Shown: positions 1 through 64,000 of the stretch, piece by piece | Position numbering within the stretch: position 1 is the stretch's first letter | Layout: every line of letters starts with the position of its first letter | From: Nesterenkonia alba DSM 19423 | GTDB taxonomy: Bacteria > Actinomycetota > Actinomycetes > Actinomycetales > Micrococcaceae | Length of the DNA stretch: 64,000 nt | NCBI RefSeq assembly: GCF_000421745.1 | Contig: NZ_ATXP01000012.1 | Coordinates: 22,183-86,182 of the forward strand | Direction of reading: 5' to 3' | Notes under the pieces: generated by a model | The model's database searches: none | Told to the model about the DNA's origin: nothing | Seen by the model: the letters and a program-made list of their open reading frames with translations, nothing else | Position numbers and translations under genes: made by a program

Positions 1-564
1 CAGCTGCTCGCTGAGCTCTCCCAGCAGGCCGGCGGGCGCGGTACCGGACCCATCGGGACGATGGTGCCGCTGTCCTCGCCGGCTAGCGGATTCGCCGGGT
101 CGTCCTCGATGGCGGGGCTGGTGGCTCACCAGATCAAACGCCAGTTCATTCGCCGGTTCTTTGTCCGCCAGGGCACGAGCATGCTGGCCCGCGCGATTCC
201 GTACGGCATCGGAGCGGTCATCGGCGGGGCCGGCAACCGGGCTCTGGCTAAGCAAGTCATCACCACTGCCCACCGGGCGTTCGGGGAGTTGCCGGAGGAG
301 ACCCCAGAGAACCTGGTGGAGGATTTTGCCCGCGGACTGGAGCGCGAACGGCTGCGCACCGACCGGAAAGAGCGCCGCCGCCGTAAGCGCGAGCTGAAAG
401 CCGAGGGCAGAGCAGTGCGCAAGGAACGTCGCGAAGTCAAGAAGGCCCAGCGAGCCCAGCAGCAGGCCTTGGATGAGAAAAAACCCGGTGGGAAGAAGTC
501 CGAGGAGAACAACCCGGGTCAACCGCGGGTCATCGCCGGTGAGACCGAAACGCACCGCGATTGA
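1..564 (+). CDS. EcsC family protein, C-terminal part (5' end outside window)
   Basis: The frame is open from base 1 with no stop before the TGA at 562-564, so the gene almost certainly begins upstream; the ATG at 61 is internal. The visible part has an IPYGIGAVIGGAGN stretch followed by an alpha-helical segment, which resembles the C-terminal half of EcsC-family proteins (established family, function poorly defined). A highly charged, Lys/Arg/Glu-rich helical tail follows and ends in a polar segment. No membrane segment is obvious in the visible part. Family assignment is from motif memory only, and the upstream sequence would settle it. Confidence 0.6.
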   Translation, partial: QLLAELSQQAGGRGTGPIGTMVPLSSPASGFAGSSSMAGLVAHQIKRQFIRRFFVRQGTSMLARAIPYGIGAVIGGAGNRALAKQVITTAHRAFGELPEETPENLVEDFARGLERERLRTDRKERRRRKRELKAEGRAVRKERREVKKAQRAQQQALDEKKPGGKKSEENNPGQPRVIAGETETHRD

Positions 565-621
565 TGCCCCGTGGAACAGCACCGACTGGCCAGTGACACC
601 GTAAGGTGAGGAGCCGACGTC

Positions 622-654
622 GTTCACGCACTGTTCACCGGAAGTTCCCCCGCC
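622..654 (+). promoter_or_regulatory. Candidate PHO box (PhoP direct-repeat units)
   Basis: Three direct-repeat units start exactly 11 nt apart at 622, 633 and 644: GTTCACG, GTTCACC and GTTCCCC. This matches the known actinobacterial PhoP operator layout of GTTCACC-like 11-nt units. It lies about 50 nt before the start of a glycerophosphodiesterase gene, a typical phosphate-starvation target. A -10-like TAGCCT is at 694-699. Confidence 0.55.
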
Positions 655-706
655 ATTTCGCCTGTCCTTAGCCTGCTGTTGACCAGGTCTTCCTAGCCTG
701 TTGCAC

Positions 707-1711
707 GTGACGTTCCCCAACGCTGAAGTCCAGCAGGCTCAGCCGCTGAGCCGGGTTCCAGCCCCGGTGCTCCACACCATCCCTGAAGACCTCGATGCGG
801 TCGGCGTTCCCCGGAGGCTGACCGGAATCCGGCGCCGCGCGGCGGTCTTCGCCCATCGGGGGTCCTCTGGTCTCTTCCCCGAGCACACCCGTGCCGCTTA
901 CCTGCGTGCCATCGAGGAGGGGGCCGACGGGCTGGAGATCGATGTGCACTTAACCCGTGACGGTGAGGTGGTCTGTTTCCACGACCCGACACTGGAACGC
1001 ACCAGCGATGGATCCGGACCCCTGGCTGATCTCACATTGGCTCAGTTGCGCCGGTTGGATGTCTCCAGTTGGAAGACGCCGAAACTGCCGGGAGAGTACG
1101 GGGCTCGGCATGAACAGTTGATGACGCTGCAGGACACCCTGGAGTTACTGGGTCAGGCGGGGCGGGATATGCGCTTGGCCGTGGAGATGAAGCACCCTTC
1201 GCCGTATGGTCACCGGCTGGAGGAGCGGGTGCTGCAGATCTTGCTGACCTTCGGGTGGGATCCGGAGACCTCACTGATTCCCGCCGGGGAGCACCGGGTG
1301 GAGGTCTCGTTCATGAGTTTCGCACCCGGGTCGGTGCTGCACTTGGCGGAGATGGTCCCGGCGGAGAAGCTCTGTGCCCTCTTCGGCACGGTGACAGAGG
1401 CTCATGTGGCTAAGCGCCTGGAGCACCTGCGGTTTTCGGCGGCAGTCAAGCCGGTGGTGGCCGCGGTGATGCGCGGGGCGATGAAGGACTCCGAGGCGCT
1501 GGTGTGGAACCGTACCGCCGGTCTGGCCGGCCCGGCCATCAGCTACGTGCGCTCCCATAAGGCGGAGGTCAAGGCCTGGTTGGCCCGTGGCAGCCGGCTG
1601 CGCGTGTGGACGGTGGACGAGCCCGACGACGTCGCCCTGCTGCTCTCCTTGGGTGTTCAGGAGATCACGACGAACTATCCACATCGGACCCTCGAGGCCG
1701 TCACGGTCTGA
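707..1711 (+). CDS. Glycerophosphodiester phosphodiesterase
   Basis: Cytoplasmic GDPD-family TIM-barrel enzyme predicted to hydrolyse glycerophosphodiesters to glycerol-3-phosphate and an alcohol. Family signatures are an HRG motif near residue 50, LEIDVHLTRDG with the metal-binding Glu/Asp pair, and a second His in VVCFHDPTL. There is no signal peptide. I chose GTG at 707 because TAGCCT lies 7 nt upstream, as in several probable leaderless genes here; TTG at 701 is the alternative and adds two codons. The direct repeats at 622-654 suggest PhoP control, which would make it a phosphorus-scavenging enzyme. The gene stands alone before a stress-protein gene on the same strand. Confidence 0.85.
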   Translation: MTFPNAEVQQAQPLSRVPAPVLHTIPEDLDAVGVPRRLTGIRRRAAVFAHRGSSGLFPEHTRAAYLRAIEEGADGLEIDVHLTRDGEVVCFHDPTLERTSDGSGPLADLTLAQLRRLDVSSWKTPKLPGEYGARHEQLMTLQDTLELLGQAGRDMRLAVEMKHPSPYGHRLEERVLQILLTFGWDPETSLIPAGEHRVEVSFMSFAPGSVLHLAEMVPAEKLCALFGTVTEAHVAKRLEHLRFSAAVKPVVAAVMRGAMKDSEALVWNRTAGLAGPAISYVRSHKAEVKAWLARGSRLRVWTVDEPDDVALLLSLGVQEITTNYPHRTLEAVTV

Positions 1712-1774
1712 GAGGTGTGACACTCCCGGGTGGGGCTGCAGTACCATGTAGGGCACCACAGATGGGAGGTCGCC

Positions 1775-2830
1775 ATGACTTCACAGTCCGAGAACTACCC
1801 TGCCGCGCGCGGCGTCGTCGCTGGCGTCGATGGTTCCGAGCAGTCGCTGCGTGCCGCCCACTGGGCCGCCGCGGAAGCGCACCGCCGGGGCCTGCCGCTG
1901 ACCGTGTTGACCGCATACTCCATTCCCGCCTTCGCCGCCTCATCGATGGACGGCGGTTACGCGATGATGGACGACTCCGCTCTCCGGGCCGGAGCCGAAC
2001 GGGTCATCGAACAGGCCCAGGAATTCCTGCGTGATTACCCGGGCGAGGTCGACTACCGGATCGAGTCCGGGGACCCGGCCACCGTGTTACTGGAACACTC
2101 CGAGAACGCCGCGGTGCTTGTCGTGGGCACCCGAGGGCGGGGCGGGTTCCTCGGGCGGTTGCTCGGTTCAGTGTCCTCAGCGCTACCGGCCCACGCCAAG
2201 TGCCCCACCGTGCTGGTGCCGCTGCAGTACTCCTCTAAGGAGGAGAACGCCGTCACCACCGCCACCGGAGCGATCCCCATCGTCTCTGCGGCGGGGGAGC
2301 CCGGGGCCGAAGCGCCCTCATCCCTGGTGGAGCAGGGGGCCCGACCCATTCGGGAGCGGGACAAACGCCCCGTGGTGGCCGGCGTCGACGGCTCGGACTA
2401 CGGGCGCGTGGCTGCGTTGACCGCCGCCCGGGAAGCCTCTGAACGGCAGACAAGCCTACGGCTCGTCTGCGCCATGCCACCGGTGGGTGCCACCCTGGTG
2501 TGGGTACCCACCCACATTGATGACTCCGCAGCCGTAGAGGAACTCGAGGAGAAGCTCGAGGCCGGGCGGCGCTGGCTGAACTACCACTATCCCGAGGTGC
2601 CGATCGAATACGAGGTCATCTCCGGCACCGCGGTGGACGTGCTCGTGGACGAAACCCGCCGTGCCCAGCTGACTGTGTTGGGCACCCGCGGACGCGGAGG
2701 TTTCGCGGGCATGCTGCTCGGTTCGACCTCCCAGGGAGTGCTCCAGCACGCTGAAGGCCCCCTTATGGTGGTTCCAGAGAACGACGACGACAGGCTCTCC
2801 GACCGCGCCGAGTTCGGCCCCGTTCTCTAG
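1775..2830 (+). CDS. Universal stress protein, two Usp domains
   Basis: A 351-aa tandem Usp protein, predicted cytosolic and ATP-binding. Domain 1 begins at VVAGVDGS near residue 14 and ends with the nucleotide-binding GTRGRGGFLGRLLGS near 118-132. Domain 2 begins at VVAGVDGSD near 200 and repeats GTRGRGGFAGMLLGS near 302. The ATG at 1775 is preceded by GGGAGG at a normal distance; upstream in-frame codons lack such a site. The architecture matches the second stress protein at 16757-17764, so the two are paralogues. The exact role is unknown; the family is linked to stress and dormancy in actinobacteria. A strong hairpin terminator follows. Confidence 0.9.
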   Translation: MTSQSENYPAARGVVAGVDGSEQSLRAAHWAAAEAHRRGLPLTVLTAYSIPAFAASSMDGGYAMMDDSALRAGAERVIEQAQEFLRDYPGEVDYRIESGDPATVLLEHSENAAVLVVGTRGRGGFLGRLLGSVSSALPAHAKCPTVLVPLQYSSKEENAVTTATGAIPIVSAAGEPGAEAPSSLVEQGARPIRERDKRPVVAGVDGSDYGRVAALTAAREASERQTSLRLVCAMPPVGATLVWVPTHIDDSAAVEELEEKLEAGRRWLNYHYPEVPIEYEVISGTAVDVLVDETRRAQLTVLGTRGRGGFAGMLLGSTSQGVLQHAEGPLMVVPENDDDRLSDRAEFGPVL

Positions 2831-2870
2831 CCCTTATTCTTTCGAGCCCTCTTGGCGGCTCGCTAGCTCA

Positions 2871-2912
2871 CGAAGGAAGCCCCCGGTGTCCGATCCGGAG
2901 GCTTCCTTCGTT
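2871..2912 (+). terminator. Hairpin terminator, probably bidirectional
   Basis: CGAAGGAAGCCCCCGG at 2871 pairs with CCGGAGGCTTCCTTCG ending at 2910, with one bulge and an 8-nt loop, followed by TTATT. It sits between the convergent stress-protein and NlpC/P60 genes and could serve both strands. Confidence 0.8.
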
Positions 2913-2978
2913 ATTCAGTTGTACGTGGCGCTGATCCCGCTACCGCACGGGAGCCGCACCACGGGGGTTCTATCGGCT

Positions 2979-5177
2979 TCAGGCCACCCGGCGCAATGTG
3001 CCGTTCGGGGTGCCGAAGATCGGCCGGACCACCACACCCACCGAGGGATTACCCGCATCCACGATGCGCCCGTTGCCGATGTAGATGGCCACGTGGTACA
3101 CACCGCGAGCGTCGGACCAGAACATCAGGTCACCGGGGCGTTTATTCGCCCAGGCCACGGCCTGCCCCGTCTGAGACTGTGCTGAGGAGGTTCGCGGCAG
3201 GTTCACCCCGGCTTGTCGGTAGGCAGCCTGCACGAAGCTCGAGCAGTCGTAGCCGTTGGGGCCATTGGCGCCCAGCTGGTAGTACACATCACTGCGGGAG
3301 GCAGTGTTCGTGGCCCAGTTGATGGCGATCTGTGCCGCATTCCCGCCGGAGTTGTTCGCCGGCTGCTGGCCGCCGCCATTGTTGTTGTTCTGGCTCTGGG
3401 TCTGGCTTTGGGTGGGCTGCTGGGTCTGGCTCCGGGTCTGCTGCGGAGCGTGGTTGCGTTCCAGGGAGTTCACGTGCCAGGTCAGCTTCTGCAGATCCAC
3501 CCGGCCGTGGCTGTCGGTCAGGTCCGCGTTGCGCTGCGCAGCCCGGTAATAGTCCCCGCCGGTACCGTCGAACTGCGGCTCAAGTTCAGCACCTCGGTTG
3601 AGCAGACGCTTCATCTCACTGCTGAGGTTGTCCCAGGAGGGAATGGTCGGCGTCGGGCTCGGGGTCGGCGTCGAGGTCCGGGTCTGGCTTGGCGTGGAGG
3701 AGGCACTCGGGGAGGGGGTCGCCGAGGGGCTGGGGCTCGCTGAGGCCTCCGCCTGGGATTCCAGGTAGGCCACGTGCTGGGCGAGAGCATCCCAGTCCAC
3801 GGTGCCGTCACTGTTGGTCAGGCTGTCGGAGTCCTTAACCAGCTCGTAGTAGTTCGCCGCGCTGGCGCCGTCGGTCTCCAGTTCGGCACCTTCAGCCAGC
3901 AGTTCCCGCTGTTCGGAGTTCAACGCATCGAACGAGGGAATCGTGGCCGAGGGGGTCGGTGTAGGAGTCGGCGAGGAGGACTCGGTCGGAGTCGAGGACT
4001 CCGTCGGGGTGGGGGTCTCGCTCGGCTCAGACTCTTCTTCCGCCTGAGACTGCAGGTGGCTTAAGTGAGAGGCCAGAGCGTCCCAGTCGACCGTGCCGTC
4101 GTCGTTGGTGAGATCGTCATTGTTCAGTACCAGGGCGTAGTAGTCCGAGGCGCTGTAGCCGTTCTCCAACTCACCTGCTTCGGCGAGCAGCTCGCGCTGC
4201 TCTTCGGTCAGCGACCCGATACTCGGGATGCTCGGGGAGGGTGTCTCCGAGGGCGAGGACGACTCAGTGGGCTCGGGCTCCTCGGACGATGCGGCTTCCC
4301 CTTCCGCATCGTTCGAAGCCGCCTGGGCTCCTGAATCGTCCCCGTCCTCGAGGTCTTCAGTGGTGACTTGGGCCTGCTCGGCGGCGGAGCGCAGGTACTG
4401 GACCCGGGCGGCGAGCTTCTCGTAGTCGATGTTGCCGTCTTCATCGAGGAAGTCGTCATTGCCCAGGACCATCTCGTAGAAGCTCTCGAGGCTGCCTTCA
4501 TACTCCTCGAGTTCCTTGAGGGCCTTGAGCTGTTCGGCGATGTTCTCGCCGACCTCGGAGAGGCTTGCGACCCTGCTCTCAGCGGCTTCTGCGGCCGCCT
4601 CTTCAGCCTCGGCTGCTTCGGCTTCCAGGCGCGCGGCTTCGGCTTCGGCCTCAGCGCGGGCCTGCTCGGCCTCGACGGCATTCTGCTCGGCCTGGTCGTC
4701 AAGCTGCTGGTCAGTGGCGTCATCGGCGAGGCGGTCATCCTCGGAGAGCAGGACATCGGCGGCGGAGGTGTCTTCCTCGTCGGTGTCCATCTCGAGGGCT
4801 TCCTCAGCCTCGGCGCGGGCCTGCTCGGCGCGTTCGCGGGCTTCTTCGGCTTCCTGGATGCGAGCCGAGGCGGCGGCCTGCTCGCGCATCAGCTCGGTCT
4901 CCAGCTCGAGGGCGCGCTGACTGGCCTGGTCGATTCGGCTGGCGATCTCGACGATCATCGACTCAGTGGCCTCGGAGGAGTTCCGGGCACTGGAGATCTC
5001 ATCAGCGCTGGGAACCTCGGGCAGCTCGGTGACGACGCCGACCTCGGCCAGATCGCCCTCATGCTGTTCGACCGACTGGGTGCGATCGGCGACGATGCCG
5101 GGCAGGGTGGTCCCGACAAGCGCGGCAGATACGACGACGGCAGTAGCGGCCGCCACCGTCAGATTGCGGTGTTTCAC
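2979..5177 (-). CDS. Secreted NlpC/P60 peptidoglycan hydrolase with coiled coil and repeats
   Basis: A 732-aa secreted cell-wall endopeptidase. The N-terminus has KHR then a hydrophobic Ala/Val segment (signal peptide, residues 1-30). A long Glu/Ala/Arg coiled coil spans roughly 45-225. Four modules of about 60 aa follow (about 220-600), each with a YY.LV...D.L.. helix and a D-G-x-V-D-W-x-x-L core, separated by Ser/Thr/Pro-rich linkers. A Gln/Asn-rich linker leads to the NlpC/P60 domain with catalytic Cys645 (YDCSSF) and His695 (YHVAIYIG). The start is GTG with GAGGA upstream. The coiled coil plus NlpC/P60 recalls RipA/CwlO-type hydrolases, but the repeat modules are unfamiliar. A roughly 200-nt leader precedes it. 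Confidence 0.88.
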   Translation of the reverse strand: MKHRNLTVAAATAVVVSAALVGTTLPGIVADRTQSVEQHEGDLAEVGVVTELPEVPSADEISSARNSSEATESMIVEIASRIDQASQRALELETELMREQAAASARIQEAEEARERAEQARAEAEEALEMDTDEEDTSAADVLLSEDDRLADDATDQQLDDQAEQNAVEAEQARAEAEAEAARLEAEAAEAEEAAAEAAESRVASLSEVGENIAEQLKALKELEEYEGSLESFYEMVLGNDDFLDEDGNIDYEKLAARVQYLRSAAEQAQVTTEDLEDGDDSGAQAASNDAEGEAASSEEPEPTESSSPSETPSPSIPSIGSLTEEQRELLAEAGELENGYSASDYYALVLNNDDLTNDDGTVDWDALASHLSHLQSQAEEESEPSETPTPTESSTPTESSSPTPTPTPSATIPSFDALNSEQRELLAEGAELETDGASAANYYELVKDSDSLTNSDGTVDWDALAQHVAYLESQAEASASPSPSATPSPSASSTPSQTRTSTPTPSPTPTIPSWDNLSSEMKRLLNRGAELEPQFDGTGGDYYRAAQRNADLTDSHGRVDLQKLTWHVNSLERNHAPQQTRSQTQQPTQSQTQSQNNNNGGGQQPANNSGGNAAQIAINWATNTASRSDVYYQLGANGPNGYDCSSFVQAAYRQAGVNLPRTSSAQSQTGQAVAWANKRPGDLMFWSDARGVYHVAIYIGNGRIVDAGNPSVGVVVRPIFGTPNGTLRRVA

Positions 5178-5400
5178 AGCAGATCCTCACTTTTTCCTCA
5201 CGGGCGCAGCGCCCACGCAGAGCCTTCGCATGATGCGAGGACCCCTCTTGAGCCGAAGCGACGCGTCACCGGCCCTGGGCGAGTCTGGGAAACTCCTCAG
5301 GTGACGGTCTGCGATGGGAAGCGCTAACGCCTCTTCGGTCCTTCGCGGAGCTGACGCCTTAAAGATAGTTGCGAAAAAGTCACGACGGCAAGAGCGCGCG
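5178..5400 (-). promoter_or_regulatory. Long structured 5' leader of the NlpC/P60 gene
   Basis: On the minus strand this leader contains several pairing segments: CCGTCACC with GGTGACG across a 30-nt interior, a CGCAT/ATGCG hairpin, and the palindrome GGGCGCTGCGCCC just before the ribosome binding site. Actinobacterial cell-wall hydrolase genes often carry a ydaO (c-di-AMP) riboswitch here. I see only partial resemblance (a GTCAGCT segment) and do not claim that class. Confidence 0.3.
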
Positions 5401-5475
5401 TCGTTCCTGTGATGAAGCTGTGAGCCCTACTTCCGCGTCATTACAGGGATCTAAGGTCACAAATCGGTCTCGAGT

Positions 5476-5498
5476 AACCTTCAAGTAGGTTGAAGGTT
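5476..5498. promoter_or_regulatory. Perfect 9-bp inverted repeat
   Basis: AACCTTCAA, a 5-nt spacer, then TTGAAGGTT. It lies between the end of the metallopeptidase gene and the leader of the NlpC/P60 gene, so it may be an operator upstream of the hydrolase or a stem-loop ending the upstream transcript. There is no T-run. A second palindrome, ATCACAGGTCTGTGAT, follows at 5516-5531. Confidence 0.4.
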
Positions 5499-5558
5499 GA
5501 CGCCTCCCAAGGAACATCACAGGTCTGTGATATGCCCTCACGCCACCTGTAGTGGACC

Positions 5559-5924
5559 TTAACCCCACCCCAACCGGTGGAGGGTTTCGTCGTCGATCCC
5601 GAAGAAATGAGCCACCTCATGGACCACGGTGATGGTGACCTGTTCGACGACGTCTTCACGGGTCTGGCAGATCTGCAGGATCGGCTCCTTATAGAGGGTG
5701 ATGCGATCAGGCAAGGCCCACGGTTCGGAGCCGCGTTCGGTCAGAGGAATGCCCTCGTAGAGACCCAGTAGGGTCGTGTCGGGATCCTCCCACGGTTCGG
5801 GCTCATAGCGGTCCTCGACGAAGACGGCGACATTGTCGATCCGGCGGGCCAGGTGCTCCGGAATAGAAGCCAGAGCCTGTTCGACGGCGGCGTCGAATTC
5901 CTCGTCGCTCATCTGAACCGGCAT
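5559..5924 (-). CDS. Small zincin-like metallopeptidase
   Basis: A 121-aa protein of the short actinobacterial metallopeptidase family (minimal zincin, Pfam Zincin_1 type). It has the zinc motif HEVAHFFG near the C-terminus, followed by D-D as in HExxHxxGxxD metzincin-like sites. The N-terminal MSDEEFDAAVEQAL helix and DRITLYKEPIL segment fit the family. Substrate unknown; no signal peptide, so cytosolic. I chose ATG at 5924 because TAGACT lies 7 nt upstream on this strand, which suggests a leaderless start; ATG at 5912 or TTG at 5966 are possible. It reads toward the NlpC/P60 gene. Confidence 0.8.
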   Translation of the reverse strand: MPVQMSDEEFDAAVEQALASIPEHLARRIDNVAVFVEDRYEPEPWEDPDTTLLGLYEGIPLTERGSEPWALPDRITLYKEPILQICQTREDVVEQVTITVVHEVAHFFGIDDETLHRLGWG

Positions 5925-6112
5925 GGGTGCCAGTCTAAGCGGTGAGCCGGGGGTGACGGCGGGCAAGGAGGTTGCTGGCGTCGCCGTGCCGGAGAGAAAC
6001 GAACGTGGGCGAAGACAACGCGCGTGGAAGAATTTGCCGGTGCGGGCCTGGAACTACTAGACTCATACAGGTTCCCCTACGGGATACACCACGCCCTTCG
6101 AAAGGGCAACGG

Positions 6113-6185
6113 GCCCCCATCGTCTAGCGGCCTAGGACACCGCCCTTTCACGGCGGCGGCACGGGTTCGAATCCCGTTGGGGGTA
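6113..6185 (+). tRNA. tRNA-Glu (TTC)
   Basis: Acceptor GCCCCCA pairs with TGGGGGT, and the discriminator is A6185. The anticodon arm CCGCC/GGCGG encloses a 7-nt loop with anticodon TTC at 6147-6149. The T arm contains GGTTCGAATCC. First of three closely spaced tRNA genes. Confidence 0.95.
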
Positions 6186-6268
6186 CTCCGGGCTCATCGC
6201 CTGGGAATCAGCAGGTCTATCTGTGATAGAGTTGCCGATCGTGCCAAAGTGCACAACAACAGCATCAA

Positions 6269-6342
6269 GGCCCTGTGGCGCAGTTGGTCAGCGCGCCGCC
6301 CTGTCACGGCGGAGGTCGCGGGTTCAAGTCCCGTCAGGGTCG
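6269..6342 (+). tRNA. tRNA-Asp (GTC)
   Basis: Acceptor GGCCCTG pairs with CAGGGTC. The anticodon stem CCGCC/GGCGG holds loop CTGTCAC with anticodon GTC at 6303-6305. The T loop is GGTTCAAGTCC. The gene lies between tRNA-Glu and tRNA-Phe. Confidence 0.95.
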
Positions 6343-6364
6343 CAAGGACACCGGTTTTCAGCAA

Positions 6365-6437
6365 GGCTCTGTAGCTCAGTTGGTAGAGCGTTCGACTGAA
6401 AATCGAAAGGTCACCGGATCGACGCCGGTCGGAGCCA
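6365..6437 (+). tRNA. tRNA-Phe (GAA)
   Basis: Acceptor GGCTCTG pairs with CGGAGCC (one G-U pair). The D loop is AGCTCAGTTGGTAGAGC and anticodon GAA is at 6398-6400. Last gene of the tRNA trio, just before a strong terminator. Confidence 0.95.
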
Positions 6438-6457
6438 CGAAGAGCCGGTGTTCGGTA

Positions 6458-6491
6458 CGAAAACCCCTGGTCATTCCAGGGGTTTTCGTCT
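6458..6491 (+). terminator. Terminator after the tRNA cluster
   Basis: Perfect 13-bp stem: CGAAAACCCCTGG (6458-6470), loop TCATT, CCAGGGGTTTTCG (6476-6488). The A/T ends of the stem provide a U-tract. It ends the Glu-Asp-Phe tRNA transcript. Confidence 0.85.
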
Positions 6492-6612
6492 GTGTAGCCC
6501 AGTGCTGGGTGACTGCCCCTGCTGCTATGCCCCTCGCGCGTGTAAGTTGTGTACTGGAGGAAGCCCCGGGTTTCCATAGTGCCCGAGCAACCGAGCTTAA
6601 GGAGCAGCAGAC

Positions 6613-7368
6613 ATGACGCAGGACCCCCATAACCCCCACGGCTCCGAGCGCCCCGAGGGCGAGCAGGAGAACCCCCCGGCGGAGAACCAGCCGCCCGTTC
6701 CTCCCGAACCGGTGGCCCCCTCATCCCCGGAGGAATCCCCCGCCCAGCCGCAGGACTCCGCGCAGAGCCCGGCTTCGGCACCCCAGTACGGCGAACAGTA
6801 CGGCCAGAGCGCCCCAGGTGACTACTCCGGCCAGCAGCCCGAATCCCAGCAGGGGGACTATTACCCCGGACAGCAGGGCTACGGCTACGGACAGCAGGGC
6901 GGGCAGTACCCCCAGCAGGGCGACTACCAGGGATCCTATGACCAGGGTCAGTACCAGGGTGGTTACGGTCAGCAGGGTGACTACGGCCAGCAGCAGGGGT
7001 ACCAGCAACAGCAGCAGGGTTACGGGTACCCCGGCGGGGACGCCTCCCAGCAGCAACAGCCCCAGCAGCAGCGCCAGCCCAGCCAGCCCAGCGCACTGGG
7101 TTCCCTCTTCGCCCCGAACTTCAACCAGCTGCAGGTGCAGCGTTTTGCGAAGTTCTTCTTCTTCCTCATTGTCGCGGTCGCGGCACTGTGGTGGCTCTCC
7201 AACATCATCAGCGGCATCGTGGTGGCCTCCAGCTACAACAGCTTTGACGCCTGGAGCCTGCTGCGGCCCATGCTCTTCGGCTGGATCGTGCCATTTTTGA
7301 CCATCATCTTCGCCCGCCTGGGGCTGGAAGTAATTGTGGCACTGTCCAAAGTGGCTGAGAAGAAGTAA
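6613..7368 (+). CDS. DUF4282 membrane protein with Gln/Gly/Tyr-rich N-terminus
   Basis: A 251-aa protein. Residues 1-60 are Pro/Glu-rich. Residues 60-165 are a low-complexity, prion-like stretch of Gly, Gln and Tyr repeats. The C-terminal 80 aa match the DUF4282 pattern: FAPNFNQLQVQRFAKFFFFLIVAVAALWW, then two membrane helices (about 175-200 and 215-240). The long N-terminal tail is probably cytoplasmic. The start ATG has AAGGAG 8 nt upstream. Function unknown. Similar tails in actinobacterial membrane proteins may mediate clustering (inference). A hairpin terminator follows. Confidence 0.8.
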   Translation: MTQDPHNPHGSERPEGEQENPPAENQPPVPPEPVAPSSPEESPAQPQDSAQSPASAPQYGEQYGQSAPGDYSGQQPESQQGDYYPGQQGYGYGQQGGQYPQQGDYQGSYDQGQYQGGYGQQGDYGQQQGYQQQQQGYGYPGGDASQQQQPQQQRQPSQPSALGSLFAPNFNQLQVQRFAKFFFFLIVAVAALWWLSNIISGIVVASSYNSFDAWSLLRPMLFGWIVPFLTIIFARLGLEVIVALSKVAEKK

Positions 7369-7388
7369 GACAACCCCTCGCTCCAGGA

Positions 7389-7429
7389 CTCAGGGGCGGT
7401 TTCGGCGCAGTGCCGAGCCCGCCCCTGAG
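7389..7429. terminator. Bidirectional hairpin between convergent genes
   Basis: CTCAGGGGCGG at 7389-7399 pairs with CCGCCCCTGAG at 7419-7429, with further pairing (TTCGGC/GCCGAG) inside the loop. It separates the DUF4282 gene from xthA, which reads in the opposite direction. Confidence 0.75.
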
Positions 7430-7443
7430 CTGTCTCCTCCGGG

Positions 7444-8247
7444 CTAGTCGAGTTCGACGACCACCGGTGCGTGGTCGGAGGCACCCTTGCCGCGCCGCTC
7501 ATCTTTGTCGATATGAGCCGCACGGACCCGCTGCGCCAGCGCCGGTGAGCCCAGAATGAAGTCGATGCGCATGCCCTGGCGCTTCTGGAACCGCAGATTC
7601 GTGTAGTCCCAGTAGGTGTACACCCCCGGACCGGGAGTATGGGGACGGACGACGTCGGCATAACCGGCCTCGAGAAACGCACGGAAAGCAGCCCGCTCGT
7701 CTTCGGTGACGTGGGTCATCTGGTTGTCCTCAAAGAACTCGATATCCCAGACGTCGTCGTCCTGCGGGGCGATGTTCCAATCCCCAGCCAGGGCGATCTG
7801 AGCCTGGGGGTCCTCGCGGAGCCAGTCAGCGGCGTGCTCACGCAGCTGACGCAGCCAGGCGAGCTTGTAGACCATGTGCTCGTCATTCCGAGCACGGCCG
7901 TTGGGCACGTAAAGACTCCACAGCCGCAGATCACCGCAGGTGGCGGCGATCGCACGGGCCTCCTGCACAGGGTCCTGGTCCCCCTTACCAAAGGGGGGCT
8001 GGTCCGGGAATGTGCGTTCGACGTCCTTCAACCCCACCCGTGAGGCGATCGCCACCCCGTTCCACTGATTGAAACCGAAGTGGGCGACGTCGTACCCGTT
8101 GTGCTCGAAGACCTCCCAGGGGAAGTTATCGTCCTTGCACTTGGTCTCCTGGATGGCCAGAACATCCACCCCTGACTTCTCCAGCCAGGCCTCCACCCGG
8201 TCAGCCCGGGCGCGCATTGAGTTAACGTTCCAGGTCGCGATTTTCAC
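7444..8247 (-). CDS. xthA: Exodeoxyribonuclease III
   Basis: A 267-aa AP endonuclease / 3'-5' exonuclease of the ExoIII family acting in base excision repair. Signatures: N7 in KIATWNVNS, metal-binding Glu34 in IQETK, the catalytic GDWNIAP segment, and the C-terminal SDHAPVVVEL His-Asp site. Length matches the usual 260-270 aa. The start is GTG at 8247 with TAGTGT 6 nt upstream, so the mRNA is probably leaderless. It lies downstream of nadE on the same strand with a 27-nt gap and may partly share its transcript. Confidence 0.95.
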   Translation of the reverse strand: MKIATWNVNSMRARADRVEAWLEKSGVDVLAIQETKCKDDNFPWEVFEHNGYDVAHFGFNQWNGVAIASRVGLKDVERTFPDQPPFGKGDQDPVQEARAIAATCGDLRLWSLYVPNGRARNDEHMVYKLAWLRQLREHAADWLREDPQAQIALAGDWNIAPQDDDVWDIEFFEDNQMTHVTEDERAAFRAFLEAGYADVVRPHTPGPGVYTYWDYTNLRFQKRQGMRIDFILGSPALAQRVRAAHIDKDERRGKGASDHAPVVVELD

Positions 8248-8274
8248 GGTGCCACACTACCAACGGCACCGTGG

Positions 8275-9102
8275 TCACTGGCTCTTCCACCAGTCATCGA
8301 GCAGCGTCACCGGCACGGTGCGCTTATGCCGGGTCGCCAGGTACCGGCGCTCAATGAGCACAGCGGCTTCCTCACGGACCTGGCGGCCTTCGAGGTAGTC
8401 GTCGATCTCGTTGTAGGTGATCCCCAGTTCCGTCTCATCGAGCTGGCCGGGGTTGTCATCGAGCAGATCCGCAGTGGGTGCTTTGCTCCACAGGGACTCC
8501 GGGGCACCCAGGTGTTTCAGCAGTTGGCGCACCTGCCGCTTATTAAGGGTGAAATTCGGCAGGATATCCGCTCCGCCGTCACCGTACTTGGTGAAGAACC
8601 CGGTGATGGACTCCGCACCGTGGTCAGTGCCGACCACCAGAGCCTCATACTCTCCAGCCACGGCGTACTGGGCGGTCATCCGCAGGCGTGCCTTGACGTT
8701 GCCACGGTGGTAATCCGCCAGACGCCGGCCGAAGTCCTCGGTAAACGCGACATCCACACCGGTGACCGCTTTCTCAATATTGAAGGTGTGGGTGTAGTCC
8801 GGGGCGATGAACTCCACAGCGCGGGCGGCGTCGTCCTCATCCGCCTGAATACCGTGGGGCAGGCGCATCGCGTGGAAGTGCGCCTCATAACCGCTGGCGC
8901 GCAGCTTCTCCACCGCCAGCTGGCTGAGCCGGCCCGCCAGGGACGAATCCACCCCCCCGGAAATACCGAGCACCAGACCCTTGGCGCCAGCAGCCCGGGT
9001 GTAGTCAGCCAGGAAGCTGCTGCGCCGTTCGACCTCCTCAGCCGGGTCGATCTGCGGCTTGACGCCCATTTCCTCGACGATCGCTGCTTGGAGTTCACGC
9101 AT
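8275..9102 (-). CDS. nadE: NAD(+) synthase, ammonia-dependent
   Basis: A 275-aa enzyme that amidates deamido-NAD to NAD using ammonia and ATP. The length equals the E. coli single-domain enzyme, and no glutaminase domain is present. Pyrophosphatase P-loop SGGVDSS is at about 48-54. The C-terminal half carries GTDHGAESITGFFTKYGDGG and APTADLLDDNPGQLDE, the binding loops of this family. The ATG at 9102 follows TAGACT with a 6-nt gap, a leaderless-type start. It is followed by xthA and is divergent from pyrE. Confidence 0.96.
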   Translation of the reverse strand: MRELQAAIVEEMGVKPQIDPAEEVERRSSFLADYTRAAGAKGLVLGISGGVDSSLAGRLSQLAVEKLRASGYEAHFHAMRLPHGIQADEDDAARAVEFIAPDYTHTFNIEKAVTGVDVAFTEDFGRRLADYHRGNVKARLRMTAQYAVAGEYEALVVGTDHGAESITGFFTKYGDGGADILPNFTLNKRQVRQLLKHLGAPESLWSKAPTADLLDDNPGQLDETELGITYNEIDDYLEGRQVREEAAVLIERRYLATRHKRTVPVTLLDDWWKSQ

Positions 9103-9236
9103 ACAGCGAGTCTATCGAGGTGCAGGTTGCGGCAGCGTTAAAAAATCCTGGTCACCGCCTGAAGCGGGCACACAGCGGGCGATGGTGACCACGAACAGGC
9201 GGCTGGGGCGCCTGCGGCAGCGATAGGGTGAAGCTC

Positions 9237-9785
9237 ATGACTGATCGCGACCGTCTCGTGCAACTGATTTCCGACCTCGCCGTGGTTCGGGGGCGAGTGA
9301 CGCTTTCCTCCGGTGAAGAGGCCGACTACTACGTGGACCTGCGCCGGGTCACTCTCCACCACGACGCCGGACCATTGGTGGGGCGGGTCATGCTCACCAT
9401 GCTCGACAACGCCGGTATCGAATTCGAAGCCGCCGGTGGCCTCACCATGGGGGCTGACCCGGTGGCCACCGCGATGATGCACCAAGCGGCCGCGCAGCAG
9501 CGGGCCCTCGACGCCTTCGTGGTGCGGAAGAAGCAAAAGGATTACGGGATGGGTCGGCAGGTCGAAGGACCCGATATCGCCGGGCGGAAGGTCGTGGTCT
9601 TAGAGGACACCTCCACCACCGGGGAATCAGCCCTGACGGCGGTGGAGGCAGTGCGCGCCGCTGGAGGTGACATTCGGGCGGTCGCGGTCATCGTAGACCG
9701 GGATACCGGTGCCGCCGAGCGCATCACCCGCCAGGCGGGGGTGCCCTACCTCTACGCGTTCTCCAAGACCGATCTGGGTCTTTGA
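9237..9785 (+). CDS. pyrE: Orotate phosphoribosyltransferase
   Basis: A 182-aa enzyme of de novo pyrimidine synthesis that makes orotidine 5'-phosphate from orotate and PRPP. The PRPP-binding motif VVVLEDTSTTGES is at about 118-130. VVRGRVTLSSGEEADYYVDLR and VVRKKQKDYGMG match family loops. I chose ATG at 9237: TAGGGT (9224-9229) sits 7 nt upstream, and an in-frame GTG at 9228 would fall inside that element. It is unlinked to other pyr genes here. An inverted repeat TGGTCACC/GGTGACCA (9149-9191) lies upstream and could regulate it. Confidence 0.95.
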   Translation: MTDRDRLVQLISDLAVVRGRVTLSSGEEADYYVDLRRVTLHHDAGPLVGRVMLTMLDNAGIEFEAAGGLTMGADPVATAMMHQAAAQQRALDAFVVRKKQKDYGMGRQVEGPDIAGRKVVVLEDTSTTGESALTAVEAVRAAGGDIRAVAVIVDRDTGAAERITRQAGVPYLYAFSKTDLGL

Positions 9786-9824
9786 GCGGGGCCTTGGGGC
9801 TGGGCGCTTCAGCCGCCGCGTTGC

Positions 9825-11012
9825 CTACCGACGCGCCAGGGCCTGACCGATCCGCTCCACCGCCTGGGTGAGGATCTCCGGTGAGGTTGCGAAATTCAAC
9901 CGTGCGTGACGCTCCCCACCGGTGCCGAAGGGGTGACCGGCGGTCAGTGCCACCTTGGCTTCTTTCAACAGGAACTTAGCCGGCCCGTGTACTGGAGATT
10001 CGGCACCCGGGGTGGGTTCGTCGTCGTCGAACCCATAGGCACTGAAGTCCAGCCACGCCAGGTAGGTGGCCTCCGGTTGGCGCCACGTCACCTCCGGTGC
10101 GTGCTCGGCGAGCAGGTCACCCAGCAGCCGCCGGTTGGCCTCCAACCCCTGGGTCAGGGCGTGGAGCCAGGCGGAGCCTTCGTTCAATGCGGCCGTCTGG
10201 GCCAGGACCCCGGCGTGACTGGCCCCGTGGGCGGACTCCTTGGGCAGTTCGGAGAGCTCCGCGGCGGATTCGGTCCCGCTGACCAGCAGCCCCGCCTTCA
10301 GGCCGGCCAGGTTGAACGCCTTCGAGGCTGAGACCAGGGAAAACCCCTTGGGATCCACGGTGACGTAGGGGACGAACTCGGCCTCGCCATAAACGATGGG
10401 GGCGTGGATCTCATCGGCCACCACCCGGACCCCGTAGTCCTCGGCCAGGGCCGCGACCTTCTGCAGTTCCTCCCGGGTGTGGACCACACCGGTGGGGTTG
10501 TGTGGATTGCACAGCAGGTAGACCGCTGTCCCGCCGAGGGTCCGCAGGTTGAAGGACTCCTCGAGCATCTCGAAGTCCAGGCGTCCGTCCTCACCCAGGG
10601 GTGCTTCCACCACCCGTAGCCCGGAGTTCACCGGATAGTTGAAGAACGGTGGGTAGACCGGGGAATTGACGATGACGGTATCGGCCAGCTGGGTGACGAT
10701 CTTCAGTGCTTCGACAACTCCGCGCATGACGTCGGGAACTGTGCGGATCTGGGTAATGTCCGGCTCCCAGCCCCATTGTTGGGCGGCGAACCGTTGCAGT
10801 GATTCCGCGTAGGCGGCGGGCATGGGGTAGCCGGTGTCACCGAGTTCGACCATCCGGTGCAGTGCATCGGAGACCGGTGGCGCCAGGGGCACATCCATCT
10901 CCGCCACCCAGAGGGGGAGCACATCGTCACCGAAGGCGCGCCACTTGGCGGAACGGCGCTGCCTGAGCTGCTCGAGGCTGAGGACTTCCAGAGGATTCTG
11001 CTCTTCTCCCAT
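9825..11012 (-). CDS. MalY/PatB-type PLP aminotransferase (probable cystathionine beta-lyase)
   Basis: A 395-aa fold-type I PLP enzyme. The N-terminus RRSAKWRAFGDDVLPLWVAEMD is typical of the MalY/PatB group (C-S lyases acting on cystathionine or cysteine conjugates). The PLP lysine is in SLVSASKAFNLAGLK, NPHNPTGVVH binds the cofactor, and the C-terminal Arg is in HARLNFA. The exact reaction (beta-lyase or aminotransferase) is inferred from subfamily only. The ATG at 11012 follows TAGGCT by 6 nt (leaderless-type). It is divergent from the TrmH-like gene with a 111-nt gap. Confidence 0.85.
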   Translation of the reverse strand: MGEEQNPLEVLSLEQLRQRRSAKWRAFGDDVLPLWVAEMDVPLAPPVSDALHRMVELGDTGYPMPAAYAESLQRFAAQQWGWEPDITQIRTVPDVMRGVVEALKIVTQLADTVIVNSPVYPPFFNYPVNSGLRVVEAPLGEDGRLDFEMLEESFNLRTLGGTAVYLLCNPHNPTGVVHTREELQKVAALAEDYGVRVVADEIHAPIVYGEAEFVPYVTVDPKGFSLVSASKAFNLAGLKAGLLVSGTESAAELSELPKESAHGASHAGVLAQTAALNEGSAWLHALTQGLEANRRLLGDLLAEHAPEVTWRQPEATYLAWLDFSAYGFDDDEPTPGAESPVHGPAKFLLKEAKVALTAGHPFGTGGERHARLNFATSPEILTQAVERIGQALARR

Positions 11013-11123
11013 AGTCTGAGCCTACAGAACCACGGCAGCACCGGTCAGGTGGGGAAGCGACCAGCGTAGTGGCGCGGGCCGGTGGGATCGGGGTGGGGAA
11101 CGCTCTGCGGTAATCTCGCGCAG

Positions 11124-11771
11124 GTGAGTGAGCAGCCTGAGGAGACGGAGACGACGTCGCGCGAGGTCGGCGTCGGACCCTGGGAGGGTCCCTGGCCGGA
11201 AGGGGACCACTGGGATGAGCAGCTGCTGCGTGAGGGTGACCGGCGCAATGTGGTCGATGAGTACCGCTACTGGTCACGGGAGGCGATTGTTGCTGACCTG
11301 GACACGCGGCGGCATACGTTCCACGTGGCGATCGAGAACTGGCAGCACGACTTCAACATTGGCACCGTGGTCCGAACGGCGAATGCTTTTTTGGCTGCGG
11401 AAGTCCACATTGTGGGGAAGAGACGGTGGAACCGGCGGGGGGCGATGGTCACCGACCGGTACCAGCACATCCGGCACCACGCCTCGGTGGAGGAGTTCGT
11501 GGAATGGGCGCACGACGCCGGCGTGCCCGTTTTCGGCGTCGACCTCTTCCCCGACTCGGTTCCGTTGGAGACTTTCGAACTGCCGCGGGAATGCGTGCTG
11601 GTGTTTGGTCAGGAAGGGCCGGGGCTCAGCGAGCAGATGCGCGATGCCGCTGAAGCGACATTGTCGATTGCGCAGTTCGGCTCGACACGGTCGATCAATG
11701 CCGGGGTTGCGGCAGGAATCGCCATGCACGCCTGGATCCGCCAGCACGCCCAGTCGCCACCCCTGCATTGA
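11124..11771 (+). CDS. TrmH-family (SPOUT) RNA 2'-O-methyltransferase
   Basis: A 215-aa protein with the three SPOUT motifs: NIGTVVRTANAF (motif 1, about 73-84), VLVFGQEGPGLS (motif 2) and SIAQFGSTRSINAGVAAGIAMHAW (motif 3, SAM-binding knot). It is predicted to methylate the ribose of tRNA or rRNA; the substrate cannot be told from sequence. A charged N-terminal extension of about 50 aa precedes the catalytic domain. GTG at 11124 is chosen because TAATCT lies exactly 7 nt upstream. An ATG at 11082 is in frame but upstream of that promoter element. Confidence 0.88.
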   Translation: MSEQPEETETTSREVGVGPWEGPWPEGDHWDEQLLREGDRRNVVDEYRYWSREAIVADLDTRRHTFHVAIENWQHDFNIGTVVRTANAFLAAEVHIVGKRRWNRRGAMVTDRYQHIRHHASVEEFVEWAHDAGVPVFGVDLFPDSVPLETFELPRECVLVFGQEGPGLSEQMRDAAEATLSIAQFGSTRSINAGVAAGIAMHAWIRQHAQSPPLH

Positions 11772-12062
11772 GTGGCCCTAGGCGACCCGTGGACCCTGGC
11801 CACGTCTGCCCGGGGAGCAGAAGGAGCTGACCTGCCAGGCGAATCTGCCGGTGCGATGAGAAGGGGAAATAGCCTTTTCGGCCAAGCCAAAATATGTTTA
11901 ACTAAGAACAGTTCGCAGCAGTGGTTCTGAGTTGCCACTCCTACTTGCTGCAGCTTCGACTCCAGCCCCTCCTTCTGGCGCAGAAGCATGTCAGTGCGCC
12001 CGGATAGGCTGGGACCAGGAGAACCACTTAATCGCGCTTCACCGCGCAGGAGAACCCCACCT

Positions 12063-13127
12063 ATGCCTGATCAGCCACCATCGTTGATCCCAGCCCCGGA
12101 TGGTTATGCCGACTGGCTCGCAGATCTCAAGAAGCGTGTCTACCAGGCGCAGCAGCGAGCTGCGCTGAAGGTCAACACTGAGTTGATTCGCCTGTATTGG
12201 GACATCGGGCACGACATCCTTCAGCGCCAGAGCGACCAGGGGTGGGGTAGCAAGGTTCTGGAACGACTTGCGGCGGACCTGCGTAACGAGTTCCCAGATA
12301 TGAAAGGATTCTCTCGTTCCAACCTCTTCCATATGCGCTCTTTTGCCGAGGCTTGGCCTCAGGACGCAATTGTCCAACAGGCCGTTGGACAATTGCCCTG
12401 GAGTCACAATCTGATGCTCCTGAGCAAGCTCAAAGACACCGAGACCCGTCTCTGGTACGCCCAGAAGGCCCTAGAGGGTGGCTGGTCCCGCAATGTCCTG
12501 GCGATGCAGATTGACACCGGCGCACATAAGCGCCTGGGCGCGGCGACTACCAACTTCTCTGAGGTTCTACCGAAGCCAGATTCTGATCTTGCAGTCCAGT
12601 CGCTGAAGGACCCATACAAGCTGGACTTCCTCGGTCTCGGCGATGAAGCCCAGGAACGTGAGATCGAACGCGGCCTCATCGAGCACGTCGAGGAATTTCT
12701 GCTCGAACTCGGCGCCGGCTTCGCCTTCGTGGGTCGACAGGTCCACGTGGAGGTCGGCGGCGATGACTTCTTCATCGATCTGCTCTTCTATCACGTCAAA
12801 CTTCACTGCTATGTGGTGGTCGAGGTCAAGACGGGCAAGTTCAAGCCTGAGCACCTCGGTCAGCTGCGCTTCTACTTAGCAGCAGTTGATGGGGAGATGG
12901 CAGATGAACGGGATTCTCCGACTATCGGGCTGCTGCTGTGTCAGAGCAAGAATGAAGTCGTCGCTGAATACGCGCTGCGAGACGAGAGCCAGCCCTTGGG
13001 TGTGGCTGAGTACCAGTTGACCGAATCGCTGCCGGAGAGCCTTAAGACGAACCTGCCGACCATCGAGCAGATCGAACGCGAACTCGAAGACGGTATAGAA
13101 GATAAACATGAGGGAACAAATGGCTAA
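12063..13127 (+). CDS. YhcG/DUF1016 family PD-(D/E)XK nuclease
   Basis: A 354-aa protein. The N-terminal DUF1016 helical domain carries LIRLYWDIGHDI, WGSKVLERLAADLRNEFPDMKGFSRSNL in part, and the LPWSHN motif. The C-terminal PD-(D/E)XK domain has FIDLLFYH (about 236-243) and VVEVK (about 252-256), which supply the acidic and lysine catalytic residues. The family occurs in mobile islands and near restriction-modification genes, and is probably a DNA nuclease. ATG at 12063 has AGGAGA 9 nt upstream. The upstream 180 nt are AT-richer than the surroundings and tRNA-Ala lies 50 nt downstream, so a small inserted island is plausible. No methylase or partner gene is visible. Confidence 0.88.
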   Translation: MPDQPPSLIPAPDGYADWLADLKKRVYQAQQRAALKVNTELIRLYWDIGHDILQRQSDQGWGSKVLERLAADLRNEFPDMKGFSRSNLFHMRSFAEAWPQDAIVQQAVGQLPWSHNLMLLSKLKDTETRLWYAQKALEGGWSRNVLAMQIDTGAHKRLGAATTNFSEVLPKPDSDLAVQSLKDPYKLDFLGLGDEAQEREIERGLIEHVEEFLLELGAGFAFVGRQVHVEVGGDDFFIDLLFYHVKLHCYVVVEVKTGKFKPEHLGQLRFYLAAVDGEMADERDSPTIGLLLCQSKNEVVAEYALRDESQPLGVAEYQLTESLPESLKTNLPTIEQIERELEDGIEDKHEGTNG

Positions 13128-13177
13128 ATTCATCGAAGCAGCGGAAACCGGTCTTGGTGTGTCCAAGGGTGTCATGG

Positions 13178-13250
13178 TGGAGCTAAGGGGAGTCGAACCC
13201 CTGACCTCGTCGATGCGAACGACGCGCTCTACCAGCTGAGCTATAGCCCC
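13178..13250 (-). tRNA. tRNA-Ala (CGC)
   Basis: On the minus strand acceptor GGGGCTA pairs with TAGCTCC (one G-U), the discriminator is A, and CCA is encoded at 13175-13177. The anticodon stem CGTCG/CGACG encloses TTCGCAT with anticodon CGC. The T arm is AGGGGTTCGACTCCCCT. It is adjacent to the YhcG-type nuclease gene. Confidence 0.93.
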
Positions 13251-13375
13251 AAGTCTTCGACATCCCAGGATACTGGATGCACCGAGCCCCACGGAAAGAC
13301 CCGATCTGCGGCAGCGGGCGGTAGCGTGGGGTCAGCAAAGACGCTGCCAGAGACCTAGGAATGCAGGAGGCAACG

Positions 13376-13654
13376 ATGCCCAGTGAACGTCTGATGAAAA
13401 GCTCCCAAACCCTGGACCGCGAAGGCCTGGCCACACTGCTGGAGACAGTCGCCGGTCGCATCCGGCAGGGACGTGCCGAACTTCACGCCGGAGAAACAAA
13501 CCAGGTTTCCTTAGAGATCCCCGAACGGACCGAAGTGGACCTCGAGGTCACCCGGGAGACCAAAACCCGCGGAACGAAGCTCGAACTTGAGGTGGAAGTC
13601 TCCTGGTATGAAGGGGAAGCCGCCGCTGAATCCGGTGAACTGCGGATCCAGTAG
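13376..13654 (+). CDS. Amphi-Trp domain-containing protein
   Basis: A 92-aa protein of the amphi-Trp domain type: a short helical N-terminus (DREGLATLLETVAGRI) then a beta-rich part where acidic and hydrophobic residues alternate (VSLEIP, EVDLEV, KLELEVEVSWYEG). The W in VSWYEG is the signature Trp. Function unknown; these occur in haloarchaea and actinobacteria. ATG at 13376 has GGAGG 5 nt upstream, whereas ATG at 13361 overlaps that site and is less likely. It stands alone. Confidence 0.75.
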   Translation: MPSERLMKSSQTLDREGLATLLETVAGRIRQGRAELHAGETNQVSLEIPERTEVDLEVTRETKTRGTKLELEVEVSWYEGEAAAESGELRIQ

Positions 13655-13730
13655 AGCAAGGTTCCATCAAGCACCGGATCCCTGGGTATCAGGGCGCTGT
13701 CGTCAGGGGTGTGAAGCTGGACACTTTCTC

Positions 13731-13747
13731 TTCTACGGCTTGTAGAA
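13731..13747. promoter_or_regulatory. TTCTAC-N5-GTAGAA palindrome upstream of doxX
   Basis: TTCTACGGCTTGTAGAA is a perfect 6-bp inverted repeat with a 5-nt spacer, 91 nt before the doxX-like start. The same arms and spacer occur at 17861, 19085 and 50678. An operator for an unidentified dimeric regulator is inferred. Confidence 0.65.
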
Positions 13748-13838
13748 AAACTGTAGGGTGAAAGTGACGGCGATGGACCGCATCGGGGGCCACCGTCGAC
13801 GTCACTCCACCTGCAGGCCCCTGGGCAGGAGACTCATC

Positions 13839-14369
13839 ATGGCAGCAGATGCCGCAGTCCGCACCGCCCCACCCACTGAAACCACCGGCCGGGTTCACTC
13901 GGCTGCCTGGTACATCCTGGCCGTCGTCCGGATCCTCATCGGGTTCGAATTCCTCTGGGCCTTCCTCGACAAAACCTTCGGCCTGCACTTTTACACCCCG
14001 CCAGGCCAGGCCTGGATTAACGGGGTCTCCCCGACCTACGGCTACCTCAGTGCCGAACGAGCCCTCGACTGGCTCTACCAGCCACTGGCGGAGATGTGGA
14101 TCGTTGAAGTGCTGTTCATGGCCGGTCTGCTCGGCGTCGGGATCGGTCTGATGGCCGGGGTGGCCGTGCGGATCTCCGCAATCGCCGGGGCTGCGATGCT
14201 GCTGCTGATGTGGACCGCAGCCTTCCCCATTGAGGCCAACCCGTTCGTTAACTACAACCTCATCAACGCGGTGATCGTGCTGGTGTTCCCCTTCATCCTG
14301 GCGCACCAGAAACTCAGCCTGGCCGAGCCGTGGCAGCGGCTCACCGCCAAGGCGCACTGGCTGCACTAA
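13839..14369 (+). CDS. DoxX family membrane protein
   Basis: A 176-aa protein with four predicted membrane helices, at about 22-42, 87-108, 110-130 and 138-160. RILIGFEFLWAFLDKTFGLHF and WINGVSPTYGYLS match the longer actinobacterial DoxX subgroup. The family includes subunits associated with terminal quinol oxidases and redox stress complexes; the role here is unknown. ATG at 13839 has AGGAGA upstream; an ATG at 13758 has no good site. The promoter carries the TTCTAC-N5-GTAGAA palindrome shared with stress and transport genes, suggesting stress or oxygen-linked control (inference). Confidence 0.8.
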   Translation: MAADAAVRTAPPTETTGRVHSAAWYILAVVRILIGFEFLWAFLDKTFGLHFYTPPGQAWINGVSPTYGYLSAERALDWLYQPLAEMWIVEVLFMAGLLGVGIGLMAGVAVRISAIAGAAMLLLMWTAAFPIEANPFVNYNLINAVIVLVFPFILAHQKLSLAEPWQRLTAKAHWLH

Positions 14370-14389
14370 TCACCACGTACCGGGCGAGA

Positions 14390-14411
14390 GCGCCACAGCG
14401 GTGAGTGGCGC
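14390..14411. terminator. Hairpin between convergent genes
   Basis: GCGCCAC, loop AGCGGTGA, GTGGCGC: a perfect 7-bp stem between the ends of the doxX-like and DUF4349 genes. It has no T-run, so efficiency is uncertain. Confidence 0.45.
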
Positions 14412-14423
14412 CGCAGCCGGGAC

Positions 14424-15488
14424 TTAAGGTGTGTCCCGGGGCTCGCCTTCACCCTCCGGGGCCCGTTGCTCCGTCGCTTGCGACGATTGCGGCGGGCCCG
14501 GTTGCGTGTGCGGGGGTTGCGTGTGCGGGGGCCGGTCAGAGGCCGCGTGAGTACTGGCGGCAGTCGGGGGGACCGGCGCCCCCGGGCGAGGTCCAGAACT
14601 CGGGCCCGTCGAGCTACCGGCCTGAGGGCCACCGGGAGGGCCGGATCGTCCGCGCCGGCGGGACAGCCGCAGCGACCCCCACGCAATGAGCGCAAGAGGA
14701 ACCCCCAGTGCCACCAGCCACGGCAGCAGAGCACCGAGAGCCACGAGCAGCCCGTTGGTCACCGTGACCAGCCCGTTCCATCCGCTTTGCAGCCCGCCGA
14801 GGAAACCGTCGGCTTCGACTTCAGCCACCTCGTCGGCGATGAGGCTCACGTGCAGCGTGGACATCTCCACCTGGTCCCCCAGGGCATTGCGTTCAGCCTG
14901 GAGAGACTCCAGATCGGCCTGCCGCTGGCTGAGAACCTCTTCGGCCTCCAACAGTTCCTCGGCATTGGCGGCTTCTTCCATGATCCCCTGGAGGCGCTCC
15001 ACGGAGACTTCTAAGGCCTCAATGCGCGCTTCGAGGTCGCGCACTACCCCGGTCACGTCTTCGGCGCTCTGGCTGAGTTCGGTCACCTCCCCGAACTCAC
15101 TGAGCCCTTCGAGGATCTCTGTGAGGTTCTCCTCCGGGATGCGCAATGTCAGCCGGGCAGTGGTGGTGTCCTCGTCTTCGGAGATCTCCCGGCGGTCCTC
15201 CACGTGTCCGCCGGCGCTGTCTGCGGTGGCAATGAGCTCTTCAGCCGTTTCGGCAGGGTCATCGACGATCACCTCCGCTGAGGCGTTGGTGATGACCTGC
15301 CGGTCGACCTGTTCGCCCGCCAGTGACTCTGAGTCGGCCTCGGCGTCGTCGTAGGCTGCTTCCTCTGGTGCCGCCGCAGCGTCTTCGGCCTCAGCGCTGC
15401 TATCACCGTTGTCGTCCGATGTTCCGCAGGCCGCCAGCAGCAGCAGCGCCACGAGCACTGCCATGATCTGTGAGATACCCCGTCCCAT
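14424..15488 (-). CDS. DUF4349 lipoprotein
   Basis: A 354-aa predicted lipoprotein with lipobox LLAACG (Cys21) after a short hydrophobic signal. An acidic segment leads to the DUF4349 region, with coiled coil about 110-220 (DLEARIEALEVSVERLQGIM, EEVLSQRQADLESLQAER). A membrane helix is near 255-280 (LLVALGALLPWLVALGVPLALIAW, abridged), followed by an RRRGR stop-transfer and a Pro/Ser/Gly-rich tail. So it is anchored at both ends, a layout usual for DUF4349. Function unknown. ATG at 15488 follows TATCGT by 6 nt; an ATG 8 codons later is the alternative. Divergent from azlC. Confidence 0.78.
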   Translation of the reverse strand: MGRGISQIMAVLVALLLLAACGTSDDNGDSSAEAEDAAAAPEEAAYDDAEADSESLAGEQVDRQVITNASAEVIVDDPAETAEELIATADSAGGHVEDRREISEDEDTTTARLTLRIPEENLTEILEGLSEFGEVTELSQSAEDVTGVVRDLEARIEALEVSVERLQGIMEEAANAEELLEAEEVLSQRQADLESLQAERNALGDQVEMSTLHVSLIADEVAEVEADGFLGGLQSGWNGLVTVTNGLLVALGALLPWLVALGVPLALIAWGSLRLSRRRGRSGPPGGPQAGSSTGPSSGPRPGAPVPPTAASTHAASDRPPHTQPPHTQPGPPQSSQATEQRAPEGEGEPRDTP

Positions 15489-15565
15489 GAGGTCACGATA
15501 GACCGAGCCTGCAGACCTGTCCATCGCGGTGGGTGAACAACGCGTTGGTGGGGCAGAATACGGCT

Positions 15566-16447
15566 GTGAGCACCAACGACGACGCCACCGCGGCTGAAGA
15601 GCATGACGACGGCCGGCTGCTGCGACTGACTCCGGCAGCCCGCATGGCGGCATCCATCGTCACCGCCGTGTCCCTCTACGGCATCTCCTTTGGTGCCCTG
15701 GCCGTAGCGGCCGGTTTCACGTTCTGGCAGACCGTGGCGCTCAGTGTGCTGATGTTCACCGGCGGATCCCAGTTTGCGTTCATTGGGGTCATCGCCGCTG
15801 GTGGTTCCCCGGCGGCCGCGTTCAGCAGTGCCACTCTGCTGGGAGTGCGTAACACGCTCTACGCGGTGCAGATCAAGGCGCTGCTCAATCCTCTGGGGTG
15901 GAAGAAGCTGCTCGCCGCGCAGGTCACCATCGATGAGTCAATGGCTGCAGCCACCGCCCAGCCGACCACTGCCGAGCAACGCCGGGGCTTCTGGTTGACG
16001 GGGGTGGGCATCTGGATCGGGTGGAGCACCGCCACCGCCGTGGGGGCTCTGCTGGGGGATGTGATCGCTGACCCGGAGGCATTCGGGCTCGATGGCGCCG
16101 TCGTCGCCGCCTTCCTCGGGTTGCTGTGGCCACGGCTGAAATCTGCGGAACCGTGGGCGTTGGCGGTGCTTGCGGCCCTGGTGACCACGCTGACCATGCC
16201 TGTGGTGCCGGCCGGGTTGCCGGTGCTCATTGCCGCAGTCGTGGCCATCGGGTGGGGGATGGTCTCCGCGCGGCTGAAGCCGGCCGAACCCCCACTAGCC
16301 CGCGCCTCACTGACCACCGACGACGACGCCTCCGCAGGAACTGACATGACCGCAGGAACCGGCACGACCGCTGAAGCCCTCACCGGTCAGCAGGGCAGAT
16401 CCGGCTCGGAGGATGCCACGGTCACAGATGACAGGAGCAGAGGATGA
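15566..16447 (+). CDS. azlC: AzlC family branched-chain amino acid exporter subunit
   Basis: A 293-aa multi-pass protein with a conserved AzlC core: SLYGISFGALAVAAGF, FTGGSQFAFIGV, GVRNTLYA and a DESMAAA motif. With AzlD it should form a branched-chain amino acid (or related) efflux permease. The C-terminal 50 aa are an unusual Thr/Gly/Asp-rich extension absent from typical AzlC. I chose GTG at 15566 (CAGAAT 6 nt upstream); GTG at 15533 is also in frame. The stop overlaps the azlD start by 4 nt (ATGA), so the pair is translationally coupled. Confidence 0.88.
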   Translation: MSTNDDATAAEEHDDGRLLRLTPAARMAASIVTAVSLYGISFGALAVAAGFTFWQTVALSVLMFTGGSQFAFIGVIAAGGSPAAAFSSATLLGVRNTLYAVQIKALLNPLGWKKLLAAQVTIDESMAAATAQPTTAEQRRGFWLTGVGIWIGWSTATAVGALLGDVIADPEAFGLDGAVVAAFLGLLWPRLKSAEPWALAVLAALVTTLTMPVVPAGLPVLIAAVVAIGWGMVSARLKPAEPPLARASLTTDDDASAGTDMTAGTGTTAEALTGQQGRSGSEDATVTDDRSRG

Positions 16448-16755
16448 GCTTATGGGCATGGGTGCTCGTGGGTGCCGCCGCCGCGTTCGCGCTGAAGATC
16501 CTGGGCTACCTGGTCCCCGGCGCGTGGCTGAGCCACCCGCTGGTGGGCCGGATCTCCGGGCTGCTGACGATCGGGCTGCTCGCCTCCTTGGTGGCGATGA
16601 ACACCTTCTCCAGTGACGGGGGTATCACCTTCGATGCCCGCTTGGGTGCCCTGGCTGCCGCTGCGGTGGCGCTGATGCTGCGCGCCCCGTTCATCGTGGT
16701 GGTGATCGTCGGGGCTGCGGCGGCAGCCGGGCTGCGTCTGCTCGGAGTCCCGTAG
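16444..16755 (+). CDS. azlD: AzlD domain-containing protein
   Basis: A 103-aa small membrane partner of AzlC. It has three to four hydrophobic helices and the family pattern ALKILGYLVPG...HPLVGRI in the first half and FDARLGALAAAAVAL in the second. It starts at the ATGA overlap with azlC. It ends one base from the convergent stress-protein gene, leaving no room for a dedicated terminator. Confidence 0.88.
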   Translation: MSLWAWVLVGAAAAFALKILGYLVPGAWLSHPLVGRISGLLTIGLLASLVAMNTFSSDGGITFDARLGALAAAAVALMLRAPFIVVVIVGAAAAAGLRLLGVP

Positions 16756-16756
16756 T

Positions 16757-17764
16757 TCAGCGGGTGAACTCGGGCTGGTCGGCGAGACGTTCGTCCTCCA
16801 GTGGGGGCACCACCATGACCGGACCGGCTGCTTGCGCCAGTACCGCCCGGGAGACCGAGCCCAGCAACGCCGAGGCCACTCCACCCCGGCCGCGGGTCCC
16901 CACCACGGTCAACTGTGCATCGGCGCTGATCTCGCGCAGCACGTCAACGGGGTCACCGGGTTCCACATGCGCGGTGATCTCCAGATCCGGGTAGTGGGCT
17001 TGGACCCAGCGCCGCTCGGCTTCGAGCGCTTCGTGTAATTCCGCGGCGCGCCGATCGGTGTCCTCGGCGCCCCGCGGGGCCATATCCGGGTACCACATCA
17101 GGGCGCTGTCCAGCGGGGGCAGGACCAAGATGAGTCGCAGCGGCACATCGCGCTCGGCGGCGGCCTCAGCGGCTTGCAGTACGGCCACTCGGCTCTGCGG
17201 GGAACCATCGATCCCGACGACGACGGGTTCAGTCCGGTCACTGGGGGCGAACCGTTGGGTGCCCTCGCCGGCTACAGCGGCGTAGCTGCGGGGGACCACC
17301 ACAGTGGGGCATTCGGCGTGTGCCGGTAGCGCGGAGGAGACCGAACCGAGCAGCCGGCCCAGAAAGCCGCCGCGTCCACGTGCCCCGACCACCACCAGTT
17401 GAGCGGAGGATGAGAGCTTGACGAGTACACCGGCGGCGTCGCCTTCGGCGGGCCGGTAATGCACCTCACCGGGATAATCGGCCAGGTATTCGCGGGCCTG
17501 GTCCAGGACCTTCTCCGTGGCTTCGCGCTTGACCTGCTCTTCGGGAACATCGGGGACTGCAGCCAGGGTGGTGTAGACCGCCGGTGCGATGGTGAATGCT
17601 GTCACCACTGTCAGTGGGATGTCCCGGCGCTGGGCGGCTCGGGCCCCGTAGTGCAGAGCGAGCGTGCCTTGTTCGGAGGCGTCATAGCCGACCACCACGC
17701 CGAGGGGGCGGTGCTCGGTGGTGAACCCAGTTGTGCCTGAGGTTGTCTGAACACCGTTGTTCAT
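16757..17764 (-). CDS. Universal stress protein, two Usp domains
   Basis: A 335-aa paralogue of the stress protein at 1775-2830. Domain 1 starts at VVVGYDASEQGTLAL and ends at GARGRGGFLGRLLGS. Domain 2 starts at VVVGIDGSPQSRVA and ends at GTRGRGGVASALLGS. Both have the G-x-x-G-x9-G-S ATP-binding pattern. ATG at 17764 has AGGAGAGG upstream. The gene is divergent from fructose-bisphosphate aldolase. The intergenic region holds a TTCTAC-N5-GTAGAA palindrome plus an extra TTCTAC half-site at 17848, so the two genes may be co-regulated. Confidence 0.9.
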   Translation of the reverse strand: MNNGVQTTSGTTGFTTEHRPLGVVVGYDASEQGTLALHYGARAAQRRDIPLTVVTAFTIAPAVYTTLAAVPDVPEEQVKREATEKVLDQAREYLADYPGEVHYRPAEGDAAGVLVKLSSSAQLVVVGARGRGGFLGRLLGSVSSALPAHAECPTVVVPRSYAAVAGEGTQRFAPSDRTEPVVVGIDGSPQSRVAVLQAAEAAAERDVPLRLILVLPPLDSALMWYPDMAPRGAEDTDRRAAELHEALEAERRWVQAHYPDLEITAHVEPGDPVDVLREISADAQLTVVGTRGRGGVASALLGSVSRAVLAQAAGPVMVVPPLEDERLADQPEFTR

Positions 17765-17860
17765 GGTGGACCTCTCCTGCGGGGCGTGAGGTCGTCAATG
17801 GGCGGGGACGGCCGCCCCGACTGGTGAAACAATCCCCGTCGGCTTCATTCTACCTCCTTG

Positions 17861-17877
17861 TTCTACACGCCGTAGAA
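17861..17877. promoter_or_regulatory. TTCTAC-N5-GTAGAA palindrome, divergent usp/fba region
   Basis: TTCTACACGCCGTAGAA is a perfect inverted repeat. An additional TTCTAC half-site lies 13 nt to the left (17848-17853). Position between divergent starts (17764 and 17976) allows control of both genes. Confidence 0.65.
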
Positions 17878-17975
17878 ATCCGGTGTGGTCCGGCTCTCCC
17901 TCTTCTCTGAGGTGGCGGCTAGGATTGGCAGAGCAAAGCAAGCGGACAACGACCCCCGTGACAAAGGAGTGCAGC

Positions 17976-18998
<1,023 letters not shown>

Positions 18999-19020
18999 CC
19001 GCCCACGTCAGCCGGGGGAG

Positions 19021-19052
19021 CGGTCGGTCTCAGGGTGAGATGACACCGACCG
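19021..19052 (+). terminator. Hairpin after fba
   Basis: CGGTCGGT (19021-19028) pairs with ACCGACCG (19045-19052) across a 16-nt loop. It lies 22 nt after the aldolase stop and has no clear T-run. Confidence 0.4.
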
Positions 19053-19084
19053 TCGGGGGAGAACAGTTATTTACTACACTGTAT

Positions 19085-19101
19085 TTCTACTGTGCGTAGA
19101 A
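19085..19101. promoter_or_regulatory. TTCTAC-N5-GTAGAA palindrome before the cation ATPase
   Basis: TTCTACTGTGCGTAGAA is perfect and only 20 nt before the ATG at 19122. This position would block promoter or ribosome access if a repressor bound. TACACTGTA just upstream (19075-19083) adds partial symmetry. Confidence 0.65.
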
Positions 19102-19121
19102 ATGATCTCCGAGGATGGTAC

Positions 19122-21809
19122 ATGACGCTCACCCCCGCAGCTGAAGCACACACTCTTTCCCCTGAGGAGGTTCTGCGTCTCCACCAGGTGGATCCGGATG
19201 CGGGGCTGAACAGTGCCGAGGCGGCCCAGCGCCTCAGCGAGGTTGGGCCCAACGAGCTGCCCGCTGCGGAGAAGGACAGCGTCGTCGTCCGTTTTCTGCG
19301 GCACCTCAACGATGTGCTCATTTACGTGCTCCTTGGGGCTGCCGTACTCACCGCTCTGCTGCAGCATTGGGTGGACACTGCGGTCATCCTCGCGGTGGTG
19401 GTGGTCAACGCAACGGTCGGTTTCCTTCAGGAAGGTCGAGCTGAACGTGCCCTGGAGGGCATCCGGCAGATGCTCTCTCCCACGGCCACCGCCCGCCGGG
19501 AGGGGAACTGGACCACCGTCCCCGCTGAGGAACTGGTCCCCGGTGACGTCGTCCGGCTGCGGGCCGGGGACAAAGTGCCCGCGGACCTGCGATTGCTGCA
19601 GGCCCATGACCTGGCGATCGAAGAGTCCGCGCTGACCGGGGAATCAGTGCCCAGTGAGAAGACCATCCACCCGGTGGAGGCGGAGGCTCCCCTGGGTGAC
19701 CGGGCAGGCATGGCCTACTCAGGGACGATGGTTTCCTCCGGGGCCGGGCTCGGAGTGGTGACCGCCACCGGTTCCCAGACGGAGATCGGGCGGATCAACA
19801 CCATGATGAGCGAGGTCGAATCGCTCCAGACTCCCTTGACCCGGCAGATTGCGGCGTTCGGTCGGCTGCTGGCCCTGGGCGTGGTGGCCATGACCGTGGT
19901 GCTGGTGCTCATCGGCGCCCTGGTGCACGGCACTGATCTCGGCGAGCTGCTGCAGGCCGCGGCCAGCTTCGCCGTGGCCGCCATCCCCGAAGGTCTGCCG
20001 GCACTCATCACCATCACCCTGGCGCTGGGGGTCCAAACCATGGCCCGCCGCAATGCGATCACCCGGCGGCTTCCAGCAGTGCAGACCCTCGGCAGTGTGA
20101 CGAGTATCTGCTCTGACAAAACCGGCACGCTGACGAAGAACGAGATGACCGTGACTGACGTCGTCGTCGGTGGTGAAGAATTCAGCGTCACCGGTGGCGG
20201 GTACGCCCCTGAAGGTCAGGTGCTCACCGCCGAGGGGTCCCCGGTCACCGCCGAGCACCCCAGCCTGGGACGGCTCGTGGCGGCGATGAGTATCGCCAAT
20301 GACACCCAGCTGGTGCAGAAGCAGGACCGGTGGACCATCAGCGGTGAACCCACCGAAGGCGCACTGATGGCCCTGGCCGGCAAACTCGAGGTGGACCCGC
20401 AGACCACGAGGCGGCTGACCACCCTGCCGTTCAGCTCCGAGTACAAACTCATGGCCACGGTGGCTGAGATGGAGCCCCGCCGAGTGCTCGTCAAAGGGGC
20501 TCCCGACCGGCTGCTAGACCGCTCCAGCGGCCAACTGACGCCCGCCGGGGAGCGCGAACCCCTCGACCGGGCCGTCTGGGAGGAACACATCGATGCGCTT
20601 TCCTCCCGGGGGTTGCGGGTCCTCGCTGCCGCCGAACGCGAAGCCACCTCCGCGGATGCGGAGAAACTCACCATCGACTCCCTCGGTGAGGACCTGACCT
20701 TCCTGGGCATCGTGGGGATTGTGGACCCGCCACGGGAGGAGGCCATCGCCGCGGTGGAGGTCTGCCACGAGGCCGGAATCAGCGTGAAGATGATTACCGG
20801 CGACCACGTTGGTACCGCCACCGCCATCGCGCAGCAGATGGGACTCGACCACGGGGCCGGGGCCGTCTCCGGGTCGCAGATCGAGGCAGCCGACGACGAC
20901 GAACTGCGTCGGCTAGCCACCGAGCACAACGTCTTTGCCCGCACCAGTCCGGAGCACAAACTCCGGCTGGTCACCGCCCTCCAGGCTGAGGGGGAAGTCG
21001 TGGCGATGACCGGTGACGGTGTCAACGACGCCCCCGCCCTGCGGCGGGCCGATGTCGGCGTCGCCATGGGGGTCAAAGGCACCGAGGTGACCAAGGAGTC
21101 GGCCGAGATTGTCCTGGCCGATGACAACTTCACCAGTATCGAGGTTGCCGTCGAAGAGGGCCGGCGGATCTACGACAACCTCCGCAAGGCCATCGTCTTC
21201 CTGCTCCCCACCAACGGGGCGCAGTCAGCAGTGGTGCTCTTTGCCGTGGCCCTGGGGTGGACCCTGCCGCTGACCCCGCTGCAGGTGCTGTGGGCCAATA
21301 TGGTCACCGCAGTGACCCTGGCTTTCGCCTTCGCGTTCGAACCCGCCGAACAGGGGTTGATGAAGCGGCCTCCGCGGGACCCGGCCAAGGGGATCGTTGA
21401 AGTCCGTCACGTGGTCCAGATTGCCGTGGTCTCGCTGCTCATCGCCGCAGCGACCATCGGGGTCTTCCAATGGCGGATCGCCGCAGGAGATGAGCTCGAC
21501 GCCGCCCGCACGATCGCCACTACCGTGCTGGTGGTCTGCCAAGCGTTCTACCTGTTCAACGTCAAGGCGCTGGAGACCAGCAGTATGAACCTCGCCAGCC
21601 TGTTCAACAACCGGGTGGCCTGGGGCTGTGTGGCGGGACTGACCGGGCTGCAGGTGCTGTTCATCTACGCCCCACCGTTGCAGGCACTGTTCGACTCCAC
21701 CGCCCTGGACCCGGCCCACCTGCTCATCATCACCGGGGCCGGGGTGATCGTCTTCCTCATCACCGAGGTCTTCAAGCTGGCCATGTACCGTCGGGTGCAG
21801 ACCGCCTGA
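19122..21809 (+). CDS. P2-type cation-transporting ATPase (Ca2+/PacL-like)
   Basis: An 895-aa P-type ATPase. It has an N-terminal cation-ATPase domain (LSPEEVLRLHQVDPDAGLNSAEAAQRL, abridged), actuator loop ALTGESVPSEK, and PEGLPALITITLALG in the ion-path helix typical of the P2 (Ca2+ or Na+/K+) group. Phosphorylation site SDKTGTLTKNE is at about Asp332, with MITGDH and MTGDGVNDAPALRRADVG hinge motifs. There are about ten membrane helices. Ca2+ is the most likely ion, but Mg2+ or Na+ cannot be excluded. ATG at 19122 has GAGGA upstream. A HAD hydrolase follows after 20 nt. The operator-like palindrome is immediately upstream. This resembles mycobacterial CtpF, a dormancy-regulon ATPase. Confidence 0.92.
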   Translation: MTLTPAAEAHTLSPEEVLRLHQVDPDAGLNSAEAAQRLSEVGPNELPAAEKDSVVVRFLRHLNDVLIYVLLGAAVLTALLQHWVDTAVILAVVVVNATVGFLQEGRAERALEGIRQMLSPTATARREGNWTTVPAEELVPGDVVRLRAGDKVPADLRLLQAHDLAIEESALTGESVPSEKTIHPVEAEAPLGDRAGMAYSGTMVSSGAGLGVVTATGSQTEIGRINTMMSEVESLQTPLTRQIAAFGRLLALGVVAMTVVLVLIGALVHGTDLGELLQAAASFAVAAIPEGLPALITITLALGVQTMARRNAITRRLPAVQTLGSVTSICSDKTGTLTKNEMTVTDVVVGGEEFSVTGGGYAPEGQVLTAEGSPVTAEHPSLGRLVAAMSIANDTQLVQKQDRWTISGEPTEGALMALAGKLEVDPQTTRRLTTLPFSSEYKLMATVAEMEPRRVLVKGAPDRLLDRSSGQLTPAGEREPLDRAVWEEHIDALSSRGLRVLAAAEREATSADAEKLTIDSLGEDLTFLGIVGIVDPPREEAIAAVEVCHEAGISVKMITGDHVGTATAIAQQMGLDHGAGAVSGSQIEAADDDELRRLATEHNVFARTSPEHKLRLVTALQAEGEVVAMTGDGVNDAPALRRADVGVAMGVKGTEVTKESAEIVLADDNFTSIEVAVEEGRRIYDNLRKAIVFLLPTNGAQSAVVLFAVALGWTLPLTPLQVLWANMVTAVTLAFAFAFEPAEQGLMKRPPRDPAKGIVEVRHVVQIAVVSLLIAAATIGVFQWRIAAGDELDAARTIATTVLVVCQAFYLFNVKALETSSMNLASLFNNRVAWGCVAGLTGLQVLFIYAPPLQALFDSTALDPAHLLIITGAGVIVFLITEVFKLAMYRRVQTA

Positions 21810-21829
21810 ACGCATAAGGGGACCATCAG

Positions 21830-22729
21830 ATGAGTGTGCGGGACAAGCTGCTCGTGCTGGACTTTGACGGCACCCTCTGCCTGGGTGAGGACCCGGTCCT
21901 GGCGTACGCCGAACAGGTTGATACCCGGTTGGCCGCCACCGGTCGCGCCACCAACCTGCCCCGCCCCGTGCGGCAGATCGTTGCCGAGGCCTTTGCCACC
22001 GACTCCCTGCTAGCCGAGGACATCACCTACACCCAGGCAGGCCACCCCACTGCAGTCACCCCGTCGGCGCCCAGTGCTCGTTCTGCCTCCGGAGCTGGTC
22101 TCCCCTCGGGTGCGGTCTCACCCGGTGCTGGATCCGCAGCGGTTGCCCCCGCCCACCCGGTCGCCTGGCCATTGCAGGACGGCTACCAGCTGGTGCAACT
22201 ACTGGCCACCCAGGCGGGGCTGCCCATCGAGGAATCCTCCGCCGCCTTCCGCGCCGCCCGGGACAGCCTGGTCACCGCCGGCTTAGAGCACACCGATCTC
22301 CACGCCCCTGCCGGGGCACGCCGGCTTCTGGCGGCACTGAGGCGCGAGGTCGTCGTCGTACTCATCACCAACTCCCCGGCCGCTGGTTTCACCCCCTGGC
22401 TGGAAACCCTCGGGCTGCAGGAGGCCTTCGACGCCGTCATCAACGACGCCCGCAAACCTTTCGGCATGCCGGAGGCCCTCGACTCGGCCCGAAAGGCTGC
22501 GCCTGCCCCCATCGATGACACAGCGATCTGCTCCGTCGGTGACATCTGGGGCAATGACCTTGCCCACGTCCACGCCCGCGGCGGGACCACCGTGCTTATC
22601 GACCGGTTCTCCACCGGGCTCGGGACCCCCGATCACCGGGTGCGTTCCTGGGCTGAAGCTGCGCCCATCCTCAGCGCTTGGGCGGGACTTCGTCACGGCC
22701 ACATCACCTCGGCGGAAACCGAAAGTTAA
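21830..22729 (+). CDS. HAD family hydrolase
   Basis: A 299-aa HAD-superfamily protein. Motif I is LDFDGTL (Asp11/Asp13), motif II VVVLITNSP, motif III Lys in NDARKPFGMP, and motif IV VGDIWGNDLAHVHARG. The cap region includes a low-complexity Ala/Ser/Pro/Gly insertion (about residues 80-110) not usual in the family. It is likely a phosphatase; substrate unknown. It starts 20 nt after the ATPase stop with GGGGA upstream, so it is probably co-transcribed and under the same palindrome. Confidence 0.82.
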   Translation: MSVRDKLLVLDFDGTLCLGEDPVLAYAEQVDTRLAATGRATNLPRPVRQIVAEAFATDSLLAEDITYTQAGHPTAVTPSAPSARSASGAGLPSGAVSPGAGSAAVAPAHPVAWPLQDGYQLVQLLATQAGLPIEESSAAFRAARDSLVTAGLEHTDLHAPAGARRLLAALRREVVVVLITNSPAAGFTPWLETLGLQEAFDAVINDARKPFGMPEALDSARKAAPAPIDDTAICSVGDIWGNDLAHVHARGGTTVLIDRFSTGLGTPDHRVRSWAEAAPILSAWAGLRHGHITSAETES

Positions 22730-22765
22730 CAACAGGTGACAGCTTGCCGAACCGGGCGCTCACAG

Positions 22766-22794
22766 GTTGTGGCAAGGTTCACCACCGCTTACTC
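22766..22794 (+). promoter_or_regulatory. Weak PHO-box-like element before phnD
   Basis: One exact GTTCACC at 22777-22783 is flanked at 11-nt steps by GTTGTGG and CTTACTC, each a poor match. The gene context (phosphonate-type uptake) makes PhoP control reasonable, but the repeat evidence is much weaker than at 622. Confidence 0.3.
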
Positions 22795-22866
22795 TGATGC
22801 CCAGACCCGCGGGGCTCCGTGGGCTGTATCCGCACCTGCATCTTGACGAACTTAAGGAAGTTCCAC

Positions 22867-23949
22867 ATGCGTACCACCACCAAGTCTGCGTTCGCCCTGG
22901 CTAGTGTGCTGACTCTGGCGCTCACCGCCTGCGCAGGTGACGAAGAGGACGTCACCACTGACGACGATGACGACGACGTCGCCGACACTGACGAGGACAA
23001 CGGCACCGACGACACCGGCGATGACGACGCTGACGCCGGCAGCGGCATCGAATCCGTCGACGAGATCGTCATCGGCCTGGTCCCCTCCACGGAAGCAGCC
23101 GCAGCTGAGGAAGAGGCCGCCGACGAGATCGCCGAGCAGCTCTCCGAAGCCCTCGGCGGGCACCCGGTGGCCATCGATGTGGCCGACAGCTACGTCGGCG
23201 TCATCCAAGGGATGCAGTCCGGGGATATCCACCTGGTGATGTCTGGTCCGATCGGCCTGATTCAGGCTGAGGAAGAGGCCAACGCCACTCCGATCCTGCA
23301 GTCCATCCGCCACGGCTCCGACCTCTACGTCACCCAGTGGTTCACCAACGACCCGGACACCTACTGCGTGGAGGAAGAGCCCGAGGAGATCGACGGCTAC
23401 CTCTTCTGCAACGGGATCACCCCGGACTCTGAGCCCGGTCCGCTGGGTGAGGCCGGTCTGGAAGCGATCGAGGACGGCACCCCGGTGGCCTACGTGGAGG
23501 AAGGCTCGGCCTCCGGGTTCTACTTCCCGCAGACTCAGCTCAACGAACTCGGCGTGGAAGTTGACGCTCAGTTCGCCGGCAGCCACGACGCCGCCGTGGA
23601 GAACGTCTACAACGGCGAGTTCCCCATCGGTACCTCCTTCGACGACGCCCGCGGCAACATCGAAGAGGACTACCCCGATGTGGGCGAGCAGGTCGTGGTC
23701 TTCGCCTGGGCTGGTCCCATCCCCAATGACGGAATCGTCGCCGCCGATGTCTTCAGCGATGAAGAACTCGAGATCATCACCGAGGCGTGGCTGAGCTTCG
23801 GTGAAGAGGTTGAGGTCGCTGACGAGGACGAAGGCACTGAGGGTGACCCGCTCTACCAGGTCTACGAGATTGAGGGTCTGGTGGAAGCCGACCTCGAAGC
23901 TCTCGACCTGGCTCGTGAGGTCTACCACGAGTTCGGCGACGACGAGTAA
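22867..23949 (+). CDS. phnD: PhnD-like phosphonate/phosphite ABC transporter substrate-binding lipoprotein
   Basis: A 360-aa lipoprotein with lipobox LTACAG (Cys22) after a Lys-containing signal. An extremely Asp/Glu-rich spacer (about 25-60) precedes the binding domain. The domain starts at IVIGLVPSTEA, the PhnD-type entry, with IHLVMSGPIG and VAYVEEGSASGFYFPQ as ligand-loop segments. The ligand could be phosphonate, phosphite or hypophosphite; sequence cannot tell. ATG at 22867 has AAGGAAG upstream. It is first of the phnD-C-E-E operon. A stem-loop between phnD and phnC may keep phnD mRNA more abundant. Confidence 0.87.
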   Translation: MRTTTKSAFALASVLTLALTACAGDEEDVTTDDDDDDVADTDEDNGTDDTGDDDADAGSGIESVDEIVIGLVPSTEAAAAEEEAADEIAEQLSEALGGHPVAIDVADSYVGVIQGMQSGDIHLVMSGPIGLIQAEEEANATPILQSIRHGSDLYVTQWFTNDPDTYCVEEEPEEIDGYLFCNGITPDSEPGPLGEAGLEAIEDGTPVAYVEEGSASGFYFPQTQLNELGVEVDAQFAGSHDAAVENVYNGEFPIGTSFDDARGNIEEDYPDVGEQVVVFAWAGPIPNDGIVAADVFSDEELEIITEAWLSFGEEVEVADEDEGTEGDPLYQVYEIEGLVEADLEALDLAREVYHEFGDDE

Positions 23950-24005
23950 CCTGTAACCAACCCGCGGCACCTCCGTCCCCGAGAGGAGAAGCCGCTCGCG
24001 CTCCA

Positions 24006-24050
24006 CGCCGGGGCGGGCCACCCCACGAGGCAGGGTGTTCCGCCCCGGCG
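24006..24050 (+). promoter_or_regulatory. Strong intercistronic stem-loop between phnD and phnC
   Basis: CGCCGGGGCGG pairs perfectly (11 bp) with CCGCCCCGGCG, and an inner CACCC/GGGTG pair extends it. Placed after a substrate-binding-protein gene, it likely stabilises phnD mRNA or attenuates transcription into phnC. Confidence 0.55.
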
Positions 24051-24077
24051 GAGGCGTCCCGGCGGCCTGAGAGAACT

Positions 24078-24938
24078 ATGATCAAGTTCGAGAACGTCGA
24101 TGTGGTCTACCCCAATGGATTCAAAGGGCTGGACGACGTCAACCTGAACATCAGCCAGGGCGAGTTCGTGGCCATCATCGGGCTCTCCGGCGCCGGCAAG
24201 TCCACCCTCATCCGGGCGGTCAACGGCCTGGTCCCCTACACCGCGGGGGTGCTCACCGTGGGGGAGACCGTGGTGGATCCTAAGAACAAATCCAAGCTGC
24301 GGAAGCTGCGCTCCAAAGTGGGCATGATTTTCCAGCAGTTCAATAATGTGGGCCGCATCAGTGTGCTGAACAACGTGCTCATCGGCCGTTCTGCGGTGAC
24401 CCCCACCTGGCGTTCACTCATCGGGTGGTACTCCGAGGCGGATAAGGAAGTCGCCTTCCAATCCCTGGAACGAGTGGGCATTGTGGAGAAGGCCTACGAC
24501 CGTGCCTCATCCCTCTCCGGAGGCCAGCAGCAGCGCGTGGCGATCGCCCGGGTGCTCGCCCAGGACCCGGAGGTCATCCTCGCCGACGAACCGGTTGCCT
24601 CCCTGGATCCGCCCACCGCCCGTAAGGTCCTCGGTGACCTGCGCCGTATCCAACAGGACTTGGGCATCACCTGCATTGTGAATATGCACCACCTGGATCT
24701 CGCCCGCGACTACGCTGACCGGATCATCGGGATGCGTGCCGGCCAGGTGGTCTTCGACGGGCGGACCGAGGAAGCCACCGACGCCGTCATTGAGGATGTG
24801 TACCAGCGCTCCCTCACCGCCGAGGATGTCGCCAGCCTCGATGCGCCCATCAGCCTCGATGACCTGCCTGAGGGTGCCACAGTCGAGGATCTTGAAGAAG
24901 CCGTCGCGGCCGCAGGCGACGCCGACGGGAAGCGCTGA
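24078..24938 (+). CDS. phnC: Phosphonate-type ABC transporter ATP-binding protein
   Basis: A 286-aa ATPase with Walker A GLSGAGKST (about 36-44), Q-loop FQQFNNVGRISVLNNV (typical of PhnC), signature LSGGQQQRVAIARVL, Walker B VILADEPVASLDP and H-loop NMHHLDLA. An extra acidic C-terminal tail of about 30 aa follows the usual end. It powers the PhnE permeases encoded next. The next start is 5 nt after its stop. Confidence 0.93.
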   Translation: MIKFENVDVVYPNGFKGLDDVNLNISQGEFVAIIGLSGAGKSTLIRAVNGLVPYTAGVLTVGETVVDPKNKSKLRKLRSKVGMIFQQFNNVGRISVLNNVLIGRSAVTPTWRSLIGWYSEADKEVAFQSLERVGIVEKAYDRASSLSGGQQQRVAIARVLAQDPEVILADEPVASLDPPTARKVLGDLRRIQQDLGITCIVNMHHLDLARDYADRIIGMRAGQVVFDGRTEEATDAVIEDVYQRSLTAEDVASLDAPISLDDLPEGATVEDLEEAVAAAGDADGKR

Positions 24939-24943
24939 GGCAC

Positions 24944-26020
24944 GTGACCGCAGTCGCCGAACCGACCACCACGACGTCGTCGAGCACGACGACGCCGCAG
25001 CGGCCTCAACCACCGAAACCACCGCTGAGGGCCTACCTGGGTCTAGTGCTCATCGCCGTGGCGGCCTTCGCGTTCTTCTGGTGGACCCGCGAGGACACTT
25101 CGGTTCTTTTCCTGCCGCTGGGGTTCACCACCCTGTGGGCCCCGCAATGGCCGCTGATCGGTTTCCTGGTGATGCTGGCGGTGCTGGGGTTCTGCTGGTT
25201 CACCCGCACCGGGCCCATGGGTGCCCTGGGTGCGCTGTCGGTGGTGATTGTCACCTATTGGGCCGGATCAAATATCTACTTCCTGGACCGGATTGTGGAT
25301 GTGCCCGGCCGGCTCACCGGAGGCAACACCCGCGATCAGCTCATCGGCTACTTCAACCCGGACTGGCAGTACCTGCTGTTCAGTAATGTGGCCGGAACAT
25401 CCCGGCCCATCTGGGGTGAATGGCTCATCACCCTGTGTATGGCTGTGGTCGCGACGATCGTGGGCTGTTTCATCGGACTGCTGCTGGCGATGGCCGCCTC
25501 CCCGGTCTCCAGCCCGAATAAAGCCACCAGCCAGACCATCAAGGCCGCCAACTCGGTGATCCGCTCGATTCCCGACGTCGCCTGGGCACTGCTGTTCGCC
25601 GTGTTTATCGGCTCCACTGCCTACGGGTACGGGGCGCTGGCCGCAGTGCTGGCGCTCATCATGTTCAATATCGGGATCGTCGCCAAACTGCTCGGCGAAT
25701 CGATCGACGCCATCCCGCTTGGCCCCATTGAGGCGGCTGATGCTTCCGGGGCGAACCTGCTGCAGCGAGACCGGGTGGCCGTGCTGCCGGCAGTCATGCC
25801 CAGCTTCATCTCCTATAGCCTCTACGTCTTTGAGCTGAACATCCGTGCTTCGGCGGCGCTCGGCGTCGTCGGGGTCGCCGGGATCGGTGGAGAGCTCAGC
25901 CGCCAGATCAACCGCATGTCCCAGGGGTATGAGAACGTCGGGGCGATCCTGTGGGCACTGGTGCTGGTGGTGCTGCTGGTGGATCTGCTCTCACTGTGGA
26001 TCCGGAGGAAGCTGCTGTGA
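24944..26020 (+). CDS. phnE: Phosphonate-type ABC permease (PhnE)
   Basis: A 358-aa permease. A Thr/Ser/Pro-rich cytoplasmic N-terminus precedes two extra hydrophobic helices, then a standard PhnE core of about six helices. The EAA loop (IDAIPLGPIEAADASGA) is followed by RASAALGVVGVAGIGGELSRQIN. The start is GTG at 24944 just after phnC. Its stop overlaps the next permease start by 4 nt (GTGA). Confidence 0.92.
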   Translation: MTAVAEPTTTTSSSTTTPQRPQPPKPPLRAYLGLVLIAVAAFAFFWWTREDTSVLFLPLGFTTLWAPQWPLIGFLVMLAVLGFCWFTRTGPMGALGALSVVIVTYWAGSNIYFLDRIVDVPGRLTGGNTRDQLIGYFNPDWQYLLFSNVAGTSRPIWGEWLITLCMAVVATIVGCFIGLLLAMAASPVSSPNKATSQTIKAANSVIRSIPDVAWALLFAVFIGSTAYGYGALAAVLALIMFNIGIVAKLLGESIDAIPLGPIEAADASGANLLQRDRVAVLPAVMPSFISYSLYVFELNIRASAALGVVGVAGIGGELSRQINRMSQGYENVGAILWALVLVVLLVDLLSLWIRRKLL

Positions 26021-27240
26021 GTTACGGGTACAAGATCGTTGTTGGGCTGACCGGGGCGGTGCTCGTGGCCGCGGCGGCTGTGCTGCTCACGGGTGCTCCG
26101 GCGTCGTCGACCTCTGATGTGTTCTACCGGTCCATGTGGGGACTGGCCGCCGGTGCCGGCGTGGTGGCGCTCGGGCTGGCGGTCTACGGGTTGGCGTATG
26201 CAGCCACCGGGAAACAACGTGCCCAAGAGGCTGTGCGGCAGTCGGCGGGGAGCACGCAACGCCCCGGGCAGTACACCCCGGACCGACTGGATATGCGCCC
26301 GGTGAAGCCGGTGAAGTTCTGGTACAACCTGGCGCTGATCTCCGTGGCGGTGATCTTTGTCAGCTCCGCTGCCGGCACCGGTATGGAACTGCGGGCCTTC
26401 CTCGATATGCCCGCGCGGATGTGGGAGTTCAGCACTGCGATGGCCTCCGGGGTGTTCCAGGTGCCGGATGAGGAGCTCCAAAGCGCCTGGGGTTCAGCCT
26501 TTGACGCGATGCTCGAATCGGTAGCGATCGCCTGGATCGGCACGCTGGTGGGGGCGGTGTTCTCCCTGCCGTGCGGGATCCTCGCTGCCCGGAATATGAG
26601 CACGCTGAGTGTGTACATCCCTATGCGGTTCATTCTCTCAATCATCCGCGCGGTGCCGGAGATCGTGTTCGCTGTGGCGATCTTCATCCCGCTGCTGGGG
26701 GTGGGGGCCGCTGAACGCGGTGGCGCCATGGCGGGTGCCTTCGCCCTGGGGATCAGCTCGATCGGGACCCTGTCCAAGCTGATCTCCGAGGCGATCGAGG
26801 GGGTTGACCCCGGTCCGTTGGAGGCCTCCCGGGCCTCGGGCGCCACTCACGCTCAGATGATCCGGTGGGCGGTGCTGCCTCAGGTGCTGCCGGAGGTGCT
26901 GGCGATTTGGTTGTACCGGTTTGAAGTGAACATCCGGGCTTCGGCGATCCTCGGTGCCCTGGGGGCCGGGGGTATCGGCCGGCTGATTAGCCCGCCCAAC
27001 GGGTTGTTCGGTCAACGGCCCTACCCGTGGGAGGAAATCGGGATCACCTTGTTTGTCATCATCGTCATCACCATGGCGGTGGACCAGATCTCCGCGTTCG
27101 TGCGGCATCGGGTGATCCACGGCAAACGGGTCCGCCAGAAGAAATCCCGAGGCGGGGGTGGACCTGCCCGCCGTGGCGATCCCGCTGGCGACCCCGCCCC
27201 TGATGAGGGCGGACCCAAAGCCGCCGCGGTCCCCGTGTAA
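26017..27240 (+). CDS. phnE: Second phosphonate-type ABC permease (PhnE)
   Basis: A 407-aa permease that probably forms a heterodimer with the preceding one. Two N-terminal helices, a polar linker and the PhnE core follow, with EAA loop EGVDPGPLEASRASGA and NIRASAILGALGAGGIGRLI. A basic then acidic/Pro-rich cytoplasmic tail of 45 aa is unusual. GTG at 26017 overlaps the upstream stop (GTGA). No C-P lyase or phosphite dehydrogenase gene is within the window, so further metabolism is encoded elsewhere or absent. Confidence 0.9.
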   Translation: MSYGYKIVVGLTGAVLVAAAAVLLTGAPASSTSDVFYRSMWGLAAGAGVVALGLAVYGLAYAATGKQRAQEAVRQSAGSTQRPGQYTPDRLDMRPVKPVKFWYNLALISVAVIFVSSAAGTGMELRAFLDMPARMWEFSTAMASGVFQVPDEELQSAWGSAFDAMLESVAIAWIGTLVGAVFSLPCGILAARNMSTLSVYIPMRFILSIIRAVPEIVFAVAIFIPLLGVGAAERGGAMAGAFALGISSIGTLSKLISEAIEGVDPGPLEASRASGATHAQMIRWAVLPQVLPEVLAIWLYRFEVNIRASAILGALGAGGIGRLISPPNGLFGQRPYPWEEIGITLFVIIVITMAVDQISAFVRHRVIHGKRVRQKKSRGGGGPARRGDPAGDPAPDEGGPKAAAVPV

Positions 27241-27480
27241 GGGGTCGCGGCTGTGCTGAGAGCCCCGCTTGCGGAGAGCTCCGTTGCTAAAACCCCGCTG
27301 CTGAGCCCCGCTGCGGTGGAGTGCCGGTTGCTTGAGAGCCCCGCTGAGTACTGGCGTCGGCCGTTCTGGTGCACCGTGGCTTCGGCGTAAGCGGCCGGGC
27401 ACTTCGGCGAGTTGAATGGTTGAGCGTTCGCGCCGACGTCGTGCGCTGAAAGGGTGGGATCAGCGGTTAGGCTGTGGGGC

Positions 27481-27906
27481 ATGAGCATGATTGGCCGTAA
27501 CCTCATGGAGCCTGACCCCACGTTGCTGCCCGAGGAGCCGGAGGTCATCGAATCCCTGGCTGCTGGTGAGGAACCGGTGGATTTGGCGGCGAAGCATCCG
27601 ACGTCGTCGTTGGTGTGGGCGCTGCTGGCAGAAGAGGCGCTCGACGCCGGCTACACCGTGGAGGGCTACGCCTACGCTCGGGTTGGTTACCACCGGGGGT
27701 TGGACGCGCTGCGGAAAGCCGGGTGGCGGGGCCAGGGGCCGGTGCCGTGGAGCCACGAACCCAACCGCGGGTTCCTGCGTGCTCTGGCGGCCTTGGGCCA
27801 GGCGGCGGCGGCCATCGGGGAGACCGACGAAGTTCACCGCATCCACACCCTGCTTGACGACTCCGACCCTGTTGCCCGGGAAGCGATCGCCCGTATCCGC
27901 GGCTGA
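27481..27906 (+). CDS. DUF3151 family protein
   Basis: A 141-aa actinobacterial protein of unknown function. The pattern NLMEPDPTLLPEEPE, then HPTSSLVWALLAEEAL, YAYARVGYHRGLDALR and a C-terminal helix fit the family. ATG at 27481 follows TAGGCT by 7 nt (leaderless-type). The last about 60 nt of the gene are the seed of the degenerate repeats that fill the following region, which suggests repeated duplication of the 3' end. Confidence 0.8.
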   Translation: MSMIGRNLMEPDPTLLPEEPEVIESLAAGEEPVDLAAKHPTSSLVWALLAEEALDAGYTVEGYAYARVGYHRGLDALRKAGWRGQGPVPWSHEPNRGFLRALAALGQAAAAIGETDEVHRIHTLLDDSDPVAREAIARIRG

Positions 27907-28346
27907 TCGCGCAGCCGGCCCCGCTGCCCGGGACGTGACCGCCCGTATCCGCGGCGCCGCCAACGGTTCCTGCGAGAACTCAGCCCACTGCTTGGGAAGT
28001 GATGGCCCGTATCCGCGGCTGAGTGCGCCCCCGGCCCCATTGTCCGGGACGTGATGGCCCGTATCCACACGCTGCTTGACGACCCCGACCCTGTTGCCCG
28101 GGCAGTGACCGCCCGTCTCCGCGGCGCCGCCAACGGTTCCTGCGAGAACTCAGCCCACTGCTTGGGAAGTGATGGCCCGTATCCGCGGCTGATTGCGCCC
28201 CGGCCCCATTGTCCGGGACGTGATGGCCCGTCTCCGCACCCTGCTTGACGACTCCGACCCTGTTGCCCGGGAAGTGATCGCCCGTATCCGCGGCTGATCG
28301 CTACTCCGATCCTGGTGCCTGGTAAGTGATGGCCCGTCTCCGGGGC
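27841..28346 (+). repeat. Degenerate tandem repeats derived from the DUF3151 3' end
   Basis: Two near-identical units of about 170 bp lie in tandem: the same CAACGGTTCC occurs at 27961 and 28131, and the same TGCTTGAC at 28073 and 28242. Each contains a copy of the end of DUF3151 (reading HTLLDD.DPVAR..IAR.RG). The short block GCCCGTATCCGCGGCTGA and variants recur about eight times. No intact gene is visible here, and the region 28307-28515 beyond it shows nothing I can name except a GGGAAACG/TTTCCC-like symmetry near 28404-28464. Confidence 0.75.
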
Positions 28347-28515
28347 TGATCCGGGTGACCGCCCTTCGCTTCACCCCGTTCAACCCCTTCCCAACCTCCG
28401 AGTTTCCCACCCAAATTCCCGTTTCCCACGGAAATTCCGGTGGGAAACGTCATTTTGGGTGGGAAGCAGGTGGCACAGGGGATTGGCGGGCCCAGTGGTT
28501 GGGGTGGTGGTGCCT

Positions 28516-30012
28516 TCAGCGGGCCCAGCGGATGGGGTTGCGGAGGCCGTGCCCTTCGACGTCGTCGGTGTGCTCCGGCAGCGAGTCCGCTGAGCCCGCC
28601 GCGACCCCGTACCGCTCGGCGAAGGCATCAACGTCCTGCACGCTGAGGGGCTCGGGCAACTCCCGATGCTCGCCAGCGGTTTTCATCGCCTCCTGGTAAC
28701 GGAAAGCCCCGCCGGTGTCCGCCGGATAGGCCTGCTCGTCAATCCCGATCACCTCGCCGCGCTCCTGCGCATGCGCTCGGGCCAACTGACGCCAACGCTG
28801 CGGTTCCACCAGGCCAGGGGAGACCAGCCCGTGAGAGAACAGGCTGATGAGGATCTCCCGGTAGGGGGCACTGTTCTCCAAGTACTCCTGCAGTACCCGG
28901 AAGCTGGGTTCCATGTGGAAACGGTTCCAGAACGGCACCGACCCGGTCGCCAGTGTCCACCACGGGTCTAGGTGCGTGTACGTCTGGGCCAGGAGGCGAT
29001 TGTCCTGCCAGCCGAGTCGGCGGTACCAGTCCCGGTACAGCTCGGCGAGGAACGCGGAGGCGTCCTGGGGCTCATTCTGGTGCAGCCGACGTCGTGCGTA
29101 TCCGTGTTCGGTGGCGAACGCGTCGATCTCCGCGCCGAGTGCAGGATCCCAGCCCCATTCGCCATCGGGCACCCGGCCGGTCGGGTCCGGGGCCTGCCAG
29201 CTCCGGTGCTCCGAACCTTGATCCTCAAGGAAGGCGGCGACCCGTTCGCTGCCGGTGGTGTACTCCTCCTCCGGCAGACCACCGAGACAACCGAACTGGA
29301 ACCAACTGCGCTGCGCCGTCTCAGCGGACTGGGAGGTGTCAGTCACCCGCCAGGTGCGGGTGTTCTCTAGGGTGATGATGACCCCGCCGGGTGCCAGACG
29401 CCGGCGCAGAAAGTCCGCGTAGATCTCGCCCAGTTCCCGCCGCTTGAGCCGGAAGAACGCCGACTGCGCCATCATGGGGCGATCTTGGGCCGGATCGTGC
29501 ATGTGATAGACGCTCACCCGCGGGTTATTGCGCGCGATCTGCTCGGCCGCCGGCGCCCAGGCCTCCATCGCGGAGGTGATCTCATCGGGGTGGGTTTCGC
29601 CATCGCGTACCGAGACCAACGTGGTCTGAGGCAGATAGGGCACCCCCAGAGCTGCGGAGAGGAAGAACGCGGCACCGGAGACGGCGCCGACGACGACGGC
29701 AGGGTAGGTCGTCTCAGCAGAGATGGCGTCGTCGTACTCACCAATAACCCATGCATCGATCGCGTCGACATCGATCTCCGGGATGTGGCGCTGCGGCAGA
29801 GCCTCACTGCGGCCAGCCAGTTCAAAGGCCTTCTCCCGCACCCGGCGTGGCGGCAGGGTGGCGAGCTTCGCGAGCGTCTCCGAACTGGGGCCGGTGCCCA
29901 TGGCCGGGTGTCCGCCACCGGTGAGGAATCCGGAAACAGCCCGGACCGCGTTAATGGAGGATTCGAAGTCTGTGACCTGATGTGCGCCGGTCTTCTGCGC
30001 GTGGTGACCCAT
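28516..30012 (-). CDS. Conserved-looking protein of unknown function
   Basis: A 498-aa protein I do not recognise. It is soluble-looking, without a signal peptide or clear membrane segment. A mid-N-terminal stretch TYPAVVVGAVSGAAFFLSAAL could be a nucleotide- or SAM-binding beta-loop-alpha. RRRLAPGGVIITLENTRTWR resembles a methyltransferase-like strand, but catalytic motifs are not clear. Aromatic residues are frequent (WYRRLGWQDNRLL, WWTLATGSVPFWNRFHMEP). ATG at 30012 is preceded by CAGGAAC; ATG at 30033 is in frame. A 48-aa basic protein gene lies 34 nt upstream on the same strand, so the two probably form one unit. Confidence 0.7.
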   Translation of the reverse strand: MGHHAQKTGAHQVTDFESSINAVRAVSGFLTGGGHPAMGTGPSSETLAKLATLPPRRVREKAFELAGRSEALPQRHIPEIDVDAIDAWVIGEYDDAISAETTYPAVVVGAVSGAAFFLSAALGVPYLPQTTLVSVRDGETHPDEITSAMEAWAPAAEQIARNNPRVSVYHMHDPAQDRPMMAQSAFFRLKRRELGEIYADFLRRRLAPGGVIITLENTRTWRVTDTSQSAETAQRSWFQFGCLGGLPEEEYTTGSERVAAFLEDQGSEHRSWQAPDPTGRVPDGEWGWDPALGAEIDAFATEHGYARRRLHQNEPQDASAFLAELYRDWYRRLGWQDNRLLAQTYTHLDPWWTLATGSVPFWNRFHMEPSFRVLQEYLENSAPYREILISLFSHGLVSPGLVEPQRWRQLARAHAQERGEVIGIDEQAYPADTGGAFRYQEAMKTAGEHRELPEPLSVQDVDAFAERYGVAAGSADSLPEHTDDVEGHGLRNPIRWAR

Positions 30013-30046
30013 AGTGTTCCTGTTCTGACCCATTCTGAGTGCCTGC

Positions 30047-30193
30047 TCACCCCCTGCGGCTTCCGGCCCACCGCAGCACCATCCGCAGCGCCTTGTAGGC
30101 GGCGATGAGCGCTAGGACCTTCGGCATGCCGAACTTTGCCAGCACGCGGGCTTTCAGAGCGGTCGCGAGAATCTTCTTCAGTGCTGTACCCAT
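30047..30193 (-). CDS. Small basic protein (48 aa) upstream of the unknown gene
   Basis: Starts [20 protein letters not shown] and ends [12 protein letters not shown]. It is strongly cationic and amphipathic, one helix by appearance, with no acidic residue in the sequence I translated. AGGGTG lies upstream of the ATG. It is in tandem with the 498-aa gene. It could be a membrane-active peptide, a ribosomal-RNA-binding peptide or simply an accessory subunit; no family recognised. Confidence 0.5.
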
Positions 30194-30312
30194 GTGGCGA
30201 ACACCCTAGTCAGTGCGTCTCGATGTCGGCTGGATACCGGGTTGACGGTCTCTGCGTGCCGCGCGTTGGTAGACTCAATGCGGCCTACAGCACACCCCCG
30301 GAAGGACCATCC

Positions 30313-31599
30313 ATGCCCGCCATCGTCATCGTCGGCGCCCAGTGGGGCGATGAGGGAAAGGGCAAAGCCACAGACTTGCTTGGCTCCCGCGTGGACTACG
30401 TGGTCAAGCCCAACGGAGGTAATAACGCCGGGCACACCGTGGTGGTTGGCGGGGAGAAGTTCGAGCTCAAGCTGTTGCCGGCGGGGATCCTCTCACCGAA
30501 TGCGACCCCGGTGATCGGTAACGGTGTGGTGGTCAACCTGGAAGCGCTCTTCCACGAGATCGAAGGGCTCCAGGCGCGCGGGGCGGATACCTCCAAGCTG
30601 CGGATCAGCGCGAATGCCCACCTGGTGGCTCCCTACCACCAGACCATGGATAAGGTGACTGAACGGTTCCTCGGCAAGCGGGCGATCGGCACGACCGGGC
30701 GGGGGATTGGCCCCACGTATATGGACAAGGTGGGCCGGCTGGGCATCCGGGTGCAGGATATTTTCGATGAGTCCATCCTGCGGCAGAAGATCGAGGGAGC
30801 GCTGCGGCAGAAGAACGAGCTGCTGGTCAAGCTGTACAACCGCCGGGCGATCACCGTCGATGAGATCGCCGAGTACTTCCTGAGCTTCGCCGAGCAACTG
30901 CGCCCCATGGTGGTGGACTCCACAATCCTGCTCAACGATGCGCTGGACCGCGGGGAAGTGGTGCTGATGGAGGGTGGACAGGCCACGTATCTCGACGTCG
31001 ACCACGGCACCTACCCGTTTGTGACCTCGTCGAATCCCACGGCGGGGGGCGCTTCAGTGGGCTCGGGGATTGGGCCGACGCGGATTACCCGGTCCATTGG
31101 CATTATCAAGGCCTACACCACGCGGGTCGGGGCCGGGCCGTTCCCCACGGAACTGTTCGACGAGTGGGGGGAGCGCCTGCAGACCGTGGGTGGAGAGTTC
31201 GGGGTGAACACGGGCCGGCCACGCCGCTGTGGATGGTACGACGCCGTCATGGCCCGGTATGCGACGCGGATCAACGGCTTCACCGATTACTTCCTGACAA
31301 AGTTGGACGTGCTGACCGGGATCGAGCGCATCCCGGTGTGCGTGGCCTATGACGTCGATGGTGTCCGGCACGACCAGATGCCCATGACGCAGACGGAGTT
31401 CCACCACGCCAAACCGGTGTTCGAGTACCTGCCGGGCTGGACAGAGGACATCTCCGGTGCCCGGAGCCTGGAGGATCTGCCGCCCAATGCGCGGAACTAC
31501 GTGCTCACCTTGGAGCAGATGTCGGGGACTCGGTTCTCCGCGGTGGGTGTTGGCCCTGGCCGCGACCAGGTCATCCAGATCCGCGACCTCATCGACTAA
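30313..31599 (+). CDS. purA: Adenylosuccinate synthetase
   Basis: A 428-aa GTP-dependent enzyme joining IMP and aspartate in AMP synthesis. N-terminal [11 protein letters not shown] is the GTP-binding signature, NNAGHTVV contains the catalytic His, and [16 protein letters not shown] binds [13 protein letters not shown] and a [15 protein letters not shown] segment complete it. ATG at 30313 is preceded by GGAAGGA. Length is standard. The EndoU-like gene starts 11 nt after its stop without its own ribosome binding site. Confidence 0.97.
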
Positions 31600-31610
31600 A
31601 CCACCCAGTG

Positions 31611-32117
31611 ATGTCTCGACACGTAGACTTCACGCCTCCGGAGGACCCCGGTTCGAGTAACCCGTCATACGACGCCGGGCCTAGCGCGATCTATGCGGGA
31701 GAGATTTGGCCGATTGAGCCCGAATGGGTGACGGCCAAAACAAGTCATCACATCTGGAAGGGGCACAAGGACCGTTCCGGGGATCTCAAGGGTGGCCATC
31801 GTCCGGGAGTAAATTACCCAGGGAAAACGACTTTTCCAGCGGGGATGACGCCGCGGGACATCATTTGTGCCACTCTCGCCGTTCGTGAAAATCCCCAGTA
31901 CGTGGTGCATCGACGAGTTGGTACCAGGTTGCGTGGGGAGACTCAGGGTTTTTGGCTCGAAGTGCGGGTCAATCAGCGTCACCGCGTGACCACAGCATTT
32001 CCCCTGTACGGCCGAGATGTCTGGGGTACTCCCTACTATGGCGGAAAATTAGTGCACATTGCGACACTTGAAGAGTACCGAACCTTTATCGACCCAGACT
32101 TCAAGATGGACTCGTGA
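31611..32117 (+). CDS. EndoU-type nuclease domain protein (probable toxin)
   Basis: A 168-aa protein matching the bacterial EndoU nuclease domain: SHHIWKGHKDRSGDLKGGH supplies the paired histidines (about His47 and His63), FPAGMTPRDI follows, and TTAFPLYG matches the conserved T-A-Y/F-P strand near the end. EndoU domains are usually C-terminal toxins of polymorphic secreted proteins, but no delivery domain is attached here. The start is weak: no ribosome binding site, and it lies 11 nt after purA. It may be a displaced toxin cassette. The small gene after it is a plausible immunity partner. The AT-richer composition suggests transfer. Confidence 0.65.
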   Translation: MSRHVDFTPPEDPGSSNPSYDAGPSAIYAGEIWPIEPEWVTAKTSHHIWKGHKDRSGDLKGGHRPGVNYPGKTTFPAGMTPRDIICATLAVRENPQYVVHRRVGTRLRGETQGFWLEVRVNQRHRVTTAFPLYGRDVWGTPYYGGKLVHIATLEEYRTFIDPDFKMDS

Positions 32118-32136
32118 GAGGCGTAAACTGCAAGAC

Positions 32137-32424
32137 ATGGACAACCGCAGCCAACTGCTTGAGGCGTTGCTGGTAGAGCATGGCCCCGCCTTGCCCCAAG
32201 ACGTAGTTCGCAATACAAGGGGCGACATGCGTCGGCGTGAATACGTCAGTGCGGCTGTGGAGTTGTTCCCGGAACTAGCGGAAGCGCGCGTGAGGTTGAG
32301 TCAGGATCATTTGGCCCAGATCCAGAAGTGGTTCACGCAGGATGACTTCGAAGAAGAAGGATATCCAGAGGTCCAGGACTACGTTGACCGCCTTATTGCC
32401 CATGGGTTCAAAGCCGCGGCTTAA
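32137..32424 (+). CDS. Small acidic/helical protein, probable immunity partner
   Basis: A 95-aa helical protein (MDNRSQLLEALLVEHGPALP; later VRLSQDHLAQIQKWFTQDDF). No family recognised. It begins 19 nt after the EndoU-like gene and runs the same way, the standard position of an immunity gene in polymorphic toxin loci. Immunity is inferred only from order and size. Confidence 0.5.
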   Translation: MDNRSQLLEALLVEHGPALPQDVVRNTRGDMRRREYVSAAVELFPELAEARVRLSQDHLAQIQKWFTQDDFEEEGYPEVQDYVDRLIAHGFKAAA

Positions 32425-32442
32425 CGCTCACCACGGTTCCGG

Positions 32443-33123
32443 CTATCGCTTGGCGAGTTGGAACATGATGAAGCCTGGCTCGGTGGTGAGCTGCTCGTAG
32501 ATTTCCGGGTGAGTCTTCGCCATTGCCTTCACGGGCCGGGGCTCCACCAGACGTTCCACTATGAAGCCTGCTTCACTGAATTCATCCACCAGAGTTTGGA
32601 GAGGACGACGCCGGTAGCGCACCTTCAATCCGATGGACCACTCGTCGTCGATCATGGTGTCAGTGAAGTAACTACCCTCTAGGCGTGCCCAGTCCCACGA
32701 AGGGTGGTGAGTGGAGAGCACTAGCTTGCCGTCATCGGTGAGGACACGATGCAGTTCTCGCAGTGCCGGCACCGGATCTGGAAGGTAGTGGAGCACCAGC
32801 GCCATCAGAACTCGGTCATAGGTGCCATCCTCGGCCCAATGCAAGGGTTCAGCTAGGTCATGCACCCGGAGTTCGGCAGTTTCGCCGAGCCGTTGGCGTG
32901 CTAACTGAAGAAGTTCCCCGCTGGCATCGAACCCCGTTAACTTAGCCCCCTGCGCAATGAGTTCACGCGCGTAGAGGCCAGAGCCGCAGCCGGCGTCGAG
33001 CACCCGTAACCCAGCGACGTCGCCCAGCAGAGTGAGCAGGGCAGGCCGGTCATACAGTGCGTTGAAAGGCGAGACCTGGGCGTGGGCATCATAGGATTCG
33101 GCATGAGAGTCATAAAGGGCCAC
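32443..33123 (-). CDS. Class I SAM-dependent methyltransferase
   Basis: A 226-aa methyltransferase. Motif I is LRVLDAGCGSGLYARELI (about 36-53), motif II ELRVHDLAEPL, and post-II YDRVLMALVLHYLPDPVPALRELHRVL. The N-terminal MALYDSHAESYD opening is common in UbiE-like small-molecule methyltransferases. Substrate unknown. GTG start with AGGAGA upstream. Divergent from the TrpF-like gene with a short gap, and convergent with the putative immunity gene. Confidence 0.85.
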   Translation of the reverse strand: MALYDSHAESYDAHAQVSPFNALYDRPALLTLLGDVAGLRVLDAGCGSGLYARELIAQGAKLTGFDASGELLQLARQRLGETAELRVHDLAEPLHWAEDGTYDRVLMALVLHYLPDPVPALRELHRVLTDDGKLVLSTHHPSWDWARLEGSYFTDTMIDDEWSIGLKVRYRRRPLQTLVDEFSEAGFIVERLVEPRPVKAMAKTHPEIYEQLTTEPGFIMFQLAKR

Positions 33124-33181
33124 CCGATGATTCTCCTATATGACCGATTCGCCGGACCACTGGCGCACCGAGGAGGAATGC

Positions 33182-33832
33182 ATGCGGCTATCGATCTGCG
33201 CCAACCAAAGTCCTGAGGACATCCACGCCTGTGTGTCCGGTGGCGCCGACGCCGTCGGGGTGCTCATTCAGGTGCGCCATCTAGCCGAAGATGCCGTAGG
33301 GCTTGATACTGCCGCTGAGCTGCTGAAGCGAGTTCCGCCCTATGTAGGGCGGTATGCCGTCACTCATGCGGTCACTGCAGAGGAGGCGTTGGCAGGAGCC
33401 AACGCACTGGCCATCGACACACTGCAACTGCACGACGAGATCTCCCCTGAGGACGTCGCTACCATCCGCGCAGAACGCCCGGACCTGCGCCTCATCAAAG
33501 CAGTCCCGATTGCCGAGACCGTGCCGGATACTTCGGTGTGGCATGAGCTCGTCGATGCGCTCATCGTGGATTCGGTAGACCCGAGTGCTGCCCGGATTGG
33601 TGGTACAGGACTGACGCATAACTGGGATCTCTCCGCAGAGCTTGTCCGTCGCTGTCCGCTGCCGGTGATTCTCTCTGGGGGCTTGCGACCGGAGAACACG
33701 GCAGAAGCAGTGGCGGCAGTACAGCCGTGGTCGGTGAATGTGAACAGCGGGGTGGAAACCGGCGGTAAAAAATCGGCTCAGAAAGTCGCCGCCATGCTGA
33801 ACCAGGCACGTCAGGCGAGCCGTGGCCACTGA
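33182..33832 (+). CDS. Phosphoribosylanthranilate isomerase-like TIM barrel (TrpF-like)
   Basis: A 216-aa TrpF-like protein. It keeps the Cys of the N-terminal K-I-C-G region (here LSICANQ), an Asp in LIVDS, GGTGLTHNWDLS in place of the usual GGTGKTFDW, and VILSGGLRPENTAEAV with VNVNSGVE at the phosphate-binding end. The essential residues may be intact, but the N-terminal motif is divergent and no trp genes are nearby. ATG at 33182 has GAGGAGG upstream. Its end overlaps the toroid gene by 11 nt, so the two are coupled. The actual substrate is uncertain. Confidence 0.7.
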   Translation: MRLSICANQSPEDIHACVSGGADAVGVLIQVRHLAEDAVGLDTAAELLKRVPPYVGRYAVTHAVTAEEALAGANALAIDTLQLHDEISPEDVATIRAERPDLRLIKAVPIAETVPDTSVWHELVDALIVDSVDPSAARIGGTGLTHNWDLSAELVRRCPLPVILSGGLRPENTAEAVAAVQPWSVNVNSGVETGGKKSAQKVAAMLNQARQASRGH

Positions 33833-35171
33833 GACTGTTGCTGAGGTCGTCGAGACGGCTGTCTCTTCGGTAGGTTCACAGCGTCGGCGCCGGGAAGCCT
33901 GCGACTGGTTGGTGGAGCAACTGCGGGAGACCACAGACGGTGCCGCCGGTTGGGGCTGGGTGGCTGACGTGCCGCCGAATCCCCAAAACACTGCCGAAGT
34001 GGTCTGTGCCCTCACAACGGCCGGGGAACCGATCCCTGAGCCGGAGAAGGTGCTGCGGCTGTTGGAGACGGATACCGCCGACGCCGACCACAAGCAAGAT
34101 TGGTCATTCACGTCGGTGATCGACATGGGGTGGCGGGTCAGGGCCCTGCAGTGCATGGATGAGGCCGGGCATATGCCAGAAGGTGCAACGTCCACTCGTG
34201 ATTTGGCGGAAGAAGTTCGCGAGGCCAAACGTCCTTACGGGTGGTCTTTGACCAGAGAAGGGCCAGGTTCCTACTCCCCGTACGCCACGGCGGTAGCGGT
34301 GCGCGCACTGGCGGCCTACCCCGAGACGCGGTCTTGTGCGGAGTTACGTGAAGGCATTGAACTGCTGACTCAGGAACTGGGTAAAGGCGACAGCGACGGC
34401 GCTAAATTGTCTGACCAAGCGCATGCTGTGGCGGCACTTTCGGATGCTCATGTCACTCGATTGCTGGCAGGTACCCAGCGGCGAGCCGTGCGCCGGGCTG
34501 TCACCAGGCTGCTGCACCGGTTGGACAAGGCCCCTGTGGTCGAAGAAGAGATGTTTTACCGGGAAGATGAACGCGACTACTGGCGTCATCTCACGTTGCC
34601 GCACGCACTGCTGGCGATCCTCAACGCGGAACCGAAGTACTTACTGGAACCGGCGTTTCGGCGTGCTTTGAAACGACTGGTGGGAATGCAGGACCTCGAC
34701 GGCGCCAACCGTGGTGGCTTCCGCACTTCCCCCGAGGGCTTCGTCACCAGTTATGCGACAACTGCGGCGGTAGAGGTCCTCTGCTTGGTGGACCGTGCCG
34801 CTCCGGACGTGGTGGATCCTGCCTACGTGCTGGACCTGGTGTGCGATGTGCGCGGGGAGCACCATGAGGATCCGCAGGAGATCGCCCATGTGGGACGCAA
34901 GCGTATGGTGCTGAACTCCACTGCAGCCTTCATTCAAGCAGTGACGGTCACGGTACTGTGCGCGGCACTGGCGCTGCTGATGTTCTTATTCGAAGAAGCG
35001 CTTCCCATGTGGGGAATGCGTATCGGCGCAGGGGCCGCTCTGGTGTTGGTGGTTGCTTCTTGGGCGGTCTACGTGATGACCTATCCGCGCACGAATAACC
35101 TCCGGGTGGCTCTTGGCGCCGGAACTGTCGTGACCGCGGTGGGGATCCCGTTGCTGGCCTGGTGGATATGA
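33822..35171 (+). CDS. Membrane-anchored alpha/alpha-toroid (prenyltransferase/squalene-cyclase-like) protein
   Basis: A 449-aa protein. Repeated helix pairs with a GWGW-type turn (AAGWGWVADVPPNPQNTAEVV, abridged; YGWSLTREGPGSYSPYATAVAV; NRGGFRTSPEGFVTSYATTAAVEVL) resemble the toroid repeats of the prenyltransferase/squalene oxidase fold. No DXDD or DDXXD catalytic motif is seen, so it may bind rather than cyclise. Three membrane helices form the C-terminus (about 370-395, 405-425 and 432-449). It is translated through an overlap with the TrpF-like gene. I know no described system with this pairing. Confidence 0.65.
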   Translation: MATETVAEVVETAVSSVGSQRRRREACDWLVEQLRETTDGAAGWGWVADVPPNPQNTAEVVCALTTAGEPIPEPEKVLRLLETDTADADHKQDWSFTSVIDMGWRVRALQCMDEAGHMPEGATSTRDLAEEVREAKRPYGWSLTREGPGSYSPYATAVAVRALAAYPETRSCAELREGIELLTQELGKGDSDGAKLSDQAHAVAALSDAHVTRLLAGTQRRAVRRAVTRLLHRLDKAPVVEEEMFYREDERDYWRHLTLPHALLAILNAEPKYLLEPAFRRALKRLVGMQDLDGANRGGFRTSPEGFVTSYATTAAVEVLCLVDRAAPDVVDPAYVLDLVCDVRGEHHEDPQEIAHVGRKRMVLNSTAAFIQAVTVTVLCAALALLMFLFEEALPMWGMRIGAGAALVLVVASWAVYVMTYPRTNNLRVALGAGTVVTAVGIPLLAWWI

Positions 35172-35305
35172 ACACCGTGTAATATTGCACCTGGTAGTTG
35201 ATACGAGGGCTGTGGTGAGTTAAGTGCTGGCGTCCCGGTGATTCGATACCGGATGCATATACTGGAACTGGATCTCCCCCCAGATATTGTTATAGGAGTC
35301 ATATT

Positions 35306-38300
35306 GTGTGGTCTGTGCGGCCTGTCGTCGGACGTGAGAAGGAAATCTCGCAGATTCGCCGAGCCGCCGACCTCTCCACTCCTGGTCGCCCCCACTTTCT
35401 CTACGTAGAAGGTTTCGCCGGCGTCGGTAAGACCACCACGGTTCTGAAGGCCTTACATCCGTATACGGACCGCCGTGAATACTCCGTAGTTCTTGACCGC
35501 GACGCCGGCGCCTCACCTGGTGCCGCACTGCGCCGCTTCCTGCAGCGGCCGGGGGAGGATCTCAGCTCTTACAGCACAGACGATCTGGTCGCCCTGGCGG
35601 TGGAGCGGGCCAGCCAGCGCATCACCGAACCCAGCATCCTCACCGTGGCCAATGCCCAACGTTTGGATGCTGAATCCGCCCAGGCGGTGATTCGGGTGCT
35701 CTCCCTGATCCGGGGTCTTCCGCTGTTGGTGGTCTTCACCGGCCGGCCCAGCCCCTGCCCGGCGGTCACCCAGCTGGCTGGGTTTGCGCGCAACAGCCCG
35801 CAGGCGGCCTACATCGGCCTGGATCCGCTCACCCCCGTGGAGACACGGGAGCTGCTGGGCCACTACATCAACACGCCCATCAGCACAGAGGTGGCGGAGA
35901 CGGTTCACGAGCACACCGCCGGCTACCCGTTGCTCATTCACGAAGTCGGTGAACACTTGGCTTCGGTCCCCATCGGGCGACGCCGGTTGGCTGATTCGTT
36001 GCGGATCCTGGGGTCGGGCCGGGCCTCTCAGCGGATCCACCGGGCCTTGGATGAGGTGCTCGCTCCAGCGTCCCCGACGACGATCCGCGCCTTGGAACTG
36101 CTTGCCGCCTCCGCGGAGTGCTCCTCAGAGTCGCTCTCCAAGCGGGAGATCGACGAAGCTCTCGGGGAGGCGACCGTGGAGTTCAGCGATCTGCTGGAGA
36201 CCGGGCTCGCGGTGTGGGATGAGACCCGGTTTGGCTACACCACCCGCAACCACGTGATTGCCCGGGCATTGCTGGATCGGACGAGTTCGCAGAACTACGC
36301 GGAGGTCCACTGGCGGCTCTCTGAGGTGCTGGACGAGGTCCGCTCCCTGCGCCACCAGGTGGCGGCAGTCCGCGCCTCTGCGCAGAGTGAGGATATCGAC
36401 TGTCTCATCACTCGGCTGCGGGAGCAGGCGGAGAAGGCGCTGATGCGTGGCGACCTTGAGGATGCGTTCCAGTGGTTTCTTCGGGTGGCGCAGCTGCGTC
36501 CGGATGCTAAAGCATTAGAGGACATCCTGCACATTGGCGTGCCGTTGGGACACATGGACTGTTTGCCGCCGTTCGGGGCGGCGTTGCGCCGACTGGAGCC
36601 GGGTCCGTTGCGCCAGGGTGGTTTGGCTTTACTGGCGTTGGAGGAAAACGATCTCAGTGAGGCGATCGCCGCCGTCGAACGTCAACCCCGCTTTGATGTC
36701 ACCGCCCAGGGTGCGCTGGTCTTCGCTCACGCGGTGGCGAACCTTTCGGCCCAGCTGGGGATCCAGGGGATTATTGGCCGTGCCGCCCAGGTGAAGATGC
36801 ACACCTTGATGATGCTCTCAGCCATGGAGGAGAATCTCCGGCACAGGATCGCCTCCTATAGTGAGGATGACCCTCTGCCGGTGGAGGGTCTGGAGTGGGA
36901 GCGGGCCCATGCGGCCGGTCTGCGGGCGGTGATTGAGCTGTGGCAGGTGTTGGAGCACCGGGATCCGCAGATGATGCGCCGGGCGGTGGATGACATCTCC
37001 CTGGAGTTGAAGCGTTTGGAGCAGGTGCCGATCACTGAGATGTTCCAGGTGGGGTTGCGGGCTGGCCGGGGGACTCGGTTCCGTCAGATCAGTGACCCGG
37101 TCCGCGCGTATGAGGATCTCACTAAGGCCACGGAGACCGCTCAGGGTAGCCAGTTCCTCATCTACGCGCAGGCGCAGCTGGCTCATGTGCTCTTTACGGC
37201 TGGGTTCTGGCAGGAGGCGGAGGATGTCGCTGCCTACGCTGCAGGCCGTGCACTGGCGGCCCGGGAGGATGCTTCTGCGTTGATCGCCTACGCCACGTGG
37301 GCGATGGTGCCGCTGTGCCGCGGGGATTACGAGCAGGTCCAGCCGCTGATTGAGGAGCTGGAGGAGGCGCGCTCTAGTACTGGACCGATTTTGGCGGCGT
37401 CGTTGGAGTATTTGCACGCCTGGCGGGCGGTGATTGAGGCTGACCATGAGCTCACCGTGCAGCACCTGTTGAAGATGCGGGATACCTCCGGTGGCTGGTG
37501 GAACATCGGTATTGACCCCATGCTGCTGCTGGTCCGGGCGGCGCACTATGCGGGCTGGGGTTCGGCGATCCAGCCGCTGTACCGTGCGGTGACCTCGGGC
37601 GATTGCCCGGCTCGGGATGAGTTCCAGTACGCGGTGACTAGCTATATGGAGGCGTTCCAAGCCTGGCAGGCCTATGACCCGGTGAAGGCTATGGGCCACT
37701 TTCTGAGGGTGTATGAGTGGTTGGATGCTCAGCCGCCGTTGCGTTCGGGGATGCAGACCTCAGAGTCGGGTGGCTACCGGATGCACAAGGCGTTCAATTT
37801 CTTGGATATGGCGGCGCTTCTCATTGCGTTTCCGGAGGAGTTGCGCCGGCACCGGGCCACGGCGATCGAGGGGCTGGAGTGGACGGCTTCGGTGTTCCGT
37901 AGTGTGAATGCTCAGGGGTTGATGCAGTTCGCGCTGGAGGAACTCTCTGCTTTGCGGCCGCGGCTGCACATGGGGCATGCCCCGAGTGCTCATGCACCCA
38001 ATGGGAACTCGCAGGGGCAGTCGGCGGAGCCTCAGCACCCCACACCGGCTTTCCCTCCGCCGCGGAATGAGGACGACGACGCCGGCCCCAGTCCCATGGA
38101 GAAGCTTTCGGCCCGTGAGCGCCAGGTTGCCTTACTTGTTGCCGACGGCAATACGAACAAGGAGATCGCCGAGGAGCTCAATGTCTCGGTGCGGACAGTG
38201 GACTTCCACGTGAGTAATGCGTTGGCCAAACTGGGGTTGCGCTCACGCCGGGAGATCCGCCGGAAGCTTCGCGGGCTGGACAACGGTACTCACGTGGAGG

Positions 38301-38320
38301 CGTCCCTCCCCGCGCGGTGA
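35306..38320 (+). CDS. Large ATPase-LuxR family transcriptional regulator
   Basis: A 1004-aa LAL/MalT-type regulator. An N-terminal AAA/STAND ATPase has Walker A GFAGVGKTT (about 37-45) and a Walker B-like strand ILTVANAQRLD. A winged-helix and TPR-like helical region (about 350-900) follows, then a LuxR HTH (LSARERQVALLVADGNTNKEI... VRTVDFHVSNALAKLGLRSRREI) at about 932-990. GTG at 35306 has AGGAG at 8-nt spacing. It sits at the left border of the surface-protein locus, whose right border has a similar regulator, so local control is likely. Its last 25 bases are duplicated after the abiE genes. Confidence 0.88.
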   Translation: MWSVRPVVGREKEISQIRRAADLSTPGRPHFLYVEGFAGVGKTTTVLKALHPYTDRREYSVVLDRDAGASPGAALRRFLQRPGEDLSSYSTDDLVALAVERASQRITEPSILTVANAQRLDAESAQAVIRVLSLIRGLPLLVVFTGRPSPCPAVTQLAGFARNSPQAAYIGLDPLTPVETRELLGHYINTPISTEVAETVHEHTAGYPLLIHEVGEHLASVPIGRRRLADSLRILGSGRASQRIHRALDEVLAPASPTTIRALELLAASAECSSESLSKREIDEALGEATVEFSDLLETGLAVWDETRFGYTTRNHVIARALLDRTSSQNYAEVHWRLSEVLDEVRSLRHQVAAVRASAQSEDIDCLITRLREQAEKALMRGDLEDAFQWFLRVAQLRPDAKALEDILHIGVPLGHMDCLPPFGAALRRLEPGPLRQGGLALLALEENDLSEAIAAVERQPRFDVTAQGALVFAHAVANLSAQLGIQGIIGRAAQVKMHTLMMLSAMEENLRHRIASYSEDDPLPVEGLEWERAHAAGLRAVIELWQVLEHRDPQMMRRAVDDISLELKRLEQVPITEMFQVGLRAGRGTRFRQISDPVRAYEDLTKATETAQGSQFLIYAQAQLAHVLFTAGFWQEAEDVAAYAAGRALAAREDASALIAYATWAMVPLCRGDYEQVQPLIEELEEARSSTGPILAASLEYLHAWRAVIEADHELTVQHLLKMRDTSGGWWNIGIDPMLLLVRAAHYAGWGSAIQPLYRAVTSGDCPARDEFQYAVTSYMEAFQAWQAYDPVKAMGHFLRVYEWLDAQPPLRSGMQTSESGGYRMHKAFNFLDMAALLIAFPEELRRHRATAIEGLEWTASVFRSVNAQGLMQFALEELSALRPRLHMGHAPSAHAPNGNSQGQSAEPQHPTPAFPPPRNEDDDAGPSPMEKLSARERQVALLVADGNTNKEIAEELNVSVRTVDFHVSNALAKLGLRSRREIRRKLRGLDNGTHVEASLPAR
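38295..38320. repeat. Left copy of 26-bp direct repeat flanking abiE
   Basis: These bases, the last codons and stop of the LuxR-type gene, recur at 39876-39901 with one mismatch (TGGAGGCGTC then C or A, then CTCCCCGCGCGGTGA). The two copies bracket the abiE operon, as expected of an insertion or attachment-site duplication. Confidence 0.65.
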
Positions 38321-38368
38321 GATGGGCCATAAGGAACGAGGGAATATAGAGGGATCGGCTTCCTCTAT

Positions 38369-38416
38369 TGAAACAAAGCGTTGACAGGTAGAGTTATCTG
38401 CGTACATTGTGTTTCA
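38369..38416 (+). promoter_or_regulatory. abiE promoter with flanking inverted repeat
   Basis: TTGACA (38381-38386) and TACATT (38403-38408) are spaced by 16 nt, a good sigma-70-type promoter. TGAAACA (38369-38375) and TGTTTCA (38410-38416) are perfect inverted arms bracketing it, a fitting site for AbiEi autorepression, which is known in this TA family. Confidence 0.7.
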
Positions 38417-38435
38417 GGGGCAGAAGGTGAGAAGT

Positions 38436-38993
38436 ATGTCCGCGCTGACTCCGGGAATCGCTGGTCGCGAGGGTCTTTCACGCAGTGCACTTTATCGCGC
38501 TGCCCAGGAGGGACGGTTTGAGCGGATTGCGCGCGGGATCTATCTGCCTTCTGATGCTGCAGCGACTGACTGGGAATGGGTAGAGGCCTCGACGCGCCGG
38601 CCGGAGGCGACGATCTGCCTTACTTCTGCCCTGGCTTATTATGACCTTACTGACGTGATCCCGGATGCGCTCAATGTCGCGATCCCGCGAGGTGTTCGCA
38701 TTCCTGCGACTGACTCAGCTATCACGTGGCACTCGTTTGACCGTTCGACATTCGACATCGGGCGCGAAGAAATCTCTATTCCAGGCAGTGAGTTGACGAT
38801 TGGTCTTTATTCGCCGGAACGCTCAATCGTCGACGCTTTTAGGTTGCGTGGAGAGCTGGGGTATGAATTGGCCCGGGATACCTTGAAGGAGTGGTTGCGT
38901 CGAGGAGGTAAGCCTGCCCATCTCATGGAGATTGCTACTCGAGTTCCACGGGCTAAAACCCCGGTACTGCGAGCGCTGGAGCTACTGTCATGA
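38436..38993 (+). CDS. abiEi: AbiEi-type antitoxin (type IV TA)
   Basis: A 185-aa protein. An N-terminal winged helix (REGLSRSALYRAAQEGRFERI) is followed by IARGIYLP and a C-terminal antitoxin domain with TICLTSALAYYDLTD, VAIPRGVR and LYSPERSIVDAFRLR, all typical of AbiEi/COG5340. It represses its own promoter and neutralises AbiEii (established for the family). ATG at 38436 has AAGGTGAG upstream. It overlaps abiEii by 4 nt. Base composition is lower in GC than neighbours, which supports horizontal transfer. Confidence 0.9.
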   Translation: MSALTPGIAGREGLSRSALYRAAQEGRFERIARGIYLPSDAAATDWEWVEASTRRPEATICLTSALAYYDLTDVIPDALNVAIPRGVRIPATDSAITWHSFDRSTFDIGREEISIPGSELTIGLYSPERSIVDAFRLRGELGYELARDTLKEWLRRGGKPAHLMEIATRVPRAKTPVLRALELLS

Positions 38994-39835
38994 CAAGCGG
39001 AGTGGAAATCTACAAGCGCATACAGTCTGCTGCCCGTTCAACGGCGGATAAGACCGGAGTACCCGCGCCAACGCAGGAATACCTGATCCGGCACTTATTG
39101 GAGTCTTTTCTTGATCGGCTCACGAGGACACCCCATGGGGATGATTTTGTCCTCAAAGGTGGGATTCTGCTTGCCGCCTATGGGGTGCGGCGGCCCACGA
39201 AGGACGCTGATGTCAACGCAATCAGTACTTCAGTAACTGCCGAGAATTTGGCAGGTGTAGTGCATGATATTGGAGCCGTTGAGACGGAAGACGGTGTTCT
39301 GCTCGATACAGACACAACGAGCATCCAAGAAATCCGTGAGCACGCGGAATATCCGGGGTTCAGAGTCCGAGTGAAGGCCAATATTGGGCCGTGGTCGGGT
39401 ACTGCAGCGTGGGATGTTTCGACCGGAGATCCGATCATTCCCGCTCCCCGGCCTATTCGGATTGAACGAGTGCTTGGTGAGCCTATTGAGCTGCTAGGTT
39501 ATGCCGTTGAGACCACCATCGCAGAAAAGGGTGTCACCATTCTTGAACGTGGTACGACGAGTACAAGGTGGCGCGATTATGTTGATATTGTCCAGCTTGC
39601 CCGACAAGGGGTGGAGGAAGCTGAGCTGTTACGATCTGCGCGTGCTGTAGCTGCTTATCGGGGTGTTCGCCTTGAGCCAGTTGGTCCGCGTTTAGTCGGT
39701 TACGGAGCGATTGCCCAAAGAAAGTGGGCCGCGTGGCGCCGCAAAGAGGGACTCGAAGCCATATGTGAGGAGAATCTTGATGATCAGGTCGCGCTTGTCG
39801 CTTCCTATCTCGACCCAGTCTTCAGCCAGGGATAG
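38990..39835 (+). CDS. abiEii: AbiEii/AbiGii nucleotidyltransferase toxin
   Basis: A 281-aa toxin of the MNT-type nucleotidyltransferase fold. The active-site pattern DDFVLKGGILLAAYGV, RRPTKDADVNA is at about 51-77 (KGG and DAD motifs). A Lys in AEKGVTILERGTTSTRWRD and an RDYVDI segment fit family motifs III-IV. Such toxins modify tRNA or other targets and cause abortive infection (known for the family). ATGA overlap with abiEi. The pair is bounded by 26-bp direct repeats. Confidence 0.9.
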   Translation: MTSGVEIYKRIQSAARSTADKTGVPAPTQEYLIRHLLESFLDRLTRTPHGDDFVLKGGILLAAYGVRRPTKDADVNAISTSVTAENLAGVVHDIGAVETEDGVLLDTDTTSIQEIREHAEYPGFRVRVKANIGPWSGTAAWDVSTGDPIIPAPRPIRIERVLGEPIELLGYAVETTIAEKGVTILERGTTSTRWRDYVDIVQLARQGVEEAELLRSARAVAAYRGVRLEPVGPRLVGYGAIAQRKWAAWRRKEGLEAICEENLDDQVALVASYLDPVFSQG

Positions 39836-39864
39836 TGCATAAGAAGGAGACCCCGATGCGTCCC

Positions 39865-41223
39865 TCAGGCGTGGCTGGAGGCGTCACTCCCCGCGCGGTG
39901 ATGTAGGTATTTGCCGACCAGGATGGAGCTGACGGCCGCGAGGAGGAAGAACAGCACGGAGATCCCGGTGCGGGCGAGTTGGCTGTCCAGCTGACTCTCC
40001 TGCGGTGGGGAGGGCTCGTACGGTCCATAGAGCTCATACGATTCCTGCTCCCCACCCTCAGTCCCCTGATGTCCGGGTTGTTCAGTCTCCGGCGGCAGCG
40101 TTTCAAGCTCGGGTGAGGATTGCCCGGGGGAGACTGTCGCTTGGCGGGGGCCAGCCTGCACGTGCACCATCACGGAGGACAGTGAGGCCTCACCCTCGTT
40201 GCCCGCCCCGGGTGGTAGCCAGGCGAGCATCCGCAGCCAGCGTTCCTCCCCGGCGGGAAAACTCGTCAGTTCCTGCTCGGTGATCCCCTCGGCGGTTGCG
40301 AGATGTTCAACATGCAGTTCTGCTTCGCCGGGGCAGGTGTGAGTGGTCAGGCTCATCTCGGAGAGTTCGCTCTCCCATGGTGCAGTGCAGCTGTGGATGG
40401 TTAGCAGCAGGGGCAGTTCGCCGTGGACGCTGATGCCGAGGTTCACGGTCCCGGGGGAGGGGAGATCGGTGACTGCCACGCCCAGGTCCCAGCGCGCTCC
40501 GCGCTGCGGTGTCATGGCCAGGGCCTGCTCCGGGTCGTAGAGGGAGGTCAGTTCGATCTCGGGCTGGGGGTCCCCGGGCAGGGCGGCCTGCGCGCTGGGG
40601 GAGTGCGTGTTCCAGAGGATCCCGGTGAGGAGTACGACGACGCCGGCTTGGGTGAGTCTTCGGCGTCGTCGTCTCGTTTTACGGGAGTCATCCGGTGGGG
40701 GTGCTTGAGGTGCTGGGCGCCGCTCGTTCCGGGGTTTCCGCGGCCAGAAGGCCCACCATGTTAATGCGGCCACTACCAGGGTGATGCTGGCGATGACGTA
40801 GGGGTTGTTGAGCTGGTTGATGGGTCGGGCGAGGTGCGGCACGGAGAATAGTGCGACTCGTGCCTCGGTGATGGTGTAGGGGTGGGGGTCTTCGGTGTCG
40901 TTGCCGTCGCCTTGCATGCGGATGATGCGTTCGTCGGGACTGTCGCCTTCGGCGATGTCGATGACCCGGTGGGTGACGGGTAGTTCACCCGGCCGGTCCA
41001 CGGTAAGGATGTCGCCGACTTCCACCTCAGTGGCGGGGATCTCTTGGACCACGGCGATGTCCCCGGGGTTGATGGTGGGGATCATGGAGCCGGTCTGGAA
41101 CATGATGATGCTGATCTTCAGCCAGTAGGCGATTGCCGCCGCGCCCACTGAGAGGAGCCCCAGGAGGGTGAAGAACCAGAGAAGAGTTTCGCCCAGGAGT
41201 CCCCGGAGGCGTCGAGCGCTCAT
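39865..41223 (-). CDS. SipW-type signal peptidase fused to an extracellular domain with LARTG anchor
   Basis: A 452-aa protein. Residues 1-175 are a SipW-like (ER-type, Ser/His) signal peptidase: FQTGSMIPT with Ser46, PVTHRV with His85, MQGDGN with Asp106, and membrane helices at about 12-35 and 148-170. A basic cytoplasmic loop (RKTRRRRRR) and a third helix (QAGVVVLLTGILW) lead to an extracellular domain (about 210-400) with two Cys. LARTG (416-420), a hydrophobic helix and a short HHR tail follow, like a sortase sorting signal. CAGGAG precedes the ATG. It is downstream of the TasA-like gene that it probably processes. The last codons lie in the duplicated 26-bp repeat. Confidence 0.8.
   Translation of the reverse strand: MSARRLRGLLGETLLWFFTLLGLLSVGAAAIAYWLKISIIMFQTGSMIPTINPGDIAVVQEIPATEVEVGDILTVDRPGELPVTHRVIDIAEGDSPDERIIRMQGDGNDTEDPHPYTITEARVALFSVPHLARPINQLNNPYVIASITLVVAALTWWAFWPRKPRNERRPAPQAPPPDDSRKTRRRRRRLTQAGVVVLLTGILWNTHSPSAQAALPGDPQPEIELTSLYDPEQALAMTPQRGARWDLGVAVTDLPSPGTVNLGISVHGELPLLLTIHSCTAPWESELSEMSLTTHTCPGEAELHVEHLATAEGITEQELTSFPAGEERWLRMLAWLPPGAGNEGEASLSSVMVHVQAGPRQATVSPGQSSPELETLPPETEQPGHQGTEGGEQESYELYGPYEPSPPQESQLDSQLARTGISVLFFLLAAVSSILVGKYLHHRAGSDASSHA
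39876..39901. repeat. Right copy of 26-bp direct repeat flanking abiE
   Basis: Matches 38295-38320 at 25 of 26 positions. Read on the minus strand it forms the final codons of the SipW-fusion gene, so the repeat is coding on both sides of the cassette. Confidence 0.65.
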
Positions 41224-41276
41224 GGGGAACTCCTGGGCGAAGCGAAGGGCAGGTGTTGCGAAAGGGTGGGACGGAC

Positions 41277-42023
41277 TTAGTTGCCGCCGCCTCCACCGCC
41301 GCCGTTGCCACCGTCACCGTTGTCACCGTTGTCGTCATCGTCACTGTCGTCCATGGCGACGGTGATCTCCCAGGTGGCGGTGGTGGCATCTTCCTGGTCG
41401 CTACCGGTGGGGACCAGGTCTTCGCCGGCGGTTACCGCGAAGCAGAGCTGAACAGGGGCACCGGGGCCGCCGTCGCCGACCGGGACTTCGATAGGGCTGG
41501 AGGGGTTACTGATAGTGCCCAGGTTAGTACCCTCGGCAGACAGGTTGTCGTCATCGATTGCACCGGCACCGCAGGTGTCGCTGGAGTCGATGCTGTGCAG
41601 GGCTACGGTGAGGTTGTCGACGTTATCGCCATCGGCTCGCTCCACCTCGTAGTCGCTGATGATGCCGGGCAGGCTGCTGCCATCGGCGGCGCGGATCCAC
41701 AGTGGTGCGTAGACCACGTCACCGGGGACCATGGCGTCGGCCTCGAACGTCAGCTCGGCGTTGTTGGTGTTGCCGTCGTCGTCCTCACCGTGGTTCTGGT
41801 AGCCGTCGGTAGCGCTGGTGGGGCTGGATTCGATCTCGAAGGATCCGGTGCCGAACCAACCCTCGGCGAACTGGTCACCCTGCCAGGCGGCGAGGGTCGC
41901 GATAGCACCGAGGCCGAGCACGGAGGCTACAGCTACACCGGCCTGGACCTTACGGCGCCGATTGTTCGGCTGTTCGGGCTGAGTTTGCTGGTCAGGTGTC
42001 GCAAGTGTCTGAGTCTCAGACAT
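41277..42023 (-). CDS. SipW-dependent secreted protein (TasA/CalY-like), Gly/Asp-rich tail
   Basis: A 248-aa protein with a SipW-type signal: RRRKVQAGVAVASVLGLG then AIATLAAWQGDQFAEGWFGT. The mature part is acidic and beta-rich with two cysteines (DTCGAG and QLCFAV). It ends in a D/N/G tail (DDDDNGDNGDGG then GGN). Likely a fibre or surface-matrix subunit processed by the downstream SipW fusion. ATG has GGGGAGA upstream. It resembles the protein at 43254-43952 in architecture and in being followed by a SipW gene. Confidence 0.82.
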   Translation of the reverse strand: MSETQTLATPDQQTQPEQPNNRRRKVQAGVAVASVLGLGAIATLAAWQGDQFAEGWFGTGSFEIESSPTSATDGYQNHGEDDDGNTNNAELTFEADAMVPGDVVYAPLWIRAADGSSLPGIISDYEVERADGDNVDNLTVALHSIDSSDTCGAGAIDDDNLSAEGTNLGTISNPSSPIEVPVGDGGPGAPVQLCFAVTAGEDLVPTGSDQEDATTATWEITVAMDDSDDDDNGDNGDGGNGGGGGGGN

Positions 42024-42291
42024 GTGTCTCCCCTATGAAAGTGAGTGATTCAGTGACTGGGCGTGCTGAAATTCAGGCCGCATCTTCCCCCGACTATGGA
42101 TGCCCGCCTGTGCACAGACTCCTGGTCGACTTAACACAGCCTGTGCGTACACTAACATGGATTTTCCCCTAAAGACACCTTAACGCCAGCTTGAAATTGA
42201 GTACTCAGCACTGATAGATGTAGAGGTGCACGTACCTGTCAGCGTCACTCGCGTGCACCTCGCCCTGTACTCGCATTTCGATGAGGCTCCC
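42024..42291. promoter_or_regulatory. Divergent control region of the SipW locus
   Basis: Intergenic region between the two divergent SipW arms; no gene is visible. It contains the palindrome CTGAAATTCAG (42066-42076), GCCTGTGC repeated at 42108 and 42137, and a TTGAAA (42191) that could be a -35 for the rightward arm with a poor -10 about 17 nt on. A binding site for one of the flanking LuxR regulators is likely here but not identified. Confidence 0.35.
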
Positions 42292-42489
42292 GTGCTGCCC
42301 CACCTCACCGCCTCCCGCCGCCACCGTCTTCACCAGCGTGCCCTTGCGGTGCTCGCTGGTGGGCTGATGCTGGGCTGCGGTGCCACGTTCACTGCGGCTA
42401 CGTGGGCCCGTGAGTCGTATGTGGGTGCGACGATTACGACGGCGGATTTCGAGGTTCAGGAGTCTGAGTCCAGTGGGGATGCCGAGTGA
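42292..42489 (+). CDS. Mini SipW-dependent protein (65 aa)
   Basis: A short protein made almost wholly of a SipW-type signal (RALAVLAGGLMLGCG then ATFTAATWARESYVGA) plus a 20-aa acidic tail (TTADFEVQESESSGDAE). GTG at 42292 has GAGG 5 nt upstream; a GTG at 42226 would add 22 residues unlike other signals. It overlaps the next gene by 4 nt. If cleaved at the usual SipW site, only a peptide of about 25-30 aa is released. It resembles the mini protein at 45269. Confidence 0.6.
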   Translation: MLPHLTASRRHRLHQRALAVLAGGLMLGCGATFTAATWARESYVGATITTADFEVQESESSGDAE

Positions 42490-43226
42490 GTGATGAGAAT
42501 CCCCAGCAGCCCCAGACGCGCCGGTCACGCCGGAAGGCAGCTGAAGTGCGCAAGCCGCGGGTGCGCTGGAGTGGTTTGTCTCGACGTAGTAAACGGAAAG
42601 TCCAGGCTGTCATCGCAGGCGGTCTCATGTTTGGACTTGGGGCTGTGAATACTCTGGCGAGCTGGACTCATGAGTCATACCTCGGGGCTACTGTGACCAC
42701 AGCTGACTTCCTCGTAGGAGGATCTGTGGAATACAGCACTATTGTAAATTTCGATAATCGCCGGAATGGTGAATGGCATTCTGGATCTAGCGATACCTTC
42801 TCTGTGGATACACCGAATTTACGCGCTTTGCAACCAGAGGGGCCTGATAATGCCCAGCTTCGTACGTGGGTGAGAGTTGATCCCTCCAGTGCTGCGAACA
42901 TTCAGGCAGTGCGTCTCCGGTTGGTGGACATTGAAGTCGACAGCCCCAATGCTGAACACCTTGCATATCAGGTGCATCATGCACAGACGGCTTTTGATGC
43001 AACCCAGTGGTCAGGATGCAACGGAGATAGAGGTACTGTCAATGCTAATACAGGAACCCTGATAACTGAGGGTGAAAGCCTCCATGATGTTTCAGATGAG
43101 GAGGGGATGATTATTCCAAGAGGTTCAAATGTGCATCGCATCTGCGTCACCCTCATGCCGGGCCCCGGCCTTCTCCCTAATGATGAACTGGACCTCACTT
43201 TGACATTCGCTGTCGGTCCTGAATGA
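42486..43226 (+). CDS. SipW-dependent secreted protein
   Basis: A 246-aa protein. A basic N-terminus of 40 aa precedes the SipW signal (VQAVIAGGLMFGLGAVNTLA then SWTHESYLGATVTTADF). The mature domain has paralogue signatures: WVRVDPSSAANI, NAEHLAYQV, Cys in SGCNGD, HRICVTLM and LLPNDELDLTL. GTGA overlap with the upstream mini gene. The N-terminal coding part is GC-rich, but 42720-43200 is visibly AT-richer, as if the secreted domain came from elsewhere. Confidence 0.78.
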   Translation: MSDENPQQPQTRRSRRKAAEVRKPRVRWSGLSRRSKRKVQAVIAGGLMFGLGAVNTLASWTHESYLGATVTTADFLVGGSVEYSTIVNFDNRRNGEWHSGSSDTFSVDTPNLRALQPEGPDNAQLRTWVRVDPSSAANIQAVRLRLVDIEVDSPNAEHLAYQVHHAQTAFDATQWSGCNGDRGTVNANTGTLITEGESLHDVSDEEGMIIPRGSNVHRICVTLMPGPGLLPNDELDLTLTFAVGPE

Positions 43227-43253
43227 TATTTTGCTCAAAGCAGAGAGGAAAAA

Positions 43254-43952
43254 ATGAGCGATCAGCCAATGACTCCAGCGGAGGCGAAGCGACGGAAACG
43301 GCGGGCACTGCTCGCTGCCGGCGCTATCGTCGGTATCGGCGGAGCAATTACCCTCGCCACCTGGGTGGACCAGGAGTTCGCCCAGGCGGAGTTCGACTCC
43401 GCCCAGTTCGCCCTGGCCGGCCAGATCGAGGGCTCGGTGGACAGTGAAGAGGAGACCTACACCCAGAACCCGGAGGATGCCCCGGCTGGGCTGCAGTTCG
43501 ACGTGGACGAGGACGGTCTGATGCCGGACACCTCCGTCGCCGCGTCCTACTGGGTGCGTCTGACCGCCGATACCATCGATGAGGCCGAACTCAGCGTCTC
43601 CGACATCGAGTCATCCGGTGGCAACATCGAGCACCTCTCCTACGAAATCTACGCCGACGGCAACTGTAGCGCCTCCAGCCCCAGTGGGGACCTCGTCGCC
43701 AGCGGTGACACCCTCGAGTCCTCGGCACTCACCCAGGGCAGCCCCGCCACCCTGACTCCCAATCTCGACGTCAACGAACCCGGTGACCCGGTGGAGCTGT
43801 GCGTGGTTGTCACCTCCGGCTCTGCTGCCGGTGAAGACGGCTTCCAGCCTGGCGAGTCCACCACTATCACCTGGGGTCTGACCGCAGACGCCACCGGAGA
43901 CGGTGATGACAACGGAGACAACGGCAACGGTGGCGGCGGCGAAGAAAGCTGA
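43254..43952 (+). CDS. SipW-dependent secreted protein (TasA/CalY-like), Gly/Asp-rich tail
   Basis: A 232-aa protein. SipW signal AAGAIVGIGGAITLATWVDQ is near residues 20-40. The acidic beta-rich mature part has two Cys (GNCSAS, ELCVVV) and IEHLSYEIYADGN as in the paralogues. It ends in a DGDDNGDNGNGGGG-type tail like the leftward protein at 41277. GAGAGGAAAAA precedes ATG. The adjacent downstream gene encodes a SipW peptidase, probably its processing enzyme. Confidence 0.82.
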   Translation: MSDQPMTPAEAKRRKRRALLAAGAIVGIGGAITLATWVDQEFAQAEFDSAQFALAGQIEGSVDSEEETYTQNPEDAPAGLQFDVDEDGLMPDTSVAASYWVRLTADTIDEAELSVSDIESSGGNIEHLSYEIYADGNCSASSPSGDLVASGDTLESSALTQGSPATLTPNLDVNEPGDPVELCVVVTSGSAAGEDGFQPGESTTITWGLTADATGDGDDNGDNGNGGGGEES

Positions 43953-43984
43953 CCCAGGCCTATCGGGGGCGTGAAAGGGCACAC

Positions 43985-44611
43985 GTGAGAGCATTCGGGC
44001 GCAAGTTCGCTGACCTGCTGCTGTCCATCGCGGCAGCAGGCGGTGCGGTGTGCATCATTCTGGTGCCGCTGGCCTGGCTGTTCGATATCAGCATCATCAT
44101 GTTCCGCACCGGATCCATGGTCCCTACCCTGGAGCCGGGGGATATCGCCATCGTCCAAGAAATTCCCGCGGAGGACATCGAGGCCGGCGACGTCGTCACC
44201 GTGGACCGTGAGGGTGCCCTGCCGGTCACCCACCGTGTCACCTCCGTGGAGGAAGGCCCCAGCTCCCAGGAGCGGGTCATCACCATGCAGGGCGACGCCA
44301 ATGAGACCGAGGATCCTCACCCCTACACGGTGGAGACTGTCCGCACGGTTCTGTTCTCCATTCCTGGGATCGCCACCGGTGTCGCGTTCTTCTCTGACTC
44401 GCGGGTTCTGGCTGTGGCCACCCTGGTGATGTCCTTGGTGGTCGGCTGGGCGTTTTGGCCTCGCGGTCCGGTGGTGGAAGAGGATGACGAGGACGACGAC
44501 GCCGCTGGGGAGAGTGCCGAGGAGGGTTCGGCACCGCAGGAACCGGAGGATCCCGAGGCGGAGGATGACTACCTCCCACGGCACGCGACGGGGGCTCCGA
44601 CGGCGTCGTGA
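43985..44611 (+). CDS. sipW: SipW-type signal peptidase I
   Basis: A 208-aa ER-type signal peptidase with Ser44 in FRTGSMVPT, His83 in PVTHRV and Asp in MQGDANETEDPHPY. Membrane helices are at about 12-36 and 135-157, with an acidic cytoplasmic tail (EEDDEDDDAAGES). Uses a Ser/His rather than Ser/Lys dyad, as known for SipW, which processes TasA-like substrates. Its N-terminal 150 aa closely match the leftward SipW fusion, but this one lacks the extra extracellular domain. It overlaps the next gene by 4 nt. Confidence 0.9.
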   Translation: MRAFGRKFADLLLSIAAAGGAVCIILVPLAWLFDISIIMFRTGSMVPTLEPGDIAIVQEIPAEDIEAGDVVTVDREGALPVTHRVTSVEEGPSSQERVITMQGDANETEDPHPYTVETVRTVLFSIPGIATGVAFFSDSRVLAVATLVMSLVVGWAFWPRGPVVEEDDEDDDAAGESAEEGSAPQEPEDPEAEDDYLPRHATGAPTAS

Positions 44612-45276
44612 AGGAGAAACCGCTGATGGGAGGGGGTACCTCGCGGAGGTCTGCCCGGTGGCGGCGTGTCCGGGCGGGGGTCGCAGCCGGGGGAGTGCTG
44701 GGCTTGGGCGCTGCCCTGAGCCTGGCAGCCTGGACCGAGACCACCTATACGGAGGCAGAGGTCGTGTCGGGCAATTTCCTCACTGAGGGCGCTTTGCAGA
44801 TCTCAGATGTACATGACGGTGGCTGGCGCTCCTCCAGTGATGACGGTCCTCTGCCGATGGTGATGCTCGGCGAGAGCGAGGGCATGGAACCTTATGACAC
44901 GGCCATGGCTCGGGCCTGGGTGCGGCTGGATCCCTTGAGCCCGGCCAGTGCGGAGTCCTGGCGGCTGGACCTCGATGACATTCAGGTGGAGACCCCGAAT
45001 GCCGAGCATATTTCCTACGAGGTCTACGTAGATCCAGCGACGTATAGCAACCGCAACTTAGGCTGCGCGGGCAATATGAGCCAACACGGTTCGCAGACAG
45101 AGCTCCTGGCAGGTGGCGAACGTCTCGGCAGCATCGAGCGGGAGACTCCTGATGGCCTGGAGGTTCCAGCGGGTGAAGTGCGCCGGATTTGTATCCGGTT
45201 TGAAGCCGCCCCCGGTCTGGTTCCGAACGATGAGATCGAGATGAACGTCGTCTTCAGCGGGGTTATCGGTGACTAA
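44608..45276 (+). CDS. SipW-dependent secreted protein
   Basis: A 222-aa protein. The SipW signal RAGVAAGGVLGLGAALSLAA then WTETTYTEAEV is near residues 20-50. The mature domain shares WVRLDPLSPASAES, NAEHISYEVYVDP, Cys in LGCAGN, RRICIRFEA and LVPNDEIEM with its paralogues. GTG at 44608 overlaps the sipW stop; ATG six codons later (AAGGAG upstream) is an equally good start. Unlike its neighbours its whole length is GC-rich. Confidence 0.78.
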   Translation: MKEKPLMGGGTSRRSARWRRVRAGVAAGGVLGLGAALSLAAWTETTYTEAEVVSGNFLTEGALQISDVHDGGWRSSSDDGPLPMVMLGESEGMEPYDTAMARAWVRLDPLSPASAESWRLDLDDIQVETPNAEHISYEVYVDPATYSNRNLGCAGNMSQHGSQTELLAGGERLGSIERETPDGLEVPAGEVRRICIRFEAAPGLVPNDEIEMNVVFSGVIGD

Positions 45277-45505
45277 GCGTACGACGACGTCGCAGGCCCG
45301 CATCCGTGCCCTCCTCGCGGCTGGTCTAGTCGTCGGCTTGGGTGGTGCCTATGTGGTGGCCTCATGGACGACTCAGGAGTACCTCGGTGTCTCGGTCACC
45401 ACGGGCGATTTCGAGGTGGCAGAGCCTGACACGTCCGCCGATGACACCTCCATGCAGCAAGAGAGTGAGTCCGGTTCAGTTGGGGGAGGGGGAATTGCCG
45501 AGTGA
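45269..45505 (+). CDS. Mini SipW-dependent protein (78 aa)
   Basis: Consists of a SipW signal (RALLAAGLVVGLGGAYVVA then SWTTQEYLGVSVTTGDFEV) and an acidic/Gly tail (SADDTSMQQESESGSVGGG). No room for a folded domain. Overlaps both neighbours (8 nt upstream, 4 nt downstream), so it is embedded in the operon. The second such mini protein in the locus (compare 42292). Confidence 0.65.
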   Translation: MTKRTTTSQARIRALLAAGLVVGLGGAYVVASWTTQEYLGVSVTTGDFEVAEPDTSADDTSMQQESESGSVGGGGIAE

Positions 45506-46251
45506 AACTTCCTTCCCTTCGCTGGCGACGTCGTTCCTCCGCTGAAGATGATGCCCCCGCGGTCTCGCCGCGCCGTACCCGCATTCGTCGTCAACGGATC
45601 GGCGCAGCCCTCGCCGCCGGTCTCGTCCTCGGCTTAGGAGCGGCAAGCACCCTCGCCGAGTGGAGTGCTCACCAGTTCGTCGGTATGAGTGTCCAGACCG
45701 GTGACTTCATCATGGGAGGCGGAATTCAAGTCAACGCCAGCGGAAGCATTCCCCCCAATGACGGATGGATGACCGGCACAAATGCAGAAGACTACGTGCA
45801 TATGTATGCCTGGGACACGTCGGATCTCCACCGTGATATGGGGCCGGGGGATAATGCTGTGATTTTCGGTTTTGTTCGTATTGACCCTGTCAGCGCAGGG
45901 TACGTAGAGTCAGCGAATCTCCATGTCGACGGGCTTGTGGGGTTAGATGGTGGTCCAGTCCAAGGACCTAATGTTGAGAATATTGCCTGGGAAGTGTATT
46001 TACGAGCTGCCAATGGCAATGGGGGCTGCTCATCCTTAGCCCAAGCAAATAATCCGCCAGCAACTATTGGCACGCTCGTGGCGTACGGGGACTCCTTGGA
46101 TGAAATAAATCATGTGGATGATACTGGCTGGGAAGTCACCAGAACGGGGAATAATCACCGAGTTTGTCTCCGCTTGATGGCTGGGTCAGATCTTGTGCCC
46201 AATGATGAACTGGATATCGTGGTTCGAGTGCGGGCGGAGGGTAACGAGTGA
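45502..46251 (+). CDS. SipW-dependent secreted protein
   Basis: A 249-aa protein. Basic N-terminus, then SipW signal GAALAAGLVLGLGAASTLA and EWSAHQFVGMSVQTGDF. The mature domain has FVRIDPVSAGYVESANL, NVENIAWEVYLRA, Cys in GGCSSL, HRVCLRLMAG and LVPNDELDIVV. GTGA overlaps on both sides. Bases 45700-46200 are AT-richer than the signal-coding part, the same split seen in two paralogues. Confidence 0.78.
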   Translation: MKLPSLRWRRRSSAEDDAPAVSPRRTRIRRQRIGAALAAGLVLGLGAASTLAEWSAHQFVGMSVQTGDFIMGGGIQVNASGSIPPNDGWMTGTNAEDYVHMYAWDTSDLHRDMGPGDNAVIFGFVRIDPVSAGYVESANLHVDGLVGLDGGPVQGPNVENIAWEVYLRAANGNGGCSSLAQANNPPATIGTLVAYGDSLDEINHVDDTGWEVTRTGNNHRVCLRLMAGSDLVPNDELDIVVRVRAEGNE

Positions 46252-46940
46252 CTGACGCCATCCAGAACGACTATCAAGAGGCTAAAAGGCGCACTCGTCG
46301 GCAGCGGCTCTTGGCCGTTCTCGGCGCCGGCCTGGTCTTAGGGGTTGGCGGTGTTGCCACTCTCGCCTCCTGGACGGATGAAGAGCATCTCGGGGTGGGA
46401 GTCACAACAGGAGACTTTGAAACCGGCGGGGTGTTAGAAATCGGTATTGGGACGGGGTATCGGACCAATACAACTCTTGAAACTCCACTGCTTGCCACGA
46501 TTGAAAATACCAGGTCAATGGGGCCAATCGATGACTTGAGACACGGCCAACAAGTGGCCATCAATGTGAGTGCCCGGCTATCTGCCGAAAGTCACCCTGA
46601 CATCCAGTCAGCATATCTCATGGTAGATGAGATTCATGTCCATGGTTCAGAAAATAATGATATATCCAATAACATATCGTTTGAAATATATGTTAGAGAA
46701 ACTCAACTTGGTTCCGGTTGTGACAGCAACACTAATGTAAATAATCTTCCCGTGTCTACAACTGGCGAACTTTTTGCTTCCGGCGATAGCTTGGATGACA
46801 TTGAGCACGCAAACGCTCGTGGTTTCCCTATGACACGGGGGCAGGCCACGCGCCTGTGCACCATCCTGAAGCCAGATGGGCGAGACCTCATCCCGAATGA
46901 GTCCTTCGATGTGATCTTCGAGTTCACCCTGCGCCCCTGA
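46248..46940 (+). CDS. SipW-dependent secreted protein, last gene of the arm
   Basis: A 230-aa protein. SipW signal AVLGAGLVLGVGGVATLASW then TDEEHLGVGVTTGDFETGG. The mature domain keeps the Cys pair (GSGCDSN and TRLCTIL) and IPNESFDVIFEF. It is the most divergent paralogue and markedly AT-rich in the middle (46430-46800). GTGA overlap with the previous gene. Convergent with the ABC permease gene 62 nt away; no strong terminator seen between them. Confidence 0.76.
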   Translation: MTDAIQNDYQEAKRRTRRQRLLAVLGAGLVLGVGGVATLASWTDEEHLGVGVTTGDFETGGVLEIGIGTGYRTNTTLETPLLATIENTRSMGPIDDLRHGQQVAINVSARLSAESHPDIQSAYLMVDEIHVHGSENNDISNNISFEIYVRETQLGSGCDSNTNVNNLPVSTTGELFASGDSLDDIEHANARGFPMTRGQATRLCTILKPDGRDLIPNESFDVIFEFTLRP

Positions 46941-47002
46941 GGATCGTTCTTGGCAGTCTGTCTGAGTCTCCGCGGCCTTGCCACTCTTGAAGTCTCTGCT
47001 GG

Positions 47003-48664
47003 TCAGACTCTGTTGATCTCCCGGCGCTTCCAGCCAAGCAGTCCGAGGAGGACGCCGACAACGCCGATCCCGGTCAGTACCAGCACAGGAGTCCAGGCGA
47101 TATCCTCCACTGGGTACTCCGCGAGGTGCCCAAAGAGGTTGAGGCTCAGGATGGCGTCTGGCAAGTCCAGAAGCTGTCCGAAAGTGGACATCACCCCGCC
47201 GAAGCCCACGAACACCCAGCCCACAGCACCTGCGATCTTGGGGAACCAGCCGAACAGTGCGGTGACAATGCCCACCACAGCCAACACCGCGGGAGTCTGC
47301 ATCACAGCAGCCAGGAACAGCTCGCCGAAGTACTGGCCGCCATCCTCCTCCAAAGAGGCCATGGCGCCTACCCCCATCCCGGCACCCACCAGGGCCAGAA
47401 TCACCAGCACACCTGCCACCAGCACGGTCAGATGCACCCCCAACCATGTTGTGCGGCCCACCGGTGCGGACATCGCGTACTCAGCCCGGCTTCGGTTCTC
47501 CTCCCCGCGCAGTTGCTGCAGCGCGCTGACGCCGGCGGCGGCGATGAACACAGACATGAACAGCGCCATATAGGCCAGGTATCCCAGCATCATGTCCTCG
47601 CCGGCGAAGATCTGTGCCATCTCCGCAGGAAGATCACCGGCGGCATCCACCATGGTCTGGGCGAAGCTGCCGAACATGAGGCCAGTCAGCAGCAGGGCGA
47701 TCCCCCAGCCCCGCAGGCTGCCCTTGAGGGTATGTGATGCCAACCCCAGCGGAGTGCCCAGCCGGGGCCGCGCCGTCGCCCGTCCCAACCGAGTGGGGAG
47801 CAGACTTGCCCCAACGTCGCGTTGGGTAGAGAGCCAATATCCCAGTGCTAGCAGTACCACGGCGAAACCGGCTGGCAGCAGCAGGGGCCACCAACGGTCC
47901 TCCACATAGGGGGCAGTCTGCTGGGACCAGGCCAGCGGGGAGAACCAGGAGAGGGTGCTGCCGCCGATCTCCGCGGCATCCCCGCCCATGCGGATCAGGA
48001 AGGCCAGTCCAATCAGCCCGCCGGCCATACCGGAGGCACCGCGGGAGGACTCGCTCAGCTGGGAGCTCACAGCTGCAGCGGCGGAGAAAAACAGCCCGAC
48101 GGCGAGACCCCCGGTAGCCACGAGGGCAGAGCCCTCGGCGGCGAACCCGCCCGCCAGAGCAGCGGCCCACATGAGCAGTGCTGCCAGAAGATTGGCCACC
48201 AGTGTCAGGATCAGGGTGGCCGTGAGAGTAGCGTGCCGGCCCACCACATTGGCGCGGATCAGCTCCGCCCGGCCGGTCTGCTCCTCCACCCGGGTATGGC
48301 GCACCACCGTGAACACGCTCATCAGCGCGATCAGGATGTAGAGGTAGAGCACATAGCCGGAGGAGAAGAAGGCGGCATGGGTGGGATCCTCCATGCCGAA
48401 CCCGGGACCGGTCATCATCCGCCCGACCGGATCGGCGAACATGGTGGTCAGCGCCCGCAGCTCCTCCTCGGTCTCAGCGATCAGCTGGATCGCATTGGCG
48501 AAGTAGAAGGCCGCCACCGCGACTCCCAGCACCCAGGCGGTGGTGCGGATCCGGTCACGGCGGACCATGAACCGCAGCAGCGTGCCGGTGCCGGACAGGG
48601 TTGCTTGACCGGCGGAGGGGCGGGGTGCCTGCCGGGTCTCAGTAGAAACAGGTGCGGTACCCAT
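47003..48664 (-). CDS. ABC-2 type exporter permease
   Basis: A 553-aa membrane protein with about twelve hydrophobic helices in two similar halves. The pattern MVRRDRIRTTAWVLGVAV near the N-terminus and LRGEENRSRAEYAMSAPVGRTTW at the start of half two is typical of two-domain actinobacterial ABC-2 exporters for antibiotics or polyketide-like compounds. ATG lies one base after the ATPase stop, so translation is coupled. Cargo unknown. Confidence 0.87.
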   Translation of the reverse strand: MGTAPVSTETRQAPRPSAGQATLSGTGTLLRFMVRRDRIRTTAWVLGVAVAAFYFANAIQLIAETEEELRALTTMFADPVGRMMTGPGFGMEDPTHAAFFSSGYVLYLYILIALMSVFTVVRHTRVEEQTGRAELIRANVVGRHATLTATLILTLVANLLAALLMWAAALAGGFAAEGSALVATGGLAVGLFFSAAAAVSSQLSESSRGASGMAGGLIGLAFLIRMGGDAAEIGGSTLSWFSPLAWSQQTAPYVEDRWWPLLLPAGFAVVLLALGYWLSTQRDVGASLLPTRLGRATARPRLGTPLGLASHTLKGSLRGWGIALLLTGLMFGSFAQTMVDAAGDLPAEMAQIFAGEDMMLGYLAYMALFMSVFIAAAGVSALQQLRGEENRSRAEYAMSAPVGRTTWLGVHLTVLVAGVLVILALVGAGMGVGAMASLEEDGGQYFGELFLAAVMQTPAVLAVVGIVTALFGWFPKIAGAVGWVFVGFGGVMSTFGQLLDLPDAILSLNLFGHLAEYPVEDIAWTPVLVLTGIGVVGVLLGLLGWKRREINRV

Positions 48665-48665
48665 C

Positions 48666-49604
48666 TCAGGACACCTTCTTGGTGGTCTCGGTGCCGACTC
48701 CGCGTGCGGAGAGGTCCTCGCCGTAGTGGCGCATCAGCAGCTGCTCCAGGGTGGGCGGATGAGCCACGATCGAGCGCACGCCCAGCCCTGCGAGGTCGTT
48801 GAAGACCTCCTGGACATGGTCGCCGTCCACCTCGAACACGCTGCGCTCGCCCTCGGTGCGGAAATCGTGGACAAAGCTGAAGCCCGCCAACGGCTGGGCG
48901 GGGCGCTGAGTCTCGACTTCAATGGTGGTGCGGGTCATATGCCGCAGCTCGGACAGCGTTCCTGATTCCACGATGTGCCCGGCGCGGATGATCGAGATCC
49001 GGTCAGAGAGCGCCTCCACCTGGGCCAGAATGTGGCTGGAGAGCAGTACGGAGCGGCCCTCGGACTTGGCCTCATGGATGACTTCCTGGAACACCGCCTC
49101 CATCAGGGGGTCCAGACCCGCGGTGGGTTCGTCAAGAAGTAAGAGGTCGACGTCGGCCGCGAGAGCAGAGATCAGGGCCACCTTCTGCCGGTTCCCCTTG
49201 GAGTAGGTCCGGGTCTTCTTCCGCGGATCCAGGTCAAAGCTCTCGATCAGCTGGTCGCGGCGGGATTTGTTGTACTTCCCGCGCAGCCGCAGAAACATGT
49301 CGATCACCTCACCACCGGTGAGGTTGGGCCACAGCTCCACATCCCCTGGAACATAAGCCAGGCGGCGGTGCAGTTGAACCGCATCACGCCAGGGATCGCC
49401 CCCGAAGAGTGTGACAGTCCCGGAATCCGGACGCAGCAGACCCAGCAGCACCCGCATGGTGGTGGACTTCCCGGCCCCGTTCGGGCCCAGGAACCCGTGA
49501 ACCTCCCCAGGTGCAATGTTCAGGTTGAGATTGTCCAAGGCTCGGACCGGACCGAACTCCTTAACCAGGTCCTCGGCATAGATGACCGGGGTATTTTCAC
49601 TCAT
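48666..49604 (-). CDS. ABC transporter ATP-binding protein
   Basis: A 312-aa DrrA/CcmA-type ATPase: Walker A GFLGPNGAGKST, Q-loop LAYVPGDVELWPNLTGGEV, signature YSKGNRQKVALISALA, Walker B LLLLDEPTAGLDP, and H-loop SSHIL. The signature LSGGQ is replaced by YSKGN, as seen in this exporter subfamily. The C-terminal domain of about 90 aa is typical. It overlaps the TetR gene by 8 nt and precedes the permease. Confidence 0.93.
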   Translation of the reverse strand: MSENTPVIYAEDLVKEFGPVRALDNLNLNIAPGEVHGFLGPNGAGKSTTMRVLLGLLRPDSGTVTLFGGDPWRDAVQLHRRLAYVPGDVELWPNLTGGEVIDMFLRLRGKYNKSRRDQLIESFDLDPRKKTRTYSKGNRQKVALISALAADVDLLLLDEPTAGLDPLMEAVFQEVIHEAKSEGRSVLLSSHILAQVEALSDRISIIRAGHIVESGTLSELRHMTRTTIEVETQRPAQPLAGFSFVHDFRTEGERSVFEVDGDHVQEVFNDLAGLGVRSIVAHPPTLEQLLMRHYGEDLSARGVGTETTKKVS

Positions 49605-50355
49605 CGGTCAGTTTCTTCTTTCTCATCAGGTGCCGAGGAAAGGTGTCATCGGCGTTCAGTTCTGGGGCGGGATCGTCTTGATCGGGGTTGCCAATTCGGC
49701 GTTCGAACTCCGCCTGGGACGCCATGAGTTCGGTGTACATTTCGGCGTTGAGTACTGGCTGGGTGTACAGCTCCATCACTGCGGACATGTACGGGAGCAT
49801 TCCTTCGGGCTCGCCGTCTAAGGGGCTGCCACCCAAGTGGCGTTTTAGCTGCCGGTGGAGCATGAGCGCTCCGAATGACTGCAGCAGCATCACCACAGCC
49901 CGGTGGCGTGGGTTCGCACTGGGGTAGACCAGTCCAAGTTCTTCGGCCTCGGCGGTGTACTCCAGGGAGTCCTCAACCAGCTGGTCGAACAGTTCATCCA
50001 TCTCCGGACCGCCCGCTGCGAATGCTTGGAGGAAGTACTTCAGCAGGTGTCGATTGGAATGGATGGCTTCTAGGGCGTAGTTCTTCGGCATGGGCCCTTT
50101 GAGGTGCACCGACTCAGTCTTTGAGGCCCTGAACTGCTCAGCCACGTACCTGTCACAAGCCCTCCGCAGGCCAGATTTTGACTGGAAGTGGTGGATCACC
50201 AGCGGCGGTGAAACACGTGCATGCTGAGCGATCTGTTTCAGCGTCACGTTCTGGAATCCGTGCTCACCGAAGAGGTCGACGGCAGCGCAGAGAATGCGCC
50301 TGGTGGCGGGTTCCGACGGGCAGGTGTTGCCAGTGCCTCCATACCGGTACCCCAT
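49597..50355 (-). CDS. TetR/AcrR family regulator of the exporter operon
   Basis: A 252-aa regulator. N-terminal HTH ILCAAVDLFGEHGFQNVTLKQIAQHARVSPPLVIHHFQSK (abridged in meaning: helix-turn-helix at about 18-60), then a ligand-binding helical domain. GGAG lies upstream of ATG. First gene of the TetR-ATPase-permease operon, so likely a ligand-responsive repressor. A palindrome suitable for TetR binding lies 25 nt upstream (50381-50398). Confidence 0.9.
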   Translation of the reverse strand: MGYRYGGTGNTCPSEPATRRILCAAVDLFGEHGFQNVTLKQIAQHARVSPPLVIHHFQSKSGLRRACDRYVAEQFRASKTESVHLKGPMPKNYALEAIHSNRHLLKYFLQAFAAGGPEMDELFDQLVEDSLEYTAEAEELGLVYPSANPRHRAVVMLLQSFGALMLHRQLKRHLGGSPLDGEPEGMLPYMSAVMELYTQPVLNAEMYTELMASQAEFERRIGNPDQDDPAPELNADDTFPRHLMRKKKLTDE

Positions 50356-50806
50356 ACTGACGCTCCTTGCAGATTGCGAGGCTGACTGATCGTTCAGCCC
50401 TTGTTGAGCGACGCTAGTGGAGGGCGATCACAGGCGGCAAGATCGCTGAATCAGAGAGCTTCGGCATTCAGTCCTCATCAAGATGACAAGAACGTGGCGC
50501 ACTCATGGCCTGGGTGCGCCGTAGTCATACCCCCGCACCCCGGGACCCTGGTCATTGAGTAGAAAACCCTCCAGTGGTACTCGCCAGTCTACTTTCGGAG
50601 ATATTCCATCTTTACGTGGAATCGCCAGGTGATATATACCTGATTTAGTCCTCAAACCCTGGTGAGTCATGCCTGTTTTCTACAAGAAGTAGAAGTTTGG
50701 GTGATTACCAGCTATCTACCCCCGTAGTCTCCCTAGCAAGGTCACAGAAAGATCTCGCACTACGCAGGTAATAGCCGGTATATCCCGGCACTGGTAAGGA
50801 GGACCA
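50356..50806. promoter_or_regulatory. Divergent region between exporter and pilus operons
   Basis: A 451-nt gene-free stretch. It contains a TetR-type palindrome with GCTGA/TCAGC and CTGA-TCGT-TCAG arms at 50381-50398, AGGTGATATATACCT near 50628, the TTCTAC-N5-GTAGAA site at 50678, and CTAC-CCCC-GTAG at 50716-50727. AT-rich patches near 50560-50700 may hold the pilus promoter. Confidence 0.45.
50678..50694. promoter_or_regulatory. TTCTAC-N5-GTAGAA palindrome upstream of the pilus operon
   Basis: TTCTACAAGAAGTAGAA, perfect arms, 112 nt before the VWA pilin start. Fourth copy of the motif in the window. It links surface pili to the stress/ion genes carrying the same site. Confidence 0.6.
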
Positions 50807-53800
50807 ATGCCGCATCCAGGGCTGGGGCGTGCTGTGTTCGCTGGTGTGTGGGTACGGCGATCCATGGGGATCGCTGTCGTCGCTCTCCTGGCCCTTACCG
50901 GTACTTCTGAGGTCACGGCTCATGTGGACTCCTCTCGGTCATCCGCTAGCTCGGTGCCATCCCCCACTGAGTCGCCGGAGGAGACACCCTCGCAGACAGC
51001 GGAGAGTAGCGAAGATGCGGATCCCGACGAGGATGAACGCACTGCGGATGAGCACGCACCTACCCCCGATGAAGTGGGTGAGGAAACGCCGAGTGATTCT
51101 GAGGACGAGCACGAAGAAGGCGATGACAGTGACGAAAGCTCCGAGCCGGAGCTCCGCATGGCCCAGATGAACAGCACTCCCATTCGCCGCGGGAGTATCC
51201 CCGAGCACTACAAATTTCACAGTCGCCCGAGTGCTTCGAACAGTGAGCACCTGATAATGGTTCAGGTCGGTGACGGCACTGCGGATGTAGAAGACGTGAC
51301 GCTTCACCTGGTGGACCGCAGTGGCAACCGTGCTGCGCGTGCGTCGGACTCCAACTGGGACTACTGCACGTCCAACGCCCGTGGCGAATGCTGGTTCATC
51401 ATCCCTGAGGCCCGGTGCCTGCAAGCCTCTGGAACTCGTTGTGTCCAGTCAGAGCGCAATTATGACCGGGAACTGTACGTCCAGGCCGTCGACGACGCCG
51501 CCGGGTCACCCGAGGAGGTCGAACCTCTGCTCACTGCCGCCATCAGCCCCGTTGCGGGGGAGGAGCCTCGGAACGCTTCTCGTTACCGTCACCGCGTGGG
51601 CCACCGCGATGGGACCAACTTTCTGGTGCGGGGTACCTATGAGTCGCACTCAGGCCGAGACTTCATGAACTACGGGGCAAGCAGTACCACGCCTACTGGT
51701 TCTCTCGGCACTTTCCCCGTCAGCCGGCCGAACCCGTCCATGCCGGACCGCTGTGGGCTGGATGTGGCGGTCACCCTGGACTTCTCCTCCTCCATGGATG
51801 GCGACGAACGTGCGCTTGCCGATGCCACCACGGCATTCGTCGACAGTCTTGAGGGGACGCCTTCATCCATGGCTCTCTTTAACTTCGGTACGGACAGTCC
51901 CGTCTCATCGTCGTTGCCGGACCTTCCGGGTTTCAATTTCGCTCAACCTGAGTCCGTTTCCACCTCCGCAGGAGCGCAGACCGTGCGTGGGTGGTACACG
52001 GACGGGCAGGGAAACCCGAACTTCAATATTCCGCACGGACAACATGCACAGGGTCAGGGGACAAACTGGCATCGAGGATTCGAGCACCCCGCCTCACAGC
52101 CCTACGACTACGATGTGCTGGTTTTCGTCACCGATGGCAACCCCACCCTGCACGGGCGAAACCCCAACACCGCGGGTCAGTTGGGGGCTACGACCCGTTA
52201 CCAAGACATCGAGCAGGCAATCTTCGCTGCCAACTCCCTTAAAGCCCAGGGCACTCAGGTGCTTGCCGTGGGGGCGGGTGAAACAGGTATTGAACACGAC
52301 TACTCGACCTATAACCTCCGAGCGATTTCTGGACCAGTGGAGGAACAGGACTACTTCCAAACCCCTGAGTTTTCGGCTGCCGGTCAGTACTTGGCCAATA
52401 TGATCCTGGAGTCCTGCACACCCACGGTCACCGTGGTGAAACACGAAGTCCCTGAGGGTGGTGGAGCCAATGACGCCACGCCAGGTGAGGGGTGGGAATT
52501 CTCTGCTGAGATTACCGGCGACGATCTCGTGCGCTGGGAGGGAACAAACACCCAGCGCACCCAGGGGATGACCGGTGTTGACGGGGCGATTAACTTCGCC
52601 CTGGACTTCACCCCCAATGACCAAGCGGTCGTTGACCTGACTTTCACCGAGACATGGAAAGACGGCTGGGAGCCTTATCCGATCAATGACGGTGTGAGCG
52701 CCGTCTGTCGGGATATGAAAGATGGGGAGAACATCCTCGACGTCGAGGTCAACGACGACCAGTTCACCATTCGCGATGTCACGTTGGACATGGCCATCAC
52801 CTGTGAATTCTGGAACACCCAACAGAGCACGGCGGCCGCAGTGCAGGTGGACAAGCAGTGGGTGATCGACGGCGAAGTCATTCCACAGGGCCAACAGCCG
52901 AGCGATTACGACGCCGACCTGCTCATCACCCGCCCCTCAGACCACAGTGAACTCATCAACCGTGACTGGGGACGGCGGCTCGCCGGCTACAGCGCAGGCG
53001 ATGAACTGACGCTCGATGAGTCCCTCTCGGTCAATGAGGAACTTAGCCGTTGCACTGTAGAAGGCCGTGTTACTGAAGGTCGTGGCGTGACAAACGTTGG
53101 TGACCTGCTTGCCGGGCCCACTGGTGAGGAACTGCCATATGAGACAGCTGCTCTCGAGGTCGGAAGCGGCAACCGCTACACCATCACTAACTGGGTGACT
53201 TGCCAAGACCCTCAACTGACCCTCGAGAAACACATCGAAAGCGGTCCTGGTGGTGACGCCTGGCGGCTGCAGGCACGCACCGGCGACGGCACCCTTGTCA
53301 TGGACGGCACCACGGGTGAGGCCACAGTCAACTCGCCCGGTTCCGTGACCGGAGAGGTCGCACCAGGCATCTACCACCTGGCAGAGTCGGCTGGCTCCCC
53401 GCTCTACGTCCAACTGGACGATCGAGAGAACCCCGAAGCATTTCCGCACGCCACCGGTTCCTGGGAATGCAGCCTGGAGAACCGCCAGGGTGAACGGATC
53501 GCCCTTCCAGACACGTTTGAGAATGACGGCAGCAACGGCGGGGTCAGTGTGCGAGAAGGAACGCACGTGGTCTGCGGCGCAGTGAACCAGACAGCTCAGC
53601 TGACCCTGCTGAAGACTATTGAGGGTGAGGGCGCTGAACTCAGCCCGGAGGATTTCGATCTCACGGCTACTCCCGATGAACTCAACGGGGATTTTGCCGG
53701 GGAGCTCACCGAGAACATTGTCCCTGGTGTTTCAGAGGTGGACGAGGCACAGAGCTTCTACGTGCGCCCCGACCACAACTACACCCTCAGCGAGGTCCTC

Positions 53801-54103
53801 TCTGAACGGGCCGCGGGAAATCTTGCTTATGTCCAGCTAGGGCTCCAGCAGCGAGTTGACGGTGAATGGGTCGACGTCGACACCGACACCATCACCGTGG
53901 GAGCCAACGACCACGGCATCTACCGGTTCGTGAACCGGGAGGCCCCCACGACAGACCTGCCGCACACCGGAGGAACTGGCACTTCTCCTTATCTCATCGC
54001 AGGCGCAGCGCTCATGCTGCTTGCGCTCATGACCGCAGCAATCGCCACCTTACGACGCCGACGTCTCGCCCAGGAGGTGGCGTCCGATGAGACCTCTCTC
54101 TGA
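50807..54103 (+). CDS. Pilus tip protein with VWA domain and LPHTG sorting signal
   Basis: A 1098-aa surface protein. Signal peptide (about 15-45), a long Ser/Glu/Asp-rich spacer (about 46-125), then a VWA domain from CGLDVAVTLDFSSSM (about 315; D-x-S-x-S MIDAS) to about 520. Several SpaA/Cna-B-like beta modules follow (for example TVVKHEVPEGG, LTLEKHIESG, LTLLKTIEGEG). LPHTG is at about 1051 with a hydrophobic helix and RRRR tail. This is the layout of tip adhesins of sortase-assembled pili. AAGGAGG precedes ATG at ideal spacing. First gene of the pilus operon. Confidence 0.88.
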   Translation: MPHPGLGRAVFAGVWVRRSMGIAVVALLALTGTSEVTAHVDSSRSSASSVPSPTESPEETPSQTAESSEDADPDEDERTADEHAPTPDEVGEETPSDSEDEHEEGDDSDESSEPELRMAQMNSTPIRRGSIPEHYKFHSRPSASNSEHLIMVQVGDGTADVEDVTLHLVDRSGNRAARASDSNWDYCTSNARGECWFIIPEARCLQASGTRCVQSERNYDRELYVQAVDDAAGSPEEVEPLLTAAISPVAGEEPRNASRYRHRVGHRDGTNFLVRGTYESHSGRDFMNYGASSTTPTGSLGTFPVSRPNPSMPDRCGLDVAVTLDFSSSMDGDERALADATTAFVDSLEGTPSSMALFNFGTDSPVSSSLPDLPGFNFAQPESVSTSAGAQTVRGWYTDGQGNPNFNIPHGQHAQGQGTNWHRGFEHPASQPYDYDVLVFVTDGNPTLHGRNPNTAGQLGATTRYQDIEQAIFAANSLKAQGTQVLAVGAGETGIEHDYSTYNLRAISGPVEEQDYFQTPEFSAAGQYLANMILESCTPTVTVVKHEVPEGGGANDATPGEGWEFSAEITGDDLVRWEGTNTQRTQGMTGVDGAINFALDFTPNDQAVVDLTFTETWKDGWEPYPINDGVSAVCRDMKDGENILDVEVNDDQFTIRDVTLDMAITCEFWNTQQSTAAAVQVDKQWVIDGEVIPQGQQPSDYDADLLITRPSDHSELINRDWGRRLAGYSAGDELTLDESLSVNEELSRCTVEGRVTEGRGVTNVGDLLAGPTGEELPYETAALEVGSGNRYTITNWVTCQDPQLTLEKHIESGPGGDAWRLQARTGDGTLVMDGTTGEATVNSPGSVTGEVAPGIYHLAESAGSPLYVQLDDRENPEAFPHATGSWECSLENRQGERIALPDTFENDGSNGGVSVREGTHVVCGAVNQTAQLTLLKTIEGEGAELSPEDFDLTATPDELNGDFAGELTENIVPGVSEVDEAQSFYVRPDHNYTLSEVLSERAAGNLAYVQLGLQQRVDGEWVDVDTDTITVGANDHGIYRFVNREAPTTDLPHTGGTGTSPYLIAGAALMLLALMTAAIATLRRRRLAQEVASDETSL

Positions 54104-54158
54104 CCTCAGACGCCGGAACGGTACACCCCAGACCACCATCGACACGAAGGGAACCACT

Positions 54159-55643
54159 ATGAATCTCACAACAGCTCCACCTCCACGCCACAGCATGGGA
54201 GGTGCCGTGCGAGTGATGACGCTTCTGTTCACCGCCGTGCTCGGCACTTTGGCTCTGCTGGGCGCTAGTTTGACCGCAGCGGCCGCACAGAACGGGAACG
54301 GCAGTGAGACCGGGAACATCACCCAGTCCGAGGGCTCGCTGACCATCCACAAGTTCGAAGAACCCGAGGCGGGCGGCGAGGACCATGACGGTCGTGAACT
54401 GGACCGAGGCGAGTTGGGCTACACGCCCTTGGCCGGGGTGCAGTTCACTGTTGCGCCGGTGCGGAACATCGACCTGACCACCGATGACGGATGGGCCGTG
54501 GTCGAAAACCTCGAACCCGGCGACGTCGGCGAAGGAACCAACTACCCCCTGGGCCAGGCGCAGAGCCAGCGCACCAACCAACAAGGGACCACGACGTTCG
54601 GTGAACTCCCGGTAGGTGTATATCTCGTCACCGAGACAGACTTCGGGGGCAACCAGATCGCCCACCCCACCCAGCCGTTCCTGGTGACCATCCCCGCACC
54701 GGTCGACGGCGAATGGCTCTACGACGTCCATGCCTACCCCAAGAACTCCGTGATCGACATCGACAAGACCGTCGACGACTCAGACGCCTACGCCATCGGT
54801 GATGAGGTCACCTGGTCGGTGCAGCCCACCGTTCCACACCTGCCCGCCGGGGAGAGCTTCGACTCCTACCGCATCACCGATGAGCTCGATCCGCGGCTCA
54901 GCTACTCCAGCCACAGCCTCCGTTTGGGTGGTGAACGTGTCCCGGGGGAGTACTACGAGTTTGAACGGTCTGGACCGCAGGGGCGGAACCTCGAGATCAG
55001 CTTCACCTCATCGGGCCTGGGCTTCCTGGCCGATAACCAGGGTGCCACCCTCACGTGGAACATTGTCGCTGAAGTCGTTTCCAACACTGACGGCAACGGC
55101 GTGATCGACAACACCGCGATTGTCCACGTCAACGACTGGGACTACTCGGCAGAGGCCGACACCGAATGGGGTGCGCTCCAGATCGTCAAGCACTCTGAGA
55201 ACGGCACGTCCGATCGACTCGAAGGAGCCACCTTCGAGGTCTATGTGGGGGACAGCAGCGGACCCAACGGCCGCGCCCTGAGCGTTGGCGGTCAGACTGA
55301 GTTCACCACCAACGAAGACGGCGAAGTGGTCATCGAAGGGCTGCGCGTGCTGAGCGGCAACGAATACTACTGGCTGGTTGAAACCGAAGCCCCGGCCGGT
55401 TACCAGTCGGCAGGCCCGTACGGCCCCATCACCATCGAGGCCGGCAGCACAGTGAACATCCCCGCCAGCAACATCTTCGAGGTGGAGAACGAACAAGTTC
55501 CCGGTTTTGAACTCCCCCTGACCGGTGGGCTCGGCTCGCTGCCGTTCATCATCGCAGGGCTGTTACTGGTGGCTACCGCTCTGGTCGTCGCCCGGGTACG
55601 ACGCCGCCACCTCGCCCAGGCCGCCGCAGCCGCCCGCGGCTGA
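54159..55643 (+). CDS. SpaH/EbpB-type major pilin
   Basis: A 494-aa LPXTG pilin. Signal peptide about 20-45; LTIHKFEEPEAGG opens domain 1; pilin motif lysine in WLYDVHAYPKNS (about 186-197); an isopeptide D2 domain; E-box YYWLVETEAPAGY; sorting signal LPLTG (about 453) then helix and RVRRRH. ATG at 54159 has AAGGGA upstream. Gap to the tip gene is 55 nt. It is polymerised through the YPKN lysine by the sortase encoded two genes on (known mechanism). Confidence 0.9.
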   Translation: MNLTTAPPPRHSMGGAVRVMTLLFTAVLGTLALLGASLTAAAAQNGNGSETGNITQSEGSLTIHKFEEPEAGGEDHDGRELDRGELGYTPLAGVQFTVAPVRNIDLTTDDGWAVVENLEPGDVGEGTNYPLGQAQSQRTNQQGTTTFGELPVGVYLVTETDFGGNQIAHPTQPFLVTIPAPVDGEWLYDVHAYPKNSVIDIDKTVDDSDAYAIGDEVTWSVQPTVPHLPAGESFDSYRITDELDPRLSYSSHSLRLGGERVPGEYYEFERSGPQGRNLEISFTSSGLGFLADNQGATLTWNIVAEVVSNTDGNGVIDNTAIVHVNDWDYSAEADTEWGALQIVKHSENGTSDRLEGATFEVYVGDSSGPNGRALSVGGQTEFTTNEDGEVVIEGLRVLSGNEYYWLVETEAPAGYQSAGPYGPITIEAGSTVNIPASNIFEVENEQVPGFELPLTGGLGSLPFIIAGLLLVATALVVARVRRRHLAQAAAAARG

Positions 55644-55772
55644 GCCGGCCCACGCCTCAGGCACCCCACCCCAACCTGAGGCACCGCAAGCCGGAGCGGG
55701 CGTGGGACCCGCGGGAAACCCCCGACCCCGTGCAGGTCCCGCCCCGCTCCACCCCCTGAAAGGACACCCACC

Positions 55773-57587
55773 ATGGCAGATCAGCCGCAGATCACCGCCG
55801 CTGCACCGGTCCGCCGCGCCCGCGGAACGCTGCACCGTGCGCGCACCCTGGTGGGTGTCCTGGCGGGCACCCTGATGCTTCTGGGACTCGGACTGGCGCA
55901 GCCTGTCCCACACGCCCACGCCACACCCGCCGGGATCGACCCCAACGCCACCGGGTCCCTCACCTTGCACAAATTCGCCGAACCCGCCGAAGGCGGCACA
56001 CCCCACGACGGCGCACCCCTGCCCGAGGACGAACTCTCCGACCTCACCCCGCTCTCCGGTGTGGAATTCACCCTGAGGCACGTCACCGACGTCGACCTCA
56101 CCACCAGCAACGGGTGGGAAAAGATCGAAGGCCTCACCGCCGCCGACGTCGTCGAAACCTTCACCCTGGGGCCAGCACAACGCGAAACCACCCGTGACGG
56201 TGTGGCCGGCTTCAGCGACCTGGACCTGGGGCTCTACGTCGTAGAAGAAACCGACCCCGGGGAGCACGGCATCGTCTTCCCCACCGAGCCGTTCCTGGTG
56301 ACCATCCCCACCCACTCGGACGGCACCTGGCGCTACGACGTCCACGCCTACCCCAAAAACTCCGTGGTGGAGATCGAAAAAGACGTGGTCGAAGACACCG
56401 CCTACGGGCTCGGGGACACCATCACCTGGACCGTGGACTCCCTCATCCCACACCTTCCCGACGGCGAAACCCTCGAGTACTACCGGATCGTGGACAACCT
56501 GGATGAACGCCTCGACCTCACCAACGGGGGAATCCAGCTCGAGGTCGCCGGCACACGACTTCAGGAGGGCACCGACTACACCGTAGAGATCGAGGGACGA
56601 GTCGCCGTCGTCGACATCCTCGCCCTGGAGGAATTCTCCACCGACTGGCAGGGCGAGACCCTCCACATGCGGCTGAGCACCACGGTGAACTCCAACCACA
56701 TCGACGGCGGCACCATCCTCAACGAGGCCATCCTGCAGGTCAACGACCGGGAATACTCATCCGAAGCTGCCGCCAGCTATTGGTCCGGAGCCAAACTGGT
56801 CAACTACGCCATCCAAGACGGACTCACCCCGCAGGATCCCGGCTACTACGATGTCCGGCTCACCGGCGGGCAGTTCGAAGTCTGGGTCTACCCGGCCGAT
56901 GAAACCCCCATGGGCCCGCTGCAGCAGGTCGACGCCGGCGGGTTGGGGGCCTTCGGTGTGGCCACCGTTGAGACCCCGCACCAGCACCCGGAGCACGCTA
57001 TCGGGCCCATCGAGATCCACGGGGAGACCCGGTTCCACGTCGACGAACACGGAGAAGCACTGCTGCCAGGGCTGCGCATCCTGGACCCGGAGACTGAGGG
57101 CCGGTACTGGGTGATCCAGGAAGTCGTGCCCGCCGGCTACCTGCCCGCCGAACCGGCCGGGGCCTTCGACCTCCAACCCCGCAGCGAGCAGCAGGTAGCC
57201 GCCGGGCAGCCCGGGGACCCTAACGTCATGCCGATCGGTAACCCGGTGGACACAGCCAACCCACCCACCGACCCACCTGCGGCACCTCCAGGGGAGGACC
57301 CCGGGGAGACGCCGGTGGTCGGCGGAGGAGATGACGACCTCGACCGGGGAGGCGGGCCACCGTGGGGACGGTTCTTCCCACCGGACCTCGCCCAGACCGG
57401 GGCCGGGGCGGTCTGGCAGTTCCTGCTGGCCGGCGCGGTGCTGATCGGGCTGGGGTTGCTCACCCAACGGATGGTGCGTCGCAGTGAACTGCGCGTGGTG
57501 GAGGCCGACGACGACGTCGTCGGCTCCGGTGAGGGTGCCGACAGTGGGGTGAGAACCCACCCACCCGGTGAAAGGAATGCGCCGTGA
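55773..57587 (+). CDS. Second major-type pilin with LAQTG sorting signal
   Basis: A 604-aa paralogue. Signal peptide about 20-50, LTLHKFAEPAEGG opening, pilin motif YDVHAYPKNS (about 188-197), a D2-like domain, then a C-terminal Cna-B-like domain with E-box RYWVIQEVVPAGY. A Pro/Gly/Asp-rich stalk leads to LAQTG (about 539) with helix and RRSELR. The non-canonical LAQTG and long stalk suggest it is the base or a minor pilin rather than the shaft, though it keeps the lysine motif. Its stop overlaps the sortase start (GTGA). Confidence 0.87.
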   Translation: MADQPQITAAAPVRRARGTLHRARTLVGVLAGTLMLLGLGLAQPVPHAHATPAGIDPNATGSLTLHKFAEPAEGGTPHDGAPLPEDELSDLTPLSGVEFTLRHVTDVDLTTSNGWEKIEGLTAADVVETFTLGPAQRETTRDGVAGFSDLDLGLYVVEETDPGEHGIVFPTEPFLVTIPTHSDGTWRYDVHAYPKNSVVEIEKDVVEDTAYGLGDTITWTVDSLIPHLPDGETLEYYRIVDNLDERLDLTNGGIQLEVAGTRLQEGTDYTVEIEGRVAVVDILALEEFSTDWQGETLHMRLSTTVNSNHIDGGTILNEAILQVNDREYSSEAAASYWSGAKLVNYAIQDGLTPQDPGYYDVRLTGGQFEVWVYPADETPMGPLQQVDAGGLGAFGVATVETPHQHPEHAIGPIEIHGETRFHVDEHGEALLPGLRILDPETEGRYWVIQEVVPAGYLPAEPAGAFDLQPRSEQQVAAGQPGDPNVMPIGNPVDTANPPTDPPAAPPGEDPGETPVVGGGDDDLDRGGGPPWGRFFPPDLAQTGAGAVWQFLLAGAVLIGLGLLTQRMVRRSELRVVEADDDVVGSGEGADSGVRTHPPGERNAP

Positions 57588-58588
57588 CTGTTCCTGCTCG
57601 CCCCCGCCACGCCGCACCTCACACGCCTACAGCCCCCGGCACACACCCCGCGGGTGGGACGAAGGCCGCAGACAACGCGACCAGGCGTGGCAGACACGCC
57701 GCAGATACCCCGAAGGGGTCAATGCGGTGGGCGCTGGTGATCTCCACGCTCATGGTGTTCGGGCTGTGCGTGATGCTCTACCCCACCGCCGCGCAGTGGT
57801 TCACCGCCTGGGACCAGCGCGACCGGGTCCAGGAATACTCCGAATACATGCAGACCGTGCCCGGTCCGGAACGGGAGGCGGAACTACAGCGGGCGCGTGA
57901 CTACAACCAGCAGCTGGCTTCCGGGCAGCGCAGCATCGACCCGTTTGCTGCGGACCCGTACATCGAAGGCAATGAGGATGTCACGTTGCTGGAGGACTCA
58001 GACCCGTACTGGGACATTCTCTCCGGGCGGCCGGACGGGATTATGGCCCGGATCCGGATTCCCTCCATTGATGCGGATGTGCCGGTCTACCACGGGACCA
58101 CAGACGATGTGCTCACCCGCGGCATCGGGCACCTGGAGGGGACGGCGTTCCCGGTGGGCGGTGCGGGCACCCATGCGGTGGTCACCGGGCACCGGGGGCT
58201 GCCGCAGGCGGAGCTGTTTACCCGACTGGATGAGGTGGACGTCGGGGAGACGTTCCTGGTGGAGGTCTTCGGGGAGGTGTTGGCCTACGAGGTCATCAGC
58301 ACAGAAGTGGTTGAACCCCATGAGACCGAGAGTCTCCACCCGCAGCCTGGGCGGGATTTGATGACCCTGGTGACGTGTACCCCGTTGGGGATTAATAGTC
58401 ACCGCATCCTGGTGACCGCCGAGCGGACCGAGTACATCCCGGATCGGTATGAGATTGGCCCCTCCCCGGTGGCGTTCCCGTGGTGGGCGCTGGCTCTGGC
58501 CGTGGCTCTCGCCCTCCAAGCCCTCTACCTCTGGCGCACCAAGCGCCGCAACCGGACGCGCACCGGTGTCATGCCCAGGTCTGTTTAG
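57584..58588 (+). CDS. Class C (pilus-polymerising) sortase
   Basis: A 334-aa sortase: N-terminal helix about 48-72, lid-like segment ending DPYWDILS, catalytic His in VVTGHRG (about 202), catalytic Cys in TLVTCTP (about 265) and Arg in SHRILV, then a C-terminal membrane helix (about 298-318) with KRRNR tail as in class C. It should polymerise the two upstream pilins with the VWA tip. The only sortase in the window; a class E or A housekeeping sortase for wall anchoring is not seen here. Confidence 0.92.
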   Translation: MTVPARPRHAAPHTPTAPGTHPAGGTKAADNATRRGRHAADTPKGSMRWALVISTLMVFGLCVMLYPTAAQWFTAWDQRDRVQEYSEYMQTVPGPEREAELQRARDYNQQLASGQRSIDPFAADPYIEGNEDVTLLEDSDPYWDILSGRPDGIMARIRIPSIDADVPVYHGTTDDVLTRGIGHLEGTAFPVGGAGTHAVVTGHRGLPQAELFTRLDEVDVGETFLVEVFGEVLAYEVISTEVVEPHETESLHPQPGRDLMTLVTCTPLGINSHRILVTAERTEYIPDRYEIGPSPVAFPWWALALAVALALQALYLWRTKRRNRTRTGVMPRSV

Positions 58589-58653
58589 GTGATGTTGTAG
58601 TAACGCCTCGGTGACCTTCATATGCCATTCCTAGGCGGGATGGGGTAAGGGGT

Positions 58654-58899
58654 TCACTGCTTCTGGCCGAATTTTCGATAGGCGTTCTGCTTGGAAGTGC
58701 GTAGCGCCATGCCGATCGCGGTCCAGGAGTCGCCTGCTTCTCGGGCTTGATCCACGGCCTGTTGGAGGCGGGCCTGGGAGTCTTCGACCGCCTTGCGGGC
58801 AGCTGCTATTTCACGCAAGTGCTTACCATCGCGCATCGTGGCGGGGTCGATGCTGTCGATGAAGTTGTCAATGTCGCTTCTGGTGGGCTGCTCGGTCAT
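58654..58899 (-). CDS. HTH antitoxin-like protein of a TA pair
   Basis: An 81-aa protein. A helical dimerisation part (REIAAARKAVEDSQARLQQAV) is followed by a short HTH (GDSWTAIGMALRTSKQNAYRKFG). This matches small actinobacterial HTH proteins encoded after a BrnT-like toxin. AAGAGG upstream. It lies 12 nt after the toxin gene on the same strand. Confidence 0.6.
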   Translation of the reverse strand: MTEQPTRSDIDNFIDSIDPATMRDGKHLREIAAARKAVEDSQARLQQAVDQAREAGDSWTAIGMALRTSKQNAYRKFGQKQ

Positions 58900-58911
58900 G
58901 GTGATCGCCTC

Positions 58912-59145
58912 TTAGAGGAATTCGTAGTGGCTAGGGCGGAGGATGTCTGCGTGAATGATCCGCATGGGATCGTCCACTGGGACCAGCACGATTTCTAGGA
59001 ATCTGCCGTGTTGGTCAGCGCCGATGACAAAGAGTCTGAGTTCTCCGTCGTATTCCTGTTCCCGGTAGCGGATGGCGTTGTCCAGTGCGTGGAGGATCTC
59101 CTCCTCAGTGATCCCGTGTTTGCGGGCACTGTTTAAGATCCGCAT
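58912..59145 (-). CDS. BrnT-like toxin of a TA pair
   Basis: A 77-aa protein. SARKHGITEEEILHALDNA, LFVIGADQHGRFLEIVLVP and DPMRIIHADILRPSHYEF match small RelE-fold/BrnT-like actinobacterial toxins, with a C-terminal His/Arg cluster typical of ribonuclease toxins. It is first in the pair, toxin before antitoxin, as in brnTA. Located between the pilus operon and a LuxR-type regulator. Confidence 0.6.
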   Translation of the reverse strand: MRILNSARKHGITEEEILHALDNAIRYREQEYDGELRLFVIGADQHGRFLEIVLVPVDDPMRIIHADILRPSHYEFL

Positions 59146-59335
59146 AGCGTCATCATAGTGTTGACGGCAGTGGAGGTCAATGATGATGATGCGGTTGGGG
59201 GAAGTAGTTCGAGCCGGCGTGGCTGTCGGAAGCGCGGGCTCCGTAGTGCAGTGCGTCCCGCGGACAGGGGTGTCCAGTAATCTAGGGAGTGCTTAGGATT
59301 GGGGCAGCAAATGTGCAGGGTTTCACACGGAGGGT

Positions 59336-59348
59336 GTCACACAGTGAC
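59336..59348. promoter_or_regulatory. GTCAC-ACA-GTGAC palindrome before the second LuxR gene
   Basis: Perfect 5-bp arms, 45 nt before ATG 59394, preceded by TCACAC at 59323. Possible operator or self-regulation site. The rest of 59146-59393 has no gene. Confidence 0.3.
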
Positions 59349-59393
59349 TGGCAGGCAGCTTGAACGGGTGCTGAGTGCGCAGAGACTAGCAGC

Positions 59394-61844
59394 ATGATTA
59401 TCCCAACGGCCTCGCGCCGGGATATCGAATCATTGCTGGTCCCGCACCTGCGCGCGGAGGGGGATCCGGCGGCAATCGTCGTCACCTCTGAGCCGGGCTT
59501 CGGTGTGACCACTCTGCTGCGTGAGCGTATTCCAGTCCACGCCCCTGAGGCCGAGCTGATTTCCGGGCAGTGGCACCCCTCAGCGGCAGTGCAGATCTGC
59601 GTGGAACCAGCCGATGTGCCCAGCACCCCCGCCCCAGAGCATGTGCTCCGCCTGGTGATCGGCTGTCAGTTGGTCAACGAACTCCCCGCCTGGGTTCTGG
59701 ATACCGGGCGCATGGGTGTGGAGCTGTTCGTCGTCGGACAGTTGCGGTTCACCGAGTTGGCCGAATACTGCTCCGCTCGGCTGGGGGGTCCCATTGACTT
59801 GGGCAGCGCCCACGAGCTGGGGCGGATGTCCGGGTTTGTGCCGGCCATGCTCGCCTGGCTGCTGGGTGAAGTGCGGCAGCAAGGACTCCTGGTGCAGGTC
59901 GACGGTGTCTGGCATCTCACCGGTGATGTTCAACCGGTGTTCGACGCCTACATGCGCAGTTACCTCACCTCGGTGCCGAAGGCCCGCCGGATGGCGGCTC
60001 ACCGGTTTGCGCTGGAGGATCCGGCCCCCGCTGAAGGGTTGGATGATGAGGAAGACATCACCGCTGTGGGGCTTATCAGCATGGGGGTGATGCGTAAGCG
60101 CGACGACGGCAGACTCCAGTGGCTGGTGCCCGGGGTTGCCGAATCTGTGCGTCGGCTCGCCCCGGAGACCATGGTCCAGGAGACCATGACGGCGTCCTTG
60201 GAGTCCGGTGAGCCGACCCCGCAGGCGGTCCGCTGGGCGTTGCACCAGGGGTTGCCGGTCGACGACGATCACTTCCTGAAGCTGATCGACCGGCTGCTGC
60301 GTAGCCGCGACTACCGATCAGCTCTGCATCTGGTGCGTTTGTCCCTGACCCGGAAGCACCCGGCGGAGGTGGTCTACCAGGACAACCTCTTAGCCCACTA
60401 CGCCTTGCGTGGGATGAATGACCCGGATGAGGCGATGGTTCACCTGCGGGAGGCTGAGGCCGCACTTGAGCACCTTTCGGATCCCACCCGTGCGCAGTAC
60501 GCTGCGCAGATCGCGGCGCTGCGGGCTGAGGTGACCGGTTATCAGAAGGGGGACGTGTGGGCGGGGGCTCGCCTGTTGAAGCAGACCGAAGAGAACGCCC
60601 CGGATTCCCGCACGGCGGGGGAGTGCGCGGCACGCCGGATCATGTTGTTGACCTATACCGGCCACCCTCGTGAGGCGATGCGGGCCTTAGACGAGGCTCA
60701 GGACACGGTGGCTGCCGCCGGGGAGACGCTGCGGGTGCGGGCCCGGATTGCCGAGTCGATCCAGATGGTGGCTTGTGGCCGGTCTTATGATGCTTTTTCT
60801 CACTTGGTGAAGCTGCGCCAGCAGGCCGAGCAGTTGGAGCACAGTGATCGTTACCTGGGGGAGGAGCTGCTGGCTGCATTTTCTGCGGTGTCACTGTCCA
60901 CCGATGGTCCCGCCCAGTTCCCCGGGCTGCTGACTCACTTGGGGGAAACGGGCTCGGCTCCGTCAACTCCGGAGACCGTGGGGTTCCACTACGGTTTAGC
61001 GTCCTGGCACTGGCTGACCGGTGACCTGGATGCCGCTTACACCTATGGTGAGTTAGATGCCGCGGCGGCGGAGTATAGCGACCCGGCGGGGTACCAGTAT
61101 TTGCTGGTTTCGCTGCTGGCGGCGACCTCGGCTCTGCGCGGGCAGAACACGCAGGCTCAGCAGCGGTTGGAGCAGCTTAACCGGCTTGATGTGCGTGCCT
61201 CTGGGGCGGCACTGGGTGGTGCCTTGGCGCATCAGGCTGTGGCGCGCCTGGCTGTGGACGTTAAGGGCACACATAAGTGGGTGGCCACAACGGCTCGGGA
61301 CTTCTGTGAGGCGGGGCTGTACGGCTGGGCTTCGGATGTACTTTATGCGGCTGTGCGCTTCGGGGATCGGTGGGCCGCGGAGACGCTGAGGGAGATTGCA
61401 CCGCATCTGCAGGGGCGGGTGCATGCTCTGCGGGTGCAGCACGCTGAGGCGGTGGTGTCTCAGGATGTGTTGGTGTTCTGCCGTGTGGCGGAGGAGTTGC
61501 GTGAGGCGGGGCTGGTGTTGTTTGCTGCGGAGGCTGCGGCGGCCGGTGCTGCCTTGGAGGCGAAGGATCCCGCCTCCAAGCGGCGGTGCTTCACGGTGTT
61601 GCATGAGGTGTTGGAGACTTCCCCCTTGAGTAGTCATCCGCGCGTGTGCGCGGTGGTGGATCAGACCACCCCGCGGCTGACTAAGCGGGAGGCTGAAGTG
61701 CAGGCGCTCATCGCTCAGGGGTTGAGTAATGATGAAATCGCCTCTCGGTTGTTCCTTTCGCGCCGGACGGTGGAGAACCACATCGCTCGCCTGTATCGCA
61801 AGACAGGACGACGACGCCGCACCCCCGCCCGCCGCGCCCAATAA
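59394..61844 (+). CDS. LuxR-family regulator with degenerate ATPase domain
   Basis: An 816-aa LAL-type regulator. The N-terminal domain has SEPGFGVTT (32-40) where Walker A should be, with Val in place of the essential Lys, so ATP hydrolysis is unlikely. A long TPR-like helical region (about 260-730) leads to a LuxR HTH ([44 protein letters not shown]) at about 762-805. No ribosome binding site is seen. The layout mirrors the regulator at 35306, and the two bracket the surface-protein region, so both probably act on it. Confidence 0.82.
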
Positions 61845-61997
61845 GAGGGCCTCCACGATGCAGACGAATCAGACGAGGTTGATTCAGCGTGGCGTGCTGA
61901 GGCCGCCCGGAGACTGGCCGATATACGCACGGGCGCAGTCAAAGTGGTCGATGCTGACGAGCATTACGCTCGTTTGCGTTCCTCCCTTGCTGCATGA
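61845..61997 (+). pseudogene. Remnant of an addiction-module antitoxin
   Basis: Directly after the LuxR stop and in the same frame, an open stretch of 50 codons ends with TGA at 61995-61997. It reads DEVDSAWRAEAARRLADI, RTGAVKVVDADEHYARL, matching the C-terminal half of small addiction-module (Stb/RelB-like) antitoxins. There is no start codon or N-terminal half, so it is a decayed fragment. No toxin gene follows. Confidence 0.55.
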
Positions 61998-62054
61998 CCG
62001 TGGCTCAGCGGTCACGTGCCATTGCGCAGGACCGAGCGCAAGAGGCGCGAGACC

Positions 62055-62915
62055 TTATAGCGAGAAGTCTGGTTGCGATAGTGCGGTTCCGGCCAGGGCG
62101 AGCAGTACCCAGATGCCGTTGAACGTCATGTGCACCAGCACCGCACCCCAGATGCGGCCGGTGAAGAGCACTAATGCTCCACAGGTCACCCCTACCAGGA
62201 ATAGGTAGGTCGGCTCGTCCCACCGGGTGATGCCGTTGACGGCGTGCAGCGCCACGAAAGTACCGGCGGAGGCGGTGATGGCGAGGATGCCGGCTTCTAG
62301 GCCCCTGCGTGCGGTGCGGTAGACGGTCACCAGCACCACGCCGCGGAAGAGGAATTCCTCCACCACAGGTGCCAACAGCACCGGCATCAGCAGTCCGGTC
62401 AGCAACCAGGTCGCCCCGAAGAGGGCCCCATCAAGGGTGGGGTAGGAGGGCAGGCCCCCTGGACTACCGGCGGCGACTTCCAACCAGCCTTGGATCATGC
62501 GCAGCAGCAGCCCCAGTCCCAGCCCCCAGATGAGGTCGGTCCATCGGAAGCGGAGGAGCCCCCGGGGTCGTGAACGCCTCAGTGCAATAACCACAGGAAT
62601 AGCCATGCCGAGGTAGAGCACCAGGGACGCGAGGATCGGCCCTTCAGGGGCACTGACGTGATTGCGCAGAATCACCGAAGCGACGACGGCGGCCCCCACC
62701 GTAAACGCCGCGTAGGCCAGTACGGTGCTGTTCCAGGCTCGGGCGGTCCCGCTGCCCTCAAGCCAGGTGCGGGTTCCCCGAGCCGGGCGTTTCTCCGCGG
62801 TGGTGGGCTCCTCTTCTAAGACCGGAGTGACGCGTTTGACCCGTTCCGAGGAGAAAAAGTCCACATTGGGGGCGTTGTTATCCGCCTCAACGTCACCGCT
62901 ATTCTGGGACTCCAC
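62055..62915 (-). CDS. CPBP family intramembrane metalloprotease
   Basis: A 286-aa membrane protein with about eight helices. CAAX/CPBP motifs are VEEFLFRG, then FVALHAVNG, and HMTFNGIW near the end, giving the Glu-Glu, His and His-Asn active site. A charged N-terminal tail of 70 aa is longer than usual. GTG at 62915 follows TAGATT by 7 nt (leaderless-type). Such proteases process membrane substrates or act in immunity to bacteriocins; no substrate is evident. Divergent from the phosphatase gene. Confidence 0.87.
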   Translation of the reverse strand: MESQNSGDVEADNNAPNVDFFSSERVKRVTPVLEEEPTTAEKRPARGTRTWLEGSGTARAWNSTVLAYAAFTVGAAVVASVILRNHVSAPEGPILASLVLYLGMAIPVVIALRRSRPRGLLRFRWTDLIWGLGLGLLLRMIQGWLEVAAGSPGGLPSYPTLDGALFGATWLLTGLLMPVLLAPVVEEFLFRGVVLVTVYRTARRGLEAGILAITASAGTFVALHAVNGITRWDEPTYLFLVGVTCGALVLFTGRIWGAVLVHMTFNGIWVLLALAGTALSQPDFSL

Positions 62916-62946
62916 GGAAGCAAATCTACCCGAGAGAGCAGCTGTC

Positions 62947-63552
62947 ATGATTGAGATCCTCACTGTCTGCACGGGCAATGTGTGCCGCTCCGCGCTGGCA
63001 GAGATGGTTCTGGGCAGCCGGCTGGCGGATCTCGGGGTACGTGTCCACAGTGCGGGCTCGGGTGCGTTGGTGGGTGACCCGCTCACCCCGCAGACAGCAG
63101 AGCTGGCACTGGCGGCTGGTGCTCGGCCGGGTGAGGTGGAAGCCCACCGGGCGCGGCTTCTCACCGAGGGGGTTGCGGCTGAAGCGGATCTGGTGCTGGC
63201 GATGACTCGGGAGCATCGGCGTGCGGTCGTGGAGCTGAATCCGGCTCTATTGCGCCGGACGTTCACCGTGCGGGAATTCGCTCGTCTGGCGGCAGGCATG
63301 AGTGACCATGAGATTGCCCAGGCGGCCCAGGGGTCCGATCCGCAGAAGCGTGTGCGTGCGGCGCTGCGGGTGTTGGCGACTCGCCACGGGATCGTGGGGC
63401 CGGCGGAGGACCCGGCTGCTGACGACGTCGTCGACCCTTATCGACAGAAGGATGCGGTGTATCAGCAGCAGGCTCGGCAGCTGTTGCCGGCCTTGGATGA
63501 GGTGGAGCGTTTTGTGCGTGCTGCGGTTCAGCCGCAACACGCTGTCGGTTGA
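62947..63552 (+). CDS. Low-molecular-weight protein tyrosine phosphatase family protein
   Basis: A 201-aa protein with the P-loop VCTGNVCRS (Cys8 nucleophile, Arg14) and a late acidic DPY motif (VVDPYRQKD) supplying the general acid. About 40 aa longer than the classic enzyme, with an insertion between the P-loop domain and DPY, as in actinobacterial relatives acting in polysaccharide synthesis or stress. ATG at 62947 has GAGAG upstream. Confidence 0.85.
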   Translation: MIEILTVCTGNVCRSALAEMVLGSRLADLGVRVHSAGSGALVGDPLTPQTAELALAAGARPGEVEAHRARLLTEGVAAEADLVLAMTREHRRAVVELNPALLRRTFTVREFARLAAGMSDHEIAQAAQGSDPQKRVRAALRVLATRHGIVGPAEDPAADDVVDPYRQKDAVYQQQARQLLPALDEVERFVRAAVQPQHAVG

Positions 63553-63571
63553 GCTGAGACTGCTGTGAGGT

Positions 63572-63587
63572 AAGACGACGCCGTCTT
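63572..63587 (+). terminator. Short hairpin after the phosphatase gene
   Basis: AAGACG, loop ACGC, CGTCTT: perfect 6-bp stem 20 nt after the stop. No long T-run; weak terminator at best. Confidence 0.35.
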
Positions 63588-63713
63588 CGGTGGTGAGGCG
63601 GTGCTTTCGTGGGAAGATGGGCAGAATAGTTGTGGATTGAATCTGTCGTAGGTGGTGTCGCGCGTCAGACTTAGTGGCAGGGCCGTTATGTAGGTCCTGA
63701 AGGAGAGTCAGTC

Positions 63714-64000
63714 ATGGGTAGACCACCCTCGATTCCGGCGGAGAAGAAGACCCGGATAGTGCTGAGCGTGCTGGCCGGCGAGATGTCCATCGCCGAAGTG
63801 GCACGCAAGGAGAAAGTCAGTGAGCAGTCCATCGGACGGTGGAAGGCCGAGTTCCTGGAAGCCGGCAAGACCGCCCTGGTGGCCGGCAGGTCCGGACCAT
63901 CCTCCCGAGAGGAACAGCTGGAGGCCGAGGTCGCCGAGCTGACCCAGGCCTTGGGCGAGGCACACCTGGAAGCCAGGGTGTGGAAGAAGTCCGCGGAGGG
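63714..64000 (+). CDS. IS3-type transposase OrfA-like protein (runs off window)
   Basis: 95 codons are visible and the frame is open to the window end. The N-terminus MGRPPSIPAEKKTRIVLSVL and HTH SIAEVARKEKVSEQSIGRWK are followed by a leucine-zipper-like helix, as in OrfA of IS3-type or related elements. ATG has AAGGAG upstream. The element's left inverted repeat is not identified in 63588-63713. Confidence 0.75.
   Translation, partial: MGRPPSIPAEKKTRIVLSVLAGEMSIAEVARKEKVSEQSIGRWKAEFLEAGKTALVAGRSGPSSREEQLEAEVAELTQALGEAHLEARVWKKSAE

Follow-up and report, generated by a model that had tools for sequence, protein, structure and literature searches.

The window, a 64,000-nucleotide stretch of a contig of Nesterenkonia alba DSM 19423, contains two back-to-back SipW gene sets. 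With a probability of roughly 0.5, we read them as the source of TasA-like donor-strand fibres whose first or last strand is supplied by two short proteins, s1 and s2, and which are tied to the cell wall by the ectodomain of the peptidase SipA. Sequence profiles and structure models make it likely that both arms of the locus export and assemble TasA-like surface fibres, and the analogy with Bacillus subtilis TapA predicts that s1 and s2 start or cap them. A further-reaching and tentative proposal is that s1 and s2 are natural 'headless' donor-strand microproteins, each coupled to a full-length subunit, which set the start and stop of the fibre and, together with a self-parting peptidase-anchor polyprotein, would bring export, nucleation, and anchoring into one locus. 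How Gram-positive donor-strand fibres start, stop, and become fixed to the cell is a question that TasA research still faces; here, such a TapA fragment seems to be encoded as a separate gene next to the subunit with which it probably pairs, so that a small peptide would make a direct test feasible.

The locus carries eight open reading frames with an apparent SipW-type signal: six full-length substrates (B, C, D, F, G, and H), whose signals align, and two short ones (s1 and s2), found with a neighbour-derived profile. The preliminary description had counted seven substrates; the six full-length ones stand, while s1 and s2, at most one of which it can have included, bring the total to eight. 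The leftward arm, on the minus strand, consists of SipA (39865..41223) and B (41277..42023), a core subunit type that is conserved in Micrococcales and has an acidic Gly-rich tail. The rightward arm, on the plus strand, runs in the order s1 (42226..42489), C (42486..43226), D (43254..43952, again with an acidic Gly-rich tail), the stand-alone peptidase SipE (43985..44611), F (44608..45276), s2 (45269..45505), G (45502..46251; GC3 0.54), and H (46248..46940; GC3 0.53), with C, F, G, and H belonging to one substrate type. This arm had been described as packed by GTGA overlaps, which applies to four of its seven junctions (s1/C, SipE/F, s2/G, and G/H, 4 bp each); F and s2 overlap by 8 bp, and gaps of 27 bp and 32 bp lie at C/D and D/SipE. 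Between the divergent arms, upstream of s1, lies a promoter-like match (42131..42158, plus strand), one of five in 39700-47100 compared with a mean of 1.7 in shuffled sequences, which is weak evidence for a promoter. An Rfam scan of 35000-48000 returned nothing at gathering score.

Both peptidases pass the model for ER/archaeal-type signal peptidase I (TIGR02228, cut-off 51.85 bits), SipA with 54.3 bits and SipE with 56.3 bits. The coordinates and content reported earlier for the locus, its two SipW-type peptidases included, are confirmed. The equivalog model of Bacillus SipW (NF046067, cut-off 190 bits) was not reached by either (34.2 and 37.1 bits). The GSM, VTHRV, and GD-x-N motifs, which we take to be the Ser-His-Asp catalytic motifs of ER-type peptidases, are retained throughout the peptidase alignment except in one row (L029), the first part of which is out of frame. 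SipA and SipE would cut the signals just before a conserved Trp and thereby free the N-terminal strand, and the strand of each long subunit would then insert into the groove of the next.

SipA is a single open reading frame in which the peptidase (approximately residues 1-165) is followed by a Sec-type signal (SAQA/ALPG), an Ig-like ectodomain, and an LARTG sorting signal. The ectodomain (residues 214-368) is predicted to be a complete Ig-like fold by an AlphaFold2 model with a pLDDT of 89.6. The C-terminus, with LARTG, a hydrophobic stretch, and a basic tail, fits the substrate criteria of class E sortases (LAxTG), and the genome encodes such a sortase on contig C5 (210 bits, cut-off 160), which presumably pairs with the LARTG of SipA. 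Furthermore, two type I signal peptidases of the genome exceed the TIGR02227 cut-off. A housekeeping peptidase may cut SipA at the Sec-type A-x-A site and the class E sortase at LARTG, so that the peptidase part would stay membrane-bound while the anchor part would end up attached to the wall. The idea that the anchor is a further TasA-like subunit was not supported (hhalign probability 1.5%, and no TasA chain among the fold matches listed, an absence that does not by itself disprove the idea). A protein search for relatives of the anchor half returned only SipA itself (1 of 4997 candidates), and relatives were instead obtained by whole-genome searches. SipW and a sorting signal are fused in 23 of 80 named loci, and a separate candidate anchor lies just downstream in 35, a class that may include chance motifs; the remaining 22 have neither, some being contig-end fragments (e.g., L049), all classes having been set by regular expressions. 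Since the label fused or not fused switches at least 10 times on the peptidase tree, the fusion is labile and not a single event.

The short proteins are 65-87 residues long and lack the subunit body. More specifically, s1 consists of a signal and donor segment only (its true start is uncertain among 42226, 42253, and 42292, with its end at 42489), while s2 has 78 aa and adds a 28-residue Ser/Asp/Gly-rich tail. The pairing of a short gene with a full-length substrate recurs in Sediminivirga luteola and, within this genome, on a second contig. A scan of 99 sequences (the window and 98 loci, some duplicated) yielded four such genes (s1, s2, and those of loci L041 and L093), each overlapping a downstream gene of the C/F/G/H type by 4 bp; a fifth match (L101) is a truncated B-type reading frame, and an additional short protein of 63 aa (P0037) is encoded on a 1,153-base contig. 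The donor segments of three of the short proteins match those of the C/F/G/H type best, at 13, 13, and 12 of 18 positions, compared with means of 3.9-4.9 and a maximum of 8 against 131 B/D-type donors of other loci, duplicates included; that of L041, with one extra residue, was excluded from this comparison.

In B. subtilis, TapA is regarded as the donor of the first strand of the TasA fibre (PMC9674648, PMC10151520), and the donor strand of TasA comprises residues 28-38 (PMC9674648). An engineered TapA(1-57), of which only residues 44-57 are secreted, is sufficient for biofilm formation (PMC10151520), as far as the accessible parts of these reports describe. s1 and s2 resemble this construct in combining a signal with a donor strand. 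Having a strand and no groove, they could plug the groove of the leading subunit of the C/F/G/H type, in the manner of the minimal TapA part in B. subtilis, and the 4-bp overlap would couple translation and keep initiator and subunit in step.

The same fibre sets could be at work if s1 and s2 were broken remnants of substrate genes that had duplicated, or translational leaders, kept for helping the translation of the next gene to start, an account that we regard as unlikely. Repeated duplication of the C/F/G/H type, of which this genome holds five genes, would provide raw material for fragments, and the part after the Trp varies from 18 to 47 residues among the four short reading frames. However, layout and 4-bp overlap are the same in all four copies, which come from three contigs and two genera, and none of them includes a subunit body. 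C and G have complete signals of their own, so that no frameshifted single gene is implied. Moreover, codon differences among the four number 74, 55, and 108 at positions 1, 2, and 3 (186 codon comparisons, with pairs not independent), and the excess at position 3 indicates a coding pattern. These observations argue against this account.

The model of B (179 aa) has a pLDDT of 85.7 and a pTM of 0.80, and its only PDB match below E 0.001 is the TasA fibre 8aur (7.9e-5), which supports the analogy with TasA and SipW drawn in the preliminary description. Further fold matches include two archaeal filaments, the bundling pilus of Pyrobaculum calidifontis (7ueg, rank 4) and a Sulfolobus filament (7pnb, rank 6), neither of which is among the PDB chains found by sequence profile, as well as chains of FimG (ranks 12, 15, and 16). 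Residues 1-10 have a mean pLDDT of 47 and the first strand of the body begins at residue 19, pointing to a predicted TasA-like sandwich with a loose N-terminal donor segment. The C/F/G/H family and the B family are homologous (hhalign probability 99.8, E 2.2e-27), and by profile homology C, D, F, G, and H are predicted to share the fold. When the subunit profiles were searched against PDB sequences, one of the two returned a single match (E 0.43) and the other returned none.

Searches with SipW-signal and TasA models, proposed in the preliminary description, had a mixed outcome. H (28.6 bits) is the sole protein above the TIGR04088 cut-off of 19, with D, F, and G at 12.9-15.8 bits and B and C without a match at E up to 1. 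For the alternate-type signal TIGR04089 (cut-off 60 bits), B, F, G, and H scored 12.0-15.4 and C and D were unmatched, and none of the eight window proteins scanned matched the TasA equivalog NF046066 (cut-off 450 bits) at E up to 1. A search with B found 32 proteins at E 0.001 or better, B itself included. Some homologues carry the older family name 'predicted ribosomally synthesized peptide with SipW-like signal peptide', which would suit exported, non-polymerising monomers such as adhesins or ribosomally made peptides, and fold similarity by itself shows no function. Such a role is nevertheless improbable, given that the model of B resembles a TasA fibre subunit more closely than any other PDB fold and that its N-terminal segment lies outside the body of the model. 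The sorting-signal pattern is absent from all six substrates, unlike SpaA-type pilins polymerised by sortase.

Trees and gene order indicate that the two arms differ in ancestry, and not that they form the single cassette originally described. On the peptidase tree, SipE is sister to S. luteola (SH-aLRT 99) and SipA groups with Nesterenkonia and Yaniella (98); the subunit tree places D (96) and C (85) with S. luteola as well. Identity to the S. luteola proteins is 66% for D (190 columns) and 70% for SipE (162 columns), and the S. luteola locus has the order short-C-D-SipW, as in s1-C-D-SipE. Because order and trees match this operon-like set, the rightward arm seems to have been acquired first and enlarged afterwards. 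In-place duplication of one native cassette, giving a single mixed-subunit fibre, is highly improbable: the full-length substrates are homologous and lie within 7 kb, and a TasA/CalY heteropolymer is reported for B. cereus in the accessible part of PMC13082335, but these groupings of SipE, SipA, D, and C speak against a single in-place duplication as the origin of both arms. The locus may still build a mixed-subunit fibre. Both trees are quick searches without bootstrap; the subunit tree comprises 31 of 99 sequences, hand-chosen, and leaves out rows under 90 bits or 120 residues. The peptidase tree omits six duplicate loci, short envelopes, and every row scoring below 60 bits; one Nesterenkonia row (L036) lies elsewhere on a long branch, and L035 is absent.

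The leftward arm, judged from gene content, is the Nesterenkonia version of a Micrococcales-wide core of substrate, substrate, SipW, and wall anchor. Of the 80 named relatives' loci, 78 have one or more SipW-signal genes close to SipW, a clustering that exceeds chance, and 70 have two or more, so that a core of the cassette is conserved in relatives, as the preliminary description required; some lengths are overstated, since the relatives' reading frames begin at the first start codon. In draws of 394 genomes from the class and 396 from the order, the C/F/G/H type had no match outside this genome at E 1e-25, and among 395 genomes of the family the highest score outside it was 90.7 bits, compared with 273-309 within it; these draws are samples, two of them without S. 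luteola, whose proteins, with those of this genome, built the profile. A link to plasmids or phages gained no support: eleven plasmid records matched SipE, none covering over 80% of it, and the TasA-like protein of contig C18 had no match among phage records.

Among known systems, tapA-sipW-tasA of B. subtilis likewise places an ER-type peptidase beside SipW-signal genes (accessible parts of PMC9674648 and PMC10151520), and the subunit predicted here is TasA-like, its N-terminal segment being left free. It differs in that no TapA-like model matched the window proteins scanned, that the donor-only proteins of the window are natural reading frames, and that one peptidase of the window carries a wall anchor in the same protein. 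sipW-bsaABCRSD of Clostridium perfringens is also a single operon in which SipW is joined by several genes for secreted substrates or accessory proteins; it differs in its two-component regulation and in that BsaA lacks an LPXTG-like motif, and the accessible part of that report describes no short donor-only gene (PMC7395162). The BsaA family model TIGR04090 found no match among the window proteins scanned. The S. luteola locus has no F-s2-G-H extension, and no adjoining anchor was found there. The B-D-SipW-anchor loci of Microbacterium and other Micrococcales are homologous to the leftward arm and similarly arranged, with a sorting signal on the anchor, but the anchor is often its own gene, and the leftward arm has no D-type gene of its own. 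A TasA-like core with a sortase-anchored component thus appears widespread in Micrococcales, and our open-access literature searches found no description of it.

Beyond the cassette, an AbiEi/AbiEii pair lies between SipA and a LuxR regulator at 35306-38320. The preliminary description was silent on this pair, as on the wall-anchor half of SipA and on how short two of the signal proteins are. On the other side, an ABC transporter, a TetR-like gene, and a sortase-pilus cluster of the SpaA-type, sortase-polymerised kind (50807-58588) separate H from a second LuxR regulator at 59394-61844, about 12 kb away. Among the relatives listed for 14 loci of the genus (L024-L037, each of 19 kb at most), none corresponds to AbiEi, AbiEii, or the window's pilins or sortase, and a conserved sortase-pilus neighbour is not supported in these loci. 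The LuxR regulators had been regarded as flanking elements of the cassette. Close relatives of LuxR1 (49-51% identity) occur in six other genomes of the genus and adjoin a SipW cassette in two (G008 and G011); with the other four away from any such cassette, conserved LuxR control is weakened. Both regulators do have relatives (157 and 1324 bits) next to the SipW cassette of N. ebinurensis (L027).

The locus spans two divergent arms at 39.9-46.9 kb of the window, within the 2.59 Mb draft genome of Nesterenkonia alba. The leftward arm comprises the full-length substrate B (41277-42023) and the signal peptidase SipA (39865-41223), while the rightward arm carries, in order, the short ORF s1 (ending at 42489), substrates C and D, the second peptidase SipE, substrate F, the short ORF s2, and substrates G and H. 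SipW-type signals are present on eight proteins of the locus, two of which (s1 and s2) are very short. The rightward arm has seven gene junctions; at four of them the genes overlap by 4 bp (GTGA) and at a fifth by 8 bp. Both SipA and SipE exceed the curated cut-off of TIGR02228, the model for ER/archaeal-type signal peptidase I, and both score far under the Bacillus SipW equivalog cut-off. An AbiEi/AbiEii-type toxin-antitoxin pair lies at 38409-39835, between a LuxR regulator and SipA, and no relatives of this pair were listed across the 14 genus loci compared. Another large LuxR regulator (G000:C7:195-3107) shares 43% identity with the LuxR at 35306-38320. Beside the SipW locus, a sortase-pilus cluster (50807-58588) encodes a 1098-aa LPHTG protein, two SpaH/EbpB-family pilins, and a class C sortase.

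Many homologues bear the NCBI name 'SipW-dependent-type signal peptide-containing protein', so this kind of protein is already catalogued. In C. perfringens, one operon combines SipW with several secreted proteins (PMC7395162), and B. cereus is described as using a chaperone-like protein together with TasA and CalY (PMC13082335). Among the open-access papers listed by literature searches, no title or abstract opening described actinobacterial loci of this kind.

Substrates C, F, G, and H form one type, whose profile was searched against samples of class, order, and family genomes. At E 1e-25, matches were confined to N. alba (1/394 class genomes and 1/396 order genomes). Across the 395 family genomes, 68 held some match at E 1e-8, with scores outside N. 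alba of at most 90.7 bits, compared with 273-309 bits in N. alba.

On sequence grounds, the arms are of two different ancestries. The tree built from 91 SipW domains places SipA among 14 rows (SH-aLRT 98), made up of 12 Nesterenkonia cassette rows, SipA included, one Yaniella row, and one long-branch N. alba paralogue. The sister of SipE is the Sediminivirga luteola SipW (SH-aLRT 99; 70% identity over 162 columns). In a tree of 61 subunits, drawn from 31 of 99 sequences, D and C are sisters of S. luteola D (SH-aLRT 96; 66% identity, 190 columns) and C (SH-aLRT 85; 44% identity, 178 columns), and four Nesterenkonia B proteins group with B (support 90, not starred). The S. luteola order of short ORF, C, D, and SipW matches s1-C-D-SipE. 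Given the trees and this gene order, the rightward arm therefore looks acquired and afterwards extended by F-s2-G-H. Upstream of the S. luteola locus lie, by our reading of the genes, a putative resolvase and a putative IS21-like pair. GC3 is 0.54 in G (45502-46251) and 0.53 in H (46248-46940), compared with 0.71-0.79 in B, D, F, SipA, and SipE.

The short ORFs s1 and s2 consist of a signal followed by the stretch that stands at the N-terminus of mature subunits, W-x-x-[EQ]-x-Y-x-G-x-x-[IV]-T-T-[AG]-D-F-E-V, the predicted donor segment; tails of 10 (s1) and 28 (s2) residues follow, and the subunit body is absent from both. A regular-expression scan of the 99 sequences returned five matches: s1, s2, one on N. 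alba contig C17 (L041), one from S. luteola (L093), and a truncated B-type ORF (L101). The first four all overlap the next C/F/G/H-type gene by 4 bp; directly in front of F and H, a short ORF is absent. The S. luteola ORF stops 18 residues past the Trp. A database search with the short-ORF alignment gave ten proteins at E <=0.001, including the window's two and the S. luteola one; P0037 (63 aa, on a 1,153-base contig) shares the s1/s2 build, and several others appear to be partial or truncated longer relatives. Pairwise codon differences among the short ORFs number 74/55/108 at positions 1/2/3 (186 codons). Donor segments were compared for s1, s2, and the S. luteola ORF: that of s1 is closest to C's (13/18), the S. 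luteola one is closest to that of its own C (12/18), and that of s2 is closest to H's (13/18), scoring 8/18 with its partner G. Comparison with 131 B/D-type donors from other loci gave means of 3.9-4.9 and a maximum of 8.

B. subtilis TasA uses residues 28-38, at the N-terminus of the mature protein, as its donor strand, and the first donor strand is thought to come from TapA (PMC9674648). Secretion of TapA residues 44-57 alone is reported to let a strain form a proper biofilm, although in vitro a TapA peptide had only a weak effect (PMC10151520). The make-up of s1 and s2 is that of this secreted construct, and we therefore propose a seeding or capping role, in which they would occupy the groove of the first C/F/G/H-type subunit or close off a growing end. 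The sequences establish the ORFs with their order, homology, and ancestry; the folds are predictions, and cleavage sites, strand exchange, seeding, and anchoring are inferences. The B and D types may build their own fibers or enter C/F/G/H-type fibers, and the SipA ectodomain, once cut at A-x-A and LARTG, could tie fibers to the wall.

Further SipW-signal genes occur elsewhere. The 16 kb read at L041 include a short donor-only ORF paired with a C/F/G/H-type gene (7425-8578) but no SipW gene; the pair would thus need a peptidase from another locus. Two Nesterenkonia genomes have, between D and SipW, a different protein of 394 or 304 aa with a SipW-like start (L032:9928-11112, L033:8395-9309), and neither locus gave a match to the anchor. 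N. alba contig C18 carries a second SipW set of low GC3 (L038, 5847-12848). Besides SipW itself, this set encodes two proteins with SipW-type signals, of which one gives a weak match (23.9 bits) to the TasA model, and a Sec-exported protein that has a membrane segment at its C-terminus; the contig also has two genes with phage-family matches. Lone TasA-like SipW-signal genes of low GC3 lie on contigs C23 (L039, 7217-7810) and C25 (L040, 5335-5949), the former about 5 kb from DNA methyltransferase-like and HNH endonuclease-like genes.
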